The position numbers and the translations under genes are program-made. A DNA stretch of 60,765 nt. It comes from Agarophyton chilense. Lineage: Eukaryota; Rhodophyta; Florideophyceae; Gracilariales; Gracilariaceae. The stretch covers positions 1 to 60,765 of the forward strand of contig JARGXX010000069.1 of NCBI GenBank assembly GCA_030374765.1, in the 5' to 3' direction. Within the stretch, counting starts at the first letter, position 1. Each line of letters starts with the position of its first letter. Below the pieces are notes generated by a model that was given only the letters and a program-made list of their open reading frames with translations, was not told where the DNA came from and searched no databases. Positions 1-60,765 of the stretch are shown here, in pieces.

Positions 1-240
1 CTAGTTCAGTGGTCAAAAAAGGACGAATTGAAATGACCGAAAAACCCGTGAATTTATCCAAATTTGGAGGTGTTAATTTCCGAAAATATTTTCATTCGTT
101 CATTAGTGCTAGTTTGTATGGGAAGGAAAACTAGCACATATCTGCAGTTTTTCTAGTTTTGATGGAGGTAAAACTAGCGTGAATCTTTCTGTCGCCGCAG
201 TTTAAAGGTAAAAGTAGAGAAGTGGTGCAGGAGCAGATTC
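1..240. repeat. CTAG-containing subterminal region of element 1
   Basis: Short motifs of the form aaCTAGc/gCTAGtt recur in both orientations at about 1, 110, 130, 157 and 173. The same motif recurs just inside the element ends at 18,385-18,410 and 37,455-37,600. Subterminal repeats of this kind are typical transposase-binding regions in CACTA-like and Plavaka-like elements. The rest of 1-496 has no supported gene. Confidence 0.4.
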
Positions 241-496
241 AATCTTTGTGCGCTCTAGATTGACAGATTAGTACAAACAACCGGTCCCAAAATGGACCTC
301 AAAATAGAAATTGAACATTTAGTACCATCCATATCAATCGCAATAGAATCGCAGCCCGACCTGGCAGACCTCACGTGCCTTGCATTCTATATTATTCTCC
401 ACCGCCCTCCCCTGTCACGTGCCCTGTGTGCGCCATACTCTCTCTCCGTCTACGCCCCCTACCAACTTCTTTCCCACCACCTCTCCTCCACCCACC

Positions 497-3400
497 ATGC
501 CTTCCTGCTGCTTCAACGGTTGCTCCTTCTTCGCCCGAGAAATCCCCGCCCTCCAGCGGCACCAGAGAAGGTGCCCTCATCGCCTCTCCGCCAACAAGCG
601 CTTCCTCTCCCCTGGCGGAAATGAACCCAACTTCCCCCCCCGCACAAAACGCCACAAGTCCACCTCACAACTCCCCCCTCATCCTCCTCCCTCACATCGC
701 CCTTCCGACAACGTCCCTCTCGCACACCATGACTCCTACCTCCAAGACCAGCTCTCTCTCTCCCTCCACACCCAGGACGCCATCCACGTCGCCACTGCCC
801 CTCTCGGTTCCCCCTCCTCTCTCGCTCTCTCCCCCCTCCCTCCTTCCACTCCCCCCTCGACAACCCCCACCTGGAGAAAATGGTCCTCTACATCTCCTCC
901 ATCGCCTCCAAGCTTGGACAACGAAAGGCTGACGAACTCATCACTCTCCTTAATGATCCCCACTTCTCCGAATCAACATTCCGGAACTCAGTCTCCTCCG
1001 CAAAGCAATGCCTCGAGCTCCAGGCAGACCTCTTCCACCAGAGAATCAGGTCCATTGGTTTCGCCCCCTCCACCATCTTCGATCCCCACAAACGCTTCTC
1101 CGCAACCCTCTTCCAGAAAGACGCAATCCATGTCCTCAAACAACAGCTCGCCCTCGCACACTTCAAGAACACCTTTTTCCACCCCATCTCCCAAACATCC
1201 GCCTCCGGCTCCCCCGCCTTCGCACACCCCATGGCAGCCACCCTCGGCTCAAAAGTCGTCCCCGCACTCAAGACCGCCATCATGCAGTCCACAAAAGATA
1301 ACATCGTCTGGCATCTCCCTCACTCCACCGGTATCGACTCCTTCATCGGCCTCGTCCAAATCTACTCCGACAAGTCCTCTACCTCTCTCAAATCTTCTTC
1401 CATCACCTCCTACCCCCTCCACATCACCCTTCTCAACTTCTCCGACTCCTTTCGCCGCAAATGCATCTCCGACAATCTCACACTCCTCGGCTATCTTCCC
1501 ACCTCCTTCACCCCAATCACTCCTTCTCCAGATGCAGATATCATCACTCATTCCTCCTCCATCCCCCGCCAAACAAAAATGGAACTCATACAGCAGACCA
1601 TCTCCTCCCTCCTTCAACCTCTCTTCTCTTCCGCCCTCCCCGGTTTCCCCTTCCGCGACGCAGACGGCGTTCTTCGTCAATGCCACCCCATCATCGCCAG
1701 CTACTGCGCAGACATTCCCGAGGCAAAGGATATTCTCGCCATCTCCCACGGCACCCGCCCCCAGCACCCCTGCCACAGATGCTCTGTCCCTCGCTCACAA
1801 CTCCACCAACACTCTCACGCCCATCCCCCTCGATCTCTTCCCCTCACCCTTGCAGCCCGCAACAAACACTTCTCCCTCCTCAAGGACTCCGAAGCAGCTC
1901 TCCTCGCCCGCAAGCCAAGAGTCTCGCGCAACTTCAAGGAACAAGCTCTCCAAGCACTCCACTCCCTCTCCCTCGCAAAATACCCCTCCCTCTTCGAGTC
2001 TTACCCCCTTTTCAACATCACCCCCCTCCTCACCCCATACAACATCTTCCCCTTCGAACCCCTCCACAACTTCCACCTCGGCGTTTCCAAACTCATCAAG
2101 CTCGCCGCCATCGAACGTCTCAGATCAGAACACCTCTTCACCACCATCAGCTCCACAAACTCCCGCCGTTCCTTCCACTCCGTCCGCACCTCCATCCTCA
2201 AGCACTCCAACTTCATCCTCACCGCCATCGAAAATCATTCCCCAGCTACCGGCCTCCACATCGACTTCTCTACTTCCGAAAGCGGGCAGTCCCTCAACGG
2301 CTTCTTCACAACTGACGGCGTCCGCGGCATGCTAGAAGCAAAAGACTACCGCGCCCTCGACATGGTCTTCCCCTTCATCGGCGCCTTCTTCGACCGCTGC
2401 TGTGACGAAGCCAATTCCGCTCCCATCACAACTGTCTTCTCCAAGTACACAGACCTCCTCCTCACCTCCATGTGCTACAACTCCGTCCCCGAATGGACCA
2501 CTTCTCGTCTTGCCAAACTCGCCTCCCAAATCCATTCCTTCAAGCACAGAGCTGTCGATGTTCTCGGTCCATACCATACCTCCAACCTTGGCACCCTCAA
2601 ATTCCACCTCCTCGATCACATCGTAGACGACATTCGACGCTTTGGGGGTCTCCACTTCAACGATGCAGGCATCTTCGAACAAGCCCATACCCTCTTCAAA
2701 GCACATTACTCCCGAACCTCCAAGCGCAGACCCACCGCGCACAACGAAACCATCCGTGCCATCGAACGCTCCGATGCCGTCAACAATTGGATTTCTCTCT
2801 CCGCTGATCCTTCCGTCACCTCATCCTCCCATGCCCCTCCTCCTCCCTTCCAAGCCCGCAAACCAGGTTTCGTCCGTGATGGCAAGCACACCTCCTTTTC
2901 CGATCTCATCACCGCTCACAAATTCCTTCGAGCAAACCCCCACTCAACAATCTCTTCCCTTCAGGACCTCTTCTCCCCAGACACTATCGCCATCATCTCA
3001 CAGATTGGAACCCTCGCACTCCCCTCCTTCGTCACACTCACACTCGAAACACTAGCTCTCAACCAGGACTCCCCCACTCTCCGCCAAACCCGTCTCACAT
3101 TCGTCAATTCCGCATACGTCGTCGGCGGCTTCACCCCAACCCTAGACGACTACATCGCCGATCGAAACGAGCTCGCCGTCAAAGATCCCCCTCTCCCACT
3201 CATTCAACGTATCTTCGCTGCTCCCTCCTTCGGTCCCTCTAAAACCCCAAAGTTCTCCCACATCCTCGTTGCCGGTTCCAGCTTCTCCAACCCCACTCCC
3301 ACCGCCTGGGTCTGCAAGCTCAACTCTCTTCTTCGCTTCACCACCCCTTCTTCCCCTTCCACTCATAACGAGTTCGCCTTCGTTCAGTTCCTCGAACTCG

Positions 3401-3759
3401 TTCCACCCCAGGATCAAGTCGATGTCTCTCTCAATTGCATCTGCCTCCGATGGGCAACAGACGACGAACAAAACCACACCGCCCACCCCCCTCCTATCTC
3501 AAACACTTCCAACTCCGACAACGTCTCCCCCTGGTTCGGCCTCGTACCATCCTCTTCCATTCTCGGCCCCGTTCATGTACTTCGCCAAAACTACCCCGCA
3601 CCCCCCTTCACCCCTCGATTGCACTGGCGCTTCCATCGATTTTACCTCAACAGATTCTACCGAGACCCAACTGCCAAGCCCTACTTCTCCAACACCACCA
3701 CTGGTGGCACAACACCACCACTGGGTGGCACCCATAATAATACCTCCCAAGGCACATGA
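497..3759 (+). CDS. Plavaka/KDZ-like transposase (element 1)
   Basis: Probable transposase of a fungal-Plavaka or KDZ-like family, acting in the nucleus on element ends. The start is chosen at 497 because it opens a C2H2-like zinc finger (CCFNGC then HQRRC). A serine/proline-rich stretch follows in the same frame to about 830. The main 959-codon frame runs from about 850. Comparison with the element 2 copy shows the protein crossing from one frame to the other in the C-rich run at 830-870, so there is one small frameshift or a tiny intron. In the main frame are HPCHRC (about residue 296), a FEPLHNFHLGVSKL core (about 393) and DIRRFGGLHFNDAGIFEQAH (about 583). These resemble conserved blocks of Plavaka transposases. 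It ends in TGA and faces the partner gene tail to tail. Confidence 0.6.
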
Positions 3760-3762
3760 TCC

Positions 3763-3768
3763 AATAAA
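3763..3768 (+). other. AATAAA polyadenylation-like signal after transposase
   Basis: AATAAA lies four bases after the transposase stop and before the convergent gene ends at 3,847, so it fits as the 3' end signal of the plus-strand transcript. Confidence 0.35.
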
Positions 3769-3846
3769 ATAGTCACCGCTGCTTTTCTTCCATAGCCGAC
3801 CCCCATCTTGCTCCACCTCCTTACCCCCTTATCCCCCCGTACCTTA

Positions 3847-6482
3847 TCACTCTCCCACTCCTTGCCTACTCCCCAACGCTAAGCGCTTGAACCGTGGTTC
3901 TTCTGGTCCACATGACGCTATATAGCAATCTAACACCGCTCCAAGTCTTCTCGTGAGATTCTCCATGAAAAACTCCTCCCTTATCGCCAGATAGATTTTC
4001 TCTCTCGACGGTATCCATAGCCCAACCGTCGCGATTCTCTCCTTATTCCCACTCACATCTCTACGATTCCCTCCACAGAATCCATCATTCTCAAACTCCT
4101 CAGCATACTCATCCTTCACCATGTTCCAGGCAACCCTCAATATGTCCTCAACAGCCAGTGGCAGAAACCTCCCAAACAGCGTCGAGAACAAAAGTTGCCT
4201 TTGGCCTCCCCGCCCAACGTCTCTATCCATCGTGGTCACCACACATCCAATCCATGCATCACCGTCCCATCCACATACTGCCTTTCTCCATTTCTGTGAC
4301 TCTCTACCGCGTAGCCCATAAACTCCTCCAACACTTTCAACGACACCTGATTTCGAAAATACATATCTGCCTCACCAAAGTCCTCCAAGTTCTCAGACAC
4401 CTTCGATCCAGAATAAGTAATATCTTCAATCGCACTCGTTCTCCACGCACACAGCTTACCTCTCCCATCCTCCCCCGACCCCATCAACTTCTCCTGCGCC
4501 TCCTCAATCTGCTTCTTCAACTCCGCCCAAAGCTCCGTCCCTTCAGTCACCTTAGCTCGTTTCGCGATCAAATCATATCCAAGCATGGAAAACAGCTTAT
4601 CACGCGCTGCTCGCTTCCGCACCCCAACCACATCGCTCAATGCTTGCTTCATCCTCTGTCTCAAGCACCGATCCGCACTTACATTTTCCACGCACTCCTC
4701 TCTCCTCCCCGCTTCCCTTATCGACTCCCATTTCTCTCCCATTAACTCAGTCTCTACCACGTGCTTCAACAACAAATGGCTCCCGCCCTCTGTCGACGGC
4801 GTATACGGTCTCATCTCATATGCAACCTCAATTGGACATCTCGGAACCATTTCCTTCTCTCCCACCACAAACATACTTTCCTCCCTACTCTCCCCAACCG
4901 CCTCACTTCTATTCTTCCAGCTTCGACCCACATTCTCGGTGTCGAAGCAAAGTTCCGATGCCTCCAGTTTTGCACAATGAAGAATCCTATCATACACACG
5001 ACGTGCAAATCCATAAAAGCATTCCTGCACTCCAATGTCATACTTTCGTCGCCGCGTCACGCCTCCCTCCCCCCTCCCTTCCCCAGCGATTCTACTTTTC
5101 AACGCCTCCCTCAAACTCTCAATCAGCACATTCTGCTGCTTCATTTCCTCCCTCGCCCGATCCAGCTCCGTTTGGGTCATTTTCAAACTCACCATCACAC
5201 TGTAGCTGTCTTCCTTCATACGTCCCATTTGTCCCTTCAACACATTCATCTTCTCAATTAGCATCGACCGCGGCAACAAACCTATGTCATCATCATTTGC
5301 TTCATCTTCCACTATACGGACGGCGTTCTCCACGACATTTAAATTCGCATTCTCCCCGTTATCATTATTCCTTGTGAATACAATGTTTCTCCTTACTCGC
5401 ATACCTTCCGGCGTCCTTCGCCTTGCGTTCACCTCAAACCCTTCAACTCCCAAACCCACCCCTCTCCTCGGTGGCAAACGCTCGACATCTTCTCCCTGAT
5501 GAGAAAGAACTGCTGCTCTTCCATCGCCTTTCTCCCCTGAACCACGTGTTCTCCCTCCAGCAAACCCCCTTCTCCCCCCCTCACTCACATGCACTTCTCT
5601 GCTTTCCCTTTCGTCTATCGCTCTTCTTCTTGTAACTCGAACACTTCCCATTCTTTCCCTTGCACGCTCTCTCCTTTCTTCTACGTGATCCAAGTTCACC
5701 CCCTCCCATCTTTCCGCCTGTTCCCCCGCGGTAACTCCAACACTCTCTCCTTCTGTTTTCTCTCGAACGACTCTTGCGCCCGCGATTAGACAACTACTGG
5801 GTCCACCTATTCTACCCTCCCCACCACGGCTACTCTCTATTCTCCCGTTCTGTATCTCATCATCACCATCCTCTTCCCTCATACCCGTAAACGATGCCCC
5901 TGCTTCTTCAACGCCTCTGAGGCGGGATCCACGTTCTCCGATCATTCTCTCTCCCTCCTTACGCCCCTTCGTCCTCTCATTCGGAGTCTCTTCACCTCCT
6001 TCAGGTGCAGAGCATGGATTTACCGGCTCCACATCAGCTGAAGACGTGAGTACAGCACTTAGAGTCCGCTCGGATGCATCCCCTCTCCTTGTCCTCCCTG
6101 GAGCTCTGCTCGCCCTCCCCCGCAATCCACTTCTAGGTACACGCGTGCGGTTGCTTCGCACGCCATCCCGTTTTCCATCGCCGCTCCGCACCATCTCTCC
6201 CGTAGGCGACGTGATTTGCTCCGTACGCGACGTGATTTGCTCCGCACTCTCCTCCGTCACCGTCTCCTTTGCGCGAACAGCCTTTCCTTTGCCCCCACTC
6301 GCCTCTCCTTCCCCACCATCTTGCCTTGATCTACCTCTCAGGCGCACGCCTCCCTTCTCTCCACTCGCGCCCTGGAGCCTACGCCCCTTGTCCCTTCCGC
6401 CCTCCGCATCCCCTCCATGCCGCCGTGATTTTGTACCGCGCCCGCTAGTGTTCTCGCTTCTCGATTTGCGCTTCGGAGCCAT
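3847..6482 (-). pseudogene. Element-encoded coiled-coil partner protein (element 1 copy)
   Basis: I do not recognise a named family. The ATG at 6,482 begins a long basic, disordered N-terminus rich in Arg, Gly and Glu. A predicted coiled coil follows around nt 5,250-5,080, then a conserved C-terminal half. That half (motifs RMKQALSD, VGVRKR, FMGY, QYVDG.VMH) is shared with the element 2 protein at 29,319-32,047. In both elements this gene converges on the transposase, so it is probably an element-encoded partner, perhaps a DNA-binding accessory factor. Compared with element 2, this copy loses about 20 residues and shifts frame near 4,240, after VMH. The remainder (4,242-3,847) continues in another frame to TGA. 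It is therefore probably broken. Confidence 0.55.
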
Positions 6483-6806
6483 GGTTGAAGAGAGAGAGAG
6501 CGATCGTGGTATGGTCTTCCACGCGTTGCAATGCGATGGATGGGAGAGAAGCTTCGAAACATTCTGCTTCCAAAAATATACCTCCACCCTTTTCGTGTTC
6601 TCAGAAAACCCCCAAACTTTTCAGATATTTTAAATATGCGCTCGAACGCACCAGATATTGGGAAAGTATTCTCCTTCGGTGTACATGACTTTCCTTTAGC
6701 ATATGTACTACGTCACGCTTTGACGTTATATGTAGCGACAAACATAGTAAAAGCCCACAATATCTGGTACACTACAATGAAGTAAAGTAACAAAAGCGAT
6801 GCACTT

Positions 6807-8795
6807 TTAATCGATTACTATGACTGGCGTGTTATTCATACTCCAGATATACTCTGTCCCATAATCCGCGAACAGCTCCTCTCCTATTTTTATATCTCGA
6901 ATTGCTTGCACAGAAAGCAATCTATAGTCTCTCAACTGAAATGGGGTCCGCCCCGTCCCCGGAGTTCTGATGACCCGAACATTTGCAGTTCGGCGTCTCA
7001 TTAACCCGTCTTCAACCGCATCCCTGTCCCTATCCCCTTCCACATACTTGGGGTCGTTAATTGTTCCCCCCAAGCAAAATGGAGCAGGGACAATCCACAC
7101 CGGAATAAGAGACACCCCACTAATTCTTCCTGGTAGCTTGTGAAACACTTCCCCTCGGACGCTTATCTCCATCGCGTACTGCCGAAAACGATCAGCAGTC
7201 GCTTTCAATAGCCCCCCTCCGTATGCCTTATGAACTTCCTTCCGTTTTGAAAGATCATGGTACACCAAAGTCCTGTAAAAGTAACAAACAGTCTCACCTT
7301 GTATCACCCGGCGTGTTGTGTACACACCAACTCCAGCATTCGGGTGCCTTATCGTCGACTTTGCAATCCGACAACCACATACTGTCGCCTCCACTGCCAG
7401 AATAGCATTCCAATCCAACAGTGACATCTTTCCTTGAAAACTTCTTGGCCACTCATACAGCGCCTGCCGTCGCCCAATCTCCGATATATTCTTATCCTGC
7501 CACATGGAGGAGAGAAAATCCACGATATGGGGTGGAAACATCTGATGCTCGGGAAATCCGGTAGGTGTTTTCCAGGACTTCGAACGCTTTATGACGACGT
7601 CCGGAAACAAGCATGTCACTCGAGTCACAGCGTTCCGAACATCTTGCGTTATATGAATGTCCGTCTCGTTGTTCCGCATGCATGACGCAAATTTCACTGT
7701 AGCGGCGTGCTTCGCATGAGCAAAGCACTGCGGATCTGGCTCACACCCTAGAAACTGACGGTGCTTTTCCAGTTCCATGCATGCCATGGCCGTTGAAAAT
7801 GTTCCGGCGAAGAGGTCCACCACTATGTCTCCCGGCTGAGAAAACCTGCTGATGAGCTCCTTCAGCAAAGCGCGTGACTTCTGTTCCGCCCGCACTTTCT
7901 GATACGTAACTGCTCCTTTGGCATTCTTCCTTCTCCATAGAAGTGTTTCACCATTCGACATGGGAGGCACTTGGTCAATCACGCTATGGTAACCCGGATA
8001 TCGCGATGGTACATAGCTGAAGTTCTCATAGTTCACCATGCCATGTTGTTCGGCGTAGGACAACCCGCTGCGAACTCCATGAATGGCGTACTCTGTTCCG
8101 GGAAACAGGGAGCACGAACTACGTCCGGGATTACGCATCGGATTGCCTTGAGAGCGAATGAAGTGCAGCTGGACCTTGTCCACGACAAACGACCTGCTCT
8201 TCTGTCCATTCTCATCCTTTGCACCAATTCGACCCAACACTTCTTTCCATTCGTTCACCTGCTCAATCGCGCAGAATATAACGAAATGCCCTCCCGGACG
8301 CAGAAGTTTAGAGATGAGCTTCGCCGTCTTCACCATGTCTTGCCGGTTAAGAACGTCGTACCAGCTGTTTTTCCTGTTCTTCTTCGCACGTATATTATAC
8401 GGCGGGTCCGTGAGAACCAACTGCACTTTCCCTATCGGAGAGACCCCATTGCTGCGCAATGTCTCGTCAATCTCCACCAGGTTCTCGAAAGTACAATTGT
8501 ACATTCGACAGTGCTTATCCATCTCCGACTCGCACTTTTGGAGAGACATTATATCATCCAGAGAGGTAAGGTCGTGAGGCGGCAGAATATCCACCGACTC
8601 AGATTCGACCGACCTTGGTCCAGCTGTGGAAGAATGCTGACCAACACCCATGTTCTCTTCCTCATTCCCGGTCCCACCCTCCACTCCCTCTCCACCCTCC
8701 ACAGCCGGAGCCTCCGAATCTTTCTCAGGGGGTACAACTTCTATTTCGTCTTCTTCCATAACCATAGTAGGTTCCGCCTTTGTTGCAGCCACCAC
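6807..8795 (-). CDS. DNA N6/N4-type (DPPY) methyltransferase fused to a SET domain
   Basis: Numbering is from 8,795. An acidic leader (1-75) precedes a beta-class amino-methyltransferase. DPPY is at 130-133 inside VLTDPPYNIR. An FxG-like SAM motif, DLFAGTFST, is at 327-335, followed by CEPDP at 351-355. The order of catalytic motif first and SAM motif second is that of beta-class adenine-N6 or cytosine-N4 DNA methyltransferases. A SET-like domain covers about 486-651, with GVGVYTTRRVI at its start and AIRDIKIGEELFADYG at its end, the usual SET C-terminal signature. The first ATG is at 8,765; the open frame starts right after the TAA that ends the upstream ORF, in the same frame. So this may be the C-terminal two thirds of one larger protein. 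A single protein that marks DNA and histones is the inferred role. Confidence 0.8.
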   Translation of the reverse strand: MVAATKAEPTMVMEEDEIEVVPPEKDSEAPAVEGGEGVEGGTGNEEENMGVGQHSSTAGPRSVESESVDILPPHDLTSLDDIMSLQKCESEMDKHCRMYNCTFENLVEIDETLRSNGVSPIGKVQLVLTDPPYNIRAKKNRKNSWYDVLNRQDMVKTAKLISKLLRPGGHFVIFCAIEQVNEWKEVLGRIGAKDENGQKSRSFVVDKVQLHFIRSQGNPMRNPGRSSCSLFPGTEYAIHGVRSGLSYAEQHGMVNYENFSYVPSRYPGYHSVIDQVPPMSNGETLLWRRKNAKGAVTYQKVRAEQKSRALLKELISRFSQPGDIVVDLFAGTFSTAMACMELEKHRQFLGCEPDPQCFAHAKHAATVKFASCMRNNETDIHITQDVRNAVTRVTCLFPDVVIKRSKSWKTPTGFPEHQMFPPHIVDFLSSMWQDKNISEIGRRQALYEWPRSFQGKMSLLDWNAILAVEATVCGCRIAKSTIRHPNAGVGVYTTRRVIQGETVCYFYRTLVYHDLSKRKEVHKAYGGGLLKATADRFRQYAMEISVRGEVFHKLPGRISGVSLIPVWIVPAPFCLGGTINDPKYVEGDRDRDAVEDGLMRRRTANVRVIRTPGTGRTPFQLRDYRLLSVQAIRDIKIGEELFADYGTEYIWSMNNTPVIVID

Positions 8796-9938
8796 TTACA
8801 CCTCCACACTCCCTCGCAGCTTTAGTGGCGATATGTATTCCGAGATGGTAGAGATAAGAGAGTTCGAGAAGCAGTCGAATCTCTCCGCAAACACTCCAGG
8901 CAAAGTGTATGTAAACGGCTTTAGAACGTCCCATCTTTCCGGAGCTGATATAGAGTTAAGCTGCTCATTCACCACCACTTTGTGCAGGTCAGCGAGAAAC
9001 TCTTTGGCCAACATACTAAGTGGAGTGTCAACGTACTCCGGCAGGTTCCACGCCCATGGGACGACATCCTCCTCCAATAAAGTACGGTTTCTACCAGGAA
9101 GGAGTCGTTGGACCATGTCCTTATGAGAGAACCCATCCCTTCTGTTTCCGATTGCCTGGAACTGCATATCAGAATATCGTAGATGGATAAAGGGCAAAAC
9201 CATGAATTCCACGCCAGGGAATCCAAAATACTGGGCGAAGCTGTCCCACGCGTTATTGACGAGCTGCACACCAAAGCCCACACGCTGAGCTACTGGTTTG
9301 TCATAAATCGCCACCTTCGAAAATGGCGTATCGTAGGTTCTGTCCCCCTTTCTTCGCTTACGGGAGACTCTTCTCTTCTCCATAGAGACCGACTGAATAC
9401 AAATGAGGAACAGCAACCTCTGGAACATTGTCGGGAAGTCGGTCGCGAATGGAGCCCGGCTTTTGCTCGCCTTCTTTCGGGTTGTATCCAGACCTTTGAA
9501 GAACTCTGTCAAAGTGACATTCTTCGGGATGCCCTTGAACTCCACCGCCTCGTACGCGTTCCAAACGTCCCTCACGCGCCTATCTGGGTCCCCATCCCTT
9601 ATATCCAGCAACCTCGCCGAGAAATAATTCTGACAGTTCGAGCCCCTCATTCCTACAACTCGGAGCTCATCTTCTGTGTAATTGGTGTGGTCGGGACCTA
9701 GGAGAGTATAAAAAAACTTCGCGGTCTCCGGTAGGATGTGGCGATTGGCAATTGCGAAATCGATGAATGCAGTGTGCCCCACTTTTCGCGGCTCATCTTC
9801 CTCCCGCCTCATTAATGCGTAACGATCACGCAAATCCAGACACGCCCTGATAACTTCATCCCCCGTACCAAACAGTTTACCCATTTCGAAGGTGTCGGCC
9901 GCAGGCGATGAAGAAGTTCTCTTGGGTTCTGTAGCCAT
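8796..9938 (-). CDS. Unknown 380-residue protein or N-terminal domain, in frame with the methyltransferase
   Basis: The ATG at 9,938 starts a 380-codon frame ending in TAA at 8,798-8,796. It is a soluble, mixed alpha/beta-looking protein with no motif I can name. It contains a short basic patch (KRRVSRKRRKG) that could be a nuclear localisation signal. The next codon after the stop continues directly into the methyltransferase-SET frame without a shift, so the two may have been one ORF of about 1,043 codons split by one nonsense change (CAA to TAA would suffice). A GTAAGT sequence sits across the stop, but I found no acceptor that keeps frame with it. It diverges from the ParB/dioxygenase block across the palindrome. 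Confidence 0.6.
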   Translation of the reverse strand: MATEPKRTSSSPAADTFEMGKLFGTGDEVIRACLDLRDRYALMRREEDEPRKVGHTAFIDFAIANRHILPETAKFFYTLLGPDHTNYTEDELRVVGMRGSNCQNYFSARLLDIRDGDPDRRVRDVWNAYEAVEFKGIPKNVTLTEFFKGLDTTRKKASKSRAPFATDFPTMFQRLLFLICIQSVSMEKRRVSRKRRKGDRTYDTPFSKVAIYDKPVAQRVGFGVQLVNNAWDSFAQYFGFPGVEFMVLPFIHLRYSDMQFQAIGNRRDGFSHKDMVQRLLPGRNRTLLEEDVVPWAWNLPEYVDTPLSMLAKEFLADLHKVVVNEQLNSISAPERWDVLKPFTYTLPGVFAERFDCFSNSLISTISEYISPLKLRGSVEV

Positions 9939-10104
9939 TTATGTACATGTTCAAACAACCTCACGGGCGGTCGTCACGAGAGCCTGAGCGAAAGAGAGCA
10001 GCGGGTGCGGGTGGGTGCGGGTGGGTACGGAAAGATTGTGAGTATGGTTGAGGAGCGCGCACGGAAGAACGGTTGTTGCGGAACGACTTCGCAGCTATCC
10101 TGGT

Positions 10105-10650
10105 TGCATTCTGTCGGCCGTCAGAGGTGCGCTCCGACTTCATCGGGGGTCCCGATGAAGTCCCCACGCACCTCTGTCGGCCGACGTAATACATATAATT
10201 TTGTAATTTTTAGGACGCCCAGGTGTACACGGTGCATTCTGTCGGCCGACAGTCGACCAACATCTCAGAAACGCATCATGCGTGATGTTATGGCGTATTT
10301 GTCGGCCGACAGGGGTGCCCTGCGACTTCATCGGTCCACCGATGAAGTCGAAGCACACCCCTGTCGGCCGACAATTCACCAACATGTTGTAGGGACACCA
10401 TTCGGGCCATTTGTGGGCCGCCAGGGGTGTGCTGCGACTTCAGTCGCAGGGCACCCCTGTCGGCCGACAAATACCCCATAACCTCACGCATGATGCGTTT
10501 CTGAGATGTCGGCCGACAGAGTGCACCGTGTACACCTGAGCGTTCCAAAAATTACAAAATTATATGTATTATGTCGGCCGACAGAGGTGCGCGGGGACTT
10601 CATCGGGACCCCCGATGAAGTCGGAGCGCACCTCTGTCGGCCGTCAGGAT
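10105..10650. repeat. ~540 bp nested palindrome with ten TGTCGGCCGACA-type motifs
   Basis: The left arm (10,112-10,373) and right arm (10,412-10,646) are reverse complements around a centre near 10,390, with a few small indels. The 12-bp palindrome TGTCGGCCGACA or a close variant occurs at 10,112, 10,175, 10,240, 10,300, 10,362, 10,412 (degenerate), 10,458, 10,507, 10,572 and 10,635. Segments between motif pairs are hairpins themselves, for example CTTCATCGG facing CCGATGAAG near 10,140 and 10,600. It lies exactly between the two divergent coding blocks (starts at 9,938 and 10,937). Possible roles are a divergent regulatory centre, a replication or binding site for the ParB-like protein, or a foldback insertion. 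Confidence 0.9.
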
Positions 10651-10739
10651 ATTTTTAATTTTTTAATATTATTTTCTTGTATCGCCTACCAAGCCAATAG
10701 GCGTGTTTGTGATGGAAAGAGACAAGGAGTTTCTTGAGT

Positions 10740-10789
10740 TTGAAACTAAGCGGACGTAGCTCAGGTTGAAACTAAGCGGACGTAGTTCA
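10740..10789 (+). repeat. Two 24-bp direct repeats upstream of the ParB-like gene
   Basis: The sequence TTGAAACTAAGCGGACGTAG followed by yTCA occurs at 10,740 and again at 10,766, a period of 26 bp. It lies 150-200 bp before the ATG at 10,937, so it may be a duplicated upstream regulatory site. Confidence 0.6.
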
Positions 10790-10936
10790 CGCTGATTGCA
10801 ACGAACTGCTCTCGGGAGTGTTCCGGATAGTCGCCACCAAAGGAGCTCGATCTAATACGTCTTAGTCTGTATACCATAAAAGGCTCAAAGCGCTCTGCGA
10901 CCATTTGCAACCTCGACCGACTACGATCCGATTCAA

Positions 10937-12613
10937 ATGATGACTCGAGGCAAAGCGAAAGCGAGTGGTACTCCGCGGGGTACTCCACGCGCCACTCTGC
11001 GAAAAGCTACATGGGGAAACAATCTGGCTGGTGGGGATAGGGTGGCGTTGTTCCTGGCGGATGGGACAGGGAAGAAGAAGGGTACTATGGTTGGCACTGC
11101 GGAGTTGAGAGGTGTTGGGGGCAGTGGAGCGGCCGGGAAGGCGCTTTGCAGAGCGATGCATGGCCATTCGTTGCGCGAGTCTGCGAAGCCGGGAGAGGAC
11201 TTGGTGGCCATCTGGAGGACTGAAATTAAGGAGGGGATCAACTCCAAGTATCTGTACTCCTTCAAGGGAGCAGAGGAGCCGCCATAGTTGCTGAAGGATA
11301 TGGTTTCGACAGGTATATACGCATGGGATACCTCGATGATGACACGCGTCTCATCTGTGCTGACTCCAGGGCCTCCTCGGCCGGAGACTCCCAAAAGCGC
11401 GACCCCCTCGAAGGAGTCTGCTACGCCTTTGAGGGGGAAGAGGGCACAGCCAACAACAGTGCCGCCGGCCATGAAGCAACCCGTCAAGCCGAAAAAGAGG
11501 GTGACGATAGTGGATGATTCTGATGAAGATGTTGTGGAGGTGGGGTCAGCGGTGAATGTACGCGGGGATTCGCACACCGGTCCCGAGTTGGAGTTGTTCG
11601 ATGACTGCGATGCCGTTCCTTCGCAGGAAGTGGATAAGACTCTCGTGGAAAAAAAGATCTCTGCTTCAGACTATGACCAGTTCCGCTTGATTGTGGACAT
11701 AGATGACATACAAATCCCCGAGAAGACTGTCAGAAGTGTGAATGCGGAACACAAGGCGGCGACGATGGCAAAGTGCAAAACGTTTGGCTGGCTTGCGTCG
11801 GCAGGGTCGATTGCTGTTGCCATCGTCGGGGGAATGGAATTAGATTTCAGTGAAATTGTTCACAATGGGAGGGTAGTGGTGCCTGTCATACTCATTGACG
11901 GTCATCACCGCGTCTTGGTTCTGCGAGATCTGAAGAATGATCCCTCTGAAGGGAGAAAGTGGTTGGAAATTGTGCGGTCTCTTGATGTCGTTCTTTGGAG
12001 ATGAAAGCACCGGAAGCCTTTATCGCTGAACGAAGTGCTCGGTCTTGGTAATGTACTCAATGAAATGAGTTCAAATGTGTTGAAGATGAGTTTCGCCGAC
12101 AAGGTTCATTCGACAGTGTCCTTCATTTGCAACTTGATTGACGATAAGAGAACCAAGTTGGCTGACCTTACTCCGACACGGATAGCTGGGGCGCTGAAGA
12201 CGAGCGAAGCTATAGGAATCTACAGCTTGCGCCACTTGAATCGCTATGCGACTCTTGGGTTGAAATTCGTCAGGAGCGAAGGTCTCCTGGAGTTCTTTGA
12301 GAACGTATGCAAGGAGGGTCCAGTGCTAACGCTTGCGCATGTGTCGAGTGACTTGTTGTTAGGACTCGAAGAGGAAATATTCCGTTTCGCAATCCGTTGT
12401 TTGCAGCTACATGTGAGGGTGAGGATGGGTTCTACGGGGAATATGGGACGTTTCCAGGAGACGCGAAAGCAGTTCTTCCAATGCGCCATAGGAATGTTCC
12501 AACTATGCGAAAGGGCGGGAAAGGAGAAGGGTCTGACGGCGGGGAAGGCTCTAGACAGCACAATTGTGATGCGAAAGAACGAGGTGTCTTTAAGGGAGTA
12601 CCTTTGCATGTAA
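10937..12613 (+). pseudogene. ParB/sulfiredoxin-like domain protein, broken by in-frame stops
   Basis: One reading frame runs from 10,937 to 12,613 with a TAG at 11,285 and a TGA at 12,002. The N-terminal domain (10,937 to about 11,350, motifs MHGHSL and YAWDTSMM) is shared with the element 2 partner protein. A Pro/Lys-rich linker follows. A ParB-like domain comes next (about 11,680-12,060): IPEKTVRSVN, then VAIVGG, then LIDGHHRVLVLRDL with the DGHHR signature at 11,897-11,911. ParB-fold domains bind DNA and, in ParB itself, use CTP. The tail (12,035-12,613) is helical. The frame continues past the TAA at 12,611 straight into the dioxygenase-like ORF, so a single protein of about 1,229 codons may have existed. 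Confidence 0.6.
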
Positions 12614-12622
12614 ACGGCGAAG

Positions 12623-14623
12623 ATGGAGCTCAGTGGTCCGAAGCGGTTGTGGCCGGGGTTGGTGTCGAAGAGGATGAAAATCGCACAAAGGCGGATTGAA
12701 GGCGGTCTGAAAGTGAGTCTGGCGTCCCCAAGTGCGGAGAAGGATGTGGTGGAGGTGCCACCTTCTGTGAATGTTCCTTCGTCTAGTGCTGGGGAGTCTG
12801 TACCCCACCAGGAAACCGTGGTTCCCAGACGCATCACACGAACTAAAAAAGGTACTGAGCGCGGGCTGGATGCTGCGGGTGAGAGGGTGATAGAACCTAG
12901 ACAGAGAAAGGGAAAGAGAAAGGCTGTGGTCATTAGTGATGATGAACGCGAGTATGAACAGCCTTTAAAGCGGAAGAGGAAGAGGAGAAAGACGGAGGGC
13001 ACATCTGCGGCTCAAATACCGGCTGACGTGGTGGATGTGTTCAAGAAGATGAGCAGGAAAGAGCTGAAGCGCTTCTTGAAGGAACATGTACTCAATGTTT
13101 TCTCATCGATTGAGGATGAAATGGATGATGACGGGGGGCAGGGTGCATTTGTAGGGGATGAAGAGGAGGAGGGTGTGCAAATGCGTGGCTTCGAAGACAA
13201 TAATCCGGAGGGTGTTCCGAAGGGGCTGAAGAGGGCGGGACCGTATGCGGGGGGGTCGGGTATGTCGTGGGTGTACTTGGTGAATGCACTTCCGAGCGAG
13301 TGGCCGGCGGGTGAAAATGGAGTGAAGCATCAGCACCTCTGGATGCAGATGATTTACCTACGGAACAAGCACAGGGCAGAGTGCTTGAGGGTAGAAGACT
13401 TGAAAAGTGTGCACCATGCGGTTTATTGGCGTGCTGCTCATAACAGGCACAAGGAACTGGGTTCCACGAAAGAACCGGTTCTTGGGGTGATTCTACCGAC
13501 GAAGGACCACCCTGTGAATGAAGAGCAGGCGATATGGATGGCAGCAATGGAGAGGGATGACTTGGCCCGCGAGTACTTCGCGACTAAGAGAAGTGAGCTG
13601 ATGGAGAAAGGATTTTGTGTGCTGGAAGAGTTTGCCACGGACGAGGGGATGGCGGATGAGGCGAAGAAGAGGGGGGTAAACTTCGATGGGGATGTGACTG
13701 GGACTTTGCTAGAGTTCTTCCAGACGGATTTCTTGAACCAGCTGGACTTGACGATTGAAGGGAGTAGAAAGAAATGGGACCCTATAATCAACGCTGGTGA
13801 GGAGAGAGACGCTGGAGATAGAATGAAGGGAGTTGGGCGGTACATTACGACGAAGGTGGGGATTGTGGATTCTGTGGAGGGGGACGAGAACAACGTTTTA
13901 ATGGTGAGGAAAAGGGCATTGTTGGATGCGAGGTTTGGACAGATTGCGGCCGCTCTTCGGTTGTGCAACAACAGGTCGGGGAAGAAGAGGATGTATGCCC
14001 CTGAAACAGGGGGGCGAGTGCTATGTACGGTGGAGGGCTGTCCAAGGCAGGTGTTACATACGAACTTTCGAGGACTGACCGATGCCGAGAAGAACGTCGG
14101 AGAGGTTCCAGGGTTCTTCATGATGGCGTCGGGAGCGAGTTCGTTTATGCTTTGGGTTTGTGAGAGATCACATAACATGTACGTGCCCGACGACAGGAGC
14201 TTGAAGCGGCTGTCTCGGACGATGGTAGTGAGGAAGTTCAGGATTCCGCCGTACTCCATTTTTATTGGAAGAGGAGATGTGTTTCATGCTGGAGCTGGAT
14301 ACGAGGATGCATTGGTTAAGGAAGTTTGCATGAGGTATCACATGTACTTGGTACCGGATGGGTACAAGCTACCGGACGCAGTGCATAGGCAACCAGCATT
14401 TCGGCCTAAGTTCGAAGAGGATGATTCCAACAAGGGTGATGATGAAGACGTCCAGGTAGATGAGGATGAGGAGTTGGATGAAGATTATAAAATGGAAGTT
14501 GTTGAAAGTGGGGAAGAGGAGTATGAAGAAGAGGATGATGAACCTGGGATGGGTCTCAACTCGGCTAACACAGATGGAGACTATGAAGACGGCGGTATGA
14601 TAATGGATGACGACGACGACTAG
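12623..14623 (+). CDS. 2OG-Fe(II) dioxygenase-like protein with acidic tail
   Basis: Intact 666-codon frame. Residues 1-190 are basic and low complexity with likely nuclear localisation sequences (KRKRKRRK). The C-terminal half looks like a double-stranded beta-helix oxygenase. LHTNF has His479 with Asn481 in the place of the usual Asp of HxD. GRGDVFHAGAGY holds the distal His555. RYHMYL holds Arg571, the expected 2-oxoglutarate ligand. The last 70 residues are Asp/Glu-rich and end at TAG. The substrate is unknown; its position opposite a DNA methyltransferase-SET gene suggests a nucleic-acid or chromatin demethylase-like role, which is inference. It is in frame with the ParB-like ORF upstream, separated only by TAA. 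Confidence 0.6.
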   Translation: MELSGPKRLWPGLVSKRMKIAQRRIEGGLKVSLASPSAEKDVVEVPPSVNVPSSSAGESVPHQETVVPRRITRTKKGTERGLDAAGERVIEPRQRKGKRKAVVISDDEREYEQPLKRKRKRRKTEGTSAAQIPADVVDVFKKMSRKELKRFLKEHVLNVFSSIEDEMDDDGGQGAFVGDEEEEGVQMRGFEDNNPEGVPKGLKRAGPYAGGSGMSWVYLVNALPSEWPAGENGVKHQHLWMQMIYLRNKHRAECLRVEDLKSVHHAVYWRAAHNRHKELGSTKEPVLGVILPTKDHPVNEEQAIWMAAMERDDLAREYFATKRSELMEKGFCVLEEFATDEGMADEAKKRGVNFDGDVTGTLLEFFQTDFLNQLDLTIEGSRKKWDPIINAGEERDAGDRMKGVGRYITTKVGIVDSVEGDENNVLMVRKRALLDARFGQIAAALRLCNNRSGKKRMYAPETGGRVLCTVEGCPRQVLHTNFRGLTDAEKNVGEVPGFFMMASGASSFMLWVCERSHNMYVPDDRSLKRLSRTMVVRKFRIPPYSIFIGRGDVFHAGAGYEDALVKEVCMRYHMYLVPDGYKLPDAVHRQPAFRPKFEEDDSNKGDDEDVQVDEDEELDEDYKMEVVESGEEEYEEEDDEPGMGLNSANTDGDYEDGGMIMDDDDD

Positions 14624-14646
14624 ATAGTATCTGTTACCTATTGAAC

Positions 14647-14652
14647 AATAAA
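14647..14652 (+). other. AATAAA polyadenylation-like signal
   Basis: AATAAA lies 24 bp after the dioxygenase-like stop codon and is a plausible 3' processing signal for that transcript. Confidence 0.45.
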
Positions 14653-14704
14653 GAGTACAATTTGAGGTAATATGTGGAGTAGTCCCCTTTTCTTGTAATA
14701 GTGA

Positions 14705-15890
14705 TCAGTTGTCTTTCAGTAGAAACTCCTGAACAACTGGATTGAAACGCGTGAGAGTAGCACTTGCTTTCACTTTCTCATAGTGAATGACAACTGTAGA
14801 AGATATCAAGATTACGACATCCACTGTGTTACCAAGCAGTATAGGAACACCAGGTCCCTCAATGCGAGAGGTGGAGAAGGCGGTTGAAGAGAGTGCAGCG
14901 AAAGTGCATGCCGACAGCCACATACCGAGTAGTCGGAAGGTTACATCCGGACTGGATATGAATAAAGCCTGTTGAAAAGAGTGGGAGAGGGCGCCAAGCA
15001 CGAGGTTCATAAAAGAGGTTCTCCGTGGTTCCGGGGTCATTGTGAACTTTGTGTTAAGATAGGACTCTGGAAAGAAGGATATAGAAACAAGCTGGAGAAG
15101 ATATGCCAAAGCGCCAACTGCGGCCCCTCCTGTGGAGAAGGCGATACAATTTGTCTTCACGTCTGATGAAAGGGTACCGCTGACTGGAATGAAGCGGTGA
15201 ACGAGGAAAAGTATGGCGTTGAGGGGGATGAGTAGAGTAAGAAGTAGAGCCCCGAATTCCAGAAAGGCTCGTTTCTTCCAGGTATATCGCTGGTTTGGAT
15301 TGAACGGCGTAGTTTGTAGAGACCCGTATAACGCGTTTATACATTGTATGCCTCCTTCGATTATGAGAATGTGTAGCAGGCTTTAGATAGAACACCTCAA
15401 TAGCGTTATGAGAATGAACCGAAGGAGAGAGTTGAATCTGAATGGAAGCGTATATTGCAGATCTGGGTCTATAACTCCAAAGAGTGTAGTTAGTGTGATT
15501 GTGAACGTTAAGGTCGATGTGAAGAGTGTTTGCTAACTGAACATCTTAGTAAAAGCGTTCCGGTTTGCTAGTCTTCCTTGTACGCTGCACATAGGTAACG
15601 ATATGATACCGCTCTTTGAACAGTTGTTTCAGAGTATCTTGCTGCTGTAGAGAGTTGCGAGTGGGGAGCCTCCTGGTGGTCGTACAAATGTCACAACTCT
15701 CGTCCATGAGCTCGTCGGTGATATGATTCTGGAACCCTCTGACTTCGACCACATTCTGGGTGGTTGGAAGTTTGATTTGAAGGACTTCATCGATCGTGAT
15801 AACCGTTCGTTGTGGAAGAATATCCACAGCTGCTGAGCATTGGACAGAAGAACCAGGGGGTAGGGAAAGACGTGCTTCGTAGCGCTGCAT
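14705..15890 (-). CDS. Putative multi-pass membrane protein, exon structure uncertain
   Basis: The C-terminal part (about 15,375-14,705) is open and strongly hydrophobic. I see segments resembling FGALLLTLLIPLNAILFLVH, GGAAVGALAYLLQLVSISFF, a third near TFRLLGMWLSACTFAAL and a fourth at VDVVILISSTVVIHY, so about four transmembrane helices. It opens after a stop just upstream of an AG that could be a splice acceptor. A separate 114-codon frame upstream (15,890-15,546) is soluble and could be the N-terminal exon of the same gene, but the junction is not resolved. I do not recognise the family. The space to 16,304 holds no other convincing ORF. Confidence 0.4.
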
Positions 15891-16304
15891 GCTTGAGAAG
15901 GAGAGGAAGTGTTGTGTAGAAAGGTATTTGTGAGGGACTGGATACAGTATGTTGAGCGCAATGAAGTAGGGTGGTCATCGGTGGATATATATATGTAGTG
16001 ATCAAAGTAGTTGTTAGGTTGTTGCCGTATCTCTGTCGCGGAGTATGAATAATTGTTATGAATGAAAACCTTTGATAGGCTGTAGGAGCGGTTGTTGGGT
16101 ACAGACTTAATTGCAAAGTTGGAAGATTTATGAAGAGTGGTTGTAGTGATGATTTGTGATGTACGAAGCAATTCTTAATATCGTTTCATATATTCTGACG
16201 TGGTGTCGTGCGGATAGCAGTCTTTATCGAGGCAGCGAAGGAGATGGACATATGCTTTAGAAAGGAGGACTTGTTTTTATTGGAAGGGGTATATGAATGA
16301 AGTA

Positions 16305-17129
16305 CTACCCATTGAGGAGGACGTTCAAGAAGTTCGTATGGAAAGGGGCGGGGTCACGGTTTCCAATGGATTTTTGGGCGTTAGAAACGTTGTAGAAGTA
16401 GACGTTCCGGAACTCAAAGTCTGAGAACGAGGTGGGGAACTGTGTAAGTGTTTTTCCGTGGGCCAGAAGTTTTTGGAGTGTTTCTGTTGTATTGTAGGCG
16501 ATTCCTGTTTCGGATGTGACGATGGCGAGGAGCTCTTTCATTATGGTTGAAACGACTGTGCGGTGTTGTACTGCAACTTCGTGCATTGTGATAAAGCCAT
16601 AAGAGGAGCCGACGAGATTAAAAGCTGATATCCATACGAGTTTTTCGTAGTAATCTTTAGAGAAGGAGGGCTGGTCGACGACATGACAAGTGAGGCCTGC
16701 GGTACTGAGGCGATTGGCGAGTACGGGAGCCCATTTGCCGGTGGCAGTTGTGAGACCATGGGGACTGAGGAGGGTGACACCGTCCTCGGGGGGTGCGTTA
16801 AGGGAGGGGACGGCGAGGAAGAGAACGGCTTTGGTGCAGTTTTGGAGCCCATAGGTTGAAAGAAGTGGGAGAATGTTTCCGTTCTGAAGGAAGACCAGAT
16901 CCTCTCTGCGGGAGGAAGGGCAGAATTGAATGACGTCTTCGAGTGAATGATGTCTGCCGCAGAAGAAAATGGGGCCGTCGGGGATGTATTGCGCGGAGAT
17001 GAATTCTTGAGTTGAGGGAAAAGCATCTTGTGGGGTGCCGTTGTTGCGAAGCAAAGTGCCGATTCGGCCTCTGCCGACAATAACGGCTGGGTCGGAGGTG
17101 CAAGGGATGGCAGTGAGAGAGTCGGCCAT
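16305..17129 (-). CDS. Ketopantoate reductase (ApbA/PanE)-like protein
   Basis: Complete 274-codon frame with no introns. A nucleotide-binding GxGxxG-type turn is present as VGRGRIGTLL (residues 18-27), shorter in its N-terminal strand than usual. LVFLQNGN and KAVLFLAVPS fit the second half of the Rossmann domain. The C-terminal helical domain shows KLVWISAFNLVGSSYGFIT and a later hE..hv.....EL stretch typical of 2-dehydropantoate 2-reductase family proteins. Such enzymes reduce ketopantoate to pantoate with NADPH, but many family members have other substrates, so the reaction is not assigned. It lies inside element 1 between a membrane protein and the right end, so it may be cargo or host sequence. 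About 360 bp upstream (17,130-17,490) shows nothing. Confidence 0.55.
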   Translation of the reverse strand: MADSLTAIPCTSDPAVIVGRGRIGTLLRNNGTPQDAFPSTQEFISAQYIPDGPIFFCGRHHSLEDVIQFCPSSRREDLVFLQNGNILPLLSTYGLQNCTKAVLFLAVPSLNAPPEDGVTLLSPHGLTTATGKWAPVLANRLSTAGLTCHVVDQPSFSKDYYEKLVWISAFNLVGSSYGFITMHEVAVQHRTVVSTIMKELLAIVTSETGIAYNTTETLQKLLAHGKTLTQFPTSFSDFEFRNVYFYNVSNAQKSIGNRDPAPFHTNFLNVLLNG

Positions 17130-17740
17130 GTTGATTGCGAAAGGTGTTTGGAGTGCGGTGTGCTTGGAATTGAAGAAGTGGTGGGGGTGGCGAGTGTGGA
17201 GATGTGATTAAATAGAGAAGGAGTATGGTTGTGGAGGAATGGGTGTTAGGGGTTTTTGGGGAGGAGGTTAGATTTATGATATTGAATGGTGTTTATTGTG
17301 TTAAAAGTGTAGGAGTGTGTGTTTTTATGGAAGTCATAACGGGAAAGAGGGCTTATGAGTAATCGGCGGTTTGTGTTACGAATGAGTGTGATTTATTATA
17401 AATGAGAAGGCTATGAAATGGGGAGTAGTGAGGAAGCGCTGAACATGATAGAAGGTGTAGGAATATGTATGGGAGTGTGTGAGTGAGCAATGAGTGGGGT
17501 GAAGGGCATCCGGAGCGTAGATGCAGGGGTGTACGAGGGTACTGAAATTGGGCGGGCGCGCGCGAAAAGCGGGTCAAAAAAAGGAGATAAAAGGCCGGAG
17601 GTGGGCGAGAGGATTTTCGAGGGGGGGTGCTGTGTGGGAGGCTGCGGGTACTACTGGCCGCACCAAGGTGAGTGCGCTTGCGCTTGCGGTGGCTCTTGTC
17701 GATAGCTTTCGCGGGCGTTGGCGATGTCGAGCGGATCCCC

Positions 17741-18172
17741 ATGGGGCTGGAGATGGGGAAGCTGTGCAGGGCGAATGAGGAACTGAAGAGGCGTGTGAAG
17801 GTGTTGGAAGTGCACATGGAAGGGGTGGGGAAGATTTGGGGTGCGCGGAAGGTGTTGAAGGAGGTGGGAGAGGAGAGGGGGAGAGCGAAAGGGTCGCCGG
17901 TGACGCCAGGGAGACTCGGGGAGCCGGCTGGGATGAAGAAGGGGAGAGAGGAATGGAAAGGGGGAGGAGTTGGAGAGAGTCGGCTGAAGAAGAGGAGGGT
18001 TGGTAAGGATGTGGAGAAGAAGGGTGGGAATGTGTGTGTGGTGGGGCAGCCGGGTGTGAGGAACTTGAGCAGTGGGGAGGTGGACGAGGTTGAGAATGCG
18101 GTGGTGGACTTCTTCAACCTCAAATACCCTCCCGGTGGAACGCTGGAGCCTAGTAAGCAAAAGGGCCAGTAA
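17741..18172 (+). CDS. Small basic coiled-coil ORF
   Basis: The ATG at 17,741 starts a leucine-spaced helix (LCRANEELKRRVKVLEVH), then a basic Gly/Lys-rich region and a short conserved-looking tail ending in TAA or similar at 18,172. An upstream open stretch from 17,490 and a GTGAGT donor at 17,667 suggest a possible 5' exon. The opposite strand is also open (18,228-17,353) but reads as Ser/Pro low complexity, so I prefer the plus strand. Function unknown. Confidence 0.3.
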   Translation: MGLEMGKLCRANEELKRRVKVLEVHMEGVGKIWGARKVLKEVGEERGRAKGSPVTPGRLGEPAGMKKGREEWKGGGVGESRLKKRRVGKDVEKKGGNVCVVGQPGVRNLSSGEVDEVENAVVDFFNLKYPPGGTLEPSKQKGQ

Positions 18173-18359
18173 TGAGGTAGAAGGTACTGATGACTGCCTT
18201 GGTATGGATCTCCACCTAGAGCGGTCAAAAGTGACCAGTAAACTGCAAATGAAGATTAAACTGCATTAAGTGGTCCAAACACTAAGATGCATGGAGTTCT
18301 TATTTCCCAAAATTTTTTTTTTCAGGTGCCGATCTAGCGCAATCTGCAAAATTCTTAGA

Positions 18360-18427
18360 TTTTTTGGCTTTTTATTTACAAAACTAGCTATCTAGCACAC
18401 TTATCTAGCATTCCGAGAACACAGACG
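18360..18427. repeat. Right terminal/subterminal sequence of element 1
   Basis: CTAG motifs at short intervals lead into TTCCGAGAACACAGACG. The end matches that of element 2 at 37,615 with one or two differences. Immediately outside, the chromovirus C pol frame is open. Confidence 0.65.
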
Positions 18428-20582
18428 TGAGCTCCTCAATGAGCAACACGCCGATACGTTTTATGGGTCGATACGCTCTCGTCTTAACGAGGGGGAGGAG
18501 CTCCCCTTTTCACTCGATTCACGAGGAATACTGTTAAGACATGTCGAAAAGCATGATCAAATCGTGATTCCACACGTCTTGAAGAGTCGACTACTCCATC
18601 TGGCACACTACAGCAGGCTGTCTGGTCATCCAGGAGAAACGAAGTTGTTCATGACTCTAAGAAGAGATTTTTACTGGCCTACTTTGGCAATGGACTGCCA
18701 TGCTACAGTGAGGTTGTGTAAAACATGTGCGAAGAATCGCGTGAAGCTCTGCAGGAAGCGGAAACCGATGACGTTATTCCAGGCAAAAGCGCCTTTACAA
18801 TACGTCAGTATCGACATCCTAGGGGAATTGATTCGCTCAAGGCGAGGTTATCGCTACCTATTGGTAATCACCGACCGCTTCTCGAAGCTAGTGCGGACTG
18901 TGCCTCTGAAGTGGATAACCGCAGCCGTAATCGCACAGGCGTTTATCAAACACTGGGTATTTATATACGGACCACCAGAAGTTCCGTTATCAGATAATGG
19001 GAAGCAATTCGTTGCGAAGTTCTTTCAGAATTTTTGCCGCATTATGGGCATTTCAAACGTGTTTACCCCGACCTATCATCCGCAATGCAACGGTCAGGTG
19101 GAGCGTTTTAACCGCACGCTGATAGCAGCATTACGACACTACATCGCGGACCACCCGAAAGAATGAGATATGTTTACAGATACTCTGTGCTACGCGTACA
19201 ATACGCAAGTTCATACCTCTACAAAGACGGCACCGTTCGACCTCGTTCTCTCACGTAAACCTCTGGCTTTACCGGTTGCGCTCGACGACGAGACAGAATT
19301 GGACGCGCCGACCCCGGTTAAACACCATCTGAAATGGAGGAATGACCTGAAGGCCAGAGCGGAAGAAGCCGCTAAGGAGTTATCAAAGACGCAAGCTCGC
19401 TATAATCGAAACTATGACGCCAGAAGGCGAAGAGGAAATCCGGCAATCCGAGTAGGAGGTCACGTCTTCGCGCGAGTCGAAAGACCGGACAAACAGGAAG
19501 AATCTCGTCATGAGTTGTTGCCGATAGCGGCCGGACCCTTCAAAGTGGTGGACCTTGATGAAGACACAGTGGTCATCAAGACAGGTGAGGACTTTGAACA
19601 TGTATCGCGTGATCGCGTTGAAGTCGCGCCTGACCCGCAAGTGGAAGTCCAGGTATCTGGTAGAACTAAGGAAGCAAGTGCGACGGAACGTCAAGGCAAA
19701 AGCCCAAGTGACTCTGGGGAGAGTGAACCGCCACCAATGGCTCGAGCGGAGGAGAAAGCTCCTGATCTCCCACCGCCGGCGGTTGCGTACGCTAATCACG
19801 GACAGCTTCCGAAGTATCGGGATATGCCCCGTGGCACGCACACACCCGTAAGTACAAAATTGGAACCTTAAAGCAGGAAAGATGTTTTTGAATGTGGCCC
19901 CAAGGGCTTGGAAACGAGTGCACGCGAAAACGCGCCGTTGCTGCTTCAGGCTGAACCGTCAGGTGAATCGCCACTCGCTGTTCCGCCGATATCCACTCCT
20001 ATCCCTCGTGGGCAGGAAGAAGAAGAGCTATCGCCTCCTGTCGTGGTGCAAGCACCATCATCCACCGAACAGCGGTCGGAATCGGATAAACCGAAGGAAG
20101 TTCATCCACGAATTGAATTGAGAAGTAGCAAGAAGTACGCTTCTATGAAACCTGAAAAACAGGATAGCTCTTTATCTGAGAAAGGTTCTCAAGGAATGAG
20201 TACACTGCCCCTGCGGGTAGAACGACAGGTAGTCGGCGAACGAACGCGTAGAGACGCTGAGACTGCTAACACAGAGACGCTTGGGTCAGCCCTAAGGCAT
20301 TTCAAACCTGCTAACAGGAGTCTCGCGCCAACAGCGAAAGCATTGGGAAACGCCCAGGAATATGTTATGGATCGCATATGTGAACATGGCGAGCATGAAG
20401 ATACTAGAGAATTACTGTATCGAGTCCGTTGGTACGGTTTTCCTCCGGAAGCGGATTCGTGGGAACCTATAGCTCATATCTCCCGTTCGCAACTCGTGCG
20501 ATATCATCGACGCATGCGATTACCACTCCGCAGGGAGATCGACTCCTCGATAGTCGGGCTCATGGGCACATCCCATTTCTAA
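18428..20582 (+). pseudogene. Chromovirus C pol 3' part: integrase and chromodomain
   Basis: One frame runs through with two premature stops. It begins in the linker before integrase, then shows the HHCC zinc region (HLAHYSRLSGH ... CKTCAKN), the DDE core (YVSIDILGE, LSDNGKQF, HPQCNGQVERFNRT) and a C-terminal chromodomain (LLYRVRWYGFPPEADSWEPI) near 20,430. The TGA at 19,164-19,166 sits where element A has Trp (DHPKDW), so it looks like TGG to TGA. A TAA at 19,869 is also in frame. The chromodomain would target integration to marked chromatin in an active element. This copy is dead. Confidence 0.8.
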
Positions 20583-20911
20583 GTATGGGCTACAAAGGTA
20601 GTAAACACTCGAAAGGCGAAAAGAAAACAAGAAGAAATTTGGAAGAAACGTGAAAACACGCAAGCACAGGACATTTACTGATTATCACCTAGGACAAACT
20701 CGAGAAGCGAGAAGAAGGATGGAAGAACTCGAAAAGCGAGAAGAGATATATGAAACTCGAGAATCGAGAAGAAGAAGTTAAGAACTCGAGAAGCGAGAAG
20801 AGATGAAGACTAGAAGATAAGAAGGGAACGTGAAGACACGAAGTCACCGGAGTTTTATTGGTATCAAGATACCACAGCAAGGGTGTTGACTAGGAGTCTT
20901 TTCTAGGATCA
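20583..20911 (+). repeat. Purine-rich short tandem repeats between pol and ORF X
   Basis: About four degenerate copies of ACTCGAGAAGCGAGAAGA with ~28 bp spacing lie at 20,696-20,805. A longer repeat starting GGAACGTGAA.ACACG occurs at about 20,640 and 20,825. Purine-rich tracts can act as second priming sites in LTR retrotransposons, but this one is about 2 kb from the LTR. Confidence 0.5.
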
Positions 20912-22593
20912 TCAAAGAGACGTGCGAGCACGCAGGTTCACAAGAAGCTGTGCGCGATCACCCTCAACTTGATCCACGGGAAAGCCCGCATCTAAGAGGA
21001 ACTGCCTCAGCAGATCCAAGCCTGGATCTTCGACCGGCACTGCACTCGGTTGTTGGGTAAACTCATGACGGTATTCTTGAGCAACTCCTGTCGCCGCGGA
21101 TTGATCAACGGAAGTCGCTACGCCTGCCAGCTCTGGCTCGTCCTCGTAACCGAGTTCAGCCTCAGCTCCCGGCTCTTCCTCATACGGTTCCTCTCCGGTC
21201 TCGGATGGAGTAGCATAGTACACGTATCCAGTAAGCTGGTTGGGTGGCATGTAACGCGGGTTCTCCCGAAGAAAGCGAGCCTGCTCGGAGGTGATCAACT
21301 GGCGCGTCAAGGGGTCGTACCAAACGAAATCTCCAGCACTTGCTGTTCGTCCAGGAGAATGGTCGTAGTGTCTTGCACGGGTTCCGCGAGCGGATTGATC
21401 AGCTGGCACTCCAGACCAATCGACACTGTCGATCAAATCCACAAGATGGAGGAAGTCCGCATGGTTCGCACGGGATCCCAGGACAAGGGAAAGATCGAGT
21501 TCTGTCTCATATTTTCGCGCTGTTAGCGACATGTACCAAACTCTAAAGGTATCATAAGCATCTCACAGGAGGAAGAAGGCCATCTTGGCGATAAACACGG
21601 TATAAACTACTGTCCAATATCCCGAGAACGGGTCGTTAACTAACGCGGACCCGATGTAGGAGATCGCCGGTTGGAGCTCCACAGGGCAACCACAAGGACT
21701 CTCGATCACCGCCTAATGCTCCGGAATACCGATGTAGCGCCCGAAGCGCGCGTTCCGCCGGATGCGGTCAATCTCGATCATTTGATACGGCACCAAATAG
21801 CCCAAACGTGATCGAGTACGACGTTCTCAACGGGGATAATCCCAATAGGGAATGTCACGCTTTCGAAGGAAGTGGAACTTCGCACGGAGAAGAGGTTGCT
21901 GAAAGCAGAGAGCTGCATCACGCAAACCGCGCACACCACGCCAACCGCTAACATCGACTTCAACGACTAACTCGATATACGAGTAACCTTCACCGTCGAT
22001 ACGGGCTTTCCAGGTATCTAGTTCTCAGTCCTGCGGGAGGAGAACCGTACTGATGAATCGGTGAAGACGCTCGTAAATCAGCTTGATGAACCGCGTACGG
22101 GCTTCGGACAAGGTTTCCGTTGAATGTCGCGTTATCGAATTGTCTGGAAAAGGAATATGGCTCGCCCAGTCGTCGCTATAAATCGCTTGTTCTGGAATAG
22201 CGTCAGGGAAGTGCCCACCGTGTACATACTGTTGTATCAACGCGTCATCGCGGATAGCAACTGGATCAAACCAGGGCGCTTGCGCGAAATGTTTAACGTT
22301 GTCGAGAGGATCTCGTCCAAAGAAATCCGCAGGGTGCGGGTTGCTCCGCTAAGCACGACGAGAAGGAGCTCGAATCACACCCGCAGAGGCGACGTAAGCC
22401 GCGTTCGGCATCGCAGCCACGGTTGGATGAGGTAACGGTACCGACCGGAATCCGGTGTACGGTGTGGGGAACGAACGGTATGGACCGAGTTGAGCAGTTT
22501 GCTGTGACGCATAACCAGCAGTGTTGGACGGAGCCCCAGAACGCACATCTTCAGAGGAGGGCTGGAACGGGTTAGACCCGGCGTTCGGATTCA
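20912..22593 (-). pseudogene. ORF X: antisense ORF of chromovirus C
   Basis: A single minus-strand frame of about 560 codons starts at MNPNAG (22,593) and ends at 20,912, with premature stops near 22,349, 22,025, 21,833, 21,715 and 21,565. It aligns throughout with the ORF at 59,532-60,765 in element A. Shared blocks include APWF.P near the N-terminus, LGYLVPYQ/FGFLVPHQ, FGRY, SYIGS/SYLGS and VDW, then AGDF..(Y/F)(D/N)P. The stops at 21,715 and 21,565 fall where the A copy has Trp, consistent with TGG to TAG/TGA. No known family recognised. It is not gag, because A has a separate gag. It lies antisense between pol and the 3' LTR in both elements. Confidence 0.65.
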
Positions 22594-22880
22594 TCGCAAG
22601 AAATCGAGCTGAAGAGCGTTGAGGAACAGAATGCTGTTGAGAACTGTAAAAGTTGGTCGGGCAGGGAGGAATTCGTGATGAATATAAGTGCCCGGAACAC
22701 CGATCCGACTGCGTATGAACGCTTCTTGCTTCCCCCATGGTTCGCGCTTAACGAATGGGGTATGTAGTATTCTACTATGTCGGGGAATCCGATAGGTTGG
22801 TTTTTCGCGAAGTCGCGGTTGGAACTCATAAGTGAGTGATATCATCAGCATTGTGATATGAAACGGCATCCCGCATAAAA

Positions 22881-23268
22881 TGCCTAGAGGCAGAATGTCT
22901 TAGTGGAACACGTGGCGTCATGGGTCGAGTGGCTTGCAACGGTGCGTGTAGTGGCCATCCCCGTGGCTGTTTTTACTACCCTTTGTAGATGTAAGTCCAT
23001 TAGGGACCATACCCATACAGTAGTTTGGCTAAGTGGCTGACCACCGGGTATTATTTATATATTTATTTGGGCACTCACCCTGGCACACAGTATATAGTGT
23101 ACCAGAGGTGAGCGCCGACTCCAAGTAAAGGAGACAACATGGGCATCATGACTATTCTGTTCCTCGCTTAGGATTCCTTAACCGGAGATCCGGACGAGCT
23201 ATAATAGATAGTCAGCCCCCAACCACTTCACGAGCCGTCTCGTACCTACGTCCCATCAACGTTTTACA
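22881..23268 (+). repeat. 3' LTR of chromovirus C
   Basis: It begins TGCCTAGAGGC and ends AACGTTTTACA, matching the TGCCGACGG start and the GTTGTCCTACA end of the LTR of element A read in its own orientation. Internal similarities include TGGAACACGTGG and an AT-rich TATTATTTA block. Length is about 388 bp against about 800 bp in A. The partner LTR is outside the window, so the ends are inferred by comparison. Confidence 0.6.
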
Positions 23269-23303
23269 TTTGCACTGTTCACCCTCGCTGGCGAGTAGTG
23301 GCC

Positions 23304-24230
23304 TTACACCCCATTTCCAGCTCGCTGGTGTTGTAGCTCTACCACCCCTTTTCCTTCGCCGCAAGCGACCCATCGGCAGTTCGAACGCTGTCGCAGGTGT
23401 CTGCTCTCTCCGTTAGAGCGGATACTACCGTTGGCAGGAGGGCTACTCGGAGAGGGGGACCTTGGACGTTTTCTTGACGTCCACAACCTCGAGCTCTTGA
23501 TACGTTTCTTGGGGTCCGGCACAGCTCTAGATACAGCTGCGGAAGTGGCTGAATCTGCAGGCAACAGCGTCTCGTCGGTGAGAATCACTGCCCGTGGATA
23601 AGGGACGACTAATCCGTTTTCGAACTTGACAAACACAACCGACGAATCCAGCTCCACAGGCGAGGATGGACTACGAGGATACATGCTGGTTTCGAGCCAT
23701 CTGTCAAGGACGGACTCGGTTAGAGCATCGCCAGCCGTGGTACGTCGAGATAACCGAGCTGGGCTGCCAAGAGGTGCAGATGTGACGTGTAAGGAGTGAT
23801 TAGGGTCTCGCAACAAGTCTTGGTCTGTGATTCTGCAAGCGGTTGAGTTCTTTACGATGACTCGGATGATTACGCGAGGATTCGATGGTGAGGAGAGAGA
23901 TACCGAGAAGAAATATGCAAGGCCTACGGACGGATGTACAACCTGATGGGCAACACGGAGCGCTCCCTGTGACTGCAAGAGAGAGAGAATGGTGTGTTTG
24001 CCACTTTCTCGAAGCTGCTCAAGAGGTTGAGGCAATTGGACATCCGGAAGCGAGATGTTGGGATCTGGGGGCGTGAGGTGGAACTGGCGCAAAAGGCAGC
24101 GAGCCAAGTGGCGAGTGTTGTTTCGGCGATGACGAGAGAGGTTGGCGTCCGCATTGGAAGAAGGGAGGAAAAACTCGCGTTCTGAGAGAAGGTGCGGGGC
24201 GAAACGGCTGAAGAGTCGACACAGCGAAAT
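23304..24230 (-). CDS. Hypothetical protein, unrecognised
   Basis: The open frame starts after a stop near 24,237 and runs to 23,304. No in-frame ATG gives an obvious start, so the N-terminus may come from another exon. The N-terminal part is polar (SSNADANLSRHRRNN), the middle is beta-rich (GLAYFFSVSLS, RVIIRVIVKN) and the tail is Arg/Ser/Pro-rich (RKRPRSPSPSSPP), resembling a nuclear low-complexity tail. I see no named domain. It directly follows the 3' LTR of chromovirus C. Confidence 0.3.
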   Translation of the reverse strand: MSLCRLFSRFAPHLLSEREFFLPSSNADANLSRHRRNNTRHLARCLLRQFHLTPPDPNISLPDVQLPQPLEQLRESGKHTILSLLQSQGALRVAHQVVHPSVGLAYFFSVSLSSPSNPRVIIRVIVKNSTACRITDQDLLRDPNHSLHVTSAPLGSPARLSRRTTAGDALTESVLDRWLETSMYPRSPSSPVELDSSVVFVKFENGLVVPYPRAVILTDETLLPADSATSAAVSRAVPDPKKRIKSSRLWTSRKRPRSPSPSSPPANGSIRSNGESRHLRQRSNCRWVACGEGKGVVELQHQRAGNGV

Positions 24231-24660
24231 TCACTGGCACGTGGCTTGCTCGAACGAAAGACCAGTGTCCATCAAGTTGATGGCGAAAAGCCAGGCAGAT
24301 ATGGCGTTTGCGATTTGGGTGCGCCATATGTGGCACACTTGCAGCGCGCACGTCGCTTCTGTGCCATGTACGTCCAAAATGGGGCGCGCGCGCAGTTGTT
24401 TCAAAAAGGAACCGATTTCCCGGTATCACTGCATACACGCACGGCTCTTTGTGGAGGTCCAAAACACCCGGAAACCGCGATGCTTAAACCACCACCACAA
24501 CCAACACGAACCCCATCCCTCCCCTTCCCTAAACCCTCCTCCTCCCTGTTCTCAAGTAGCTACAGCCGCCCGCTCCACTAACTCTCGCGCCCCCTCCACC
24601 CCGCCACATCCCCGCAACCCTATCCCTCAGCCTTTCACCGAGGGTGCATCCAACGCTGCA

Positions 24661-25150
24661 CTAACCCCCGCCAACCCTCCAATTCTCCGCGCACCCCTCC
24701 ACCACCGCCGCAAATCTGTCCGCAACTAACCCCCGCACCGACTTCCACTCCACCACCACCACAACCCTGTCCCCAACTAACCCCCGCACCAACTGCCCTT
24801 TCACCACCGCTGCAACTCTGTCCCCACCTAACCCCCGCACTAATTCTCCCTCCACCACCGCCGCAACCCCGATGGCAACGCACCCCCATACCGACTCTCC
24901 CTCCACAACCGCCGCAACCCTGTCCTCAACTAACCACCGCGCTAATTCTCCCTCCACCACCGCCGCAATCCTGTCCCCAGCTCACCCCCGCACCAACTTC
25001 CCCTCCACCACCGCCGCAACCCCGCTCGCAACTCACCCCCGCACCAACTCTCCCTACACCACCGCCGCAACCCCATCCGCAACTAATCCCCGCACCAACT
25101 TCCCCTCCACCACTGCCGCAACCCTGTCCCCAACTAACCCCGCACCCGGC
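24661..25150 (+). repeat. 51-bp minisatellite, about 9-10 units
   Basis: Units of 51 bp with a core of CCCTCCACCACCGCCGCAAC followed by CC(C/T)..CCCCAACTAACCCCCGCAC repeat with substitutions but almost no length change. The multiple-of-three period makes the frames open on both strands (plus strand as a 17-residue repeat around PSTTAAT). I treat it as satellite rather than as a gene. Confidence 0.85.
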
Positions 25151-25687
25151 TTGTCGAAGAATCACCGATCAGAAAGTTCTCACAGACAGTGCTAGACGAA
25201 ACGAGACCTCGACCCACAGCAATTCCGGATAGAAAAGGAAGGGAAAAAGGAAAGCAGAAAAGAAACGGACGAAGAATGCAACCATTCCGTTCAATTGAGA
25301 AGAGTCACGGAAGACGTGTCTCTTTATACTCAAACGCCGAACCTTCATTCTTTTCAGGAGATTTCCCGAATGTCACCATGTTCTTATCCTTCAAAAAGAA
25401 AGAAATGCAATATACGCGCCGAAGAGGTATGTATGGCAAACGCGATGCAAGAAACAAACAAGAATGAGATGCAGGTGTGTTCTTTCTCGTGAACCAGCCG
25501 AGATTGACATTAATGCCTTCAACAAATGGCGTGTGTTCGATTGTACTCACGGCATCCTCTTCCGACCTTCGATCTTCAAATGATCCGAACTCTACTATGG
25601 CTGGCTCAATTCAACGATTCGGAATGACCGTCAGTATTGCTCAACATATGTGATGGATTGTTTCGCTTTTCCGTATCATTTACAATT
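25151..25687. other. No supported gene
   Basis: Short frames on both strands overlap without homology or start context. I see nothing supportable here. Confidence 0.5.
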
Positions 25688-26617
25688 CTACGGTATTTTT
25701 CCGACATCAGTCGCTTTGATTTCTTCGGTTACCAACATTAGTTGACGTCCCCCTTCCCCGTCGCCCTTCAACTCAACGATTTTCTTCTTTTCATGTTCAG
25801 GAAGCTCCGATGCAGTGTATTTGTGAAAGCTTCGCCGAATTTCATAGAGGTCGGTAACCGTGTGAACGTGATATAGACCTTGCAGATGGTGAGCGTCATC
25901 AGTGCCTCGTCTGCTTCCAGCCGTTGTAAGAAATACCCGTGGTCTTTGGTTTTGTCCCGTAGATCTTCTTTTTGAGGTGGCATTTCTAGCAGATTCACTA
26001 TCGCGTTGATCTCTCTTCTCCTGGTATCGACGTCGTGCGTTGCGGTTATCCCTTCCTCTCTGTCTGGCACGGTATTTGCGGACCTTCTCCGCATTTTTTC
26101 GACGCTTATCAATCACAAGCTGAGTGTCGGTGCAGTATACCTTGTGCGGAGTTCTTGGGAGAATTAAGCGAGCACATTCACATTCAGAGCTTTCGGCACG
26201 AGGATGCCCTGCAACGCACAAGTAGTGCACATGCTCATTGAAAACTCTCCTCTCCGGAGAGTCTTGAGTTTCAACATATACCAATGCCTTCACATCGGAT
26301 GGAATTAGTTCTCCAACGACTCTAATTGAGTTCTGATCATAAATTTTGTCTCGTCTTTGCTTCCCCTCAGTGGCACTGCACACACCTCTCGCTCCGCCAT
26401 TTGCCCCGCCTGGACTTTTACATACACTGCAAACGACGCACCCTTCTAAGGACTTTTCTGAACCATATTTTTCCAGTATCGGTGTCACCGGTGATGTGCC
26501 ACAAATGATATGAATTGGTTCCTTGCATATGAGACAATAATGATCAGAGCCGATCACTCCGTCCTTTACCCGACATTTCTTTCGTTCATTTTCAATGCAA
26601 AAAAATTGCTTCGCCAT
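25688..26617 (-). CDS. Cysteine-rich N-terminus plus basic region protein, possibly transposon-derived
   Basis: Complete 309-codon frame with ATG at 26,617 and TAG at 25,688. A zinc-binding-like module covers residues 7-68: C..KC-type pair, then HYCLICKEPIHIIC, then CVVCSVCK. The middle has a second Cys/His group (HYLCVAGHPRAESSECEC). A strongly basic stretch, KRRKNAEKVRKYRARQRGR, follows, like the basic regions of bZIP-type or transposon-associated DNA-binding proteins. The C-terminus is soluble. No exact family recognised. It diverges from the DCP1 locus across a CCAAT-repeat promoter-like segment. Confidence 0.5.
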   Translation of the reverse strand: MAKQFFCIENERKKCRVKDGVIGSDHYCLICKEPIHIICGTSPVTPILEKYGSEKSLEGCVVCSVCKSPGGANGGARGVCSATEGKQRRDKIYDQNSIRVVGELIPSDVKALVYVETQDSPERRVFNEHVHYLCVAGHPRAESSECECARLILPRTPHKVYCTDTQLVIDKRRKNAEKVRKYRARQRGRDNRNARRRYQEKRDQRDSESARNATSKRRSTGQNQRPRVFLTTAGSRRGTDDAHHLQGLYHVHTVTDLYEIRRSFHKYTASELPEHEKKKIVELKGDGEGGRQLMLVTEEIKATDVGKIP

Positions 26618-26743
26618 GTCTGGAAAATCTCAGAACTGCTAGGGAATTTCAACAGAGTTCAACCATGTGCGGGTGGAGAACTCGCGACTATGGTCGTGGA
26701 ATATGAAAAGCTACCGGTCGGGTGTCTACAACTTGAGACTGCT

Positions 26744-26841
26744 TCCACGTAACCTCATTCGACCAATGGATTTACTTCTTTCACGTAACCTCATTCATCC
26801 AATAAATTTCCTTCTTTCACGTAACCCTGCGGCATATATAA
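26744..26841 (+). promoter_or_regulatory. 36-bp tandem CACGTAAC/CCAAT repeats with TATA box
   Basis: CACGTAACCTCATTC followed by CCAAT occurs at 26,744 and 26,780. A third partial copy (CACGTAACC) at 26,816 is followed by TATATAA at 26,835-26,841. The period is 36 bp. The layout of CCAAT, CCAAT, TATA fits a plus-strand core promoter about 470 bp before the DCP1 start; upstream activity toward the minus gene at 26,617 is also possible. Confidence 0.5.
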
Positions 26842-27313
26842 GCCAAACATCTCTGGCAGAATACATCGGTAGTATTTTTCAATATCGCGTAACGGCACAG
26901 CCGAATTGTCATCCTCTTTTCCGATGGACTAACGCAGTGCGCAACTGATTCCGTCCAGCTCGTCTAACAGTCGTGATCGCTGCCCTTGCTCCCTCCACTA
27001 CTGCGTATCTTCGCCATGTGCGCGGTAACGTTGCATCTTGCGGTCCCTGGTCAACTTCCAATGGTCACCCTCATTCCTTCGCTTCCCTCCCGCCTTCCCC
27101 ATGTCGCGAGCAAGCCCTTGTGAACAGACAACTTTCGAGCTGGGAACCCCTTGCCAAACCGACTCACAGCTGCGCCTTACGAAACAATGCGACCATCTGT
27201 ACCATCCAACCCCCCCCCCGCTCGCAGTCTCCCCCTTTTCTCCCGTCCAGCTCTTAGGCGTATCTCCGTGCGATTCATCTCGCGCCCCGAACGGTTTCGC
27301 GCTTTCCGTGAGC

Positions 27314-28144
27314 ATGACGGCTTGTATTTATTTCGACCCTGCACGTCATGATGCTATCGCCGCTAAAATGAACTAGTCCATACTGCAAAGGGCCGACCCA
27401 GCTGTCACAAAGGTAATCAAACTTGCCCAGCTCCTCTGTCTCTATAAGCTCGACGACAACCAAGCGTGGCGTCGACTGGATATCGAAGGCTCTTTCTTTG
27501 TCGTCGAGCTTCATGTAAACCATCCGAACAACTCCGCCCCCGTTCGCCACCGCATTTTCATCATAAATCGCAAGAGTCTTGAAAACTATTCCGAGGACGT
27601 CGTCATTGGAAACAAGGAGATCGAGCTTTAAGACCAGATGATCATTTACACAAAATCCAAACAGAAAACAATCGGAATTTGGTTTTATCAAAAACCAGAG
27701 GCTTCTTCCGTGTTTCAACTTCTCCAGGCTCTTGCAAAAGGGAGAAATCTCTCTGCGACTCAGTCACCGCCCTTCCAAATGCCCTCCTCCCCCCAATTAT
27801 CCGAAACGTCTGCCTCACAACCCACCCAATCTGCCCGCCTTCTCGATACCTCCCCACGCACTCAACGTACACAGAAGAGCACCCCACGTAACGCCAATAT
27901 CAAGAACGCAAAGACCCGTCCTCAGAAAATGCCCATCGATGCACGCTTGCATCCCACTAAAAACCCCACACCGAGTGAGGCGTCCAGTGTGCAAGATAAT
28001 TCACCAGAGCGCTTCTTTCCCGGATTGAAGCGTATTCACGGCGTAGCCGGTGCCACTCTGCCGCCAGATGTGAACACTTCTTCCGTGATGCAAAGTTTCC
28101 CAGTAACTATCCAACGTTGGATCGAAGAAACTACCCACCACTGA
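27314..28144 (+). pseudogene. DCP1: DCP1-like decapping activator with two in-frame stops
   Basis: The frame from ATG 27,314 shows an EVH1/WH1-type DCP1 domain. It has SILQRADPAVTK, then LCLYKLDDNQAWRRLDIEG, FFVVELHV, IFIINRKSLENYSEDVV and GIWFYQKPEASSVFQLLQAL. DCP1 activates DCP2 for mRNA decapping in the cytoplasm. A TAG lies at 27,374 right after KMN and a TAA at 27,629 after NKEIEL. In human DCP1A the residue at the second site is Gln (LEFQ), so CAA to TAA explains it. The rest is a Pro/Ser-rich tail ending in TGA at 28,144. Frame is kept throughout. It is either a decayed copy or a gene with unusual readthrough. Confidence 0.7.
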
Positions 28145-28709
28145 ACGATTCGAATGATGAAGAATGGAAGACTGCATTTACTTTGCAAACAAACTCGAGA
28201 ATAAGCCCGATTCACAACATCACAAGCCGAACCTGAAGTCGCAATGGTCGACGCTCGAGTGACCGCGGTATGCGAAACAGAACTCCTGAGGGCTCTGAAT
28301 TCGCTTTTTCCAATTGTTCGAAGGTAAATCCATCGCCTCCACTGGTTTTCGGCCTCGATAGTCCGGAAAATCATCCCACCCTGTGCACTATTGAGAGGGA
28401 AGAGAGTACACTAGATGCGGTCAAAGAGTATGGGAGGCAAAGCATTAGCCGTAAAAACGTGTTGCAAATGCAATGGGCTTCCACAGAGAGGTTGTTCCGA
28501 AAGAGAGCCGATCTTCATAGGTCATTGAGCGCTGAGAAGTGGCTTGGTACAGAGGAGAAAACAACTCCTATTACCTTCCCGGATGAAATCCCACAACGGC
28601 GCGAACGCGGTCGAATTGCTTCAACTAGACGAAATGACGGAATTGAAACACCGAATGTGAGTCAGAACATATCATTCGTTGAGATGCACATGTTGCAGTC
28701 ATTGATAAA
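28145..28709 (+). other. Poorly supported ORF region after DCP1
   Basis: A 147-codon frame (28,270-28,713) is open, polar and without recognised motifs. It could be a downstream exon of the DCP1 gene or chance. The left end of element 2 was looked for here and not found. Confidence 0.2.
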
Positions 28710-29318
28710 GTGAGTAGGCAGGCAATTTATGACTCAAACCTATGCGGAACAGATATAGACGCCGTCGCAGCTACTATGGAACCCACATTAGAGATTTGTC
28801 TCTGCGTTGGGTATCGAGCAGCTCGCCAAATAGCGCAGCAGCAAAAAAAAGATTTTTTCGCAGTCAATCATCTTGAGGCAGATGTTCTTGTTGCACGGCC
28901 CGAGTCGCACACGCCTTCTCTATTTCTTACGCTGCTTTTACCAGGTGTGCAAAGTATAATTGCAGACCTTAGTCCTCGACGTGAACACATCCAGATCACG
29001 AACCCGAAAAAAGCGATTCGTTTGGACGTGAAGAGGACTTCAAGCAGCGTTCATTCCTTTTGTCTGCACGCGTTTCTGTTCGCCATCGTCGGAGAGAGGT
29101 TAAGCAAGCCCGCGATCCCTATCGCACGGCTACGTAAGCCAACGAGTGTTCATTTACGTTGTCAGCGGGCCCTGTTTTTCGTGAAGGTCTACGAGAGATT
29201 CCGAGGCCCTTATCTAAAGGTTCACGTGATGCGGCGCAAAAACGCAGAGAACAGGAGGATCATTCGGAGTTCTCGGAAACCCAAGCCGCCTGTTACGGCT
29301 TCTAGCAGGAAGGACGCG

Positions 29319-32047
29319 ATGCCTGCAACGCGCAGCGGAGCAACGCGGGCGAATAAGGTAGGAATCCCACCATGGAAGCCGAAACCTGACGAGCAGGTGA
29401 CTCGGTTGGTGACCACGCCGAACGGCGAAAAGAAAGTCGTGGTGAAGGCATTTGTAAGGGGTGCGGTTGATGCGACGGGGAGGCTTACGGGAGATTTTGG
29501 GAGAGAGTTGCATGGTCACAAACTGGTCGGGAAGGCGAAGGAGAAACCCGTGGTGGTATGGAAGTTGTTGATTCAGGATGAGAAAGAAATGGATTGCCCT
29601 TATCCGTTCAAAACTACAGATACCGTACCGAACCGTCTGGGTGATATGGAGCGCAACTCTTTCTATTGCTGGGACGTGAACATGATGAAACTTTATGGTG
29701 GCGAAGGGGCGACTCTTCCACAGACACCGTCCTCCACTCCGTCTGCACCTTCAGCCAAGAAGCCCTCTGCTAAGACGGTGAAGGAAAAGGAGCAAGAAAG
29801 AGGTTCGTCGTCTGCAACGGAAGGTACGGTGAGCGAGGTGGTGAGGAGGATCGAAAGAAATTCGGGAGGTCCGATGACTCGTAATCGGGCCGTTCACGAC
29901 ATTCCAACCTTAGCTAGTGACGAAGAGAATGGGACCGAGAGAGAAGCGAAGAGGCGACAGTGTAGTGGTTCCCATGGTGTTAACTTCCATGAAAAAGGAG
30001 AAGGCAATGAGGCAGAAGGGCATGGTTTAGAAATAAATGAGGTACGCGGAGGCACTGCTGTTTCAAAGAAACACGTTTTTGACGAATCAAAGGACGAAAT
30101 TGTTCCAGGTGGGAGTGCGGGACGAAGTAAAGGCCAAGTTCGTTTTCCAAAGGCCATACCAAGCGGGAGCGGGGAGAAACGTGTAGGGACGGAGCCTAAG
30201 GGAGAAGGAGTCGTGGTTGGGAGGAAGGGGGTGCAATTTCGCAGAGTCCCGGAATGCAGATCAGTACAACGGTCTTCTTATCGACAAAACCCGGATCATG
30301 CAGTGAGGAGTGTCAAAAAAGGGCACGCTGAGGGGTCAAACGACCGATTGGGCGCGGGGAGACCTCCGAGAAACCAGAGTGTGAGGGAGTGGAGGAAGGG
30401 AGGGGAGGTTGAAAAAAGAGATGGACTCTGGGGTGGGGATGAGGAGGATGAGGATGCAATTCGCCCGTGGAAGGAAGGCGAACAAAAGGGGATGACGTAT
30501 GCAGAAACGAAGATTATGGGGCGGAATCAGCTGTTGGCCAAGTTTGGAGACATGAACGGGGAGCTTCAAAGGGCAAGGGATGACAACGCAAGTTTGCAAC
30601 TAAGCTTAAAAATCGCCCACAGGGATATGAAGAGGCTGGAGGGCGAAGATAAGAAAAAGGAAATGCTGCTGACGTCATTGAAAGAGACTCTTCGTGGTCG
30701 AACAGGACAAGTGGGTGGCGAAGAAGGGAAGGGGGGTCGGAAACGGTATGGAATTGAAGTGGATATGCGATTTATTGGAGTAGCCTGGAGAGTTTACGAG
30801 AACATATTGCGTTCTGCAAAGGAGGAGACGAGTGAGTTGTGCTTCGGAAGGAGGGAACCGGAGCGAAACTGGTCGAACCGGGCAGAAGAAGTGAGGGCGG
30901 GGAGGAATCAAATTATTCTGATTATAAATGAAAAGAAGATGGTGCCTTTAGATCCTATGGAGCTGGCAACAGGAAGAAAGTCGTGGGGACCGAAGGCCTA
31001 CACTCCGTCTTTTCAGGGGGAAGTGATGAGATGTTGTTGCATGTGGTGCGGATGGAGTTGGAGAATCCGATATAGAGAAATTTTGCGGGGATGGGGATGA
31101 AGAAGCAGTGTGAAGAGGAGTTGAGGAGGGATACGTGTTTGAGGAGGCGGATGAAACAGGCTCTCAGTGATGCTGTGGGGGTGCGGAAAAGGAATGCGAG
31201 GGATAGGTTGTTTTTGGGTCTGGGATATACTCTACTTGCTAGAAAACCTCTTAACGAGGATGATGAAGAACTGAATGTGTTGTATGAAGAGCAGAAGATG
31301 GAGGCTCGGGAGAAGTTGTTCCCGAAAGCCGCGAATGGGGAGCCCGTCATATCTGCATGGAGGATGGACAAGATGGAGAACCTATGTTTTTCAGGGTACG
31401 ATGTGAACTCGACAAAGTACGAGGATGAACCTGATGAATTGTGCTTCAAGAACGGATTGAGTGTGGAGGTGTTGAGAGAGTTTATGGGGTACGATGTGGA
31501 GCAACCGTGGAAGGAAGGAGAGACACAGTATGTGGATGGAAGTGTGATGCATCTGGCCCGCTTGGATGCGGGGATTGCATCTGTGGTAGAGGCGTTGGAT
31601 GAGGAGATGGGTAGAGGAGGGAAGCGACAGATGCTGTTTTCGGAACTGTATGCGAAGCATCTGCCTGTGGCTGTGGAGGATATCTTACGGACAGCGAGAA
31701 GGAAGGTGGAAGAGAAGTACGGAGAGGAGCTTGTGAACCATGGTGTGAAGGATGAGGACCCGACTGAAGTGCTGGGAAATGAGGAACGTGAAGGGACCGT
31801 TGCGTTTTGGATGCCTTCGAACCAGCTGGTCTATCTGGGTGTTCGCTACGAGGAGTTTTTGGAGGAGATGACTACTTTTCTAGGGTATGTATTTGATTGC
31901 TACGTCGGACGTTTTATGCCTGAAGAACGCGAGTTTACGGAGTTGTTAGCGGAGGAGAAAGAAATATGGGAGGCGAAAGAGGAAGGGGAGGAGAGAGATG
32001 GGGAGGGGGTGGAAGGCGGAGGTGAACTAGATATTTTTGATGATTGA
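29319..32047 (+). pseudogene. Coiled-coil partner protein of element 2
   Basis: Start chosen at the ATG of MPATRSGAT (29,319). The N-terminal domain (about 29,370-29,700) resembles that of the ParB-like protein of element 1: LHGHKL against MHGHSL, CWDVNMM against AWDTSMM. A long disordered region follows, then a coiled coil (ELQRARDDNASLQLSLKIAH) and the conserved C-terminal half shared with the element 1 partner. A frameshift near 31,020 and a TAG near 31,070 separate the two halves (28,710-31,100 and 31,091-32,047). The C-terminal half is otherwise complete with a Glu-rich tail and TGA. The element 1 partner lacks this N-terminal domain. Confidence 0.55.
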
Positions 32048-32081
32048 TAACTTTAATATCAGAATATGGGTTTCATTTGCT

Positions 32082-35000
32082 TCAAGTTGATTCTTTTGTA
32101 GAGAAACAAGCTCTCGCTCGTGGGTCGCTGTAGAATCTGTTGATAGAGAAGCGATGTTCATGCCAGGGGAGGGGCGGGAAGAAAGGGCGTGCTGGGTAGT
32201 TCTGGCGGACAAGATGGACGGAACTGAGGATGGCGGAGAAGGGAACGAGACCGAACCAGGGTGCGACATAGGAGCCAGAGCGTTGGAATCTGTTTCCAGC
32301 GGGGGGGATATTGTGGTCCTGTTCATCGTCTGTTGCCAAACGGAGGGTGATGTACTTCAGGGTTTCATCCATGTGATCGAGGGGAGTTGTGAGTTCGAAG
32401 AAGCGGACGAAAGCGTATTCGCGTTCGTCAGGATTTTCATCTTTTTTGGTAAAGCAAAGAAGGGCGAGGAGCTTGCAGACCCAAACAGTGGGGAAGTTGC
32501 AGTTAGGTGGTGGAGTACCGGAGACGAGAATGTGAGAGAACTTTGGAAGTTTGGAAGGACCGAAGGTGGAGGTGGCAAATATGCGCTGTGTGACGGGGAC
32601 TGGTGGTTCTCTGAAGCGGATGCAGTTGAATGTTTGGTCGACGTCTTGTAAGGCGGGGGTGAACCCGCTGGGGATGTAGGCGGAGTTGACCAGGGAGAAG
32701 GTAAGAAAGGAGAGAGACAGGGAAGAGGAAGAGAGTCCGATAGCTTCGAGGCAAAGATCGTGAAAGGGTGAAATGGCGTCGCGTGAGATTTGGGGGATGA
32801 AAGAAAGGGTGAAAGAGGTGAACCTGTTTGAGAGAGAGGCATTGGAGCAGTTTTGGTTTGCACGGAGGTACTTCTTTGCAGTGATGATGTCGCGGAAGAG
32901 CACGGTGGTACCGTCGCGGACCAAGGAAAACCGTCGAGCATGACGGAAGGAGGAGTTTGAGGAGGAGGAAATGTGATGGGGAATGGCGGTTGAGTTTCGG
33001 AAGCATTCTGCGAGCTGGATTGCGTCGACTGTTTCTCTGTGAGCGGTTGAAGATCTTCGGGATATTCGTCGATAGTGGTTTTTGAAGAGGAGGTGTGCAT
33101 GTTCGTAGATGCCGGCGTCAGTGAATTGAAGACCTCCGTATAGATCAATATCAGCAATGATGTGGTCCAGAAGGTGGAACTTCAGTGTTCTGAAGTGAGA
33201 AGCTTGGAAAGGGGCGAGGACGGAGACGCAGAGAGACTTGAAGTAATTGATGAGTTCCTGGAGGTTGTAAAGTCGTTGGTCTCTTCATTCTGAGGTGGTG
33301 TTGTTGTAGAGTGCGGCGGTGAAGAGGTCTGCGTATGCTGTAAAGATGGAGGTGATGGGAGCTGTGTCAACTTCACCGCAACAACGGTCGAAGAAGGCAC
33401 CTATGAAGGGTGAGACCATGTCGACAGCGCGGTAGTCTTTTGCCTCGAGCATGCATTTGATGCCGTCCAAGGTGTAGAACCCGTTTAGGTATGTACCCTT
33501 TTCGGGTGTGGAAAATTCGATGTGCAGTCCGTGTGCGGAGAAGTTGGCTTCGATATTTGCGAGGATGTTGTTTGCGTGGGTCAGGAGGGAGCTTCGGATG
33601 GATTTAAAGGATTCCGAGGAGCCGTTGGAGGACGCGAGAGTAGTGAAGAGGCTGTTGGACTTCAAGCGTTCGATGGTTGCCAGTTTGACGAGCTTGGAGA
33701 TACCCAGATGGAAATTGTCAAGGGGTTCGAAGGAGAAGATAGAGTAAGGGCTGAGGAGTGGGGATATATTAAGAAGAGGGTATGTTTCGAAGAAGGAGTG
33801 GTACGCGGAGAGGGAGTTTGTGCGGAGGAGAGATGCTGCTTGGTCTCTGAGAGTTCTTGCTACGCGCGGTCGGCGAAGTTGTTCGACGTCGTTGGCATCC
33901 TTGAGAAGGGCGTCGTGTACGGATCTGGTGTGACGAGTGTGGGAAATATTTCAAGGGGATACGGAAGTGAGGTGGAGGTTGAGGTCGGAGCGAGGTGATA
34001 GGTATCTGTGGCACGGCTTGGATGGGTTTGTGCCGTGTAGGATGGCGAGGATGTCTTTTGCTTCTGGGATGTCTGCAGCATAGTTTGCGATGACTGGGTG
34101 GCACTGTCTAATGACCTGGTCTTCATCACGGAAAGGGAAACCCTTGAGGGCGACTGCAGCGAGGGGTTCGAGGATGGTTTGTAGAGATTCTTGGATGAGT
34201 TTCATTCGGGTTGTGCGGCTGAGGGCTGAAGAAAGAAGGTGGCCTTCGATGCATTCCTCGTCGGATGGAGAGGAAAACGCTTCGAACGAGGTGGGAAAGT
34301 AGCCAAGGAGGGTGTAGTTGCGGGAGATGCAATGGCGGCGGAAGGAGTCTGAAAAGTTGAGGAGGGTGATGTGAAGGGGGTAGGAGGTGATAGAGGAGCT
34401 TTTCAGGGAGGTGGAAGACTTGTCCGAGTAGAGATGGATGAAGCCGATGAAAGATTTTATGCCAGAGATGTCCGCGTTGTGCCAAATAACATCTGGGTCT
34501 TGAGAGCAGAGGTTGAGGTGTTTGAGGTCCGGATAAACACAACTGCCGAGTTTTGAAGCCATGGGATGAGTGAGTGCAGGAGAACCATCTGAAGAACACT
34601 GTCTGATAGGGTGAAAGAAGGTGTTAGCGCGAGTGGCGTAGCGAAGTGGCTAGAGAAGGGCATCGACGGGGTTTTTGAGGTAGAGAGTTGCGGTGATGTT
34701 TGAGGGATTGTGACGAACGGTTGTGAATTTGAAGCCGATGGAGCCGACAGTTTCCTCGAACAGTTTGGAATGAAGTTGAAGGCAGTGGGAGACGGAGGTA
34801 ACCTGTTGAATAAGTGTTTGGGAGTAGTTGGGGCCTTTGAGGAGGGTAATGAGTTCGTCGGCTTTGCGTTTGCCGAGCTTGGTGGCGATGAAGGAGATGT
34901 AGGAGACGATTGGATGGAGCTTCACGACTGGGCGAGGGCTGGGAGAATGGCAACGAAAAGAAGCGTTGAGAAGGTGGGCGGCGTCTGTGGAGCGTATGGC

Positions 35001-35264
35001 CAGAGCGAGCTGGCTCGAATGGTAGTCGTCCTGTTCTACCAGCGGAAAGATGTTGGAAAGGCGTTGGAGATGCCAACGGAGCGGGTTTCTGCGGTCTGGA
35101 CGCGTGGGCGCTTCGTGCGTGGTGGGAATTGAGTTCCATCTTTTGGGGGTGGTGGCGAGGAAGGCGTTGCAGGTGGTGCGGTAGCGACACCGGCGCTGGT
35201 GTTGGACAAGGGAGGTATGACCTTTTGTCTGGAAGGTGCACCTTGGGAAGCGAGAAGGCTGCAT
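32082..35264 (-). pseudogene. Plavaka/KDZ-like transposase of element 2, nonsense-decayed
   Basis: Homologous over its length to the element 1 transposase. All pieces lie in one minus-strand frame from 35,264 to 32,082, broken by stops at about 34,650, 33,951 and 33,285. The N-terminus has the same zinc-finger spacing (FPRCTF ... HQRRC). The core shows FSFEPLDNFHLGISKL-like sequence near 33,720 and DAGIYEHAH near 33,120. The stop at 33,285 (TGA) aligns with Trp of PEW in element 1, and the one at 34,650 (TAG) with Gln. So decay is by nonsense substitution more than by indels. Confidence 0.7.
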
Positions 35265-35940
35265 GGTGTGGGGGGTGCCTGCGCGCGATCTCGGAAAGTA
35301 AATCGGGGAGGTGAAAAAGACGTAGGACGAGGAGAGAGGGGGATACTATATACAGGCTGGAAGTGAGGAAGATGCACGACGAGGACGGTGGGGAGAGTAT
35401 AAACTTATCTGGCGTACCCACCAAAGTCAAGTGATGCGCCAGAGACACCCACAAGTCGTGTGGCAAGACAGAAACGGCGCATATGTGGCTTGGAAAGTGG
35501 GTTGGAATGAAAATATTCAAAGTTGTATATTTTTGAGCGGCGGCGTGTACTTGTCTTGATTGTGAGTATTGGCCGGATGAGCTGTTGTGGGATCTTGAGA
35601 TCCTGTGATATGATGTCTTCTGGACCTTGTGGACCTTCCGCGTTTTCTAGGTGCGTGAGAAGTGGTATTGCGCGTGCGTTTCACCAGTGCTGACTCTGTT
35701 TCTATTTGTGCGCGAGCGGGCGGAGCACGACCAGGGCGTTTAGTGATGGGGTGCGGTGTGGGTAGTGACGGGTTGACCAGCTTGCGATTGAGAAGTACGT
35801 CTTCTATGTTGATCTGGGGCCTTGAAACTGTTTGTGGTCATGCGCAAGCGGGCGAAGAGCGAGGGGAGCGATGGGTGATGCAGCGTGGGGTGGAGGGTAG
35901 GCGGGTGAGTGGGTTGCGATTTGGAGGTACGCGGCGCGCT
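35265..35940. other. Upstream region of element 2 transposase, no gene
   Basis: Only short overlapping frames without motifs. It probably holds the transposase promoter (minus strand) and leads into the intron-like repeat array. Confidence 0.4.
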
Positions 35941-35974
35941 ACGTTGACCTGGTGTGTTTGTTCTCCTTCTTGTT

Positions 35975-37010
35975 GCTAACATGGGAAACCTATTTCAGCG
36001 GCCCTCATGATGATGAACAGGTGAGTTTGCTACGTTTTTTGCCCTGCAATCTGGACGGAGACCTGACATATTTTTGACTGTGGCTGCGAAGCGACATAAA
36101 ATTGGAAGGGGGGGGCAGGATTCGTTGAGTTAAAGGTGAGTGGGAGTGCTACTGGTGTCTCTTAGAGATTTAGGAAGGATATCTGACATGTTCTTGTTTG
36201 CTGCTGCGAAGTGACGGAGAGGAAAGAGTGTGTGGGGAGGGGAACCTCCTTGAAGGAAGTGAATCAAGCAAGCGGCTTAGGAGGTGAGTTCGTCGCTGAG
36301 GAAATTTCTTTCTGTTTTTGACGGAGATCTGACTTGTATTTTTTTATTGTTACGAAAGTGCCGGCGACGTTGTATGGAGAGGGAAGGATGGAATAGCGGG
36401 TAAGTGCGAGTGCTACTTGTGTCTGGTATTGTTTTTGGAATGAGTTCTGACATGTTATTTTTTGCTGCTGCGAAGCGACAGAAAGGAGCGATTGGGTGAG
36501 GAGGGAGATATTCTAGAAGGACTGGGCCGAGCAAGTTTCTTAGGAAGTGAGTGCGTCATTGAAGTAATGTGGTTTCGATTTTTGGTGGAAGTCTGACTTA
36601 TATTTCTTTCTTGTTACGACAATGGTTGATCGGGAAATGGTGGCATCAAAGGTAAGTGCGAGCTTCCATCGTATCTTATATGCGTTAGGGAAGGAGATCT
36701 GACATGCCGTAGGGGAAGGAGATCTGACTTGCCGTTGTTTGCTGCTGCAAGAGAACAGGGGGGCAAGGTTGGACAAGAGATGGGATAAGTGGTCGCTATA
36801 GAGGTGAGTGGCGTGCTGATGTGGTTTGGGTTTGTGTTGTGACGGAGATCTGACTTTTGTCTATTTATTGATGCGAATGAAGAAAGTGGAGGCAAGACGA
36901 GGAGCACATTTTTGACAGAGGTAAGTTTGTTTATATGGAATTTGCTTGCATGAAGAGAGGAATTGGGCTCTAACTTGTGTGATTTTGTGATGTCTATCTA
37001 CTTAGGTAGG
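35975..37010 (+). repeat. Tandem array of intron-like units (donor, branch point, acceptor)
   Basis: About eight units of roughly 100-150 bp repeat. Each carries a GT(A/G)AGT donor-like site (for example after AACAG near 36,020, after TAAAG near 36,134, after AGGAG near 36,281, and near 36,399, 36,547, 36,650, 36,803 and 36,921). In most a TCTGAC branch-like motif and a T-rich run lead to an acceptor-like AG (TTTGCTGCTGCGAAG or TTATTGTTACGAAAG). The two 3' versions roughly alternate, suggesting a dimeric unit. The stretches between are about 30-70 nt and contain stops, so a coding role is unlikely. Confidence 0.6.
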
Positions 37011-37439
37011 AATTGGGGATTGATGAAGGGTGAACTGGTGTACTGCTTGGACGGTTCTCGGAGAATGGATGGTTCTTCGCGTCGCGCTTCGCGCAACGCA
37101 AAGTGAAGCGCAACTATCGGGGGACGTGATGCAAAGCGGGTCACCGCATGCGAATTGGGAAGATCTCATTTCACGTGCAACGGGGACCCGTTTCGGGTCT
37201 CAGTTGCAGGATCGCCGTATTATGCACTGGCCATTAGGGTCATTAGAGGAAATTAAATTGAATGTGCAGGGCATTTGAGCGGCTCATACTAGCTACGATA
37301 CCTGCGCGAAATGAATGATCATGCGCCAGATAGCGTTCAGTATTCCTTTCATTGTCGATAGAATTCATGGTCTAGGATTAATGAGTATCGAAAGATATCT
37401 CCCAAGTTCTCTTCCATTCTTCCTAGTGTGCCGGTGTAA

Positions 37440-37615
37440 GTACAGATGATTGCTAGTTTTCCACATTCTCCCCAAAATTCACTTGGGCTAGTATTTTTGC
37501 GCTAGATATTCTGGCATCAAAAATCTGCGAATCTATGAATGCTAACCATAGACATTCTAGCACACCCAAACTAGAAATCTAGAACCCAATACTAGCTTTC
37601 CGAAAACACAGACGG
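37440..37615. repeat. Right terminal/subterminal region of element 2
   Basis: Six or more CTAG motifs in about 160 bp, then TTCCGAAAACACAGACG. The same motif set ends element 1 at 18,427. Confidence 0.65.
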
Positions 37616-40600
37616 AATACATAACCGTCGGGGGCGAGACGTGGCGGCGAGCGAGGGGCTTTGGTATCAAAGTCACGCTTGTAAACGGCCTGGGCTTGGC
37701 CCGTTGAACGCCGTGCGGCGGGAACGAGCTTCTTGAGCCTAGTTTTCCACGCTTCGCGGTAAGCAGTCGGTGACGGAAAGGTATCCAGTGTGGGCTGTGG
37801 TTCCAGCGCCACGGGCGGTGGGGTACGGGACAGTACCAGCTCGAAGGGCGATAATCCAGTTGTCATGTGCACCTGCGTATTGTACACAAAGGTGAGTGCA
37901 TCACTGAACGAGTCCCAATCTTTGGGGTGGTCTGCAAAGTATGAACGGAGTGTCGCAAGTAAATGTCCGGTTGAACCGTTCGGCCTCCCCATTAGTTTGG
38001 GGGTGGTAAGTGGTCGTGAACGGGTTCTTAATGTCCAAGATGCGACACACATCCTCGAAGAAACGAGAGGCGAACTGTCTCCCGTTATCGGAGAGGAAGT
38101 TGACCGGTGGACCGTAGACGAAGACCCAGTGTAGGACGAAGGCTTGAGCCATGCTCATAGCGGAGATCTTCCGTAACGGTACGGTCCGGATCAGCTTGGA
38201 GAAGCGATCCGTAATTACGAGTAAGAACTTGTAATTCCGCTTAGTGGTAAGGAAGGGACCGAGTATATCGATGTCCACAAACTCCAATGGAGCGCGAGCT
38301 GGAAACAGCTTCAACTTCGTCGCATGACGGCGGAGTTTGACACGGTTCCGAGCGCAATCGGTACAAAACCGCACCGTTGCGTATCAGTCCACTGCCACGG
38401 CAGGCCAGTAGGAGTTACGGCGTAAGGTGACGTAAAGTTTCCGTCCCCCGACGTGGCCACTCAGTTTGGAGTAGGGCGACAACCGCAATTCTCTCGACTG
38501 GAGGTTATGTGGTACCACGATTTGTGGGTGCGAGCCGACGGTCCGTACAAGGTATCCGGCGTCAGTCACCTGAAAGGGGAGAGTACCTCCTCCATTGAGT
38601 TGAGCGCGGACCTTGGCGCAGAACGGGTCAGCGAATTGCTCCCGTACCATCTCCTCTAGAGTAATAGGCCCGAAGTTCCCTGGTAAAGGTTTCTCGGAAT
38701 CTTCCGAGAGAAGAAATTCGCCCAATTCGGAACCGGAATATAAAGAGTGTGTGTCTCGTTCCCCGTCCTCGATGCTAGCGTCGTCGCCATTCACTGCAAA
38801 GAACGGTATTTCATTGTCTTTGACGGGTAGTACTTCGCCAGTAGTGACCAGGCGGGAGAGAGCATCGGCTTGGGTGTTGCACGATCCTTTTCGGTACTGC
38901 ACGTCAAAGTCAAATTCCGCTAGACGGAGACGCCAACGCATCAAGCGCCCTGAAGGGTCCGAGATGGAGAGTAGCCATCGAAGTGATGCGTGGTCCGTAA
39001 AAAAGGTGAAATGATTACCGATGAGCTAGGCGCGCAACGTTTGTAATGCCCACACTACTGCAAGGAATTCCTTCTCCGAGACGGAGTAATTTTTCTCGTG
39101 GACGTTGAGCAATCGGGACCAGTACCCTACGGAGCGTCTTTCCCCATTGGGTGCAGTTTGAAAGAGTGCACAACCTACTTGGTAGTCGCTGGCGTCCGTA
39201 TCTACGGTGAAGGGCCTTCCAGGCTTGGGAAACGAGAGGATCGAGGCGGAGACGACAGAATCCTTAAGAGAGTTGAAAGATTCCGTTTGAAAGGGGGTGA
39301 AGGGGTCCAGTTTTGGTGGTTGGCCTTTCCACAAAAGCGGGTTTAACGGTGCAGCCTTGTCCGCAAAGTGCGGGATGAATCGTCGGTAGACGTTTGCGAG
39401 TCCCAGAAAGGAACGAAGCTCGGTTTGCGTCGACGGTTCTTTAGCCTCTTTGAGTGACTTAACACGAGTCTCCTCGATTGTGACACGTCCTGGACGGATA
39501 ACATGGCCGAGATACTTCACAGTGTCCGTGAAGAAGTCACATTTCTTCAACTTAAGAGTGACACCCGCATCTCGAAGCGTGGTCATGATATCCCTCACAT
39601 GAGTGAGATGTTTGTCCAGATTATCTGAGAAGACGATTATGTCATCCAGGTAGACCAGACAGGTACGCCATTTGAAGCGGTCCAATAGGATGTCGATGGC
39701 TCGCTGGAAAGTAGCAGGGGCGTTGGTACGACCAAAAGGCATCCGTTTGAAACGGTAGAGACCGGAGTGACACGCGAAAGCGGTTTTATCCTGGTCTTGC
39801 TTCCTTACCGGAACTTGCCAGTATCCCCAATTGGCTTCCAGGGTTGTAAAGACGGGGGCGGTGCCCAACGAGTCAATGTACTCGTCCATTCTTGGGATTG
39901 GATACACGTCCTTGACGGTGACGGCATTCAACCGACGGTAGTCGACGCAAAACCTCCAAGAACCATCCTGCTTTGGAGCCAGTACTACTGGGGAAGCCCA
40001 AGGCGACTGAGCCGGTTCAATGATTCCTGCTCGAAGCATTTTATCCACTTGTACCTTTTCCTCCACGCGTGCGGCGGGTCCGGCACGGTATGGGTGCTGA
40101 GAGATGGGTCGTGTGTCCGGTAGCAAATCAATCCGGTGTTCCGTAGTGGAAATCTCACCAAGGGAGCCGTCCCACATAGTGGTGAATTCCCTCAAAAGTT
40201 CTCGCAATCGATGGCGGTATGACTTTGGGACGTGGCTGAGATCCAAGTCCTCGAGCTCTTGGACTGGATCGGGGCGGTCACCACTCGTTGAAACGGGCTG
40301 CGTCCCTGATTTTAAAGGTTGAGCCCCGGGTACCGGCGATTGAACGGGTTCCGGCGATGAAACGGGTTCCGGGCTTTCCCCCTCCTTGGAGTGAACGAGT
40401 CCGAGAACGTCAGCTGCAGTCAGCTTTATCGGGACCATAGCGATGGGGTGCGGCATGACGGACTCTATCACTTGGTTCTTCACCAGATACTGGGGTACAG
40501 TCCCTAGCTTGGCGATCAGCACGTGAAACGGTTGGTTTGGCTCCACATGGACGATTCCATTCGGAATTGCGAGGCTGTGCCTGTCATACAGTGACGACAA

Positions 40601-41356
40601 TGGTTGTAAGACCCGGAGTCCGTGTTGACGGGAGGTTACTTTCACCATCATTTGGGACTCAGGCGGGACGCACAACGACGCTGCGACGCGGAGCTTATTA
40701 GATTCACGGTTACCCGGTCCAGGTTCCTGTGCTGCCGGTAGCGGGACATGCTTCTTCGTGGCACGCCTAAGCGGACGACGAACGATCGGAGTGGACGATC
40801 CATCCTCCATCTCGACACGCAGTTGGCGGGGGAAGATCGCTTCGACGAAGCGGTCGCAAAATTCGCAACCCAAGATGACTGGAGCGGCTAGTTTCCGACA
40901 TACGACGAAGTCGAGTTTCACCACGCGAGCGCCAACGCGGACTACCAGTTCTATGAACCCCACCGTATCCAACGGTTTGTTGTTCGCGTCAGCGACCTCC
41001 GGGACGTGGTCGCGGTGGATCCTAGACTGTAAAGCAGGCGGTAACACTTCCCCCACGACAAAGTTCGGACCGGCACCGGTGTCCAAGACGGTAAGGTGTC
41101 GCACCATAAACTGGGGTGAAAGGCCAACGTCAGCATAGACCTTTTAGTTTCTCTTGGCCATCACCAGAACTCTATCCGGGAACCGGTTATGGGAAACACG
41201 TTTCCACGGACGACGCAGAACACTAAAGTGTTCCGAGTTCACGTCATTGACGGCCTCTTTCCTTGAAAGGATTTTGACCGGGGAGCGAGGCTTGGACGCC
41301 TCGGGCGCCGTCGACCTCGACTCTGAGGGCGCCACTCCTTGAGAGGATACTCCCAC
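37616..41356 (-). pseudogene. Chromovirus A pol: protease, RT, RNase H, integrase
   Basis: The protease site is LDTGAGPN near 41,080. The reverse transcriptase has the catalytic YLDD near 39,645. RNase H follows (FTVDTDASDYQVG, then TDHASL). The integrase zinc region (SKLSGH ... CTDCARN) and DDE core (VDIDILGP, LSDNGRQF, HPQTNGEAERFNRT) follow. Stops lie at about 41,143 (TAA), 39,026 (TAG) and 38,384 (TGA), and a frameshift lies near 37,970-38,040. The TGA at 38,384 aligns with Cys in chromovirus C (MDCHATV), so it is not a C-to-T change. Frame is otherwise kept. Confidence 0.8.
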
Positions 41357-41358
41357 AT

Positions 41359-43459
41359 TTAGTTTTTCTGGGCCTGCTCCGCCGGAGGCGGCTGCTCAGG
41401 GCGTTGAGCGGGCAACGCCTGGGCATCAGGTCCAGAAGGTACCGCAGAAGCGGTGGGGTGACCGACCACGTCGGTGACACGGGATACCGGTGCAGGTACC
41501 ACCCGAGCTCGGGGAAGCGACACGTGACGTGGAACATCCGTTCGAGCACAGATATACGATGCAATCGGAACAGCTGCTTTGTCCTCCGGGGATAGGGCCT
41601 TGTAATTGACTACGACTTGTGCCCATTCTTGCAGAGACAACACACATTGTGGAGAAGTATGGCCTGGTTTGTAGCAGAGATGACAAATCAGGCCAGAAGC
41701 CGGTGTTGGGTGGCGAGGCTCGGCGAACTTCACCGCGGGGCAGGTATCTCTCCAACCAGGACGCGAAAAGCGGACATGACCACTCTCGTGTGGGACGCGT
41801 GGCGCACGGACGCGACCATTATCCGCATAGAGTAGCGTGTCGTCCTCAATCACGTATTGTGACTCGTCCAAGGTTGAGGGTAACTCCGTTGTCGGGATGG
41901 AATGAACGTCACTATGGGCTAGCTGCACGTTATCATAATCCCTTCGAGAGGCCTGTTCGTCGATCATCGAAGCTGACGGGGTACCCAGTTGTAACATCAA
42001 CGCTTTTGCAGACCTAACCCTGGATCCAGGAGTGCGTGCGCGCAGGGCTTCACCTTCTGCGCGAGCGAACTGCACTAGTTCCAAATACGTGGCTTTAGGT
42101 CTATCTTCTCGACGTCGAGCAACAAGAGTCCGGATCGCCGGGTCCAAACCATCGACAAACATGGTACAACGTTCTTCAGCGGGGTAAACATTGCCACAGC
42201 GGTGAAAGGCCTTGTTAAGGCGCGACGAATAATCGGTTTCCGACTCGCCTGGACGTTGGCGAGTGTCCCGCAGGGCTATTATAGCCTGCTGAATGGCGGA
42301 GTTAGTAGCATACGACCTCAGGAGGTATTGAACTGCTTCAGTCTAGCATGTGGCCCCTCCTTCGGAGGCGCGTGATGAACCTCTGACAGAGTGATACTGG
42401 TCTTCTGCAAGAACACGTAAGAAGTACGGTACGGCAATGTAGGCCTGTCCCTCGTTCATTTCAAGGATGTCAGCTTCCGCGACAAAGCGTGCCAAGAAAT
42501 CCAACACCAATATTGGGTCTTCTCCAGAAAACAACTGGTTGCGAAGTGAGAGCTGCATTCGCTTAATGCAGTCCTTCACTCTTCTCGTACCACGGGGTGT
42601 ACGATCCAAAGAGGAGTCCTCTAAACGGTAGTACCGGTATGATAAGAGCTTCTTAAGGAGCGAATTGGTCGGTTTCAGCTCCTTCAAACCTGAGTGCTTC
42701 CTTCCCTTCGTGCGGGCGCGGATCACACCATGGGTGGCTGTTGACCGCTTAGAGCGTGAGGCGTGAGGAACGCTCACGGCGAGCTACTTCCAGAGATGAA
42801 TCGGAAGAGTCGGACTCTGAGGATGAGGAGTCTGAAGGTTCGAGATCCGTGTTCCTTCGCTTCTTTCGAGCCTGGCGGTTCTCTTCCTTACTTCCCTTGT
42901 GGGATACTGCAAGCGCCTCGGCCGGATCATTCCCCAACATTAGGGTTTGTTCCAACGTTTCGAGACGATTTCGGACGCGCGAGAACTTGTCCGCGACGTC
43001 CTTGATAAAGGCCGAGGGTCCACCAAGGGACTCTAGAATCGATTTCTCATCCGCACGGAGGACACGGAGGTCCTCAGAAAAATCCTGCGTAGCAGTGTCA
43101 TTTACCTTATTGCGAAGGGAATCGAACTCCTTTGCAAGGATAACTTGAGCTTCCCGCATAGAGCGGAGTTACTCTTCCACAGCTGCAAAGCTGGGATGGA
43201 GAGTGACATCCCTAGCAGGGGAGAGCATCTGGGCGGCGGCAGACGCCCGTCCTGCTCCACTTGCTGGGGGTGTCGAATCACAGACAGGAGGTCTCGAGGT
43301 CCTTCCACCTGGCACGTCAGTCGATCCACCGGTATGAGACCGTGAACAGACCGGGATACGGGATGGTTGCGATGGTTCCGGTGCACTGTTTTGACTCCGC
43401 GTCCTCGGACGGTCTTTGAACGACATGAAATCAGAATCCGTTACACGTGAGTATCCCAA
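41359..43459 (-). pseudogene. Chromovirus A gag
   Basis: The N-terminal part (43,459-42,749) is polar with a coiled-coil stretch (KFSRVRNRLETLEQT) and a Ser/Asp-rich tail; a TAA near 43,170 interrupts it. After a frameshift near 42,760 the capsid-like domain (42,777-42,170) follows, with a TAG near 42,343 where Trp or Gln is expected. The nucleocapsid has one CCHC knuckle, CHLCYKPGHTSPQC, near 41,680. Gag forms the particle of the retrotransposon. Confidence 0.75.
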
Positions 43460-43591
43460 CCCGATCGGCTAGTGGGGCCAAGAAACTTCCTCAAAGAGGG
43501 CAACTGAGATCAATCTCAATTTGTGAGTCCTCTTTCCGATTAATCGTGACTGAGTGTGGCCGACTCAAACTTCTAAGCCGGAAGACCAGTT

Positions 43592-44393
43592 TGTAGGACA
43601 ACGCTTGAAGGGGAGACACCACGAAGATGTTCGGGATCTTCCTCTCTTGAGAGACACGCCTCAGGCGGAGGAGACGCGTCCGAGTGGAGCACAGAAACAG
43701 AGCCACTCTGGAAAGGCACGACGCAGTCGGGTGTAAGACCGAGTCCAATCCGACGGGATATACCTAGAGTGTTTAGGTGAGCACGGCACAGTCCGGGGTG
43801 TGACCAATCCTACGCGGAGAGGTCTCACGGCGATTGTCGGAAAAGGAGCGAGGAAACACTCGTAAGAGGGGGACGAGCAGGGTAAGTGAGGCGGCCACTC
43901 ACGAGAGCCAAAAAGGAGAACAAGAGGAAAACGGGGGCGAAAACCTATACAGGGGCGAGACTACGACAAGTGTCGGCGATTAAATATGAACCCGCGGTGG
44001 TGGTAGCACTCTGATCGACAGAGGGGTAGATGAACTAACGTGCAACGGGCGCTCACGCAGTATGCGGTGAAGACGCGCCAAAGGCGAAAGTTCAGAGCCA
44101 AGACTCCCTCCTTGGGATCTCCCAAGAGGGTGTTTACTGGGAAGCAGTGCTTAACCAACCTCCTAAGTAGTGTTGCGCGCGGCCCCTGACAGTGGGCGCG
44201 CGCCCGAAAAATAGACACTAAATAGCGATAGCGTAGCTAAATAAATACTGAGAATTACTAAATAATACTAACCATTAGGTAGAATCCGGGCCACGTGTGG
44301 CCCGCCTCGCACTCGAGCGTCGGCATCAGTGCAGTCCACGTGTTCCACCAGTGAGCACTTCCGGTCCTAACCGGCCGTCGGCACGACCGAGCT
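43592..44393 (-). repeat. 5' LTR of chromovirus A
   Basis: About 802 bp, closely matching 58,405-59,193 in the same orientation with scattered substitutions and small indels. Read on the minus strand it starts TGCCGACGG and ends GTTGTCCTACA. Both contain the GCGCGCGGCCCC...GGGCGCGCGC palindrome near 44,180 and an AT-rich block before CCACACGTGGCCC. Confidence 0.85.
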
Positions 44394-46610
44394 CTTAGGT
44401 CTTCGAGTCAGCCGAGAAGGTATCTCTGTGCATCCCGGTAAGATTGATGTTATTAAGAATTGGCCAAAGCCCATCAGTATAACCAAACTACGGAGTTTCC
44501 TGGGCCTCGTTCAATTCTTTCGAAGATTTATCCCGCGTTTTTCCTTGCGTGCCGCCCCGCTCACGGCCCTCACACAGAAGAACTCTAGTCTCAAAGACTG
44601 GAATTCGGCTGCCAATGCGTCGTTTGTGGATCTGAAGGAAGGACTGGTATCAGCTCCTGTGCTTGTACCCCCAGACTGGTCTCGGCCGTTCCGCGTCCAT
44701 ATTGATGCATCGCAGCTGGCAGTGGGCGCCACCCTCACGCAGCATGATGAGGATTCTCGAGACCGGGCCATTGCATATACCTCCAGGAAGCTGAATGCCG
44801 CTGAACAGAACTACACAGCTAACGAACGGGAGCTTTTGGGATTGATATGCGCCCTACAACGATTTAGATGCTACCTATAGGGGTCTACTTTCGATGTTTT
44901 TACGGATAATCAGGTTGTGGCTAATCTTTTTACGAAGAAGTCTCTGAACCTCCGTGAGGCCAGGTGGTTAGATATTCTTGGCTCGTTCAACATTCGCGAG
45001 GTCAGCTTAGTCCAGGGGAAATTACATGTACTGGGTGATGCTCTATCACGAATCCCGGACCGTCCGTGTATCCAGCAGATCCAATGCCTCACACCGTCGC
45101 TTGCGGAACTCGAGGAGACCATTGGACAATATGACAGGGATCAGGTCTTTGGTCCGATCATGGCTGCTCTTGACGGGCGTTGGACCGCTGATGCCAAGGA
45201 ACGCAAACGGATTGAGGTTTTGTTGCCTTCATTTTCCAAGGAAGGCTCTCGTCTTTTATACAAAGGCAAGCTTTGTGTACCGGCGCATTGTCGCCGAGAG
45301 ATTATGAGCCTGGCCCATGATTCCAAAGTAAATGGTCATTTTGCATTCGCGAAGACACTTGCACGACTTGCGGACTTTCATTGGAAGCATAAGGCCAGGC
45401 AGGTAAAGGAGTACTGCGAAGGTTGTGGAATCTGTCAACAACAGAAAGATGCTGATGTATAGATGTTGAACGACCCTACACCTCTTCCTGTGCCTACGCG
45501 TCGGTGGGGCATCGTTGCCACTGACTTCATAGTGAAGCTACCAAAGACAGAACGAGGGTTGGACTCTATCTCTACCTGGGTAGACAGGTTGTCACGGCGA
45601 GTTCGTTTCGTGGCATGTAAGGAAACCGATAAGGCGACTGATATCGCGCAGGTTTTCTTTAGGAACATTTTTCCCCACCACGGGCTACCGGACTCGCTCA
45701 TTTCGGACCGGGATCCTCGGTTCGTTTCAGCATTTTGGAAAGCGTTGATGGATCTATGCGGAGTCGAAAGCCGGATGTCTAGTGCACGACATCCCCAAAC
45801 CGATGGAGCTTCTGAGGTCATGAATCGAATGATAGAGAAATATATTCGTTGCTTTTGTTCATTCGAACAAACCGATTGGGACTTGCTACTTCCAAGTGCC
45901 GAGTTTGCGTACAACTCAGCGGCTTCAGAGGATCTTGGAATGTCACCATTTGAAGTGGATCTTGGATGGAAACCGAAGGCTCCATTAGACGCTCTGTTTA
46001 GGCGTTCTACTACAGTGAAGTCCCTTGGCGATTTTCGGGATCAGATGAAGATGGTATTGGAAGACGCCGCGTATGCCCATGAATTGGCAAAAGCCCGACA
46101 GACTGCGGAATCAAGCGTACATTGCCGCGTTCCAGACTGCAAGGTCGGAGATGAGGTGTGGGTTTCTCGAAAACTCTTTCGAGACTCCTATTCGAAGGCT
46201 CAAGCGTCCGCTAAGTTGTCCGCTCGTCGCGTTGGCCCGTTCCGCATATTGGGCCTGGTCGGAAACAATGCAGTGCACCTAGACTTTCCTTCACATATTC
46301 GGACCCACCCAATCGTGCATGTTTCCCACACCAAGCCGCACCGCGTCCAGCCGAAGGGTATGTCTCACCTTGTCGTCACACACCGCTGCCTGTATCAGAC
46401 AATGAGCGCCCTCTCTTCAATGTAGGCCTTATTTTGTCTCACCGCAAACGGGGACGCGGTTATCAGTGGCTCGCTTTATTGGAAGGTTCAAACACACACG
46501 ATGCATAATGGAAGCCTACACGTGACTTTGTTGATAGTGACGGCACATTGACTAAGGCCTTCCACGAATACATTGTGCGAAACAACCTACTATCTCATTT
46601 GCATTGACGA
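44394..46610 (+). pseudogene. Chromovirus B pol 3' part: RT end, RNase H, integrase, chromodomain-like tail
   Basis: The frame starts at LLGLRVSREGI and includes KLRSFLGLVQFFRRFIP, RNase H (HIDASQLAVGATL, then DVFTDNQ), an HHCC zinc region (HDSKVNGH ... CEGCGICQQ) and the DDE core (DFIVKLP, ISDRDPRF, HPQTDGASEVMNR). TAG stops lie at 44,878 and 45,460, both in frame. A one-base shift near 46,350 moves the frame into a chromodomain-like tail (GYQWLALLEG ... WKP) that holds a TAA near 46,520 and ends in TGA near 46,605. Confidence 0.75.
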
Positions 46611-46638
46611 GGACGTCAATATAGTGGGAGGATAAAGG

Positions 46639-47009
46639 TGCAACGACTAAATTTGACTACGACGAATGGTCGTCACCGAAGACAAACAGTCGACTACGAC
46701 GAATGTTCGTTGCACCAGACAGTAACTGATCCAGTCGGGATGACGGGTGCGTAGGGAACTGAGATGGAAGCAGAGTGAAGGGTTGTAGGCCAAACAGTCG
46801 AATTGGAACCCGGAGGGATGCGAGAAGAGTGAAGGTTTGTGGGACAAAGAGTAGAATTAGAACCCGAAAGGATTCCAGGCGGCTGCTATAAAACCCACTG
46901 TAGAGACCAGATCGTTTGAAGGGATCTACGGCATCGGCCCGTCAGGGAATAGTTCCAATAAACTTGTCCGGACTGCTGTCACCATTAACTACCTAAGGTC
47001 TCTGTTGCA
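46639..47009 (+). repeat. 3' LTR of chromovirus B
   Basis: 371 bp, with TGCAAC at the start and GTTGCA at the end as terminal inverted repeats. The same length and near-identical sequence occur at 55,970-56,340. A TATAAAA box is at 46,887-46,893. The flanking duplication ATATG is at 47,010-47,014. Confidence 0.9.
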
Positions 47010-48067
47010 ATATGCCTCCGCGACCGCTCTCACGAAAGCGGAGCCATACCTATCTTATGCTACAGAGCAATACTCATATTACTGAATCAAAAGAGAAGTC
47101 TTCTAGACATAAACATACTAAAGACAAGATTAGAACAGGCTCAAACGCTCCGGTTGATCTCTACGACGTGTTTCTTGCTACTCAAGAAGCAAAGAATGCA
47201 GCGATTGGAATCCAGGCCAGCCGCCGTCGGCGACCTGATGCGGAACCTCTCTTGACTTCCGTTGATAATCTGTTAGACAAGGTTAAGAGAGATTCACATT
47301 CAGGTCTCTGTGAGATTTTGCGAGAACACCAATTTGTCGGTGTAGCCTCGGAGAGATTTGTTCTGTTGCAATATGAAACAAAATTGCTGATGGCAGATGT
47401 GCCATCCCTACTGAGGCAACTGATATATCAGCAGACCTTGATTCGATTTGCAGATATGGAAGCATTTACTCTGAAACCCCCGGCGCCAATCATGAAGCTG
47501 TTAACCAATTATCTGTCAACCAATCCAGAGTGCTTAATCACTCGAAGAATTAACGCAGAGTCCTGTGCCATGGTACTACTGGAAAAGGGTCCCATGTTAT
47601 CAGAGTATTATTCTCTCTCCACGGAAGGAGATACCCCGCAAACCCTCCACTTAAAAACGCTGCCCCAGATCATTCCCAATGTGCTGCCTGACCTTCGCTT
47701 CTTGGGCTCTTTTTTATATCATCTTGCTGTAGACACAGACTGGAATGAAGAGGAGCGGTGTTTTCGGTATGTTTCAGAGGCCTTTGGAGAATGGTACGGC
47801 AGTCATTGGAATCCCATGTTAAGTCTCTCAGAGCGTGAAAGTCCAGATTGGCCGTGCGGAACCGATAACGAATTTCCCCTTGATGATGAGTCCTGGAAGT
47901 CTTTGAAGGTTGAGAACGAGAGTCAAGGGCGAAATTGGGTTATTCGCCATGTACTGTTTTCAGCTATGCGCAGCAACTACCACCCTCCGAAAAAATTTCT
48001 TACTGAACGAGTCTTGAGAGAAATAACTACAACGTCACGTCTGTATAAGGTCTTTGAGCGATGCTAG
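47010..48067 (+). pseudogene. MLH1: MLH1 C-terminal half, separated from the rest of the gene by chromovirus B
   Basis: The open frame from 47,012 first encodes a basic linker, then the MLH1 C-terminal dimerisation domain. It has FVGVASERFVLLQYETKLLM, QLIYQQTLIRFADM, a MLSEYYSL segment, LPDLRFLG, VDTDWNEEERCF and a WVIRHVLFSAMRS segment. It ends in LYKVFERC, the conserved MLH1 C-terminus. MLH1 pairs with PMS proteins in mismatch repair and the CTD is the pairing interface. The ATATG that opens the ORF is the target-site duplication, so the ATG is an internal Met codon and not the gene start. The matching upstream MLH1 piece is at 55,547-55,969. Confidence 0.85.
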
Positions 48068-48845
48068 ACTTTCAAGTTAGGCCAGAAATGAAAAGCCAGC
48101 GCAGTTTATTCCATTTGTCGAAGTTCGTTTCAACAAAGGATAGTATTGAGACACGGAAGACGGAGGAAGCTTCTCCAATTAAAGCTCTACTCTGCGTTCT
48201 ATCTCTTGATATTCATTAGTGGTAGTTTTGTCAAGGATCTTGTAAACGCATCACCATTAATCTTTGTACCGAAATGCACCGCTGGTTTCGTGACTCCACT
48301 TCGTATTGCACCAGGCTAATCATCAAGTAATTAACAATTCTGAATGAGCCGAAGGGATAAAACCATTGCGAAGGCGATGGGAGTGCGATTTGAGCTCCAA
48401 TCTTGTAAAGGTACGTAATTTTGTTGTTGACTTGACGCTTTTTCTCGATTGCGATCTTCAACTTTTGAAACAGCCGAAAACCAGCAGGTCTTTGAAGCTC
48501 CAGTCATCTGTGATCAGGGAACTATTCTAGTTCTGGACAAACGTAATGTCATTCCTTCTGCCTATTAGCACGAATAAAGCTCTTCGGTTCTGAATATGCA
48601 GTTGTGGCGACACAAGCTGACGTGATGATTGTCTTCATCGAATTGTTCTGATTTCTAGTTGTTTGCCAGAGAGCAATCCAGAATTCCAATTGACTGCAAT
48701 CCAGTAGATTGCGTTACATCTCTCCTTAACTTGCTAAACATGGCCCTAGGCAGATTTCAAGACAACCCAGTTTTTACGTTTTTGTACATGTTAAAAGATA
48801 GTTGTGTGCAATAAGAAAGACTGGGCCCAAGCACTGAGAATCACC
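48068..48845. other. No supported gene
   Basis: AT-richer sequence downstream of MLH1 with only one short minus-strand frame (48,461-48,231) without motifs. Probably 3' flanking sequence. Confidence 0.5.
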
Positions 48846-49847
48846 TCACGGCGTAAAACATTCTATTGGCATCACTGATTCATTCGGGTTTTTTGTTTTG
48901 ATGAGGACGTCATCAAGATTTTTTTCTTTGGGATTATCTTCGTCCCTCAAGTTGGATTCGCCAGTTACTTGAAGTTCGTCGGCGATAAGTGCTTTTATCC
49001 TTCGGAATATAAAGTTTATTCGGTTCAAGCGATTTAGAAGGAGAAACAATACGCCAGAGACAAGGATTGCGAAAATAATTGCGACGTGAGCTTTTGCCGC
49101 TCGAGCTCCTCCAACAATTGTGAAATCCAAAACACGATGTCCCCAGTCCCTGGTCACTGTGTACCGAATTCGTGCGAAAAGGAGCCATGCAGTGATGAAA
49201 GCAATCGCGACAAACACATAGGCAAGCTGAAACCCCATCCGCAACGAGAGAAAGAAATCCACAAAGAGAAGAAGAAAATTGACCGCGTGGACAAGTACGC
49301 GCGGCATTATCATCCCTTCCCTCTCTTGAAGCAAAAGCTAGAACGCAAGATCTGCTCCCGTAGAGAGTGATAGAAATAGTTGGTACGTGCAAACAGTGGA
49401 ATTGGCCAAGAGTGGGAAGGACCATCGCCCAGACATGATTGAAGACGATTGTTCCGGGTACAAGCGATACAGCAATGAACTGATAGTCGCGAGAATCATT
49501 GTGCTAGTTACACCCAAATATATCCATGTGATGAACCATCCGTAATTGAATTGTCCACTCGGGGCGAGCAATCCGAGAGTAAATACAAAAAGGCATGTGC
49601 AACATAATCGCCAAAGGAGAATCACGCGCGAAGACACCCAAACGGAGCCTCCTGCTTCCGACAGAGTGTGAGACTTGAAAGTAGGAAATGGATTATCCGG
49701 TGCCAACACGCGAGTTTCCAGCTGATGTTTACGTGCCGAATCTTGAGACTGAAAAGACCTGCTAGTGGATTGAAATGCACTTTTAGTGGACTCAGCGTTC
49801 GCATCGAGGGTACTGGAGATGACCGTTGTTTTGCAGTTCTTCTCCAT
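48846..49847 (-). pseudogene. Rolling-stone / FAR-17a-AIG1-like membrane protein with one in-frame TAG
   Basis: Start taken at MEKNC (49,847). An 80-residue polar N-terminus is followed by about six transmembrane segments: VILLWRLCCTCLFVFTLGLL, GWFITWIYLGVTSTMIL, a third ending near 49,345, VLVHAVNFLLLFVDFFLSL, AYVFVAIAFITAWLLF and AIIFAILVSGVLFLLL. The HAVNFLLLFVDFFLS plus following tyrosine-rich helix resembles the core of rolling-stone and AIG1/FAR-17a proteins. A TAG at 49,340-49,338 interrupts the frame without shifting it (CAG to TAG would restore Gln). Function of such a protein here is unknown. Confidence 0.55.
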
Positions 49848-49859
49848 GACGTAGAGCAC

Positions 49860-51529
49860 TGGGAGGTATTTGGATGATTTCCATCGCGTTTATCCTAACG
49901 GTAAAGAACTAAATCAGTCTACAACCAGAACGGTCAGGAACCCGAACAAACCGAACTTTAGTACTTGGACATGAAAGCACGGAGATGACAAATATGAGAA
50001 TGAGGTTGTCAGTAGAACAAGGAACAAAGTCGTGATGGGGGGAGGGCGACTATTTGTTGAACAATATTGCAAGCGAAACGAGCCAGCTAGAATCTGATGG
50101 GAAACTCGGTCTCAGGAGCGTGTATGTATTCAGTCCATGAAAAAGATGCTGTAGCTTGTTAGAATTGCGGTTGAGCGTGCTCATGAGATGAGCAGGCTCA
50201 TGAGCAGTGCGATGGGAGATGAATTGGCGTTGGAGGCCAGTGCGGGTACGATAGCCGTAGCAAGCACAGTTCTGTATTCATGGCCGAATGCATGGCCGAA
50301 TGCATGGTTGAATGCATCGGTTCGCACGGAAGCCACCTAAGCAGCTCATTTACAGGCGGCGACAGGAAGATGTGCCACACGGCCACGCTCCTGAGACCAT
50401 ACGGCACAAGTCCACAACTCCAACGCGTCGCCGCCCCACTCGGAGTGTGCGCACCTCAACATCCAACCAGTTGCTGGTGTGTCGGAACATGTGAAGCACG
50501 CTGTCGCTGTCAAATCTTTCCACACGCGTTCCAATCGAGATTATGTGCAACGTTCAAATCACACACCCCTTGGCGCTTGCCATGAATGCGGTTTGCACGT
50601 ACGCCACCCTACGTCACGTGGAAACCTGCTTCCTTCGATTCGCTTTCAGTGCCCTGCGGATACGAGTCCTCCTGCCAAATTATGCCCGATGCTGCAAGGG
50701 AACGAGCAGTTCACAATTTCAGACTCAATCGCACTCGCGCGTTGTCGATCAGAAAAGCAGTGTCTCTCTGCATCTCATGCCGTGCTTTCGCTGACGATGG
50801 ACGTGAGCTGTTGCGAGGCTTACAGCCCCGCACAATTGGAATCGTACGCAGATGCGGTATGCCAATTATCATGATCACGAGGAAAGGTCCCCTCACGTGC
50901 TCTAAAGAGGTAAGCGAGTACTGGCGGCGGCTCTTTGCCGGATAGCGGCTCCAAGGCGCGAGAGTTGCGCGCGCGAGAGAAGACTGATTGAGAGGTATTG
51001 CGTGCAGGCGGAGCGTTGAGTGGAACGGAGATGCCCTTAGCCGGCGCTGTAGCGCAAGCGATGGAAACAAAAGTCGTTAGATATGGCGGCACGGCGTCAA
51101 CGACGAAGAAGACGAGGCGGTGTATCATAATGTGGAGTGAGGTGGGAGCCGGCGAGGAGACGAAAGGCAGCTTCGCTGAAATTTTTGCTCAACAGTTGTT
51201 AGAATCCAGCGCAAAGCAAGCGCGCTTCGCACTTGCGCGCTTCGCACTTGCTTTGATTGGATCCTGGAACAATGCGAAGTCAGCGCTTCCGCTTCCGTTG
51301 CAAGATTACGCCTGTTTTCGTCAAAGCTGAATTCAACCACCGCGGATGGTTCCAACGCCGCGCCTTTGTTTTCCATCAACCTCGAGACAATCACAGTGCC
51401 AAACCTGCGCTGAACTCACGAATCCTTTGACCATTCTCCCTCCTGGTAACCTACTCCGCTGCGGAGGGGAATGACCACTCGCTTCTCGCACCTCTACCGT
51501 AGCGCTCAAGAGCCACGTCAAGGTTCACC
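49860..51529. other. No supported gene; short tandem repeats
   Basis: Many short frames on both strands, none with motifs. A 12-bp unit ATGGCCGAATGC repeats about three times at 50,279-50,315 and GCGCGCTTCGCACTT is duplicated at 51,218-51,252. The last part is the upstream region of the Uma2-like gene. Confidence 0.5.
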
Positions 51530-52702
51530 ATGTCTTATTCGTCGCGCATCCCCCCACCTCCGTCCCCGCCGGACTCAGCTCTGAGCGACGATTCCAACCC
51601 TCAAGCAGCCCCGTTTTCGGCGAACCCCCAGCCTAGCGCATCCCCAAAGCTTCCCCTAGACAACAAACTGGGAGCACTGCACCTGACGCCTTGCTCACTG
51701 GAAGAATACTTCAACGTCGATCCTTCTGTGTTTGGCTTGTATGAGTACGTGGACGGCCTTCTTGTTGCACTACCGATGGCCGATGATCATCACGATGAAA
51801 TAAGCCACATGATGCAGGCCTCGGTTCATACTCGATATGTCGAAGGAAAGACATCACAAATACCCTTTCTACAGGCAGGAACTGCTATTCCACCAGAGTC
51901 TCCATCTTCGTCGCGCTCTCCGCGTCGAAGACGTGTGAGAAGGCCGGATATTAGCACTGGTCGCTTGTTGACGCAAGCAGAAAGACTTCAACTCTCTCCC
52001 AACTCCCAAAAAGTCACTCACCCTCTCGGTAGACCTCCGGAAACTGTTGTTGAAGTTACCAGCAAGAACGAGACGACCGACACTGTGATCAAAGTACGCG
52101 AGTATGAACGAGCCGGTGTTAACCAGTTCGTCATCGTGAATAGAGATACCACCTGTGATGACGAAAAGAAACGCGATCCACGCGTTGAAGTATACAAAAT
52201 GAATCGGGAGACAGGTAAATATTATCCCAAACGCGTATTCCGTGGAGAAGAATCTGTTGATCTTGGTCCTTGTGGCGATCACAGGCCCAAGGATCTGTTC
52301 AAACCGGATCCGTCAAAAACGCTTGATGATCTCGCATCCTCTTTCCGTTCTAAAGACGCAGCGCTGGCTTCGAAAGACGCAGAGAAGGAAGAGCTGCGTC
52401 GTTCAAAAGACGCAGAGAAGGAAGAGCTGCGTCGTTCAAAAGACGCAGAGAAGGAAGAGCTGCGCCGTTCGAAAGACGCAGCGCTGGCTTCGAAAGACGC
52501 AGCGCTGGCTTCGAAAGACGCAGAGATAGAACAGATGCGTTTGGAATTGAAAAGTGGAACGTCCAAGCACAGAAGGCTCAGGGAAAAGGTGAAGAAAGAA
52601 TACCCTAATGTGAGCTTGAGCAACTCCAGTGGAAGTTCGAGTGCAAGCCCCACAAACAGTCCAAAGAAAAAGAAGTCCAAACGTCCACAACGGAGACACT
52701 GA
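51530..52702 (+). CDS. Uma2-family (PD-(D/E)XK nuclease fold) protein with SKDA repeats
   Basis: Complete 390-codon frame. Residues 1-48 are Ser/Pro-rich. Residues 49-260 match the Uma2/DUF820 fold: YEYVDGLLVALP at 71-82, RRPDIS with Asp140, ETVVEVTSKN with Glu175, then TVIKVREYERAGVNQFVIV with Lys188. Asp, Glu and Lys are the expected nuclease triad. Uma2 proteins are abundant in cyanobacteria and rare in eukaryotes, so transfer is likely. Residues 273-335 are a predicted coiled coil of repeated SKDAALA and SKDAEKEELRR units, and the tail is Ser/Lys-rich and ends in TGA. No clear signal peptide. Function in the cell is unknown. Confidence 0.7.
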   Translation: MSYSSRIPPPPSPPDSALSDDSNPQAAPFSANPQPSASPKLPLDNKLGALHLTPCSLEEYFNVDPSVFGLYEYVDGLLVALPMADDHHDEISHMMQASVHTRYVEGKTSQIPFLQAGTAIPPESPSSSRSPRRRRVRRPDISTGRLLTQAERLQLSPNSQKVTHPLGRPPETVVEVTSKNETTDTVIKVREYERAGVNQFVIVNRDTTCDDEKKRDPRVEVYKMNRETGKYYPKRVFRGEESVDLGPCGDHRPKDLFKPDPSKTLDDLASSFRSKDAALASKDAEKEELRRSKDAEKEELRRSKDAEKEELRRSKDAALASKDAALASKDAEIEQMRLELKSGTSKHRRLREKVKKEYPNVSLSNSSGSSSASPTNSPKKKKSKRPQRRH

Positions 52703-53304
52703 ACAAAGTTTTGGACTCCACAATCATTAGATATGCTTTGTTGTGACATTTTTGGGCCCATTTGTTTGTGTTTCATTAAGAGGTCTGATTGTATTGCTTA
52801 TCTCAACGGTACCAGAAGATCAAACCCAAGAACGCACAAATTTAGAACTAGGTTCACCCGCACGGAGTAAAGACTCAATTGTCGTTCTTGTTCATTACAC
52901 TATTGCAACTCTTCCAAGTAATGCTATGCTGGTTGAGCTGATTCTGTGGACTTGCTGCAGCTCACGCACCATTTGTGACTGCAATGCGTGGGCGGACCAG
53001 TTCTGAGCATTGTACCGAGGATGTAGTGAAACTTGTTGGGAAACTATGGCATTCCCTACCATGATCAAGGATTCCCTTCGATGACACCAGAGCCTATGTC
53101 GAGGCCTAAACAGACCTCCAACTTCTAGCCTAACTTACGTCGTCATCATTTTCACGTTATACTGTAGTACGAACACAATCGCCCCACATCATCACACACA
53201 CTTGAGCAAGTCAATCCGGTGCACACAAACTTTGGCCTGTAGTTGTCTGTACGATTCCAACTTGCACAGCAGCTCTCTGTATGCACATGTGCAGCGCCGG
53301 ATTC
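52703..53304. other. No supported gene
   Basis: Short frames only, no motifs or repeats noted. Confidence 0.5.
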
Positions 53305-55120
53305 TCACGGTGCTGATTCAGGCGGTCTCGGTCCATGCATATCATGCATACCGTTTGATCCCCGTGGGTCTATGCTTGGAAGAGAGCCTCTGATACCTTT
53401 GCTCTGTTGGAGGGGATCAAACTGCTTACCGCCCAGGATCAAGTCGTGAGATATTAACGATCCTGTAGTGTTCTTTCCCAAAATCAACTCGTCTCTAGAC
53501 GTATCGGTATGTAATCCGTTTTTAGGGATACGTGGCATGAGATCACCAACAGATGGGCCATTGGGAGCAGATGTGGCCAAGCGACTAGGCGACTTTCCCT
53601 TTGGAAATGCGGGAATTTCACTTCGGCGAGCTGCCGACGGTGGTTGGGGCTCAAGAGGCCGGCTAAGCGGTGAAGGGCCTTGCCTATGATATCCATCACT
53701 GCACTGCAGGTTGCTCAAGGCAGTGGTAAGGTTAAATGGGTCTCGCGAACGTATTGAGCGTTCCGGAGGTTCATGACACCCATTGCGAAAAGGCGGAAAC
53801 CTTCCAGGAAGGGGGCCCGTATCATCCTCGCCAATCAAGGAAGCATGAATCAAATTGTTATCCCTTCTATCCTTCGGCATCCATCCAGTGGTAAATGAAG
53901 GTGCAATAGCCGGAGGGATTGGCAAGATACCCGGTATGAATATCTATGGAAGTGGACCTACTGGAGCGTTTTTGATGGCATCACGCAACCCCTCAGAGAG
54001 ACCACTCACTTGGGCTGGAGCTAAACTTGGGGCAATCCCACATGGATGAGTTCGAGAAATGGGACAGGAAGATAAATCGGGGTCATTTAGAGCGCTACAG
54101 GCCCAGCATCGCCACCACCCAGCGCTTGACAATGCTTTGGTTTGTTCGTTACACACCTCAATACCTCTAGTTAGGCTTGCGTGCTGGTCTGGTGTTAAGT
54201 ACGCCTCCCAAGGGATTGTCTCACGGGACACCAAACATCAACGCTTCTCCTTTGGACCTCTGCTCATCGCTTACCCAGCTTCTCTATCGGAGGAATCAGG
54301 CCATGAATCTCGCATAGTAGTCGCTGCCAATGTGTCTCGGTTCGAAAATGATGAAGCTCATGATAGGCTGCCCGACGTTTGGATGTTTGCATTTTTGAGA
54401 TAGAGTCGAGTGCTTCCAGAAGGGAACGATGTAAATGACGTGGAGGAGCTGATGACGCAGAATCTTGGCTGACACACGTTGACATCTTTGTAGCCACGGA
54501 AAAGAGAATTCTGACTCAGAAATGCGTTTTACGTTATGGATCTAGCTTCGCAGTTGAGCACGAGTAATTGATGCTGAGCCGCGATGAAGCGTTGTTGCGA
54601 TCATTGAATGTACATGAGCCGCTTGGTTTTCGGGATCATGACTGGACACGTCAGCAGAGGGTGTTAAACTTGGAAGACCCATGAATGTGGGCGCTTCAGC
54701 CGAGTCGTGTGATAATTTGTCGGGTATCGGGCATGGCTGTAGAGGGTAGGCTTCGTCTAAAGCGATTGTGCTTGTAGAAGCCGAATGCAGCGTTTCAGTC
54801 GGGTTTACAAGTGATGAAGTGATGTTTGAACGCTGTGGGTGCTGCTGTTGCGTTTCGATAAACAAGGCTTCTTCGGTGTACGAGAGACGGGGATTGGGTT
54901 GAAAGTAGTGAATATGTGTCGGAGTTGCCACTTGGTTGACCTGAGGCTGTCGTGCCCAAGTCGTTTTGAAGAGGCAAAAGCTGGTTGGCGTCTGTTGCAG
55001 TAGTGTTTGTAGTATTTGGCAGAATGGGCAATGCGCCAGAGGATGTAGAAGGTGAGTGTCCGGAACCATTCCAAGTCCCAGCTACAAATAATGAGGGAAC
55101 AGAAGGAGAGGTTGATAGCA
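53305..55120 (-). pseudogene. Degraded Pro/Ser-rich protein with a possible zinc finger
   Basis: Three minus-strand pieces in different frames could be one gene. They are a Pro/Gln/Ser-rich stretch (55,069-54,542), a helical stretch (54,497-54,264), and a piece with WWRCWACSALN...C...C (54,234-53,944), like a WxCxxC zinc finger with loose spacing. The last piece continues past a TAG at 53,944 in the same frame to 53,305. A GTAAGC near 54,277 may mark a small intron between the second and third pieces. No family assigned. Confidence 0.35.
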
Positions 55121-55481
55121 ATGGGGTTGAAAGGAGTTGAGATTAATGGGTGCTCGGCTGCGATTGAGTCGGAGGTTGCAGTTGCAGCTCATATGAGACA
55201 CAGAAAGATTTTTGCAGGCGCATTGACTACCAGTCTTGAGTTATGTTGGCAAGGCGGGCTAATTTGTCATAGGAACGTCGCAGAGCGGGAAGAGATGAAA
55301 TTGAATGAAGCAGAGAATCAAGATAGGCTGTGGTAGCAACATTTGGATGGGTTGCGAGCGCCTGAAAGTGACCAAGATTGTTGACAGTTCGCAGTCGCTG
55401 CGTCCATGTGTCGAGGACGATAGTTCGCAGAGAGCCGTGGGCGTACGCAGTGTTACCGGGCATCGGTCCTCTTTTGAAACG

Positions 55482-55510
55482 ACTGCGCGCGCGCGCGCGC
55501 GCGTGCAACG
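55482..55510. repeat. (GC)n microsatellite
   Basis: About ten GC dinucleotides lie some 40 bp before the MLH1 fragment begins, that is, next to an apparent rearrangement breakpoint. Confidence 0.8.
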
Positions 55511-55546
55511 CGTGGCGCTGGCCCCGTTCGGGGCGTCTTTGCATCC

Positions 55547-55969
55547 GATCTAAATATGGACCAGAAAGATATTGATGTGAACGTGCACCCCACCAAGAAA
55601 GAGGTCCGTTTTCTTCACGAAATTTCTATCGTAGGGGCAGTTGTTGAAGCTTTGAGCAAAGAACTAAAGCATGCAGAATGCTCCCGGATGTTTTCAACGC
55701 AGACTCTGCCTTCTGCGAAATCCACGGGCTCTGGATTTGGTATTAAACCCATACACGGAGAAGGTAGTGTTCCTAATTCAGACTAAGACCGTGCACGTAC
55801 TACGCCGCAAGATCAAAACCACGTTATGTGGGCGAAACAGAGTTCCGTTTGTAAGTCAAATCGCCGTATAGAAAGTGGAGGAACTGCTTCAAATGGGGAC
55901 CCTCAACTTATGATAGATAAAAGTGCCAATGGAGATGTATCCAGGTAACTAATTGCAAAAGATGATATG
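55547..55969 (+). pseudogene. MLH1: MLH1 internal fragment, cut by chromovirus B
   Basis: The frame around 55,556 encodes [18 protein letters not shown], the MLH1 signature at the end of the N-terminal ATPase/transducer domain, then [12 protein letters not shown] and the start of the variable linker. TAA stops lie at 55,784 and 55,946, both in frame, and the frame then continues to ATATG at 55,965-55,969. There the 5' LTR of B begins. The frame across ATATG matches that of the C-terminal piece at 47,012. The MLH1 N-terminal part (ATP-binding motifs) is absent upstream, where sequence becomes unrelated around 55,546. Confidence 0.85.
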
Positions 55970-56340
55970 TGCAACCACTAAATTTGACTACAACGAATGG
56001 TCGTCACCGAAGACAAACAGTCGACTACGACGAATGTTCGTTGAAACAGACAGTAACTGACACAGTCAGGATGACGGGTGCGTAGGGAACTGAGATGGAA
56101 GCAGAATGAAGTGCTATAGGCAAAATAGTCGAATTGGAACCCGGAAGAATGCGAGAAGAGTGAAGGTTTGTGGGACAAACAGTAGAATTAGAACCCAAAA
56201 GGATGCCAGGCGGCTGCTTTAAAATCCACTGTAGAGACCAGATCGTTTGAAGGGATCTACGGCATCGGCCCGTCAGGGAATAGTTCCAGTAAACTTGTCC
56301 GGACTGCTGTCACCATTAACTACATAAGGTCTCTGTTGCA
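55970..56340 (+). repeat. 5' LTR of chromovirus B
   Basis: 371 bp, TGCAAC ... GTTGCA, matching 46,639-47,009. One base after it TGGTATC begins, like the first bases of an initiator-Met tRNA primer-binding site. ATATG precedes it. Confidence 0.9.
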
Positions 56341-56374
56341 CTGGTATCGTCGCACCAAAATGAAATTAGCAACC

Positions 56375-57171
56375 CCCCTGTGTTGATCAATTAAAAACCC
56401 AACAAGCCGGAGTCGTTCTGTGGAAAACGCGATTTTCTGGTATTGAACACGTGGTTATACAAATTGGAGCAATATTTTAATCTGGTACAGATCGCCAACG
56501 CCAATGTGGTCCTCACAGATGCCAACCGAATTTCATTTGCAACAACCCTGTTAACAAGCACAGCGGCTATATGGTGGTATACTTTGCTGAGATCTAAGGA
56601 AGCCTCAAAGACATGGGATTAGTTCGTTGCTGTAATGAGAAAGGAATTCGTAACAGAATATCACGAACGCAGAGCCCGAGACGCTCTGAGGTCCTGCAAG
56701 CAGAATGGTTCCGTCGCAGAGTATCTTTCCAACTTTCGGAATACTGTTCTCACTATCCCTAATATGAACACCAGCGAGAAGTGGGATAAGTTCGTCAGCG
56801 GTTTGATGTCCAAAATTCGGATTGAAGTTCGTAAGGCCAATTGCACGGAGTTTGAAGAAGCTACCAAGATTTCCATGCGTGTCGAGGCGGCGTTCGAACG
56901 TATTACTCTAGATCAGTCGACCAACAAGGTATCTATTGCCGATCCTGAACCAATGCAGATTGATAACACCGAATTTCGTCGCTACGAGCGCTCAAAGCAG
57001 CGTTTGTTAGGCATCCGCAACAACGCATGCTTTAAGTGCCATAAACCGGGTTGCCGACCGTGGAAGCATCGTTCCAATGATCAACGCAACGTCACTGTTT
57101 CGAATCTTGAGGCTAGTCTAAAGAATGAAAATGCAGTTGATGAAGTAGTTTCTGATAGTTCGGAAAACTAA
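56375..57171 (+). pseudogene. Chromovirus B gag
   Basis: Capsid-type gag: FCGKRDFLVLNTWLYKLEQYF, then a WWYTLL segment and YLSNFRNTV. A knuckle-like CFKCHKPGCRPWKH lies near 57,030 with odd spacing. In-frame stops TAA at 56,392 and TAG at 56,620 interrupt it; frame is kept otherwise and it ends in TAA at 57,171. Confidence 0.7.
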
Positions 57172-57224
57172 AGTGTCCTTCCCAAAGTAACAAAAGCACG
57201 TCGGAAGGGCTTTTTGTCAATAAC

Positions 57225-58404
57225 GTGTCGCCGCATACAGGAAACAGTCGAGTTAGATGTATCTCTTTGATGGTCATGGAGGGTGAATTCGACAGGGTTC
57301 CGGCTCGAATACTGAAAGATGACGGCTGTTCATCGAATGTGATTTCACGGGATTTTGCGGAATCCCATCGATCTAAGTTCACCTTTCATCCGATATTGAT
57401 GGACGTGTCTCACTCCAAACAAGGCTCCTGTGAGATTGCCACAGAAATGGTTCTCAATGGTACAGTCACAGTCGGCAATTATTCTTACGCTGGCAATTGG
57501 ATAATCGCCGATGCAAGGTATGAAGTTCTGCTTGGTATGCCTTGGCATGTCGACCAAAATCTTGAGACAGATTATAATCAGCGAGTGGTGGTGGTTGGGG
57601 GCCATAGACTGTCGGGAGAAACCACAGCAAGACAGGGATTCTGTGCAGTACAGACTATGGGCGTCAAACAGTTCCGTCGACATCTGCGCCGCCCGAAGAA
57701 GGGAATAGAAATTTTTAGGGTGGTGCAGGTTTCATCCTCTGAGCTATTGGGTCGACAGCCAGATTCAAAGGCGAAGCTGCTTGATGAGGAGGATGAGGAC
57801 TTACGGAAAATTCTAGAAGACCATGAGGCCGTATTCCAGTCTGAGCTTCCTTCCGGATTACCCCCTGTGCGGTCTGTTGATCATGCTATTGAGACTGATC
57901 CAGTGTCACGCCCTCCTCATCGCCCGCTATATCAGTTGTCTCCGGCCGAGTTAGTACCTGCTCGAGAATACGTGGACAAACTCCTGTTGTCTGGTAAGAT
58001 CCGTCCGAGTAAGTCGCCGTATGGCGCACCTCTTTTCTTTGTTTGTGAGCCTGGCCGGGAGTTGAGAGGTGTGGTGGATTACAGAGCTTTAAATCGGATC
58101 ACGAAGCGCAATAACGCACCTATCCATCCCGCGATTGGGGCAGTCACAGTTCTTTTCTAAACTGGATTTGAAGACTGGGTTTCACCAAATTCGACTACGA
58201 CCATCAGAAATTGAGAAGACGGCATTTAACACGAAGTATGGTCAGTTCGAGTATTTGGTGATGCCAATGGGATTATGCAATGCACCTGCTACTTTTCAGA
58301 CCCTGATGAATGGAGTTTTTTCCGACTTCATAGACCGAGTCGTAGTTGTATATGTCGATGACATTTTGATTTACAGTCGAATACGCGAGGAACACCTTAA
58401 GCAT
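57225..58404 (+). pseudogene. Chromovirus B pol 5' part: protease-like and RT
   Basis: A protease-like domain has ILKDDGCSSNVIS where a D(S/T)G motif is usual. The RT fingers and palm follow: SPYGAPLFFV, GVVDYRALNRIT, then after a frameshift near 58,140 FSKLDLKTGFHQIR, MGLCNAPATFQ and YVDDILIYS. It breaks off at EEHLKH where the LTR of A starts. Confidence 0.75.
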
Positions 58405-59193
58405 TGTAGGACAACGCTTGGAGCGGAGACATCACGAAGATGTTCGGGATCTTCCTCTCTTGAGAGACACGCTTCAGGCGGAGGAGACGCGTCCCAACGG
58501 AGCACAAAAACAGAGCCACTCTGGAAAGGCACGACGGAGTCGGGTGTAAGACCGAGTCCAATCCGGCGGGATATACCTAGAGTGTTTAGGTGAGCACGGC
58601 ACAGTCCGGGGTGTGACCAATCCTACGCGGAGCGGTATCACGGCGATTGTCGGAAAAGGAGCGAGGAAACACTCGTATGAGGGGGACGAGCGGGGTGAGT
58701 GAGGCGGCCACTCACGAGAGCCAAAAAAAAGAACAAGAGGAAAACGGGGGCGAAACCCTATACAGGGGCGAGACTACGACAAGTGTCGGCGATTAAATAT
58801 GAACCCGCGGTGGTGGTAGCCATCTGGTCGACAGAGGGGTGGATGACCTAACGTGCAACGGGTGCTCACGCAGTATGCAGTGAAGACGGGCCAAAGGCGA
58901 AAAGTTCAAAGCCAAGACTCCCTCCTTGGGATCTCCCAATAGGGTGTTTACTCGGGAGCAGTGCTCAACCTACTAAGTAGTGTGGCGCGCGGCCCCTGAC
59001 AGTGGGCGCGCGCCCGAAAAATAGACACTAAATAGCGATAGCGTAGCTAAATAAATACTGAAAATTACTAAATAATACTAACCATTAGGTAGAATCCGGG
59101 CCACGTGTGGCCCGCCTCGCACTCGAGCGTCGGCATCCGTGCAGTCCACGTGTTCCACCAGTGTGCACTTCCGGTCCTAACCGGCCGTCGGCA
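58405..59193 (-). repeat. LTR of chromovirus A inserted in B
   Basis: About 789 bp matching 43,592-44,393 in orientation and sequence. On its left is B RT sequence (AGCAT before the LTR). On its right is element A internal sequence with ORF X, so it behaves as the 3' LTR of a minus-strand A element that continues past the window end. Confidence 0.85.
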
Positions 59194-59531
59194 CGCAATA
59201 GCGGTATAGCTTGTCATAGACCAAGCTAGTCCTCAAGCGAGCGAAATCTCTAATTCTTGGGAAGAAACCCCCTTGAAGGGCATTGTCCTTCATATCCCCC
59301 TCCTTAGGTGACGAACACGCCGTCGACAAGGCGGGGAGGTAACGTTCCAACCGGCATAAAAGCGAGCCGCGTAACGCGTCCAGCGACCACTCGACTGTCG
59401 AAGGCAGAGCTGCACAACCGAACGACAAACGCACCAACGCGGTAACCTCTCCTCGAACTTCGAGCGTTCTTCCGCATCGTGCGCCAACTTCCAGCGAACA
59501 CCTTCCGATACCTCGGCGACCAATATTCCCT

Positions 59532-60765
59532 ATGAACGGTGGTAACAATCCCCGCGGGGGTTACTTCTCCGGTTTCCATTCGGCTCCCCCTCCGCGGGGG
59601 AGTGCCTCGCCAACCGCGGCGAGCCCATCCCGGGGTCCCGTTGAAGCTTCAAGCCACATCACTCCTGCGGAGGACGCTTGGCCCACTTACGAGGAACTCG
59701 TCCGGTTAAACCTGCGTCAACATGCGGCGATTCTCCGGAGAGCTCCGTGGTTCCATCCGACAGTGGTCTTCGACGAAGAACTCGTGGCGGCGTATGCTGA
59801 TATCAATGCGCGTCTCCCGGGCGAGCTTCCGGCTTTGATCACCACTTCGTGGGACTGGCGACGCCGTGGGGCGGTTCCCGTTCACGCGATTCTGCGGCGA
59901 AGGCGCGAGTCAGCGGAAGAGGTGCATTGCATATTCGTCCGCATCGGCTACTCACGGATCAACCGGGCGAACTTCCAATACCCCATCCCCGACGAATTCG
60001 GCTTCGACCTAGGGATGTGCCGGACTCAGGGTGAGATCGGCTATTGTGACCGCCTTGCGGCGTTGGAAACTTACGCATGGCGCGGTCAACCGCGAGCGCG
60101 TCAAGAAGCGATCTGCTAGGCCCGTCCGATCATTCGTGCCGAGTTCCGTCACCTTCGTCGTGAGTCCCGATATCGGTGGTTACAGAACTTCATCCGCGAG
60201 GAGCGTCGGGGCAGATCCCACTTTGGGTTCCTTGTCCCTCATCAGAACACGGAGATACACCGGATTAGTCCCTTCTATCAGTTCGGGCGATACGTTCCCC
60301 TGCCTGGGTGGTGGTCCTCCGTCGAGGTGTGCCGGGGATGCTACGTGGAGTTGCCTCCAGTCGTCTCTTATCTGGGCTCGTACCTCATCGAGCATCCGCA
60401 CTCCGGCTTATGGTCCGCGGTCCTAACCAAATGGGCAGTCCGCGCCGCGGCGTACATCTTGTGGGAAGCCTACGACCAGTATCGACTGTGGTATCTTCCT
60501 CCGCGTTTGCGTGGTTACATCCGGCACCTGGACCTTCAACTCCCTCTTGGAGGTGTCAATAACGCTGATGAAGCTCAGGAGCTCATCGACATCATTGGGC
60601 GTGTCGACTGGGTTGTCGTGCCTGTCCGGCAGAGCGGCCGTGTTCATGAAGCCGGTGGGGATGATCGGTCTCCGGGGCGTCGCACGCCGTTGGCGGGAGA
60701 TTTCATCTTCTTTAACCCATGGGAGCAGCAAGAGATCTCCGAGGCGGAGGCGCGGCACTCCGGAT
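59532..60765 (+). pseudogene. ORF X: antisense ORF of chromovirus A (partial)
   Basis: One plus-strand frame starts at MNGGNN (59,532) and is open to the window end, apart from a TAG at 60,117 (CAG to TAG would give Gln). It aligns with the ORF X of chromovirus C: RRAPWFHP, FGFLVPHQ, FGRYVPLPGWW, SYLGSYL, YILWEAYDQY, VDWVVVP and AGDFIFFNP all have counterparts. It is antisense to the gag-pol of its element and about 340 bp inside the 3' LTR. No known domain recognised. Confidence 0.65.

Follow-up and report, generated by a model that had tools for sequence, protein, structure and literature searches.

The reversed order of the two MLH1 pieces in the window, which comprises the whole of contig C69 (60,765 bases), is a phase effect: the C-terminal piece lies upstream of the internal piece because they belong to consecutive units, n and n+1, and the seam lies between two repeats. 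The window almost certainly represents one phase of a chromosomal array in which units of at least 55 kb are arranged head to tail. The array, its seam, its edges, the empty insertion site and the insertion duplications are seen directly in the assembly. Profile and sequence comparisons of the genome covered the 135-contig assembly of 79.76 Mb; contigs C70 and C41 were compared over their full length and C36 over its first 30 kb, and all counts of units and copies are assembly-based lower bounds. In a protein search, the MLH1 of this genome was 69% identical to that of Gracilaria domingensis and 65% to that of Gracilariopsis chorda; judged from this protein, its closest relatives are red algae (Gracilaria). 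A basidiomycete source, initially suggested by the transposases in the window, was discarded on this result.

MLH1 pieces and nested elements in the window

Residues 309-449 and the C-terminal part are all that the window contains of MLH1 (Table 1). The first-pass annotation had described a gene split by one insertion of an LTR element, here called B, with its halves in reverse order, and the core of this description stands. On the + strand, the C-terminal piece opens with ATATG abutting the 3' LTR of B, the internal piece ends with ATATG abutting the 5' LTR, the two pieces follow each other in the order claimed, and the LTRs are equally long. The description of the internal fragment holds for its ATATG end and needs correction for the remainder: the fragment starts at a rearrangement seam and bears two stop codons that the intact gene does not have. 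Among the four array copies aligned, one of these stops is limited to C69 and the first unit of C70.

At the empty site, ATATG occurs once in the intact gene of C86 and once in another uninterrupted copy on that contig. Since the uninterrupted copies have a single ATATG, chance (~1/1024 per 5-mer) is not an issue, and ATATG is a true target-site duplication of B. A single insertion of B into MLH1 with a 5-bp duplication, as had been proposed, is well supported. Of the left copies of ATATG, those in C69, C41, C86 unit 2 and the first C70 unit are unaltered, and that in the second C70 unit differs in its last base.

Table 1. Features of the window, by position in C69
Feature	Position	Strand	Evidence or remark
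3' LTR of A, truncated	43592..44385	+	95% direct repeat of 58404-59195; compared with C70:63262-64235
3' part of B (RNase H, integrase)	44386..46638	+	RT_RNaseH_2 1.2e-29, RT_RNaseH 9.1e-22, SH3_Tf2-1 5.5e-13, rve 5.9e-06
3' LTR of B, 371 bp	46639..47009	+	TGCAAC...GTTGCA
ATATG, right copy of target-site duplication of B	47010..47014	+	single ATATG in two uninterrupted copies
MLH1 C-terminal piece, unit n	47010..48067	+	PF16413 (Mlh1_C) 1.3e-57; open frame, ATG inside ATATG
Duplicated unit downstream of MLH1	48068..55546	+	collinear at 99-100% with C86:1386285-1393338, C36:15588-22601, C70 (twice) and C41
Tandem-duplication seam	55546..55547	+	downstream DNA (left) joined to MLH1 codon 309 (right)
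MLH1 internal piece, unit n+1, residues 309-449	55547..55969	+	98.3% to L004:838-1260
ATATG, left copy of target-site duplication of B	55965..55969	+	sequence comparison across array copies
5' LTR of B, 371 bp	55970..56340	+	same place in C86 unit 2, first C70 unit and C41
5' part of B	56341..58404	+	protease-like (RVP_2), start of reverse transcriptase (RVT_1); gag-like by eye
5' LTR of A	58405..59292	+	preceded by target-site duplication AGCAT (58400-58404)
5' interior of A, ending at contig end	59293..60765	+	other matches at 93-100%

Going by its sequence, B is a Ty3/Gypsy LTR retrotransposon. A reverse-transcriptase match (RVT_1, 58093-58401, 7.9e-22) is followed, after the split, by RT_RNaseH at 44371-44880 and by rve/SH3_Tf2-1 at 45463-46425; the rve match (5.9e-06) falls under its curated cut-off, and the RVP_2 match in the 5' part (E 0.001) is just short of its own. 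The earlier label of chromovirus was not confirmed, as no chromodomain match was obtained: there was none in 45463-46425, and none in Pfam up to E=1 in the open pieces behind the integrase (46386-46505 and 46509-46604), which are short, so that a decayed domain could be missed. The 3' part of B recurs twice on C70 and once on C36, and a separate copy of the element, 94-96% alike (96% in the 3' part), is present on C75. A 4.95 kb insert within the 3' LTR is common to the second C70 unit and C41; it contains two large frames, one of them integrase-like by eye. A sigma-70 scan of the LTR is not meaningful in a eukaryotic host.

The LTRs of B, which start with TG and end with CA, differ from each other at 22 of 371 positions, as against ~5 array-specific changes per 423 in the adjoining MLH1 piece, and thus look older. 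Either gene conversion from the intact copy or a higher rate of change in transposable elements could account for this mismatch.

B is itself interrupted by another element, A, of which the 3' end lies at the left and the 5' end at the right, i.e., in the same permutation as B within MLH1. That the two nested elements are opened in the same direction suggests an out-of-phase reading of a repeat, and a contig that starts and ends within A will present the order A 3' - B 3' - MLH1 C-terminal half - seam - internal half - B 5' - A 5'. The right copy of AGCAT is found at C70:64152-64156, behind an untruncated right end of A. At the 3' LTR of A, C69 lacks ~182 bp that the second C70 unit has, comprising the LTR end, AGCAT and a portion of B; this loss at the border of A and B is common to C69, the first C70 unit and C36. 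Among the best 40 of 474 candidates scored, the 5' interior of A has at least 39 other matches at 93-100%, including one at C86:1399328 in the second unit of that contig. It follows B in C86 unit 2, C69 and both C70 units; C41 is absent among the 40 best of the 474 candidates.

Units and edges of the array

Taken alone, the window fits a single split gene that was rearranged once, with the 5' part placed behind the 3' part and no repeat involved. Within the assembly, this explanation is contradicted: each half occurs five times, the array edge has an intact copy, and C70 carries two units in succession. It can practically be dismissed. A profile search of the genome with Mlh1_C gave eight matches: one in an intact gene (C86:1385037), five with a truncated frame (C36, C41, C69 and two on C70) and two in the separate pieces of a dispersed copy on C86. 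The MLH1 N-terminus (query 1-837) is reached by only one of the eight, on C86. C-terminal pieces behind the 3' LTR of B are found in C69, C70 (twice), C41 and C36, and internal pieces that start at the seam and lead into 5' sequence of B in C86, C69, C70 (twice) and C41, i.e., five of each. Such equal counts of 5' and 3' halves are needed by a linear chain, and by a circle too.

Contig C70 carries two consecutive head-to-tail units. Its MLH1 C-terminal pieces lie on the same strand at 16406 and 71818, 55,412 bp apart, and its seams at 24942 and 80345, 55,403 bp apart. Positions 30606-60765 of C69 match C70 1-30160 at 99.7%, C69 1-20521 matches C70 98329-119080 in blocks at 99.1%, and the gap from the end of C69 back to its start is bridged by C70 85563 to 98329. 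The two contigs are collinear for most of the unit. By arithmetic, the longer unit bridged in this way measures ~73.5 kb, a figure that mixes two contigs. Divergence between units in aligned blocks amounts to 0.3-3.4%, with 1-3% between the two C70 units and 0.3% between C69 and the first C70 unit, and C41 is without ~2.5 kb that C70 has at 28023-30524. Such branching unit histories are expected of unequal exchange and not of a copied contig.

Both edges of the array lie in longer contigs, i.e., C86 (1.42 Mb) and C36 (227 kb). At the left edge, C86 contains the complete MLH1 gene (1383537 onward), the downstream DNA, the right end of the unit (1391302-1393338) and the seam. This first unit, C86:1384374-1393344, measures 8.97 kb and is without B. 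After the seam follow MLH1 838-1090, a 1.3 kb insert that is private to this second unit and Tc1/mariner-like as judged from its reading frames, MLH1 1084-1260, ATATG and the 5' LTR of B, and then the interior of B in two pieces to 1398431 and the interior of A at 1399328-1400794. By the phase of the coordinates, the last ~5.5 kb of C86 correspond to the start of C69. At the right edge, C36:1-22601 follows the unit, after which come 46 bp that are absent from C69 and 47 bp that are common; past 22694, C36 continues with DNA other than MLH1.

The array is split over C86, C36, C41, C69, C70 and probably C60, and the number and order of its units are provisional. C60 probably is a further piece of it, as a stretch there is ~100% identical to C69 25610-33500; this stretch belongs to a dispersed repeat family, with matches of up to 95% over the whole query outside the array contigs. 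An assembly artefact, in which the repeat graph was looped into a false permuted contig, might be suspected from the fact that C69 is a free contig with both ends inside the array, matching the ends of C70. However, both edges are anchored in the longer contigs, a 4.95 kb insert distinguishes the two C70 units in addition to the 1-3% in aligned blocks, and the seam also occurs, in diverged form, in the dispersed copy on C86, which makes an artefact very unlikely. Another candidate, i.e., that C69, C70 and C41 constitute a second haplotype, was rejected, as the MLH1 N-terminus occurs in only one of the eight matches and a search with RNA_pol_Rpb2_6 gave no doubled set: its eight matches include four long stop-free frames at different places, counted by position. 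Going by this profile, the assembly does not look doubled.

The seam and the origin of the array

The seam reads CATCCGATCTAAAT and contains 1 bp of microhomology (one shared G). Its un-rearranged left side is found in C36, which continues with ...CATCCGGCGGCG... (C36:22648-22694 and beyond), and its un-rearranged right side in the intact MLH1 of C86, where it is preceded by ...TACGCA. By these features, it is a typical low-homology duplication breakpoint. The seam string is constant in C69, C41, both C70 units and the dispersed copy on C86; in C86 unit 2, it was recognised by alignment only. The seam-bearing copies are shorter than C36 by ~45-50 bp next to a (CG)n tract. The downstream DNA to the left of the seam includes two segments of dispersed repeats, at about 50108-53315 and 53315-55345.

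The dispersed copy is inverted (C86 734897-743478), carries the seam and is diverged, but contains no B, which fits an origin before the insertion of this element. It covers more than one unit's span, as both of its ends include C69 48500-50107, and it is without the stretch that corresponds to C69 53054-55072. An empty site of a 2-kb transposon was considered for this gap and rejected: its limits do not coincide with those of the repeat family (53315-55345), and it is read as a deletion.

The first-pass annotation had offered a tandem duplication, a circular intermediate or an assembly join as explanations of the gene order. The other contigs support the first, leave the second unneeded and make the third unlikely. 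An extrachromosomal circle of one or more units, some of which were reintegrated, would give a permuted order as well; C69 and C70 overlap end to end and in phase, and the seam in the inverted dispersed copy indicates that seam DNA moved once. Yet, the anchored edges in C86 and C36 fit a chromosomal array, the dispersed copy exceeds one unit and so does not represent a single-unit circle opened at one point, and a circle is needed for no observation. This explanation is considered very unlikely.

As for the chromosomal tandem array, the seam, the first unit of 8.97 kb without B on C86 and the continuation in C36 together indicate that the seam arose by a duplication of ~9 kb. In a first step, a tandem duplication of ~8.97 kb, presumably by end-joining or template switching, would have joined downstream DNA to MLH1 codon 309, so that one complete gene stayed at the left edge, with truncated copies following on its right. 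B would then have landed in the MLH1 portion of one such truncated copy, duplicating ATATG, and A and others would have nested in B. Finally, unequal exchange between the long units, which now have tens of kb of homology in common, may have raised the number of B-bearing units to five or more. In this scheme, C86, C69, C70, C41 and C36 would be located on one chromosome.

The intact gene, the truncated frames and known systems

A disrupted MLH1 had been thought to suggest reduced mismatch repair if no intact copy existed. The search for such a copy elsewhere located one on C86, where HATPase, DNA_mis_repair and Mlh1_C matches lie in one frame of ~800 residues. Over 799 residues, this frame is 100% identical to protein P0001, whose header has the format of a predicted frame of a transcript record and whose accession we take to be a transcriptome accession. 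Reduced mismatch repair is, therefore, not supported, and the intact gene at the array edge is apparently transcribed.

The truncated C-terminal frames are open in all five array copies, and a search of the genome found the same frame of 356 amino acids in five copies. Their array-specific changes comprise five that alter an amino acid, one silent change and one in-frame loss of 3 bp common to the five. This count excludes two silent differences (columns 656 and 686) where the dispersed copy agrees with the array copies, and four substitutions private to the dispersed copy. Selection on the truncated frame was considered and rejected: with ~814 possible changing sites to 242 silent ones, five changes to one match neutral drift, although the numbers are small. 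A protein of the length of the truncated frame was represented by one match among 1325 candidates, at 30% identity, and by none from a truncated copy; the protein database was clustered at 90%, and the full-length cluster P0001 has one member, so nothing is hidden in it.

The ATG of the truncated copies lies inside the target-site duplication of B, directly behind the LTR. Conceivably, but with very little probability, at least five truncated copies might be expressed from the LTR and compete for MLH1 partners, in which case the size of the array would set a heritable mutation rate. Competition among MutL partners is treated in PMC7730388, in a passage on other subunits.

None of the titles and abstract openings surveyed concerned a red algal MLH1 that is split or in tandem, and neither 'MLH1' nor 'tandem' occurs in the main text of PMC12502185 or of PMC10388701.

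The mechanism is an ordinary one, nicely recorded. The apparent paradox of a transposon-split gene with misordered halves is settled as a tandem array read out of phase, and a claim of gene loss from contigs with both ends in repeats requires prior comparison with the remaining contigs. Viewed as natural history, the locus records how a partial duplication of MLH1 took in nested retrotransposons, by which the unit went from 9 kb to 55 kb or longer.

B resembles Ty3/Gypsy elements (Metaviridae) in its TG...CA LTRs, its 5-bp target-site duplication and the order of reverse transcriptase, RNase H and integrase; a chromodomain match, as expected of a chromovirus, was not obtained. The nest of A in B in MLH1 corresponds to known nested retrotransposons, each with its own 5-bp duplication (ATATG for B and AGCAT for A), but, unlike plain nested insertions, it is repeated along with the array. 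Like other tandem segmental duplication arrays, this one has head-to-tail copies, a constant seam, a complete gene at one edge and the original flank at the other, and its units have diverged and acquired private insertions; here, nested transposable elements have expanded the unit from 9 kb to at least 55 kb. Such expansion of the unit is unusual in scale, not in kind.

Dispersed array copy and the LTR divergence of B

An inverted copy of array sequence lies on contig C86 of the same genome, ~640 kb away from the array of head-to-tail units with split MLH1 copies. It carries the seam, at which DNA downstream of MLH1 is joined to MLH1 codon 309, lacks B, the Ty3/Gypsy element inserted in MLH1, and spans more than one array unit; it probably branched off from the array at an early stage. 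The LTRs of B (46639-47009 and 55970-56340) differ at 22 of 371 positions, a divergence exceeding the level suggested by the adjoining MLH1 piece (55547-55969), in which array-specific changes amount to about 5 in 423.

Repeats and coding frames in the window

The dispersed repeat holding the Uma2-type domain has three relatives (84%, in mixed orientations) on each of contigs C62 and C112, where they perhaps form another array. The 51-bp tandem repeat is contained in a proline-rich open frame. The stretch holding the TsaD-matching frame is present in many copies; could its TsaD-like part be a captured gene fragment?

Features of the window and the dispersed copy on C86
Feature	Position	Strand	Details
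Plavaka transposase match	733-3756	+	E 1.1e-22
N6/N4 DNA methylase domain fused to SET domain	6810-8795	-	open frame
Long hairpin	10108-10650		inverted arms of 144 and 76 nt, 94-95% complementary
51-bp tandem repeat	24644-25204		9 overlapping register copies
Frame with TsaD match	28683-31100	+	residues 2-81; E 5.9e-10
Uma2-type restriction-endonuclease domain	51503-52702	+	within dispersed repeat about 50108-53315
Inverted dispersed copy of array sequence	G000 C86:734897-743478	-	loci L007, L030, L047

The methylase-SET fusion

Transposons surround the methylase-SET frame in the window. A total of 75 relatives were found, and since one of them is named as from Chondrus crispus, the fusion may represent a red-algal family.
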